From a virus, in IMG/VR virus record IMGVR_UViG_3300037137_000877, positions 1 to 23,676 of that record: DNA of 23,676 nt; one strand, written 5' to 3'. Below the pieces are notes generated by a model, which saw only the letters and a program-made list of their open reading frames with translations, was not told where the DNA came from and searched no databases. Both the position numbers and the translations under genes were made by a program. Below, one piece after another: positions 1 to 23,676 of the stretch. Position 1 is the stretch's first letter. Every line of letters begins with the position of its first letter.

Positions 1-210
1 GATCGAAGGAGAAGGACTCACACTCGGAGAAGGACTGACACTTGGCGATATGCTCGGAGAAGGGCTGGCGCTAGGACTTGGACTTGCGCTTGGAGAAATG
101 CTCGGAGAAGGTGACGCACTTGGAGATTTAGACGGCGATGGACTAGGTGATACGCTGGGACTAATCGACGGCGATGGACTTAAACTTGGACTGACTGAAG
201 GGGAAACGCT
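1..210 (-). repeat. SPSX tandem repeat, distal block
   Basis: Degenerate 12-base repeat encoding Ser-Pro-Ser-X, after the non-repeat interruption at 211-270. It continues past the left edge, so its full length is unknown. Serine codons mix AGC/AGT and TCN types, so the DNA repeat is much less perfect than the protein repeat. Confidence 0.9.
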
Positions 211-1590
211 GTGACTTTCAGCAAAAGATATCTTCCAGTAATCCGTCCGCAAAATTGTCTCAGCCGGAGCGCTAGGGCTAACCGAAGGAGAAACACTAGG
301 CGACACCGAAGGACTCGGCGACGGAGAAACGCTTTCACTCACACTCGGACTCGGGCTGGCAGAAGGAGAGACCGACGGGCTCGGACTAGGAGACACGCTC
401 TCGCTTACGCTTGGCGATAGCGAAGGGCTTATCGATGGCGAAATGCTTGGGCTTGGCGATACGCTTGGCGAAATGCTCGGAGACGGAGACGGGCTTATAG
501 ACGGAGAAGGAGAAGCGCTCGGAGAGATTGACGGTGATGGACTTGCACTTGGGCTGATTGAAGGGCTAGGGCTTGGACTAACGCTAGGGCTTACACTCGG
601 AGACGGACTCGCGCTCGGGCTTATGCTCGGACTTATAGAAGGACTCGGGCTCGGAGAAACCGACGGAGAGATACTCGGGCTCGGGCTCGGGCTCACGCTA
701 GGACTAATGCTAGGAGACGGAGACGCCGAAGGAGACATCGAAGGGCTTATGCTCGGTGATACCGAAGGACTAATCGAGGGGCTAGGACTAGCTGATGGGC
801 TCTTGGACGGTGAAGGACTAGCGCTCGGAGACATACTCGGGCTCTTCGAGGGAGAAACGCTCGGGGAGATGCTCGGGCTCGGAGATGCGCTTGGTGACTT
901 GCTAGGACTTTTCGAAGGACTCACGCTAGGACTCACCGACCCCGCCGTAGCGGGTCTAAAGGCTACCGTCACTGCATACCACAAACCACTATCCCAAACC
1001 GTCCAAGTTTCCGGAGTCTGCCTTGCCGCAGCACCAGCTACCAGATACGCAGCAGCTAAGGTATGGTCGTATGTGTCGTCACCAACTTGAGAATAACCAG
1101 TGTACTCAGTTGGAGCAGTGATTGCAGCGTCTTTTACTACTGTCATCAACGCGGCACAAATAACACAGGCCCCGGCTGTCACAGTTGTGATCATAGGAGG
1201 CCCTGGATTCGCGCTTGTCGTTTCACCAGCTTCTGTTGGGGTTACGTCCGAAGGTGTTACTAAATCAACGCCTCTTAAGACGAACCCGATCGCGCTTGTG
1301 TCTGTTTCTGAATGACTATCTGCAACAGCAATAGCCGTCGTGTCGGGAGACGATCCTTGCTTTTTATAAAAAATGGCTAGGCTTGGATTAGCAGCAGCGG
1401 CTCCAGTATGGTAAACAAGGCGAGTGTACCCCGCTGTTGTCATTGAACAGTCTGCTGGGGTTCTTGCGGGAGAGCCAACGACAACTACCGTATAGTCGTT
1501 CTGCAAAGGAGGGGTAGAAAACGTTAGGGTTACAGCCCCGCCGTTATTCGCGTTGCCAACCTGAGGGGTTCCTATTATGGTTATAGCCAT
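1..1590 (-). CDS. Probable tail/fibre protein with SPSX-repeat stalk, 3' end cut by window edge
   Basis: Open for 530 codons from an ATG at 1590 to the window edge without a stop, so the C-terminus is missing. Residues 1-217 are a beta-rich, Gly/Ala/Thr-rich domain that begins MAITIIGTPQVGNANNGG and ends near VTVAFRPATAGS. From residue 218 the chain becomes a Ser-Pro-Ser-X repeat, with X mostly Val, Ile, Ala, Met, Lys or Pro. It is interrupted at about 441-460 by a non-repeat piece containing LRTDYWKISFAE, then resumes. The ATG directly abuts the stop of the upstream gene, which has the same head-plus-stalk plan, so the two are probably paralogous in architecture and translationally coupled. 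The layout suggests a virion surface fibre or tail appendage. I recognise no receptor-binding or enzymatic motif, so that role is inferred from context. Confidence 0.8.
   Translation of the reverse strand, partial: MAITIIGTPQVGNANNGGAVTLTFSTPPLQNDYTVVVVGSPARTPADCSMTTAGYTRLVYHTGAAAANPSLAIFYKKQGSSPDTTAIAVADSHSETDTSAIGFVLRGVDLVTPSDVTPTEAGETTSANPGPPMITTVTAGACVICAALMTVVKDAAITAPTEYTGYSQVGDDTYDHTLAAAYLVAGAAARQTPETWTVWDSGLWYAVTVAFRPATAGSVSPSVSPSKSPSKSPSASPSPSISPSVSPSKSPSMSPSASPSPSKSPSASPSPSISPSVSPSISPSMSPSASPSPSISPSVSPSPSPSISPSVSPSPSPSISPSISPSASPSPSVSPSVSPSPSPSISPSASPSPSISPSASPSPSISPSPSPSISPSVSPSPSISPSISPSLSPSVSESVSPSPSPSVSPSASPSPSVSESVSPSPSPSVSPSVSPSVSPSAPAETILRTDYWKISFAESHSVSPSVSPSLSPSPSISPSVSPSPSPSKSPSASPSPSISPSASPSPSASPSPSISPSVSPSPSVSPSPSI
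271..939 (-). repeat. SPSX tandem repeat, proximal block
   Basis: About 220 codons of Ser-Pro-Ser-X repeat in the minus-strand reading frame, starting right after the globular head of the protein. Two units in this block carry Glu where Pro is expected (SVSESVS). Codon choice for Ser and Pro varies from unit to unit. The same 12-base periodicity keeps other frames open, which produces misleading long open frames on the plus strand. Confidence 0.9.
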
Positions 1591-2766
1591 TTACGCTCCC
1601 AATTGATAAACCCTACAAACAACAATCTTGTTTTCGTCTTTATAGTTCGTTAGGTTCGCGATAAAAGCCGTCAGAATAAAATCTGTATTGGCCACTGAAG
1701 TATTATCAGTATCAACCTCTTCCCACAACAAAGAAACCCGGTTGTAAATTTGCAATACGACTGGCGAACTTAAGGGGGCATAATTACTCTGCCCTTCCCA
1801 TTCCAGCGTCCCACTGGTCGCGTCCCCGACATAGTCTTTGAACTGGTGGATAGCGTACTCCCCGACCGCGCTCTGAAGAACCCGCTCGTCGTTCTTGGAA
1901 GAAACGTCCGTATATTCCTGAGGAGTGTATGCGTTTTCCAGGTCAGCAATCCCCGTCGGCAGGGAAGCATAATTCCCTTTGGTATAATTCTCATACCCTG
2001 CGCTGGGGGAGGCCGAAGGAGTCACCGCTCCACCGCTAGGAGAAGGGGATGGAGAAACCGAGGGAGAAACCGAGGGAGAAATACTCGGCGAAATACTCGG
2101 GCTTAAACTTGGACTAACACTGGGTGAAACCGATCCCGCGAGCGGCCCCCAAGCAGCGAAAACACCGACGTCATCGCCACCCGAAGTTGAAAAATCCCCT
2201 GTCATTGCCAACGCAGTTTGCTCGGTCGGAAAAACAGCACTCGCACCCGAATAAGTTATAGCAGACTCAATATTCGCATCATAGTTTTCAGTCAGATTCG
2301 TCCAGGCAACCGTAGTCGTCCCACTTCCTCCGATAACACAACCGATAGCAAATCCCCCTGCGAGAACGTTAAGAGTGTCTGATATGGGATCAACCGCATT
2401 ACTGCCTGTGTCGGTAGGCGTTGCGCTAGATATACCAACCGCACGATAAAGAGCTATGCCGCAGCGAACCATCGTCTGACTGAATGTTACGACAACATCT
2501 CCAGTGGTTCCGTCTGGAACTGCGGCAATAGCAAGCCCCGCAATATTCGTGTTAGTCGGGTTGGCCTGCAATTGAACAACTATTGTCGCAGCGACTCCGC
2601 CGACCGTAATGCTAGAAATCGTCATGGCCGTCACACCAGCACGTCTGGCCATGGCCGCCACTATAATATACCTATTCGGATCAGCCGCCCCCAGGTTCTG
2701 CGCAGCAAAAGTATAGGCGTTGGTATCGGTGGTCGAACTAGCAGCTTGTAAAAAACTAAAATCCAT
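1591..2766 (-). CDS. Probable tail/fibre protein with short SPSX linker
   Basis: 391 residues. The N-terminal part (1-211) is beta-rich and low in charged residues, starting MDFSFLQAASSTTDTNAY. A short Ser-Pro-Ser-X linker spans about 212-244. A C-terminal domain follows (about 255-391, YENYTKGNYASLP to YQLGA) with a more ordinary composition. The head-to-stalk junction (AGSVSPSVSPS) is the same as in the downstream gene, but the linker is far shorter and the C-terminal domain is complete. Position after a glycan cassette and before the long-stalk gene fits a tail-fibre or appendage protein. No enzymatic motif is visible. Function is inferred from composition and place; the coding call is firm. 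Confidence 0.75.
   Translation of the reverse strand: MDFSFLQAASSTTDTNAYTFAAQNLGAADPNRYIIVAAMARRAGVTAMTISSITVGGVAATIVVQLQANPTNTNIAGLAIAAVPDGTTGDVVVTFSQTMVRCGIALYRAVGISSATPTDTGSNAVDPISDTLNVLAGGFAIGCVIGGSGTTTVAWTNLTENYDANIESAITYSGASAVFPTEQTALAMTGDFSTSGGDDVGVFAAWGPLAGSVSPSVSPSLSPSISPSISPSVSPSVSPSPSPSGGAVTPSASPSAGYENYTKGNYASLPTGIADLENAYTPQEYTDVSSKNDERVLQSAVGEYAIHQFKDYVGDATSGTLEWEGQSNYAPLSSPVVLQIYNRVSLLWEEVDTDNTSVANTDFILTAFIANLTNYKDENKIVVCRVYQLGA
2035..2133 (-). repeat. Short SPSX repeat linker
   Basis: About 33 codons of Ser-Pro-Ser-X (residues 212-244 of the host protein), joining the beta-rich head to the C-terminal domain. Same repeat type as the long blocks in the neighbouring gene. Confidence 0.85.
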
Positions 2767-2787
2767 TTATTTTTATTCCTTCACCAA

Positions 2788-3447
2788 TCATGTTTTTACC
2801 CAAAAAAAACTTGGACATCGATCTTTATTAATCACGAACCATGGATTGATTTGATAGGCCTTCGTCCAGGCCTGCACCACTTCCTTCACCTGGCAAAGCC
2901 GGATTTTCTCTTCGGGTGTTAAGTTTTTAACATAAGTCATCTTCGACTCTGAACTGTTCCAGTAATCGTGCCCCGCGACAATCCCACCGGGCCTTACCTT
3001 CTTAGACCACTCAGCAATATCATCTGTCACATACCTGAAAGAGTGGTTCCCGTCGATGAATACGAAGTCCAACGAATTATCCAGAAAGCTATTTACCGCC
3101 TCCATCGAATATTTACGAATAAACTCGCAATTGTAAGAAGCAAGCCTTTGCTTGGCGGTCTCCATGCAGGTATTTAAGATTATTTGGCCGGGTAAATCGT
3201 GATGCTCTATATATTCAGGATATGCTTCCCACGGATCGATGCAGTAGAGCTTGAGGCCGGGGATGTATTTGCAGAGGAACTGAGAAAAGAACCCCGTCGC
3301 TACTCCGATCTCGGCCCCGGTCTTGAACCCCAGCGCGTTTAGAAGCTTCGGGAATCCGTTGAACCTACTCATACTCCACTGAACCGGGAGCGGTTGGCTG
3401 GGGTTATACTTCAGGTGCTTCTGGATGAATTTTAGGGTATCGGTCAT
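2788..3447 (-). CDS. SAM-dependent class I methyltransferase
   Basis: 219 residues from the ATG at 3447. This start makes an ATGA overlap with the stop of the upstream HNH gene and has AGGAG just before it. A longer frame starting at 3483 lacks a ribosome binding site. The SAM-binding glycine motif is AEIGVATG (about 45-52), followed by the acidic strand end CIDPWEAY (about 69-76). The motif [10 protein letters not shown] (about 128-137) and the later GHDYW (159-163) are typical of the Methyltransf_24 group, which includes sugar and small-molecule O-methyltransferases. It sits at the end of a run of glycosyltransferase genes, so methylation of a glycan is the likeliest role. A DNA target is unlikely because no DNA methylase catalytic motif such as DPPY or NPPY is seen. 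Substrate unknown. Confidence 0.85.
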
Positions 3448-4067
3448 GATCTCCTGTGAATTTTCTTGTGGCATTTTTTGCATAAAGTGATTCCATTGTC
3501 CAAAGCAAACCGAAGTTCTGGAAATTTAGCAAATGACTTAATATGATGGGCATGGAGGTCATGGCCTCTTTTAAAGCATTTCTGGCAAGTCCAGTTATCT
3601 CTTGCAAAAACTGACTCTCGCCACAAACGAGATTCTACGGAATGACGGATTTTGCTATTTTCAGGAGTAATCCCGCCTTTCCAGAGATGGCATCTTGTCC
3701 CACGCATATAATAACCATCACACTTGCTGCATCGTTTTGGAGTATACGTCGATAATATGATTCCACAATCAACGCACCTATGTTTTCCGCCATTCCACTT
3801 GGGATGTTTTTCTCCCGCCATATCTGGCCTTTTTATCCCGACCTTAGCGTCAGAGATCCTCTTGACTATTTTGCTTGTTTCTTTTGTTAGTCCTTTGTTC
3901 CAAGTAGATTTCCCGTAAAATGGATTTTTATTTCCAGCGAGTTTTCCTTTCAGCGCCACGCTTCTTTTTCTCAGAGTTTCCTCAGACGGACTTATGCCAA
4001 AAAAAGGATGCTTGTCTCCTTTTTGAAATCCTTGATTCGGTTTATGTTTATAAACACCTGTTGGCAT
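3444..4067 (-). CDS. Free-standing HNH endonuclease with NUMOD3-like repeats
   Basis: 207 residues. The N-terminal third has repeated short motifs typical of NUMOD3 DNA-binding modules of homing endonucleases: GDKHPFFG (17-24), GNKNPFYGK (45-53) and [10 protein letters not shown] (85-94). A four-cysteine zinc finger follows (C98, C101, C113, C116). The C-terminal HNH nuclease has C161-x2-C164, HAHH (172-175), an N at 191 and C196-x2-C199 with a closing H204. The gene lies between a glycosyltransferase (one base away) and a methyltransferase (4-base overlap), two genes it has no functional link with. That position is typical of a mobile homing endonuclease that landed at a gene boundary. Only a weak ribosome binding site is present, so it probably relies on translational coupling. 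Confidence 0.85.
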
Positions 4068-4068
4068 A

Positions 4069-4890
4069 TTAGTTTCCCGTAAGATATTTTTCCCAGTCTT
4101 CTGGCCAGTTCGGAATCGGCATAAATCGGTTAATAACCTTCATGAATTTTTCTCTGTTTTTGTTGACCCAAAAATCAAAAGCATAACTTCTCGAAGATCT
4201 GATCTGGCTATTGTTCGCTCGATACATCCTGCCGTAAGTTTTTCCTTTAAAAAGATGTGCGTAAAAAGTCTTTTTGCAAACTCTCACTTGACCACCGGAC
4301 GACCATGTTTCTAGAGCGAGTTCAACATCTTCCTGGCCCCACCCGGTATAGCCATCAATCCTCATAAACCCCATTTTTTCAAAATAGCTTTTGCGCATAA
4401 ACCACGATGACCCCTGCATGGTCAAGGTAGTATCCTGATCGCTTGATCTCCCCCAAGGATAGGGTTTTAAAATTCCTTTTTTAAATTCGTTCCATATCCA
4501 ATATTCATAATCCACCGGAGGGACATCTTGTCTTATCGTCCAGCTTTCGGGCTCGAGCTTGTACCTTCGCGGGATAACGACCCAGTTCTCCTCGCAATCT
4601 CTGGAAAGAATCTCATCGAATCCCGGCCCAACCATGCAGTGCGCGTCAAGGGCCATGACAAATTCGCCTTGTGCAATTTGTACCGCTATGTTGATCCCAA
4701 CTCGCTTTTGCATCTGTGGGCTATTCGCAAGACAAAAATAACTTACTCGCGGATCTACGACCCTGCTTTCTGGCTCGTATCCATCCAGAGAGACAATGAC
4801 CTCGATCTCTCCAGTTGCATTCTTCAACACGTCCTCAATGGTCTGATTAAGGAAACGCTCTTGTCTTGAAGGTATAATTACCGTGACCAC
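4069..4890 (-). CDS. GT-A fold (GT2-like) glycosyltransferase
   Basis: 273 residues from the GTG at 4890, which has GGGAG six bases upstream and gives an N-terminus ([14 protein letters not shown]) that lines up with the upstream paralogue (MVSVIIPSRNEIYL). An ATG start at 4938 is possible but would lie deep inside the upstream gene. Features of the family are the VIIPSR nucleotide-binding strand, the LDAHC segment (DXH/DXD metal-binding position) and [14 protein letters not shown], the acceptor-side acidic motif. It is expected to transfer a sugar from a nucleotide-sugar donor in the cytoplasm. It is clearly paralogous to the N-terminal half of the upstream gene, indicating tandem duplication. 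Donor and acceptor are unknown. Confidence 0.85.
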
Positions 4891-6305
4891 TTTTCTCTCC
4901 CTTTGAATTTTCTCACCCAGTACTCCGCGCTCCCCCACACCGGAATCTCTTTGCGGGGTTCGGCGTCTTTGCCGTAGTGTTTCTGTCCGGACGTGTTTTT
5001 GTTGTGGCAGATCACCAGGTTGGGATCCTTAGTCTCGAAGGTCTCGAAGGCATAACCATCTTCACGTCCCGGTTCCCTGTCCCGGTCGCCCTTCTCCAGG
5101 CACTCGATGAGCGTTTTCCTGTGGGCAATGCACTGACTCAAAATCGGACGCTTACGGTAGCTGTAAACTTTATCCTCCTGGTCGAGATGCAACATCCAGC
5201 GGTTGAGGTTGTATCCGAACGGAGTCTTGGGCCTATGCTTGAAGTGCTCGGGGACATAAAGACAATCGTCCTCGCAGAGGGCGACGTAGTCTGTGGTGGC
5301 GGCCTTCGCCCCAACCAGGACTTGACGATAGATGTTCGTCAAGGACCGCTCTTGCGAGACGACAATATTTTTCCCCAAATCCATGGGCCTTTGAGAAACG
5401 CTCACGATTGGGTACCCGAACTTTTTCAGGGCCCGCAGGACTGAATACTCAATCCCCGGAGCCACTACGTTAGCCGTGTAATAAAGAAGAGTGAGGTCGG
5501 TTGTCCATCCCGGCGGATCGAACTTGTCGATAAGCCACTGGAATTTTCGCGTTTGCTTTTCCCACTTGTCATTGATCCAAAGATCACGAGAATATTTCCG
5601 TACGCGCTCGATCTGGTTACCCGATATTTTGTACGGGAACCCCGGCCCGCCTCCTCCTCTGAACCAATGGGCGAACCAGGTTTTCTTGTTCACCTTCAGA
5701 GCACCACCAGATAGCCATGCCTTACACGACACCTCAACACCTTGCTGTCCCCATCCGCCTTCGTGGTTCTCGTCACACCCGCCCTGCTCGAAGAAACGCG
5801 CTTTGGGCATAAACCATCCCGGCCCCATGCAGCACATCGTGTCGTCGATGAGTTTTTCGCTTCGGGGTTCGTGTTTGTAATACTCAGCTCGAAGAAGTCT
5901 TCCTTCATCACATCCGATGTACATATAGTCCGTGCGCTTGTGGAGTTTTGGGAGCCAGGTGCCGTGGTCGAGGTTGTACATCCTGGGGATCACAGTCCAA
6001 TCCGGTTCGCAGTCCTGAGCAAGAATAACGTCGAAACCCTTCCCGACAGCGCAGTGAGCGTCGAGTTTTATAATAAACTCGCCCTTGGCGATACTGGCTC
6101 CGTGGTTGATACAAGCCCGTTGGCCGATAGGGGTTTCGTGATGGACAAAAACAACCCGCTCATCGTTCAAAACTATGGGCGGGGCAGGGAGGTACCCATC
6201 GAGTTCGGCAATGATCTCGATTGGCCCTTCGGCGTTCTCGAGTATATTGCGGATGGTGCGCTCGAGATAGATTTCATTCCTAGATGGAATAATTACGCTG
6301 ACCAT
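4878..6305 (-). CDS. Two-domain glycosyltransferase
   Basis: 475 residues, with AGGAGG four bases before the ATG. Domain 1 (about 1-265) is a GT-A glycosyltransferase: VIIPSR at 5-9, LDAHC at 81-85 for metal and nucleotide binding, and GGWGQQGVE at 183-191. It matches the downstream gene over most of its length. Domain 2 (about 272-475) starts with a fresh strand-rich segment (TLLYYTANV), includes CEDDCLYVPEH at 344-354 as a second possible DXD-type metal site, and looks like another, divergent GT-A module. A fusion of two transferase modules suggests two successive sugar additions. Its 3' end overlaps the next gene by 13 bases. Certain as a glycosyltransferase; the second domain's catalytic competence is inferred. 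Confidence 0.85.
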   Translation of the reverse strand: MVSVIIPSRNEIYLERTIRNILENAEGPIEIIAELDGYLPAPPIVLNDERVVFVHHETPIGQRACINHGASIAKGEFIIKLDAHCAVGKGFDVILAQDCEPDWTVIPRMYNLDHGTWLPKLHKRTDYMYIGCDEGRLLRAEYYKHEPRSEKLIDDTMCCMGPGWFMPKARFFEQGGCDENHEGGWGQQGVEVSCKAWLSGGALKVNKKTWFAHWFRGGGGPGFPYKISGNQIERVRKYSRDLWINDKWEKQTRKFQWLIDKFDPPGWTTDLTLLYYTANVVAPGIEYSVLRALKKFGYPIVSVSQRPMDLGKNIVVSQERSLTNIYRQVLVGAKAATTDYVALCEDDCLYVPEHFKHRPKTPFGYNLNRWMLHLDQEDKVYSYRKRPILSQCIAHRKTLIECLEKGDRDREPGREDGYAFETFETKDPNLVICHNKNTSGQKHYGKDAEPRKEIPVWGSAEYWVRKFKGREKWSR

Positions 6306-6313
6306 CCGGCCTC

Positions 6314-6457
6314 CTATTGACTCACTTTTTCCAGCATATAAAAGGACAAATTCGTTTCAACCCCGAATATGGTTCCGTCGGACTTAAAATGAAAAGTAAC
6401 GATTTTTTCATCAGCCGCTAAAATGGATTTGTCGAATAACTTAACGAGTCTGTACAT
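6314..6457 (-). CDS. Small protein of unknown function (47 aa)
   Basis: A short frame (MYRLVKLFDKSILAADEK to YMLEKVSQ) that fills most of the gap between two glycosyltransferase genes. It has a near-perfect ribosome binding site, GGAGG six bases before the ATG, and its TAG stop lies just upstream of the AGGAGG of the next gene. That spacing fits a coupled operon. No signal peptide, membrane helix or known motif is seen. Called coding on ribosome binding site and spacing alone. Confidence 0.6.
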   Translation of the reverse strand: MYRLVKLFDKSILAADEKIVTFHFKSDGTIFGVETNLSFYMLEKVSQ

Positions 6458-6489
6458 AATCAACCTCCATAGGTTTGAGAATAATTGGA

Positions 6490-7200
6490 TCATTTATTGA
6501 TAAGCTCCCCGCTGAGTCCCCAGACCAGGTCTCTTGCCATTCTTCGATCATAAGTGGTTCTGTCCTTATCGAAGTCCCTGCGCGTATGCAGGTGCGTCGC
6601 GTCTTTCCCTTCGCTGAGGGTGTATGCCGGGTGGAAGTGCACCAGAATGCAAGCCTTGTGGAACTTAAACCTTCCAAGAATCGTCGCTTGCTTCTCGACT
6701 TCGAGGTCGGCGTAAAGGCTTGTGTAATCCGGACAAAAAACTTGTCGGTCCTTGAAGCGGTCGGCGTACTTCAGGCCGATAATCCCAAAAGCCGCAAGAC
6801 AAGGCTGATACGGTTCGGTGATGTTCTCGATATTGAACCCAATAACCCCGTCGAACTCCATCTTCTTAATCTCCATCGCCGCGATCGCCAGGCAGTAACG
6901 ATTAAGCAAAACGTCGTCGGTCAGGTAACACATCGCGTCGGCAGTTGATTCCCTCAGTCTGTCGTTCCAAAAGTCCGGGAGCTTGAATTTACTGGACACC
7001 TGGGGCAAAAGATGATGCTCAATCCAAGCCCAGTCCATCCCTTTAGTCGCGCTTGAGAATTCGCCCGCATGTGAATAATAGACTTTGATCCTGACCTGAA
7101 CGTCTTTTCCGCACTGCTCCATCGCCTCGTTCACGGACAAAAGCGCCCGCTTAAGTTTCTCTTCCCGCATAAAGGTGGGAATAACGACGTCGAGGTTCAT
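6490..7200 (-). CDS. GT-A type glycosyltransferase-like protein
   Basis: 236 residues. The opening MNLDVVIPTFMREEKLKRAL is the classic first beta-strand and helix of GT-A glycosyltransferases. AMCYLTDDVLL (about 89-99) supplies the acidic DXD-like position at TDD 94-96. The C-terminal part (HPAYTLSEGKDATHLHTRRDF) is charged, as often seen around the acceptor site. The ATG overlaps the TGA of the upstream gene by four bases and has AGGAG nine bases before it, so it is translationally coupled. It is more divergent than the two GT2-like neighbours, and its family is not certain. Confidence 0.75.
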   Translation of the reverse strand: MNLDVVIPTFMREEKLKRALLSVNEAMEQCGKDVQVRIKVYYSHAGEFSSATKGMDWAWIEHHLLPQVSSKFKLPDFWNDRLRESTADAMCYLTDDVLLNRYCLAIAAMEIKKMEFDGVIGFNIENITEPYQPCLAAFGIIGLKYADRFKDRQVFCPDYTSLYADLEVEKQATILGRFKFHKACILVHFHPAYTLSEGKDATHLHTRRDFDKDRTTYDRRMARDLVWGLSGELINK

Positions 7201-8558
7201 GTTTTTAAGCTCCTGCTGGCCTGGTGCTGTTCAATGACAGGCTCTTCGGGTGACGTAGAAATCCCCATGATGTAGCAGTAAGACTCAGGCAAATTCTCAA
7301 CCGTTCCCCCAAAGTTTTTCAGGGCTTTCTGGAAGAATATCTGCTCGCCGAAGGGATGCTTTTCCCCGGAATTGATTAGCTCTTGGGTTTTCTTGAGGAG
7401 ACGTCTGGCGTTCTCGTTGTTTGCAAAAAACATGACTGAACTGATGAGCTCCCCTGTGTCACGCACTCGGCAAGCGAAGTCCGCTTTACACCCCAAGAGT
7501 ATCTCTGGCAGAGAGACCACAACCGAATCCGCGTCCAACCAGACGACTGGTCGCCCGGAATAGATATCCAGCATCTTGAGTATGAACTCCGGCTTGACTT
7601 TCGTGTTTTTGTCCCAGTCTCCCCGGTTCTTAATGGGTTGGATATCGAAGTCAAGATCAAGACGTTCAAGTGTTTTCCGCAGGTTGTCTGCATATGTTTT
7701 GTATCCATTGTCTGGCGTGTAATAATTAACAAAAATTGGATCTCCTGGTTTCTTCATTCGAAGCATTCTGTCCTTTGAGGCAGAAGTGGGCGCTGGCTTC
7801 AGGTCCGTCGGCATCGCACCGAATTCGAAAGTCCGCAGTTTGCTTTTGGGGTTGAGGTTAATAATGCGAGAAGGGAATTCCTTGTACTCCACCGATGTTT
7901 CTTCATAGCATTGCCGATGAAAATCATTCCCCGCCTCTCCATGCTGAGGGTACCCCGCGTGCCAGCGGTCGCCGTAGAAATCGAACCCGATGAGGTATAT
8001 TTCGCTCGCACCCATAAGCAGGGCGATATTGATAGCGCCAAACCCTGAGTTTGTGCCCATCCCCAGCCCTTCGCTGAATTTCCTTGAAAGTCCGGGACGG
8101 CCTATGCTTTGAGCTGTCACAATATCTTCGGGTAGCGGGGCGCTAGCCACATCGCTCCATACCTTGATCGCCTTGCAATCATCGAACCGCTTCTTGTCCC
8201 CCGGCCCGGTCTCGTCGTTTTCAATCCACCCCCAAAGCCGAGCGTCATACCCGAAAATTATCTCAGGCTCGAACAACCTGAACGCCAGGTTAATGCCGAT
8301 GGTATGCTCGCCTTCCAGTTTTTTGAGGTCAAAATCCTTGACTGATTCCCCACCAGCGACAATAAAACATCGCTGGCCTTTCCACGCCCCGTCTTTCAGA
8401 ACGTCCCCGATCTTGCGGTTTGGGGCGTATACGATCTTCTTGCGCTTTTGAGTGTTAGCATCAGGTAAATCGCACATCCTTAAAGCAGCGTGCCTCACAA
8501 CCCTCAAGTCCCCCGACTTGCGTGCGGGTAAGTCTCCCATGCTGATTCCTTCTGACAT
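7197..8558 (-). CDS. DUF115-like domain fused to a glycosyltransferase
   Basis: 453 residues from the ATG at 8558, which has GGAGG five bases upstream; a GTG one codon earlier is too close to that site. The N-terminal half resembles the DUF115/Maf and CST-type sialyltransferase fold: IVAGGESVKDFD (66-77), GINLAFRLFEPEIIFGYDARLW (88-109), and GTNSGFGAINIALLMG (168-183) followed by IYLIGFDFYG (187-196). The C-terminal half (about 270-453) is a GT-A-like transferase with VVWLDADSVV (338-347), an HPFGEQIFFQ segment (401-410) and a terminal EQHQASRS. Maf proteins transfer nonulosonic acids to flagellin, so a sialic-acid-like donor is possible but unproven. First gene of the glycan cassette, downstream of the capsid terminator. 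Confidence 0.8.
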   Translation of the reverse strand: MSEGISMGDLPARKSGDLRVVRHAALRMCDLPDANTQKRKKIVYAPNRKIGDVLKDGAWKGQRCFIVAGGESVKDFDLKKLEGEHTIGINLAFRLFEPEIIFGYDARLWGWIENDETGPGDKKRFDDCKAIKVWSDVASAPLPEDIVTAQSIGRPGLSRKFSEGLGMGTNSGFGAINIALLMGASEIYLIGFDFYGDRWHAGYPQHGEAGNDFHRQCYEETSVEYKEFPSRIINLNPKSKLRTFEFGAMPTDLKPAPTSASKDRMLRMKKPGDPIFVNYYTPDNGYKTYADNLRKTLERLDLDFDIQPIKNRGDWDKNTKVKPEFILKMLDIYSGRPVVWLDADSVVVSLPEILLGCKADFACRVRDTGELISSVMFFANNENARRLLKKTQELINSGEKHPFGEQIFFQKALKNFGGTVENLPESYCYIMGISTSPEEPVIEQHQASRSLKT

Positions 8559-8588
8559 CACAGCCTCCTGGGTAAACTCCTTTGTTTT

Positions 8589-8631
8589 AAAAACTGGGGG
8601 CGAAGGAAAGGAGTAAACCCCGCGCCCCAGT
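8589..8631 (-). terminator. Probable intrinsic terminator after the head operon
   Basis: On the minus strand, arm ACTGGGG (8631-8625) pairs with CCCCAGT (8599-8593). Two further CG pairs form across a one-base bulge, enclosing a loop of about 20 bases, and five T residues follow (8593-8589). It lies about 40 bases past the capsid gene stop and before the first glycan gene. The T tract is short, so termination may be partial. If it works, the glycan genes need read-through or their own promoter, which I could not identify in the 8559-8588 gap. Confidence 0.5.
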
Positions 8632-8669
8632 CAACCCCACCTAATCAGGAAAACCTAGGAAAAACCCAA

Positions 8670-9641
8670 TTAGGATGTTGCACAACGCTGAAACTGATTG
8701 ATATCGCCAATGGCCCCGCCATATCTCATCCAACCAACGACCGTGTCGGCATAAGCCAATGGGTCGAACATATTGAAGAGCGTGAGGTCCATTCTGTACC
8801 CCGCCTTCGCTTTGATCTTCGGGATCACAATGTAATACGTGGTTGTCGAAGTCATCATGAGCGTATAGATCGGGCGGAAAGTGTACGACACTGACCGGAT
8901 CGAATTCGCCGTTGCCTGGTTAAGGTTCGCCAGGGCTTTCTCGATCCTCGGCTTGAGGGCCAAGGGAGCGAGAATAATCAAACTCGAGTTCGGCGTAACG
9001 CCATACCCGCTGTCCTTCAGGTCGGTGAGGATCTGGAGAGCAGCTTTGTTCATCGTCGCCGCATCGCGCACAGCCTCGGTGTCGCTTGAGGCACCCTGCC
9101 ATGTCAAGTTCTGCGCCGAGGAAATAGCTTCAATCAAAGCATAGAAGTTGTTCGCCCGGTCAGAATAAGCTTTGTTGCGGAACTCAATGGCGGTATCTTC
9201 CACTTGCCAGAACTGCCTGTCGTCGAACCAGATTCTGTCCCAATTCAAGCCGCCGCCATAGCGGTCGAAGGAGACGGAAGCCTTCGAGCCTTCCATTTTG
9301 AAGATTTTCACTTTGTCCCCGATAGGGATTTTAGCGAACGTCAAGCCCGAAGAAACGTCGAGGATATCGAACCCTGACGCTGTCGTCCCGGTGAAATCGC
9401 GGACATCGAAAATCTGCTCGAACCCCGCATCCCAGTCGCTCGTCGCGTGGAACTTTTCGAGGATGTCGTTGTAAATCGTGGGGAAGTCCCCCTTGGTCGT
9501 GAACTGCTGCAAGGCCGCCTTGAGCTGCGCGTTCCGGTCCGGCACTCTCATGAAATGCTGGAATGCCCCAGCCCATTTCTTGACGTGCTCGGGACTGCGG
9601 AAATCAATCTTGCCCCAATCCTTAATAATTTTACCCTTCAT
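8670..9641 (-). CDS. Probable major capsid protein
   Basis: 323 residues with a strong ribosome binding site (GGAGG, seven bases, ATG) identical to that of the upstream decoration-protein gene. No short diagnostic motif exists for HK97-fold capsid proteins, so the call rests on three things. Its size is right. Its place is right, directly after protease/scaffold and decoration genes in a terminase-portal-scaffold order. Its organisation also fits: a helical N-terminus, a central strand-rich region with FRNKAYSDRANNFYALIEA (an E-loop/spine-like stretch), and a C-terminal half with LIILAPLALKPRIEKAL and GYRMDLTLFNMFDPLAYADT. The last resembles capsid proteins of Mu-like and related phages. An operator-like palindrome lies in its leader. 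Structure prediction should settle it. Confidence 0.75.
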   Translation of the reverse strand: MKGKIIKDWGKIDFRSPEHVKKWAGAFQHFMRVPDRNAQLKAALQQFTTKGDFPTIYNDILEKFHATSDWDAGFEQIFDVRDFTGTTASGFDILDVSSGLTFAKIPIGDKVKIFKMEGSKASVSFDRYGGGLNWDRIWFDDRQFWQVEDTAIEFRNKAYSDRANNFYALIEAISSAQNLTWQGASSDTEAVRDAATMNKAALQILTDLKDSGYGVTPNSSLIILAPLALKPRIEKALANLNQATANSIRSVSYTFRPIYTLMMTSTTTYYIVIPKIKAKAGYRMDLTLFNMFDPLAYADTVVGWMRYGGAIGDINQFQRCATS

Positions 9642-9714
9642 TGTTTAACCTCCAGTAAAAGCGTTGTAGAAAATGTTTGGTTCGCGAAGCTCCCCGCGCA
9701 AGGTGACCCATCCA

Positions 9715-9733
9715 ATATCGCCTAGAGCGATAT
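9715..9733. promoter_or_regulatory. Operator-like palindrome, site 1 (capsid gene leader)
   Basis: ATATCGC-N5-GCGATAT, perfect 7-bp arms. On the minus strand it lies exactly ten bases after a seven-T run (9749-9743) that directly follows the stop of the decoration gene. It is about 75 bases upstream of the capsid ATG. It matches three other sites in the window in motif, spacer length and surroundings. Confidence 0.65.
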
Positions 9734-9749
9734 CAAAATGGTAAAAAAA

Positions 9750-10106
9750 TTAGGCTGGAACGTCTCCGTGTAAATCGATTTCCAGCGTGGTGTCTCCCGT
9801 AAGACCTGCCGTAAGAGCTCGTCCGCACAACGTATTACCAGATGCTGTCGAGGTAACCGCAGCGGTCCCCGCTTTATAATAAACCTTGTCTCCGGCGTCG
9901 AATGTGACGCCAGTGTCCTTCGGCACGACGATCTTCTCGCAAGAGTAGATCAGCGCGGTATCCACCCCAACCGCAGCGGTCTCGACGATGACTCCGACAG
10001 TGTCATGAATCTTGATCATCTGCCCGGCGGTGTATGTCGCCGTTGGAGCCGTCACCTTGAACGACTTGAAGTTCGGGCTTCTTAATTTAAGAGCTGTTGC
10101 ACTCAT
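9750..10106 (-). CDS. DUF2190-type capsid decoration (cement) protein
   Basis: 118 residues. The pattern is that of DUF2190 proteins: an opening KVTAPTATYTAGQMIKI, then GVIVETAAVGVDTALIYS, VVPKDTGVTFDAGDKVYY and a closing GNTLCGRALTAGLTGDTTLE with an IDLHGD end. Members of this family are small beta-barrel proteins that sit on capsids as cement or decoration proteins. It lies between the protease/scaffold gene and the capsid gene, the usual place. The ribosome binding site and start (GGAGGTTAAACAATG) are identical for 15 bases to those of the capsid gene, which suggests matched high translation. Confidence 0.8.
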   Translation of the reverse strand: MSATALKLRSPNFKSFKVTAPTATYTAGQMIKIHDTVGVIVETAAVGVDTALIYSCEKIVVPKDTGVTFDAGDKVYYKAGTAAVTSTASGNTLCGRALTAGLTGDTTLEIDLHGDVPA

Positions 10107-10179
10107 TGTTTAACCTCCGTTTGAATGTTTCGTTCTTGATTTGATCTCCTGTCCTCTTTCTCCCGAGGGTGGGTGAACA

Positions 10180-10195
10180 CGGCCTCGTTAGGCCG
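10180..10195 (-). other. Hairpin around the stop codon of the protease/scaffold gene
   Basis: CGGCCT-AACG-AGGCCG: a perfect 6-bp GC-rich stem with a four-base loop on the minus strand. The TAA stop of the protease/scaffold gene begins in the stem and ends in the loop. No T tract follows, so it is not a standard terminator. It could slow ribosomes, protect the upstream message or be incidental. Confidence 0.4.
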
Positions 10196-10781
10196 GAATG
10201 AAATCGTTCTTCTTGGGGTCTTCGTAGGTGCTCACACCTTCGTCTCCCCCGGTTGCAGCGCCTTGTCCGTCAGCAGCCGGAACTCCAGCGCCGCCTTCTT
10301 CGCCTTCTTTGGGTTTCAGGGCTGCGGTTGTGACCTTGGCCTCAAACCCGTAAGTTTTGCCCATCTCGACGTAGTCTTTCGCCGTCGTGTCCACGAACTT
10401 CTCGACATCGGCCTTGAACTCGTCGCCTGTTTTCGTAGACTTAAAATTCCTCAAATTCTTTTCAGCGAACGCCGTGAACTTCGGCTCAAGTTTGCGTTCG
10501 GTGGCGATTCCCGCCAAGACCTCCTTAACGGTCCCGGCATTGGCCTTTTCCGCGAGCGTGGCCTTCTCGCCTTCAAGCGTGGTGATCTTGCCCTGGAGTT
10601 TCGCGTTTTCTTCTCGGCTCTCTCCCAGTTTGGTCTCGATGCGTTTGGCCCATTCATATTCGGTTTGCTTGGCCTTCTTCGCGGGTTCGGACGCGACAAT
10701 CTCCTCTTCTGAAAAAAGATCGTTTATCTTCACTCCCGCTTCAGTGATTGCTGCTTTGATTTGCTCTTTTGTTAATGCCAT
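10188..10781 (-). CDS. Nested in-frame scaffolding protein
   Basis: Internal ATG at codon 196 of the protease/scaffold gene, preceded by GGGAGGGG and a seven-base spacer, as good as the ribosome binding sites of whole genes here. It would give a 197-residue protein (MALTKEQIKAAITEAGVK onward) made only of the coiled-coil scaffold and acidic/Gly-rich tail. MALTKEQ-type N-termini are common in stand-alone phage scaffold proteins. Lambda Nu3 and Mu gpZ are made in the same way from within protease genes. Existence as a separate product is inferred. Confidence 0.6.
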   Translation of the reverse strand: MALTKEQIKAAITEAGVKINDLFSEEEIVASEPAKKAKQTEYEWAKRIETKLGESREENAKLQGKITTLEGEKATLAEKANAGTVKEVLAGIATERKLEPKFTAFAEKNLRNFKSTKTGDEFKADVEKFVDTTAKDYVEMGKTYGFEAKVTTAALKPKEGEEGGAGVPAADGQGAATGGDEGVSTYEDPKKNDFIPA

Positions 10782-11366
10782 TTGTTGACCCCTCCCATAT
10801 TTCTGGGTGAACATCTGCAAAGCTGCTTGCAGAGTAGCCCCTGGCATGCCTGGAGTGTCGATTGTATGGTTGCTCAACGCTATGCCAGTAATTTGTGATA
10901 AATTGACGACACCCATTGTGCCGTCCTGTCCTTCTTCGGCTTCGAAGTCCCCCTCAATTGAGGCGATATCAAGATCATGGCCCCGGAACTCGGGCCGTAT
11001 ATAAACCGCAGCAAGCGTGTGCAGCTTGTCTTGGATGGTTTTTAAGGTCTTCCCTACAACCTCGCCGACGACTTCGCGGTTAGTGTGCGCGTTAGTGTTT
11101 GGATCGTGGCGGTTGAAAGTTAGAAGACCGTATTTAATTCGGTTGAACATTTGGACAATGATGTCCTTCGCGTATTTCAGAATCTTCATGCCGTGGCCCA
11201 GCACGTTCGCGTTCGCCTCGCCCTCGTGCCCAAGTGAAAATACCCGGAATTCGGGGTGAGCGTCCTTGAGCCGAATCCGTTGGACGATTTCCGCAGGGAT
11301 CATCTCGAGCACCTCGCTTTCCGGCATCTGCTGAAGCTGACAACTAATCCATATCTTTTCTTTCAT
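10188..11366 (-). CDS. Probable prohead protease fused to scaffold
   Basis: 392 residues. Residues 1 to about 190 have a protease-like composition with candidate catalytic positions: LGHEGE near 46-50, RHDPNTNAH at 87-95 and ASIEGDF at 135-141. The last resembles the Ser region of prohead proteases. I cannot assign the catalytic triad with certainty. Residues about 196-392 are Lys/Glu/Ala-rich with a long predicted coiled coil (SREENAKLQGKITTLEGEKA) and a flexible Gly/Pro-rich tail, typical of scaffolding proteins. Protease plus scaffold in one frame is well known, as in lambda C/Nu3 and Mu I/Z. An operator-like palindrome sits just upstream of its ribosome binding site. Confidence 0.7.
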   Translation of the reverse strand: MKEKIWISCQLQQMPESEVLEMIPAEIVQRIRLKDAHPEFRVFSLGHEGEANANVLGHGMKILKYAKDIIVQMFNRIKYGLLTFNRHDPNTNAHTNREVVGEVVGKTLKTIQDKLHTLAAVYIRPEFRGHDLDIASIEGDFEAEEGQDGTMGVVNLSQITGIALSNHTIDTPGMPGATLQAALQMFTQKYGRGQQMALTKEQIKAAITEAGVKINDLFSEEEIVASEPAKKAKQTEYEWAKRIETKLGESREENAKLQGKITTLEGEKATLAEKANAGTVKEVLAGIATERKLEPKFTAFAEKNLRNFKSTKTGDEFKADVEKFVDTTAKDYVEMGKTYGFEAKVTTAALKPKEGEEGGAGVPAADGQGAATGGDEGVSTYEDPKKNDFIPA

Positions 11367-11379
11367 TGGTCCTGCCCCC

Positions 11380-11396
11380 TATCGCCTCTTGCGATA
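11380..11396. promoter_or_regulatory. Operator-like palindrome, site 2 (protease/scaffold leader)
   Basis: TATCGC-CTCTT-GCGATA on the plus strand, perfect 6-bp arms. On the minus strand it lies ten bases after an eight-T run (11414-11407) that directly follows a TAA stop. It ends only 13 bases before the ATG at 11366, touching the ribosome binding site region. A promoter would have to overlap it. Confidence 0.65.
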
Positions 11397-11414
11397 TCTT
11401 TTGGTTAAAAAAAA

Positions 11415-11636
11415 TTACTTGCCGGATTTCTTATACCCTGACTCCTGCGTTTCATAGTGATGAACCCCAAGATATCTCTCAAGCTCAGCTTGGTTCCTTT
11501 CCAGTTTCACAAATCGATTGATGTTCGATGACTCCCTAGCTCTAAAATACTGATCTGTTGCCTTGATGTTTTCATTCAAGGCCAAGACCGATATCAATAA
11601 AACAAGCAGGACAATTAAGCAAACCCACATCAACAT
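11415..11636 (-). CDS. Small single-pass membrane protein
   Basis: 73 residues. Residues 3-20 form one hydrophobic helix (MWVCLIVLLVLLISVLAL), followed by a charged, probably helical tail (RFVKLERNQAELERYL). The start has GGGAGGTG four bases upstream and overlaps the stop of the gene before it by seven bases. Membrane helix plus coiled-coil-like tail is seen in phage spanin or holin accessory proteins, but no lysis gene is nearby. Function unknown. Confidence 0.6.
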   Translation of the reverse strand: MLMWVCLIVLLVLLISVLALNENIKATDQYFRARESSNINRFVKLERNQAELERYLGVHHYETQESGYKKSGK

Positions 11637-11875
11637 GATTCACCTCCCAATATTCTTTGGATCTTCTCCATCTTGATCTCAAACGCTATTTCATGACAAA
11701 GGCCATAACAAGTCGCTAAGTTGCCCTGGTGCCGTCCAAAACTCATCCATGTCTTGTGTTCGCCAGACTCTTCATACTTAGTCCCGATAAACACGGCGGG
11801 CGAACACCGCTTTAGCAGTTCCGTTATTAGGTCTTGCGTCGGATAAACGGCTAAATCATTAACCACATTCTGCAT
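11630..11875 (-). CDS. Small protein of unknown function in head operon
   Basis: 81 residues from the ATG at 11875 (MQNVVNDLAVYPTQDLITEL), which has AGGA eight bases upstream. A longer frame to 11938 would overlap the upstream gene by about 80 bases without a better ribosome binding site. It contains KRCSPAVFIGTKYEESGEHK and several cysteines (ATCYGLCHE), but no motif I can name. It overlaps its neighbours on both sides by a few bases, in keeping with a coupled row of three small genes between portal and protease. Confidence 0.6.
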   Translation of the reverse strand: MQNVVNDLAVYPTQDLITELLKRCSPAVFIGTKYEESGEHKTWMSFGRHQGNLATCYGLCHEIAFEIKMEKIQRILGGESC

Positions 11876-12050
11876 TTTCTTTTTCCTGTCGGTTAAGCTG
11901 AAAATCCTTGTCCAGTTGCTGCCAGTTATGTCGCGCACCGAAGTCCCACCTAATATCCGCGATCGTTAAGGAATAAACTGCCACGATCGATCCTTCACAA
12001 TTATGCGCCACCCCCTGCACCCGCGCCCCCACGTCCTCCTTGGTCAGCAT
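11859..12050 (-). CDS. Small protein of unknown function overlapping the portal gene
   Basis: 63 residues. It starts inside the portal gene in another frame, with AGGAGG six bases before the ATG, one of the best ribosome binding sites in the window. The sequence (EDVGARVQGVAHNCEGSIVA, then VRWDFG-like IRWDFGARHNWQQLDKDFQL) has the look of a small beta-barrel, SH3-like protein with a conserved WDFG-x-RH stretch. Part of a chain of three overlapping small genes. Function unknown. Confidence 0.6.
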   Translation of the reverse strand: MLTKEDVGARVQGVAHNCEGSIVAVYSLTIADIRWDFGARHNWQQLDKDFQLNRQEKENAECG

Positions 12051-13362
12051 TTGCGTCCTCCTGCATTTTCATTTGGTCAAGAATTTTTTGCGCTTCTTTC
12101 TCGGCGTTCTCCTTGATGCGCTTGGGATCCGCGTTCGGAATCATCGAAAGCATATAGTCCAGGTCCACCACGTTCGCTTGGAAAAGAGGCAGCCATACTT
12201 CAGTCAGCGCCTTGATCTTCTCCGCAGTGATCTGCGGGATATCGCAACTCACTACGTCCTCTTTGAACGTCGAGCCGAAGGCAATATTCGATATTTTCAT
12301 CGCGAGACTAAACACCTCTTCATACGCCCCTATCCACGTCTTTCTCTCGCGGTTCGTGCTGGCGATAATCATTTCGAACATATCCGTGCTCGTCGAACGG
12401 TTCGACATCAAGTCCGGCAGGCCCAGGAAGTGAACCGGGATCCCCACTACCCCGCTGATGACTTTACAGATATTAACGATTTCCTTGGTAAGGCATTCCG
12501 CCCCAGCCGCGTCTGCTCCGACCATAGCGAACTGAGTCTTTGAAGTAACCAGAAATTTCCCGATTTTCCAGTTCATGTCCTTCAAGAGTTTATAAAGTTC
12601 AGTCGCGGTGTTCTTATCCTCGCAGTTGAAATGCGGCGTGGGTGAGGCGAAAAGGTTATTGATCGACCGCAGATCTTTCATTGCCTTGTCCAGATCCTCG
12701 AGCTTGCGAAGAATAGTCGCGGTCTTTGGCATAAGATCGTTGACCTTATCCACCCGCCCGGCGAATTTCTTGTAGACAAACTCGCCGGCGTTAAGCGTTA
12801 CATCCTGGCCCTTGAGTTTATAAACGACCTTTTCGTATTTCAAATAATCGACTGCGTTCGCAACAACCTTGTAATGGTTTGTGTTGTAGGAAAGGAACCT
12901 TAAGTCGATCTGCTTTTTTTCAATGTTCGGGATTAACTTAAACAACACCCGGCCTTCGAGCTCAGCTTCTTTCGCGTATTCCTGGACAGCCTCTTCATCG
13001 AGGTTGTTATGCTCAATGAACTGCTGGATAAACTCCTGCTCCTTTTGATACTTGCCTGTGGGCTCGAGCACCGCCTTGCCTGTGATGGGATCGATCTCAA
13101 TGACCTGGATCCCGTTGCCGATAATGAACGCCGAACGGCAATCGATAATCGTTCGCGCCTGGTCGCAGCCCCAAGAAGCTTCGCCTTCATATTTACGACT
13201 GAGCTCAGTAATGGCTTCGTCAAAGGCGGGGTAATTATTCCCCGTATTCGCGCTCGTGCTTGAGTCTCGCTGCCCCGTCATGAACGTCTCCCAGTCCAAG
13301 ACGAGCTGCTGCACTCTTAAATTCTTGTGCCTCATCTGCTGAAACTTAGCTAACCATCCCAT
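12001..13362 (-). CDS. Portal protein
   Basis: 453 residues. The portal forms the dodecameric ring at one capsid vertex through which DNA is packaged. Evidence is position directly after the large terminase, a fitting size, and a typical layout: an alpha-rich N-terminus (NLRVQQLVLDWETFMTGQRD), an early strand-rich wing with CRSAFIIGNGIQVIEIDP, a central FRFLS-like beta region, the stretch ICKVISGVVGIPVHFLGLPD with MSNRSTSTDMFEMI, and a helical stem ending in a Gly/Ala-rich tail. The conserved GIP-H-LG segment near the stem is characteristic of phage portals. The ATG is preceded by AAGGA, which overlaps the terminase stop. Its last 50 bases overlap the next small gene. Confidence 0.85.
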   Translation of the reverse strand: MGWLAKFQQMRHKNLRVQQLVLDWETFMTGQRDSSTSANTGNNYPAFDEAITELSRKYEGEASWGCDQARTIIDCRSAFIIGNGIQVIEIDPITGKAVLEPTGKYQKEQEFIQQFIEHNNLDEEAVQEYAKEAELEGRVLFKLIPNIEKKQIDLRFLSYNTNHYKVVANAVDYLKYEKVVYKLKGQDVTLNAGEFVYKKFAGRVDKVNDLMPKTATILRKLEDLDKAMKDLRSINNLFASPTPHFNCEDKNTATELYKLLKDMNWKIGKFLVTSKTQFAMVGADAAGAECLTKEIVNICKVISGVVGIPVHFLGLPDLMSNRSTSTDMFEMIIASTNRERKTWIGAYEEVFSLAMKISNIAFGSTFKEDVVSCDIPQITAEKIKALTEVWLPLFQANVVDLDYMLSMIPNADPKRIKENAEKEAQKILDQMKMQEDANADQGGRGGAGAGGGA

Positions 13363-13368
13363 AGGCTT

Positions 13369-14799
13369 TTATCCTTTCGCAAAAATATCGAAATCGTGTG
13401 TAGATGAAAAAGCGACTGCCCCGCCTGTCGCGGCCTTAATAGCAAACCCGAGCGCATCAACATCATCATCAATATCCGATCCCTTGCCGTCAAAATTAAC
13501 TAAATGATCAACCAGCGCCGCCACTCTCGGATTGCCTAACTTAAACCTGATTGTCCCATTTTCAATAAGGTGAGCGAATTCATTGACGCGGATGACCTTA
13601 TCTGTCGTGGTTTGCTCATCCTCAATCGGCGGGTACGTTTTCTGCTCTCTCCCCACCTCTTCAATCCGCTGCTTAATGGCATCACCCGCATTGTTCTTTT
13701 CTAATTTAATGCTGAAATATTTCTTAGCCGCATGTTGAGCAGATACGTGCTGAGCGAAAGCATAGACACTTAACTTCTCAAGAAAAACGTCATCGACATA
13801 AAGGTACCCTTCCCAATCCCGCACCACATCAACCAGGGCGGTATAATCAGCACTCGTCTTTAGTGACGTGGCGGTATCTATGCCGCCATGCCTCTTATGC
13901 TCAAGCGGAAGAGTCTTGTACCACTTAATCCATTCACGATGAATTACGGCAGTCTCGAGATCCATCGGATTGCCATCAAACAGCGACGCCCATGCGCGGG
14001 AACCTATATCATGCTTAATTTGAGCGAGAGATTCCTTGGGATATCTTTCGGGCCAAAGAGCATCGCCGGGCGCACGTCCTAGCGGATCACTCTCTTTGGC
14101 TATTGCTGGGAGATTGATGATCATCCAATCTTTCTCGTTCTGCAGGATTTGACCAGCCAGGTCTTTCTGATGCCACCGGGCCATCATAATGACGATCGAT
14201 GCGTTGGGCTCGAGTCTCGTGCGTGCGACACTCTTATACCAATCATAAAGTCGGTCACGATATGCTTCCGATTCCGCCTCTTCTGCGTTCTTGATAGGAT
14301 CGTCAATAATGAAAATGTCAGCGCCATGTCCTGTCGCACTACCCCCCACCCCTACCGAGATCATTCCCCCTCGGTGCCCCTGGATCCGCCAGGAATCGAC
14401 TGAGCGGACATCTTTCTCTGTCGTAACTTTAAAAATCTCTCGATAAATTTCACCTTCGACAATATCTCGGGTACGCCGAGACCATTCGTTTGATAATAAT
14501 TCGGAATAGGATGCGTGGATGATTCGTTTATCGGGATTTCTACCGAGGAACCATGCAGGGAAATTGCACGAAACAAGCTCACTCTTGCCATGACGAGGAG
14601 CAAAAAAAATCATTAACTTCTTAATCCCGCCCGCTGCGACACGCTCGAGGATATCAGTGAGATATTTCAAATGGCGGGCCTCCTGGTAGTGCGGGCTTAT
14701 GAGTAAGCAGAACTCAAGCAACTTTAATCTGCCTAATCTAAATTTGGCTTCCAGGTATAGGTTGCGCGTTTCTTTTGATAATTCTTTCGCAGAAATCAA
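13369..14799 (-). CDS. terL: Terminase large subunit
   Basis: 476 residues from a TTG at 14799; no ATG or GTG lies nearby. The ATPase motor has Walker A APRHGKSE (67-74) and Walker B DIFIIDDP (161-168), with MMARWHQKDLAG (205-216) as the expected coupling region. The C-terminal RNase H-like nuclease has acidic positions at GGIDTA (D308), YVDDVF (336-337) and the DIDDDVDAL cluster (442-450). Together these give the motor and headful or site-specific cutting activities that package DNA into the prohead through the portal. The start lies 62 bases inside the small subunit gene, so translation is likely coupled. The true start could be a little further downstream. Confidence 0.93.
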   Translation of the reverse strand: MISAKELSKETRNLYLEAKFRLGRLKLLEFCLLISPHYQEARHLKYLTDILERVAAGGIKKLMIFFAPRHGKSELVSCNFPAWFLGRNPDKRIIHASYSELLSNEWSRRTRDIVEGEIYREIFKVTTEKDVRSVDSWRIQGHRGGMISVGVGGSATGHGADIFIIDDPIKNAEEAESEAYRDRLYDWYKSVARTRLEPNASIVIMMARWHQKDLAGQILQNEKDWMIINLPAIAKESDPLGRAPGDALWPERYPKESLAQIKHDIGSRAWASLFDGNPMDLETAVIHREWIKWYKTLPLEHKRHGGIDTATSLKTSADYTALVDVVRDWEGYLYVDDVFLEKLSVYAFAQHVSAQHAAKKYFSIKLEKNNAGDAIKQRIEEVGREQKTYPPIEDEQTTTDKVIRVNEFAHLIENGTIRFKLGNPRVAALVDHLVNFDGKGSDIDDDVDALGFAIKAATGGAVAFSSTHDFDIFAKG

Positions 14800-15334
14800 T
14801 GAGATCTTTTTCTCCCCAATTATTCAAAATGCTTGTTTGAATAGGACCCCCGTCTTTTCCGGTATGCTCAAATTTTTCTGTTATCAATCGCAAATGCTTC
14901 GCTAGATTTTCGAGCGCTTTGTTTTTGTCCCAAAACTTTATCTTCTGGGTGATCCCCTTCTGCTCTCGCGTCTTGCCATTTTTATCAAATTCAATAAACA
15001 CTTCGATAGAAGAAATTGCTTTTGCAAGTCCATCAGGAAGGTCTTTGACATTTAATAGGTTCCCGTTTCCATCATATGCTTGACGAGGATCAATCGTGGC
15101 AAGGGCGAGAAGTTCGGTGAGGATTAAATCGGCAGTAATTAAACAGCGTTGGGCTTGTTGCTCGAGAAGGCGGTTTATTTCATTTTGAATACCAAGTTTT
15201 ACCAAGAGCTCTGGGCCCTGCTGATTTGCTGAATTCTCAGCATAACCCGCTCGAATTGCTGCCTGTGTAGCATTTTTATCTTTTATATATTCAAGGCAAA
15301 AATGTTTTTGCTTATAGGTAAGACTTTCGGACAT
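14738..15334 (-). CDS. terS: Terminase small subunit
   Basis: 198 residues. The N-terminus (LTYKQKHFCLEYIKDKNATQ, then AAIRAGYAENSANQQGPELL) is the classic helix-turn-helix DNA-recognition domain of Terminase_2 small subunits. A helical oligomerisation part follows, then a C-terminal region that would contact the large subunit. It binds the packaging site on phage DNA and directs the large subunit, the next gene. The ribosome binding site is GAGGTG four bases before the ATG. An operator-like palindrome lies just upstream, making this a plausible start of the late operon. Confidence 0.9.
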   Translation of the reverse strand: MSESLTYKQKHFCLEYIKDKNATQAAIRAGYAENSANQQGPELLVKLGIQNEINRLLEQQAQRCLITADLILTELLALATIDPRQAYDGNGNLLNVKDLPDGLAKAISSIEVFIEFDKNGKTREQKGITQKIKFWDKNKALENLAKHLRLITEKFEHTGKDGGPIQTSILNNWGEKDLIDFCERIIKRNAQPIPGSQI

Positions 15335-15356
15335 ATCGCACCTCTTGATTTGACGC

Positions 15357-15373
15357 TATCACGCTGTGCGATA
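15357..15373. promoter_or_regulatory. Operator-like palindrome, site 3 (terminase leader)
   Basis: TATCAC-GCTGT-GCGATA on the plus strand; one arm carries A where the others have G. Read on the minus strand (TATCGC...GTGATA) the change is a G-U pair in RNA. The T run upstream is only four long and nine bases away, so this copy is the most divergent. It ends about 23 bases before the small terminase ATG. Confidence 0.55.
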
Positions 15374-15409
15374 TATGCAAGGAAAATTCTTGTCTTCTTT
15401 AAACGCCCC

Positions 15410-15613
15410 CTATCGTTTTGAAATGCAGCAGTATTCAAATCCTTCATGCGTTGCGAACCTGAGATAATATTTTTTGTTTTTAATACGGTTGATCTCGCAC
15501 ATACTCCAGGCGAGATATGAGAGGTCGCCATACTGAGAATCGATAATCAAATCCTTTGATCTAAGAACGGTAACATCTTTCTTGTTTCCTTGAATCGATA
15601 AGGGAAGACTCAT
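15410..15613 (-). CDS. Small protein of unknown function
   Basis: 67 residues (MSLPLSIQGNKKDVTVLRSK to FEYCCISKR). A very good ribosome binding site, AAGGAGG, stands five bases before the ATG, and it follows the RusA-like gene by 11 bases. Composition is ordinary and slightly basic. I recognise no motif. It is the last gene before the terminase leader. Confidence 0.6.
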   Translation of the reverse strand: MSLPLSIQGNKKDVTVLRSKDLIIDSQYGDLSYLAWSMCEINRIKNKKYYLRFATHEGFEYCCISKR

Positions 15614-15624
15614 ATGCCCTCCTT

Positions 15625-16014
15625 TTAAAGATACAGCGCCATAATTTTAACTCTTGGTTTTTCGCCGGCGATACAATAGCGCTTCTCGACGGTTAATTTA
15701 AAAACCTGTGAATCGTCACGATAAATTGATCCGGTCAATGCGTCTTTGATGTTTTTGGCCAGGTTATCGGTGTCGGGTTTTTTGATGTGATAACTGATTT
15801 TTTTCGGCAGATATTTTGGACGGTCAAGAATGAACTCGAGCTGTAACATTACTGGTCCGATAGGCAAGGCATGAGGACGGACTGCGATTGCATAGAGTTT
15901 AACAAAGCCTTGCCATTTCCGGTCTTCGCTGTGGGTGAATCGCATCCACCCGCGTTGTCCTGGTCTGTGCCAGGGGACCGCTTTGCCTGGTATTTCAAAG
16001 GTTATCCAGTTCAT
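15625..16014 (-). CDS. rusA: RusA-like Holliday junction resolvase
   Basis: 129 residues, the usual RusA size. It carries the family signature: KPDTDNLAK (79-87), an Asp at 91 and YRDDSQV (98-104), which supply the acidic metal-binding residues, with basic N-terminal residues (AVPWHRPGQRGW) for DNA contact. RusA is a dimeric nuclease that cuts Holliday junctions symmetrically, clearing recombination intermediates or branched DNA before packaging. Its place at the end of the recombination/replication region and just before terminase fits. The ribosome binding site is poor, unlike most neighbours. Confidence 0.9.
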   Translation of the reverse strand: MNWITFEIPGKAVPWHRPGQRGWMRFTHSEDRKWQGFVKLYAIAVRPHALPIGPVMLQLEFILDRPKYLPKKISYHIKKPDTDNLAKNIKDALTGSIYRDDSQVFKLTVEKRYCIAGEKPRVKIMALYL

Positions 16015-16042
16015 TATTTTAATGCCGCTAATTTCGCCAATT

Positions 16043-16651
16043 TTAGAAGTTTTTACCTAAAGCCTGGTCAATTTCTGCTTCTGAAAAGTCAAGGTTAATG
16101 AGATGTGTTTTTAAGGTTTGGTTGTCTTTAAAAATGATTTGGAGGTTTTTGAGGTTTTCCGGGTTTAGGTAGTTATTTCGCTCTTCAGAGGTCATGTTAA
16201 TGGCCTCTTTTTTATTTATTTCTTTATTTATTTCTTTATTGCTATAAGCCCCCCCACTACCCTCCCTATTAGGAGGGGTATTCTTTTTATGCCCCCAACG
16301 CTTCAAAGCGCCAAGTTTACCGGCCTCAATAAAGCTGTTTCTTTGCTCTAAATATTCATTAACCCGGTCGCTCCAAAAGCCCTTGTTATCGGACTTGAAT
16401 AACCCGCAATTTTCGGAGGTACAAAAGGCTATGATTTCGATGAGTTTTTCGGGGTTTAATTTCTCATCTTCCGCAATGCCTGGGACATCAATGAACTCGA
16501 TTTTTCCGTTATTGGAAACCAGGATTTCGATAAGCATCCAATAGACTCCATATCCTTCAGAATTGTATTTTCTACGAAGTCGGCGGACCTTTAAATCATT
16601 CCGAGCGTTAATGTCATGCTTGAGGTAAAAGGTTATTGAGGATTCTTTCAT
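16043..16651 (-). CDS. DUF4373-type phage replication protein
   Basis: 202 residues. The N-terminus (ITFYLKHDINARNDLKVRRL, then YNSEGYGVYWMLIEILVSNN) matches the DUF4373/Lin1244-type N-terminal domain of phage replisome organisers, a winged-helix fold that binds the phage origin. A lysine/asparagine-rich linker with an NKEINKEINKKE repeat follows at about 138-150. The C-terminal part (EERNNYLNPENLKNLQII to EAEIDQALGKNF) may recruit a helicase or its loader. Strong ribosome binding site (AGGAGG). No DnaC-like or helicase gene lies in the window, so the host replisome is presumably used, or those genes lie elsewhere. Confidence 0.75.
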   Translation of the reverse strand: MKESSITFYLKHDINARNDLKVRRLRRKYNSEGYGVYWMLIEILVSNNGKIEFIDVPGIAEDEKLNPEKLIEIIAFCTSENCGLFKSDNKGFWSDRVNEYLEQRNSFIEAGKLGALKRWGHKKNTPPNREGSGGAYSNKEINKEINKKEAINMTSEERNNYLNPENLKNLQIIFKDNQTLKTHLINLDFSEAEIDQALGKNF

Positions 16652-16684
16652 CGATCCTCCTATAAAAAAACATGATTTACTTAA

Positions 16685-17020
16685 TTAAGATTTACGAAAC
16701 CGCGCATGGTCCTCGGTTGTTCGACCGATGACGCATTCGATAATATCGCCCTTGTGATTGATTTTCTTTTTGCGGATATTTTTCATCTCATCAACCCATG
16801 ACTCTTCGGCCTCTTCAAACTTCATCATCGCGGTCTGCATCATTGCCTTGGCCTTGATGAGGTCTTCTGATGCAACATAAAGCGGTGTATCGACCATCGT
16901 GGGGAAAAGCTCGAGGTTGCCTTTTGAATCGACCCTTGCTTTGCTGCGAGAATGACCCTGGTCTTCGCCGGGATCGGATTGGTCTTTATTAATTACTGGA
17001 ACGGATGATTTTTTAGTCAT
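16685..17020 (-). CDS. Protein of unknown function (111 aa)
   Basis: The N-terminal 35 residues are polar and probably disordered (SDPGEDQGHSRSKARVDSKG). The middle is helical (LIKAKAMMQTAMMKFEEAEE) and the end basic (KKINHKGDIIECVIGRTTED). AAAGGA stands eight bases before the ATG. It lies between an unknown gene and the replication protein gene. I recognise no domain. Confidence 0.7.
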   Translation of the reverse strand: MTKKSSVPVINKDQSDPGEDQGHSRSKARVDSKGNLELFPTMVDTPLYVASEDLIKAKAMMQTAMMKFEEAEESWVDEMKNIRKKKINHKGDIIECVIGRTTEDHARFRKS

Positions 17021-17048
17021 GAGTTAATTCCTTTCTTTTGTCCTGCGG

Positions 17049-17303
17049 TTAAATTATTGTCCACACATCTTCTTTGAGCTTCCCAAACCCACGGAATATC
17101 TTCTCGTGATCTTCAAGCCTCCGGATCCTCGGGGGGATTTCTTCAGCCAAGGCGCGGGCGTCACGGTCCGCACGGTTAGAAAAATTATCTACTCCCCAGC
17201 GAAGAACTTCTGAGGTTTTGCAGTAGACCCTGGCTTTAATGAACAGATAAAGTTGTTCTTTTCTGCTCAATGTCGCCGTGAATATATCGGATTGATATAT
17301 CAT
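17049..17303 (-). CDS. Protein of unknown function (84 aa)
   Basis: Its ATG overlaps the TAA of the ATPase gene by one base (TAATG), a strong sign of translational coupling and of a possible shared job. The sequence is helical and basic (CKTSEVLRWGVDNFSNRADR, then EIPPRIRRLEDHEKIFRGFG). It may be a small partner or DNA-binding adaptor of the ATPase, but nothing in it identifies a family. Confidence 0.7.
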   Translation of the reverse strand: MIYQSDIFTATLSRKEQLYLFIKARVYCKTSEVLRWGVDNFSNRADRDARALAEEIPPRIRRLEDHEKIFRGFGKLKEDVWTII

Positions 17304-18670
17304 TACTTTTCCGCTGGCGTTAATGATTCCTCTTCCGAATGTTCGCCTTGCTCTTTTTCGATTTTCTTTCCGTCGATTGAATCGATTTCACCATTGACGA
17401 TATAGATGCCTTCTTGCCCGGACTCGTCGGTCTTTTCGAACCAGACTTGGTACCCTTCTTCCTGGGCAATGGCGCAGATATCCGCAAACCCGGTTTTATC
17501 AAGCAAGGATCCGTCCCGGATAAGCAGGACCTTGATTGATGGGCTCATTGCCATGGCCATTTTAACGAATATGCGGATCTGGCGGCCACTGCTGGCGACC
17601 TCAATCGGCTTACCATTAAAAATGACCTGGTCTTCTGTCAGTGATAACCCTTCGACCGGGAACTTGCACGCTCCGATCCTGGTCTGTTTATCCTGCTCAA
17701 TGCGTTCGAGCTTGGTGGTTAGGGCATCGCTTTCCTGGCGGGCCTTCTCAGCCTCTTTAACGGCCTTGCGGTAACGAATCGCCTGGCGGATAACCTTGTT
17801 CTGGTCCTCAACCTTCTCGATATCAGCCTGGGCAGCGAGGATCTGTTCTTGAGTGATCTTCTCAGGAAGAGTTGCGCTCTTCTCATCGCGGACCTGTTCG
17901 TGCTCTTTGATTTGGTATATTAACGAATCTTTTTCTTTCTTTAATGCCTCGAGTTCGCGATCGATCTCGTCAATTCGAGTCTGCCGGCGAAATATCCCGG
18001 TATTGAGAGAAGCGATATACCTCTCGGCCTTCTCGAAAACTTCCTTTTTCTCCCTCAGACGATTTAGGTCGTTTAGCTTGTCCCTAAATGTGATCTCTTC
18101 GTCCGGAGTGCCCGGGTCCGGCTCGGACATCACATTGATCTGCGCGATCGCGGCCTTAACGCGATCATTAACATCTTTGCGCTCGTCACGGATCGCTAGT
18201 TCCTCCTGCTTCAAATCCGTCAAGTCTAGGCCGACAAGTTTGGCCAAAACATCACGGAACTTTCGGGGATCGTCGCGCAGAAGAAGGAAGAGCTTCATGG
18301 GATCCACCATTTTCCCCGTGAGTTTATTCAGGAAATCCTGCGGACTCGATTTAATATCCTTCTTCCCATCATCGCGGATTGAGTAGACCTGAATAGCGTC
18401 GCCTTTTTCCGTCCATCGTTTACGGATTTTGATTTCGCCTAGATCGAGTGTCGCATCGGCCCGCTCTTCGCCCTGGCGAATAGGCATTCTGAGCGTGAGC
18501 CCCTCGAGTAAAGATTGAATTACGTCAAGGACATTTGACTTCCCCGCCTCGTTCGCTCCGGATAAAACAACCACATTCTTCTCGGGCGTGATACGAACCG
18601 CCCGGAGATTTGTTACGTTTTGAGCCGTCAGTTCGACTATTGTGAGCGGCCCTTTGATTTCGTTTTGCAT
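17303..18670 (-). CDS. SbcC/RecF-like AAA ATPase
   Basis: 455 residues. The N-terminal strand and Walker A (VVVLSGANEAGKSNVLDV, GKS at 43-45) are those of the SMC/SbcC/RecF class. A middle part of about 150-330 is charged and coiled coil (EKAERYIASLNTGIFRRQTR; EADIDRELEAL-like repeats). The C-terminal part has the SSGRQIRIFVKMAMAM signature-like segment and IKVLLIRDGSLLD (around 376-388), a divergent Walker B/D-loop. It is shorter than SbcC or Rad50 and lacks a zinc hook. No SbcD-like nuclease gene is adjacent, so the partner may be a host protein, one of the two phage nucleases here, or the small coupled gene downstream. Strong ribosome binding site (AAGGAG). Confidence 0.85.
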   Translation of the reverse strand: MQNEIKGPLTIVELTAQNVTNLRAVRITPEKNVVVLSGANEAGKSNVLDVIQSLLEGLTLRMPIRQGEERADATLDLGEIKIRKRWTEKGDAIQVYSIRDDGKKDIKSSPQDFLNKLTGKMVDPMKLFLLLRDDPRKFRDVLAKLVGLDLTDLKQEELAIRDERKDVNDRVKAAIAQINVMSEPDPGTPDEEITFRDKLNDLNRLREKKEVFEKAERYIASLNTGIFRRQTRIDEIDRELEALKKEKDSLIYQIKEHEQVRDEKSATLPEKITQEQILAAQADIEKVEDQNKVIRQAIRYRKAVKEAEKARQESDALTTKLERIEQDKQTRIGACKFPVEGLSLTEDQVIFNGKPIEVASSGRQIRIFVKMAMAMSPSIKVLLIRDGSLLDKTGFADICAIAQEEGYQVWFEKTDESGQEGIYIVNGEIDSIDGKKIEKEQGEHSEEESLTPAEK

Positions 18671-18697
18671 TGCACTTCTCCTTTTTTGTTGTGGGGT

Positions 18698-19063
18698 TTA
18701 ATTGATCCCTTTGATTTCCTCGAACATATCCTTGATCTGCTCGCGCTGGCCTAGAGTTAATGTGCGGGCGAACTTGCCTTTTGTTTCGTCAAGCGCGGCA
18801 GTTTGTTCTGCGGACAATTTGCCCAGGCTTTTTTGAACACACAAGAATTGCCGCATCGTCATAACATCTTTATCCGAGATCGATGCGCCCGTCGGTTTTT
18901 CTTTGACAGTGTAATTGTATTTCTTTTTCCGTTCCTTTTTCTTTGGTTCCGCGTCGTCAACCACATCGGTATCCGTTGAATCCATTGCTTCAAACTCCTG
19001 AATATCCACACCGTTTTCATGGGCGTAAATAATCAGGTCGATGATCTTTTTTGTGATTAACAT
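18698..19063 (-). CDS. Protein of unknown function (121 aa)
   Basis: The N-terminal helix (MLITKKIIDLIIYAHENGVD) is followed by an acidic stretch, then a strongly basic run (EPKKKERKKKYNY), then a helical C-terminus (KDVMTMRQFLCVQKSLGKLS to QREQIKDMFEEIKG). The ribosome binding site is GGAGG four bases before the ATG, which overlaps the stop of a tiny upstream frame. Acidic-basic patterning suggests nucleic-acid or protein binding, but no family is recognised. It immediately precedes the SbcC-like ATPase gene. Confidence 0.7.
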   Translation of the reverse strand: MLITKKIIDLIIYAHENGVDIQEFEAMDSTDTDVVDDAEPKKKERKKKYNYTVKEKPTGASISDKDVMTMRQFLCVQKSLGKLSAEQTAALDETKGKFARTLTLGQREQIKDMFEEIKGIN

Positions 19064-19158
19064 AAATCCTCCTGTTTTAAAGGATCGGGCTGGCCGGTGG
19101 GGTATAAGCCCCGCTCACCAGGGCTCCCGTCCTCCGGTTGCTTTCCTTGCCAGCCCAT
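19057..19158 (-). CDS. Very small putative protein (33 aa)
   Basis: MGWQGKQPEDGSPGERGLYP, then TGQPDPLKQEDLC, stop. AAGGA lies six bases before the ATG, and the TAA stop overlaps the start of the next gene, as in a coupled row. Gly/Pro-rich and without a membrane helix. The DNA also contains GGGCTGGC and its inverted copy about 50 bases apart (see the hairpin entry), so the signal could instead be RNA structure. Weak call. Confidence 0.4.
   Translation of the reverse strand: MGWQGKQPEDGSPGERGLYPTGQPDPLKQEDLC
19087..19154 (-). other. Possible structured RNA or hairpin in a small-gene region
   Basis: On the minus strand GGGCTGGC and its inverted copy GCCAGCCC flank an inner hairpin (GGTG-AGC-GGGG-CTTATA-CCCC-ACC). 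The block is GC-rich and lies just upstream of the ATG at 19063. It does not match any riboswitch I can name. It overlaps the 33-residue frame, so it may be coding sequence with incidental pairing. Confidence 0.35.
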
Positions 19159-19161
19159 CCG

Positions 19162-19368
19162 TTATCCTTTCTTCTGTTCTTGGCGCAACTCGTATTTTTG
19201 GAATGCTCTTAATTGCCCCGGCATTAGTAAGGTTATTTTTCCTATCTTCGGCCCTCGACGGATTATAGTCATCCCGTTATAGTTTGGGTTACAAACATAC
19301 CAAGGACGAGCGCCTGGCATTTTAAAATTAATAACCCAATCACCCTTTTCGAGTTCAGCGATTCTCAT
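19162..19368 (-). CDS. Protein of unknown function (68 aa)
   Basis: From the ATG at 19368 (MRIAELEKGDWVINFKMPGA); a GTG two codons earlier is possible. Strand-rich (PWYVCNPNYNGMTIIRRGPK, then IGKITLLMPGQLRAF) with a basic C-terminus. The start lies within the last 15 bases of the small gene before it. No known motif. One of a row of tiny early genes. Confidence 0.55.
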   Translation of the reverse strand: MRIAELEKGDWVINFKMPGARPWYVCNPNYNGMTIIRRGPKIGKITLLMPGQLRAFQKYELRQEQKKG

Positions 19369-19492
19369 TCCCACCCCAATTCTGCGGTTCCCCCGTTATG
19401 GCGAAACGCCAAATCCGACACATTTCCGCCCTACACATTCCATCAATTTGCTTTTTTAGTTCCGGTGTTAACGTGTATGTTTTTTCTTCCAT
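19355..19492 (-). CDS. Small phage protein (45 aa)
   Basis: MEEKTYTLTPELKKQIDGMC, then RAEMCRIWRFAITGEPQNW, ending GGNENR. AAGGA lies five bases before the ATG. The pattern of an Ile/Met helix, then M-R-x-WRFA-x-G-P, is one I know from short phage proteins that usually continue into a longer C-terminus (FxKV-type). Here the frame ends early, so it may be a shortened relative. Function unknown. Confidence 0.6.
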   Translation of the reverse strand: MEEKTYTLTPELKKQIDGMCRAEMCRIWRFAITGEPQNWGGNENR

Positions 19493-19494
19493 AA

Positions 19495-19725
19495 TTATCC
19501 TTTCCGAAAAACATCGGCGTATCTGCACGACGAGAAATGAGAAACCATAGTCTTTGCATCGAAATATGGTTTCGCAATCCCGTCAAACAAATACTCAATG
19601 TCCTCGTCGTAATCGACAGGGATATTTTTCGATGAGTGCGTTGCGGCCCAGAAGATCTTCGCCTTACATAATCTGCATTGCGAAAAAGTCTTGGGCGAGT
19701 TTTTGGTTAAACGGATAATCGGCAT
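19495..19725 (-). CDS. Small zinc-ribbon-like protein
   Basis: 76 residues from the ATG at 19725, with AAGGGA five bases upstream that includes the stop of the nuclease gene. A longer frame starts inside that gene. CRLC (two cysteines two residues apart), the stretch FWAATHSSKNIPVDYDEDIE and a distal HFSSC fit a small zinc-binding protein of a type common in phage early regions. Role unknown; might bind nucleic acid. Confidence 0.65.
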   Translation of the reverse strand: MPIIRLTKNSPKTFSQCRLCKAKIFWAATHSSKNIPVDYDEDIEYLFDGIAKPYFDAKTMVSHFSSCRYADVFRKG

Positions 19726-19727
19726 AT

Positions 19728-20420
19728 TTATCCCTTGGTTTTTAATACACAATACTCACATTCGAGATTTATTGCTGGCCTCTCGCCGCGCATAATCTCG
19801 CACGCCTTGGCAATCGTAGCCTTTGCCCGGTCGATATCGCACTTCAATTCAAAAACCTTGACCTTGAAAATAGTGACCATTTCGTCGGGCGCGGATTTGT
19901 GATCGATATAATTGACCTCATCCGCCACTAGACTCGGCCACATATATGCCAAAAACGCCCGGTTGTTGATCTTGAATCCGTTCGAGGCGAAAAGCAGATT
20001 GTAGATATCCATCTGCAATTGATAATATTCGCTCCCGTCGGTTTCGGGCATCGACCCCTTAGTTTTGAAATCAAAAGGATCGACCGACTCGTCCGGCTGG
20101 ACAAGCAGGTCATCGATCGCGCCGCAGACTTCGACGTTTAATTTTTCGTCGGAATATCTCGGAGCAGTTTTCCAGTATTGCCACTTCTTCACCTTCGCGG
20201 CATCCTTAAAAAGCACTCCGGGAACGAGGCCCTTGACCACCGGGGGAAGATCGCCGCGATAATGGCTGAAATACTGCTTCATCATCCTGTCCATCCCCCC
20301 CGGCAAAGATGGGAAGATTCCCCGAGGTCGTGCGATGCCGTTGACGTTTGCATCAAAAAAGCATCGAGGACAACTTTGGAGCAAGCTCAACTTTGAGGGG
20401 CTTAGGGTTATTTTCTCCAT
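19728..20420 (-). CDS. Second PD-(D/E)XK nuclease with paired cysteines
   Basis: 230 residues from the ATG at 20420, with AAGGAG ten bases upstream. A longer frame to 20705 adds an Arg/Ser-rich stretch that is only the other-frame image of the upstream gene. Catalytic core: EVCGAIDDL (D103), FDFKTKG (D117-x-K119) and QMDIY (Q136 to Y140). The N-terminus has LSPSKLSLLQSCPRC with C17 and C20, and the C-terminus ECEYC with C221 and C224, the four-cysteine layout of Cas4/AddB-type iron-sulfur nucleases. Expected activity is resection or end-trimming of DNA, working with the annealing-type protein just upstream. No cas genes are near, so it is not a CRISPR adaptation protein here. Confidence 0.8.
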   Translation of the reverse strand: MEKITLSPSKLSLLQSCPRCFFDANVNGIARPRGIFPSLPGGMDRMMKQYFSHYRGDLPPVVKGLVPGVLFKDAAKVKKWQYWKTAPRYSDEKLNVEVCGAIDDLLVQPDESVDPFDFKTKGSMPETDGSEYYQLQMDIYNLLFASNGFKINNRAFLAYMWPSLVADEVNYIDHKSAPDEMVTIFKVKVFELKCDIDRAKATIAKACEIMRGERPAINLECEYCVLKTKG

Positions 20421-20424
20421 GGGG

Positions 20425-21432
20425 TTATTTCTCCTTCTGCGGCACTGCCTGTTGTGCTCCCGGATGCGTGTGAGTGGCCGGGTCCCCGGTCTTGACGTTT
20501 GCATCCCAGCTTTTTTCGATGTCGGTTTCGGCCTGGACGTGCGCGGCCCCATCCGTCGCCGGGTTTTCTTTTGCGCTGATGATCTCGGCCCACGTTGCCT
20601 CACCGTCTTTGATTGAGTTGTAGACGGCCTGTAAATCAACCAAATCCGCCGGGATGATTTGCTCGATTGGTTTCCCAAGGTATTTCTCGAGATCGGATGG
20701 GACAATCCCTATCTTGGCAAAATAATCCATGAGTTTTCGTTTGCCAGCTTCCGGGTCTTGCTTGACCCCTGATCTCATGGTCTCTCGACACTTATCCATC
20801 GCCTCATCGACGATATGCGCCGGAATTAGACGCAGGCCGTTGTTGCGGATCGCCTTTGAGACGTTCGCGGCTTGTTTGATCTTGACCTCATCCTCGGTCG
20901 CAATGACTATGGCGACTTTCTCGCCCCGGCTATTCACGCGCTCGGAGATCACGTCGCGGTCATTAGCGAATTTCCTCTCAACTGTTTTGTCAATGATGAT
21001 GTCCTCACCGTAGGGGATGTTTGCTTGCAGGTCGTAGCAGATCACCCGAACGATGCGGTTTCGCGGGGAATCGAAAATGATCTGCTGAATGATTTTGACG
21101 TTTCGCCAGTTGCGGATCATCTCCTCCGCGAACCTGATTGATGGGCCTTCTAGCGTTGTCTTGCCGATGGGTTTTTTGTAAATGGCCTTCTCCGCAAACT
21201 TCGGGTTCTGGCAAGCCCGAAGAATACCGACGCGGGAATCTTCTTCGTTCCTTTGGTTCATTTGCGCCAGGGCAAACCCGGCTTTGACTTCGGCTTCGGT
21301 CTGCGCAGAAACCATCTCGGCGGCGGTTGACCCGCTCTGGGTCATTGACCGATCCCCCATGCCCTCTCTAAGCGTCGTCAGATTTGACGGCGCTTGCGAG
21401 GCTGGCAAGGATGTCTTGTTTGGATTTTCCAT
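20425..21432 (-). CDS. Probable single-strand annealing/recombination protein
   Basis: 335 residues. The N-terminal half has the phage pattern GKTTLEGPSIRFAEEMIRNW, then IVRVICYDLQANIPYGEDII. The next part has IRNNGLRLIPAHIVDEAMDK and the segment IGIVPSDLEKYLGKP, ending IKDGEATWAEII. These resemble a broad family of phage proteins usually found beside exonucleases and annotated as recombination-associated. I could not place it firmly in RecT, Erf or Sak4. The C-terminus (about 290-335) is Thr/His/Gln-rich and probably disordered, as in annealing proteins. It sits between two nuclease genes, the usual exonuclease-plus-annealase arrangement. Strong ribosome binding site (AAGGAG). Confidence 0.65.
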   Translation of the reverse strand: MENPNKTSLPASQAPSNLTTLREGMGDRSMTQSGSTAAEMVSAQTEAEVKAGFALAQMNQRNEEDSRVGILRACQNPKFAEKAIYKKPIGKTTLEGPSIRFAEEMIRNWRNVKIIQQIIFDSPRNRIVRVICYDLQANIPYGEDIIIDKTVERKFANDRDVISERVNSRGEKVAIVIATEDEVKIKQAANVSKAIRNNGLRLIPAHIVDEAMDKCRETMRSGVKQDPEAGKRKLMDYFAKIGIVPSDLEKYLGKPIEQIIPADLVDLQAVYNSIKDGEATWAEIISAKENPATDGAAHVQAETDIEKSWDANVKTGDPATHTHPGAQQAVPQKEK

Positions 21433-21465
21433 TTTCCTTCTCCTTTTTTGGTGTTTGTTGTTGGG

Positions 21466-21960
21466 TTACAATTTCCTGCCATCAAATATGATTTTTTCTT
21501 CAGGAACAGGTTTTCCGTTCTCAAACAACTGATGATATTTCTCTCCGGCGAAAGCCATCAACCTGTTGGGGCGATTGTCATCTTTCTCGCCCAGGTGATG
21601 GACGCTCTCTCCTCTGCGCAAAAATCTTCCTATTTGCTTTTCTACGACGAGACGATGTTCCAACACATAACCGCAGTATTTCTGACTTCCGGGATAATTC
21701 CTATCTCGGATTTCAATGTATCCAGCACTATGTTTTCTCCGTCCGCCTTTCCAGTTGTGATTTTTTGGTCCAGTCATGTTTGGGATTTTTTTTCCTTTAT
21801 TCGGAGCCGGGTGAGATAGCACCCCACACCTCCTCGAGCAAAACTTGTTGTAATATGTAAAGAAAGTTTTTCCGCAATGTGGGCAGAGAACTTCCTTCAT
21901 ATATCGTCGCTTCCCTCCTGAGATAAAAAAAACACCGTCCTGTCGTAATCTTCTGCCCAT
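21466..21960 (-). CDS. Free-standing HNH endonuclease
   Basis: 164 residues, with GGAGG seven bases before the ATG. A zinc finger at the N-terminus (C26, C29, C41, C45) is followed by a NUMOD3-like GPKNHNWKGG (64-73), and an HNH core follows with YVLEHRLVVEKQIGRFLRRG, then GESVHHLGEKDDNRPNRL (HH at 121-122, N129, N132). It lies between a nuclease gene (two bases away) and the recombination-protein gene (33 bases). It shares the zinc finger plus GxKxxxWxGG plan with the HNH gene at 3444-4067. Most likely a homing endonuclease that entered the early operon. Confidence 0.8.
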   Translation of the reverse strand: MGRRLRQDGVFFISGGKRRYMKEVLCPHCGKTFFTYYNKFCSRRCGVLSHPAPNKGKKIPNMTGPKNHNWKGGRRKHSAGYIEIRDRNYPGSQKYCGYVLEHRLVVEKQIGRFLRRGESVHHLGEKDDNRPNRLMAFAGEKYHQLFENGKPVPEEKIIFDGRKL

Positions 21961-21962
21961 GC

Positions 21963-22925
21963 TTAAGCCTCCAGCGTTTTTTTAAGATTAGATAAAATCG
22001 TTCCCTTATCTAAAAACTTCTCATCTTTTAGATTTGGGGTTTGCTTGATTGTCGCGCCTCGGATAGAATTGAAATATTTGCACGTTCCCTGAGCGGCAAA
22101 CCCGCAGTATTCACGATTACAAAGAAAGTCCAGAGGACTCGCCGGGGCAAAAACCCCGGCCTTAATGATCTTGCACGCCTGATCGAAAATCCTGAACGCT
22201 ACGGCAAAATCGTCCGTCGTTCGACGTGAATAATTGGTGACGCAAAATGCAGCGCGGTTCTTTGTGCCTTTGATGATACTATCTTGGGCGACAAAATCAG
22301 GGACCTTAGTTTTTCCCGACGCCAGCCATTCATAAAGAGCATAAAAAGTATACTGATTACTACGATCAACTTCCTGCTGGCCCAGGTTAGTCTTCCGGGT
22401 TTTCGTGTCGCGGATGATGTTGCCCTGGATAGGGATATCGCCCCATTGACCGTCGGGTATTTTCTTGAACTCTTCACAATCAATTGCGCCCGCAAAATCG
22501 AAATCGTAGCCCTGGGCCTCAATCACGAATTTCTTTTCGACCGAAATAGGCTCGATCTTCGGCGCGCATTCGTAGTGATACGCTTTCGAGCATTCGATTG
22601 TCTGATCCATCGCCAGGTCTTTTGATTTCTGCAAGCCCTGGAACATTTCCTCATCGCTAAGAACAACCGCAGTTTCGTTCCATGCGCGGATGAAATTATC
22701 ACGAGCCATATCCGTCACAACATCGCGGGGAAGAAGTATTCCCCGGTCGATTTTGTTCTGTAGGTTCTGCGCGTTCGTTGAGTGCGTTCCCGTACCGATA
22801 ACGAGCGGGGTTGTCTGCGGTTCTCTCTCCCCGTTCAAAATCACGCGGGAGAATTTATACCCGCATCGGAGAAGGAGAGAAATGCTTGATTGGTGTAGCT
22901 GTGGTTTTTTGTTTTCAGGTTCCAT
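21963..22925 (-). CDS. Cas4/RecB-like PD-(D/E)XK nuclease with Fe-S cysteines
   Basis: 320 residues. Core motifs: H48 in GTGTHS, D149 in GAIDCEEF, D173-x-K175 in IIRDTKTR, and Q191 to Y195 in NQYTFYALY. Cysteines at C21, C269, C274 and C282 follow the one-plus-three pattern of AddB and Cas4, where they bind a 4Fe-4S cluster. Expected role: 5'-to-3' or bidirectional resection to make single strands for the annealing protein downstream. Starts at an ATG with AGGGG five bases upstream, immediately after a palindromic element, so it may be under that element's control. An HNH gene follows. Its role relative to the second, smaller nuclease is unclear. Confidence 0.85.
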   Translation of the reverse strand: MEPENKKPQLHQSSISLLLRCGYKFSRVILNGEREPQTTPLVIGTGTHSTNAQNLQNKIDRGILLPRDVVTDMARDNFIRAWNETAVVLSDEEMFQGLQKSKDLAMDQTIECSKAYHYECAPKIEPISVEKKFVIEAQGYDFDFAGAIDCEEFKKIPDGQWGDIPIQGNIIRDTKTRKTNLGQQEVDRSNQYTFYALYEWLASGKTKVPDFVAQDSIIKGTKNRAAFCVTNYSRRTTDDFAVAFRIFDQACKIIKAGVFAPASPLDFLCNREYCGFAAQGTCKYFNSIRGATIKQTPNLKDEKFLDKGTILSNLKKTLEA

Positions 22926-22934
22926 TTAATCCCC

Positions 22935-22951
22935 TATCACTTAGGGCGATA
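22935..22951. promoter_or_regulatory. Operator-like palindrome, site 4 (nuclease leader)
   Basis: TATCAC-TTAGG-GCGATA on the plus strand. On the minus strand it lies ten bases after an eight-T run (22969-22962) which starts two bases after a TAA stop. The palindrome ends ten bases before the ATG at 22925, right against the AGGGG ribosome binding site. Same layout as site 2. Confidence 0.6.
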
Positions 22952-22971
22952 GTAAGTTGATAAAAAAAATA

Positions 22972-23607
22972 TTATTTCACCGAATTCTTCCCGGCGATTT
23001 CAAACGTTCCCCATCCCATACCGACGGAATTTTTGCTGTCCGGACGTCCTTCACAAATTCCGACTTGTAACCCCGCACGTGCGAGAAGGTTCGCGACGTC
23101 ATCGACGGAGAATTGGTCAGCGTCATATCGCAATGTCACTTTTGCCGACCATCCGTCATAACAGGGCCGGATAATTATATAAGCCTGTCCGGTTTCTACG
23201 CGTCCCCACATATCCAGTCGGCGCGGTTTGCCGTAAATACGAATTAAGGGGATTTGAGGTTCAACGGAATCCCAATCATCTTGAACGACGAAAAGGGAAA
23301 GTTTCGCCAATGTCATCTTGAATCCGACCAGTCGGCAGGCTGAAACAAGAGCATGCCTAATACCTGTCGCGTTGAAGCCATCCCATCCATTTTTTGAGAT
23401 ATATCTGGCACCGTTATATACCTCATTTGGCTCAACCGCTTCCCTCTTCTTTCCTTTTTTCGCGAGGCTTCCAAGCCTTATTTTTTCGAGCATGCTCAAC
23501 TGCGCTTTCTGCGAAAACCGATGAACAACTAGGGGTGCAGTACCTTTGATTTCAAAAACAATTGTCTTAATGTTCGGTGGTTTGATTTGAACTGTTTTGG
23601 TTTCCAT
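22972..23607 (-). CDS. Conserved-looking phage protein of unknown function
   Basis: 211 residues from the ATG at 23607 (METKTVQIKPPNIKTIVFEI), which has AAAGGAG seven bases upstream. A longer frame to 23658 adds a low-complexity start made of the GGCA-type repeat and is not supported. It contains IKGTAPLVVHRFSQKA, GFNATGIRHALVSACRL and RPCYDGWSAKVTLRYDADQF, then NLLARAGLQVGICEGRPDSK and GMGWGTFEI. The C-terminal hydrophobic strand followed by Gly-rich GxGxGxF is a recurring feature of this phage protein type, known beside recombination genes. The fold has some resemblance to RAMP-type beta-alpha proteins, but that is my guess. Function unknown. Confidence 0.7.
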   Translation of the reverse strand: METKTVQIKPPNIKTIVFEIKGTAPLVVHRFSQKAQLSMLEKIRLGSLAKKGKKREAVEPNEVYNGARYISKNGWDGFNATGIRHALVSACRLVGFKMTLAKLSLFVVQDDWDSVEPQIPLIRIYGKPRRLDMWGRVETGQAYIIIRPCYDGWSAKVTLRYDADQFSVDDVANLLARAGLQVGICEGRPDSKNSVGMGWGTFEIAGKNSVK

Positions 23608-23640
23608 TGTGATTCTCCTTTTTTGTTTGTTGTTTTTTTT

Positions 23641-23676
23641 CCTTGCCTGCCTTGCCATGCCATGCCGTGCCTTGCC
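23641..23676. repeat. CCNTG pentanucleotide tandem repeat
   Basis: Units read CCTTG, CCTG, CCTTG, CCATG, CCATG, CCGTG, CCTTG, CC to the window end. One unit is a base short. It lies just upstream of the ribosome binding site of the first early gene and may continue past the edge. A frame that uses it for coding exists but lacks a ribosome binding site. Confidence 0.6.

Follow-up and report, generated by a model that had tools for sequence, protein, structure and literature searches.

Operator-like palindromes preceded by T-tracts in four intergenic leaders of an uncultured phage

Four exact copies of the palindrome TATCGC-N5-GYGATA, spanning 13 kb, are found on the coding (minus) strand of an uncultured phage. 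All lie in intergenic leaders, and coding-strand T-tracts of 7, 8, 4 and 8 T end 10, 10, 9 and 10 nt upstream of sites 1 to 4, respectively. The DNA that was analysed, referred to here as the window, is the complete 23,676-base virus record. The pattern is solid as sequence and appears to be private to one phage, and the mechanism proposed for it is hypothetical. The sites are fairly likely to be operators of one dimeric HTH regulator. We suggest, at about even odds, that they are dispersed operators for an Xre/CI-type regulator of this kind encoded off the contig, and that they act mainly as roadblocks.

The minus strand carries all genes from 1591 to 23658. These include glycosyltransferase-like genes, a replication/recombination block with an exonuclease-like gene at its end, and the following genes:

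8670-9641, minus strand, major capsid (Pfam PF25209)
9750-10106, minus strand, head decoration protein
10188-11366, minus strand, putative scaffold/protease, named from position alone
12001-13362, minus strand, portal-like
13369-14799, minus strand, large terminase
14738-15334, minus strand, small terminase (TerS), phrog_51
21963-22925, minus strand, exonuclease-like gene, weak match to exonuclease phrog_1218

The preliminary description of this DNA placed the sites in front of capsid, protease/scaffold, small terminase and nuclease genes. The capsid and terminase names hold, but the protease/scaffold is a reading from position and the nuclease is a weak exonuclease match in PHROG. The product of 10188-11366 is listed in PHROG as 'unknown function' and has no match in Pfam. 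Three small ORFs without Pfam match lie between the portal and scaffold genes (11415-12050, minus strand), unlike in the related L009 and C79, where these two genes are nearly adjacent.

The four sites, all on the minus strand, are:

Site 1, 9716..9732, minus strand, TATCGC-TCTAG-GCGATA, with 7-bp arms at 9715-9733; the capsid ATG is 74 nt downstream
Site 2, 11380..11396, minus strand, TATCGC-AAGAG-GCGATA; the ATG of the scaffold/protease candidate is 13 nt downstream
Site 3, 15357..15373, minus strand, TATCGC-ACAGC-GTGATA; the small terminase ATG is 22 nt downstream
Site 4, 22935..22951, minus strand, TATCGC-CCTAA-GTGATA; the ATG of the exonuclease-like gene is 9 nt downstream

The upstream half TATCGC is invariant and the downstream half is GCGATA at sites 1 and 2 or GTGATA at sites 3 and 4. 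The five inner bases differ at every site. Conservation of the arms, with a spacer and flanks that differ, means that the copies did not arise by recent duplication and that it is the arm bases that appear to be read. Site 2 adjoins a Shine-Dalgarno-like GGGGG/AGG run and site 4 adjoins GGGGA. The positions of the four palindromes, the five-base spacer of differing sequence and the arms of six or seven bases had all been described before, and four exact matches bear this out, the seven-base arms being those of site 1. Sites 3 and 4 had been written as TATCAC...GCGATA; since every gene between 1591 and 23658 lies on the minus strand, they become TATCGC-N5-GTGATA. No one-mismatch copy occurs in the window, where the next-best matches have two mismatches, and a control with the reversed pattern gave no match there. 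Many matches inside genes, which would speak against a control site, were not seen; the genes of the window hold neither exact nor one-mismatch copies.

By our own gene calls, the gaps between genes make up 4.8% of 1591-23658 and wholly intergenic 17-bp placements account for 3.6%. As had been claimed, every site is in a short non-coding leader (4/4), an outcome with a probability of about 2e-6 at random placement. Repetition alone is only moderately surprising. Some gapped hexamer palindrome reached at least four copies in 55 of 1155 order-2 Markov sequences, in a test that counted any gapped hexamer palindrome and allowed one mismatch. The significance of the pattern lies in repetition, location and T-tract taken together. 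The T-tracts are:

Site 1, 9743..9749, minus strand, T7, immediately behind the decoration-protein TAA, with its end 10 nt upstream of the palindrome
Site 2, 11407..11414, minus strand, T8, following the stop codon of the upstream gene, with its end 10 nt upstream
Site 3, 15383..15386, minus strand, T4, a short, weak version, ending 9 nt upstream
Site 4, 22962..22969, minus strand, T8, shortly behind the stop codon of the upstream gene, with its end 10 nt upstream

These tracts were missed when the palindromes were first seen. At sites 1, 2 and 4 the start of the T7-T8 tract coincides with or adjoins the preceding gene's stop codon. The window has eight minus-strand runs of at least seven T, four of which are intergenic, and three of those four are the tracts of sites 1, 2 and 4. 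Random placement of four sites in intergenic space put at least three of them equally far from a T7+ tract in about 1 of 100,000 draws. A chance repeat, of the kind seen in 55 of the 1155 random sequences, is a very improbable explanation given the intergenic position of all four sites (about 2e-6) and the shared distance of three of them from a T7+ tract (about 1e-5). The 10-nt stretch between T-tract and palindrome is not conserved among the sites. Sites 2 and 3 have no hairpin before the T-tract, and sites 1 and 4 have a weak one; that of site 4 has the form TCGCCG...CGGTGA, just before the T8 tract. The palindrome itself was rejected as a coding-strand terminator because the T-run is upstream of it and not downstream.

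The sites fit the general form of Xre/CI-type HTH operators, a dyad in which conserved arms lie about 11 bp apart, centre to centre, around a free spacer. Each subunit would contact one TATCGC half-site, leaving the five middle bases unread. Use of the motif at operators is seen elsewhere. Of the first eight matches in IMG/VR to the exact motif after a T-tract, seven lie at a small cro-like HTH gene that has a divergent CI-like gene next to it. Firmicutes-like prophages (L016-L022), which are unrelated to the window phage, carry the same palindrome class at CI/Cro-type operators, with the same half-site, 17-bp length and free five-base spacer. Their sites are at the cro-like gene beside the CI gene, whereas those of the window are scattered over structural and replication genes. 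In several of these prophages the operator TATCGCTTTTAGCGATA is inside the 3' end of the cro-like gene, where it encodes the peptide IAFSD, 8 nt after a T8 tract. In an Omnitrophota genome TATCAC-N5-GTGATA occurs beside a TTGACA box just upstream of the gene for a 239-aa protein, the N-terminus of which, by reading, resembles an Xre-type HTH. The presence of one palindrome class both at CI/Cro-type operators and beside the Omnitrophota HTH gene makes a dimeric HTH regulator the likely reader of the sites. The composite pattern of T-tract and palindrome was found at 63 places in IMG/VR, mostly as single sites or operator pairs, and no related phage in IMG/VR had several copies. Among 384 Omnitrophota genomes there were three matches, little above the control (one match).

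Lambda operators (OL/OR) are 17 bp long with TATCAC-like half-sites and a conserved inner CCGC, and are clustered in threes beside cI. The window sites had been likened to them, but only a generic resemblance is left, the 17-bp length and a similar outer half-site. Unlike the lambda operators, the window sites are single, scattered and free in their inner bases, and the window has no HTH_3 match. The lack of a repressor gene in the window had been noted before, and the search for an HTH_3 domain agrees with this; in addition, ten small window proteins have no DNA-binding domain in Pfam. The contig stops at 23676, thus the repressor gene may lie just beyond its end.

How would such a regulator act? 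The regulator would most likely be the phage's own repressor and, when bound, would bar RNA polymerase from the capsid, scaffold/protease, terminase and exonuclease genes. The hypothesis is that it mainly halts elongating polymerase, as has been proposed for the stoperators of mycobacteriophages. Sites 2 and 4 are too near the start codon for a promoter downstream of them, which argues that the sites are mainly a roadblock to elongating polymerase. With a matrix modelled on E. coli promoters, no sigma-70-like promoter was found over the palindromes at a common offset, while promoters of the relatives scored clearly with the same matrix, and this favours the blocking of a passing polymerase. 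The T-tract 10 nt upstream would put the RNA 3' end of a stalled polymerase in a weak rU-dA hybrid and so favour release.

The main rival is ordinary promoter repression, in which a promoter lies under each site or just upstream of it, the T-tract is UP-like and the regulator blocks initiation. This is possible, though we give it a lower probability than the roadblock. It stays the main rival because T-tracts are placed right before TTGA promoters in the relatives, where T8+ tracts directly precede TTGACT/TTGAAA promoters. Moreover, several unrelated phage and Omnitrophota sites have the order T-tract, TTGAC(A), TATCRC-N5-GYGATA. Moderate promoter-like sequences upstream of sites 1 and 4 make such repression possible for these two; those of sites 2 and 3 are weak, and the best promoter scores are at differing offsets. 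The 10-nt spacer of the window sites has no TTGACA-like box, no -10 box follows the palindrome, and at sites 2 and 4 a Shine-Dalgarno-like G-run adjoins it.

A further step from the roadblock is to take T-tract and operator as one composite repressor-dependent terminator. The bound protein would stall polymerase exactly on the U-tract and end transcription between genes without a strong RNA hairpin. This idea is doubtful, and the uneven hairpins before the T-tract make the terminator part a hypothesis. During Pol I termination in yeast, polymerase is stopped by a roadblock protein while it is in a T-rich stretch about 15 bp upstream of the protein's site, and this stretch and an RNA hairpin drive release (PMC12366685). 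Pol I terminators thus have a T-rich element on the non-template strand, about 10-15 bp before a Reb1/TTF1 site (PMC12366685), and a T-tract 10 bp before the palindrome would suit such a layout. The likeness to the window is one of layout only and not of homology, as Pol I is eukaryotic and needs the RNA hairpin. If the composite terminator were true, it would be a bacterial counterpart in layout of the Pol I terminator.

Repeated intergenic elements are also known from other phages. The stoperators of L5 and Cluster A phages occur in many copies in short intergenic spaces genome-wide, are oriented with transcription and have been proposed to halt elongation (PMC9283540). The L5 stoperator is a 13-bp, asymmetric element bound by a repressor monomer (PMC9283540). 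The window sites are also repeated in short intergenic spaces (4/4, none in genes), but each is a 17-bp inverted repeat with a T-tract, and the known copies number only four. The stoperator parallel in the preliminary description therefore stands as mechanism and not as membership. The SPBRE of the Bacillus prophage SPbeta is a repeated 15-bp element found in many intergenic regions and bound by the master repressor MrpR, a recombinase-fold protein, with its sites in promoter regions (PMC10516654). Its sequence is unrelated to the window sites; the common trait is one repeated element in several intergenic regions. At most, the window sites work like stoperators or SPBRE, and they are members of neither family. 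A literature search on the conserved inverted repeats of phiC31 gave no match.

The palindromes may also be read as RNA. A TATCGC/GYGATA hairpin in the mRNA leader could be bound by a protein or could control translation or processing. The only arm base that varies changes from C to T on the downstream side and still pairs, as G-U, in the mRNA sense only, site 1 folds as a 12-pair stem (z -3.65), and sites 2 and 4 adjoin the ribosome-binding site. Yet the stem bases are fixed and the loops wholly different, the opposite of most RNA-protein hairpins. Sites 2 and 4 form weak hairpins (z -1.7 and -1.3), the predicted fold at site 3 leaves the palindrome unused, and the distance to the start codon varies from 9 to 74 nt. 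An RNA element is thus unlikely. If the elements were bound by an activator of the phage, or were promoters used by an RNA polymerase or sigma factor that it encodes, this would account for the fixed, oriented layout of T-tract, 10 nt and palindrome that always comes before a coding-strand gene. These readings are highly unlikely, as no promoter would fit downstream of sites 2 and 4, the element is absent from all fetched relatives, and no RNA polymerase gene stood out when the ORFs of C79, a near-full-length contig of a relative, were read through by eye and not by HMM. The activator site was rejected: with an ATG 9-13 nt after sites 2 and 4 and the adjoining G-run, a promoter cannot be accommodated ahead of the start codon.

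Relatives were collected by capsid and terminase searches; these gave one contig of an Omnitrophota MAG and, beyond it, over 25 related loci. No exact copy of the motif is present in the related loci fetched, and the set is therefore taken as private to the window phage. The general layout of a T-run followed by a palindrome is not enriched in relatives either (13 T-run matches versus 16 A-run controls). The nearest relative, L041, is about 70-75% identical at the protein level across capsid, scaffold and portal. By eye, its capsid leader keeps the capsid-proximal part without T-tract and palindrome. Relatives encode HTH proteins. The temperate relative G001 encodes an integrase, CI (HTH and S24 peptidase) and Cro, and G010 has an integrase and a CI-like gene. 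The operator-like sites of G001, TTCTAA-N5-TTAGAA, are grouped at 7589-7716 in the interval from cI to cro; elsewhere there are only look-alikes with three mismatches. Temperate phages thus belong to the lineage, but scattered operators are not common to its members. The proposal that the element is a phage-wide control site thus holds for operator-like sites of one putative dimeric HTH protein scattered before genes, but conservation in related phages was not found: none of the related loci has a copy, and the operators of G001 differ and cluster at cI/cro.

A close capsid relative was found in just one bacterial genome, an Omnitrophota MAG. On the syntenic contig from Omnitrophota, a gene for an HTH_3 protein with a fused lysozyme-like domain (Pfam) comes before the exonuclease gene:

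L063 891-1613, minus strand, fusion of HTH_3 and a phage-lysozyme-like domain, directly upstream of the exonuclease gene, in an Omnitrophota-binned relative

In the window a different gene is present at this position before the exonuclease-like gene, and then the record ends. Scans gave no relatives of the exonuclease or of the ATPase-like protein, and only one distant relative of the small terminase. Annotated phages gave no nucleotide match and only one distant capsid match, in a Microcystis phage (27%).

The arrangement of scattered sites with T-runs is unusual. To our knowledge, few phage groups have repressor sites scattered in this way. Finding them independently in phages with a loose link to Omnitrophota, an uncultured phylum, would show that such silencing has evolved more than once. 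Should the T-tract work as proposed, it would offer a simple and transplantable design for a regulated terminator, and would make the stoperator mechanism directly testable.

Some further features of the relatives and the window were observed. In L009 (2300-2620) and in contig C79 of G002 (11168-11293, minus strand), a T8+ tract, a TTGAAA-17-AATAAT promoter and a strong intrinsic terminator come before the small terminase gene. This promoter and terminator suggest a late operon opened by antitermination. A de novo search of the relatives for repeated palindromes gave one candidate, TTCCCG-N-CGGGAA in C79 (7 places), which was rejected; the places checked were inside genes and imperfect. In the window, a GC-rich hairpin with T5 behind it (CTGGGGCG...CGCCCCCAG-TTTTT) comes right after the capsid gene (8562-8669, minus strand), by eye a late-operon terminator. 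A 98-nt intergenic stretch at 19064-19161 (minus strand) has a strong fold (-44.4 kcal/mol, z -3.5); it has no match in Rfam and no copy among the fetched related loci, and is a possible structured RNA. An open frame at 443-1090 on the plus strand, repetitive and rich in Gly/Leu/Asp, is probably the antisense of a repeat-rich coding stretch. The minus-strand gene 1591-2766 contains a Ser-Pro repeat.
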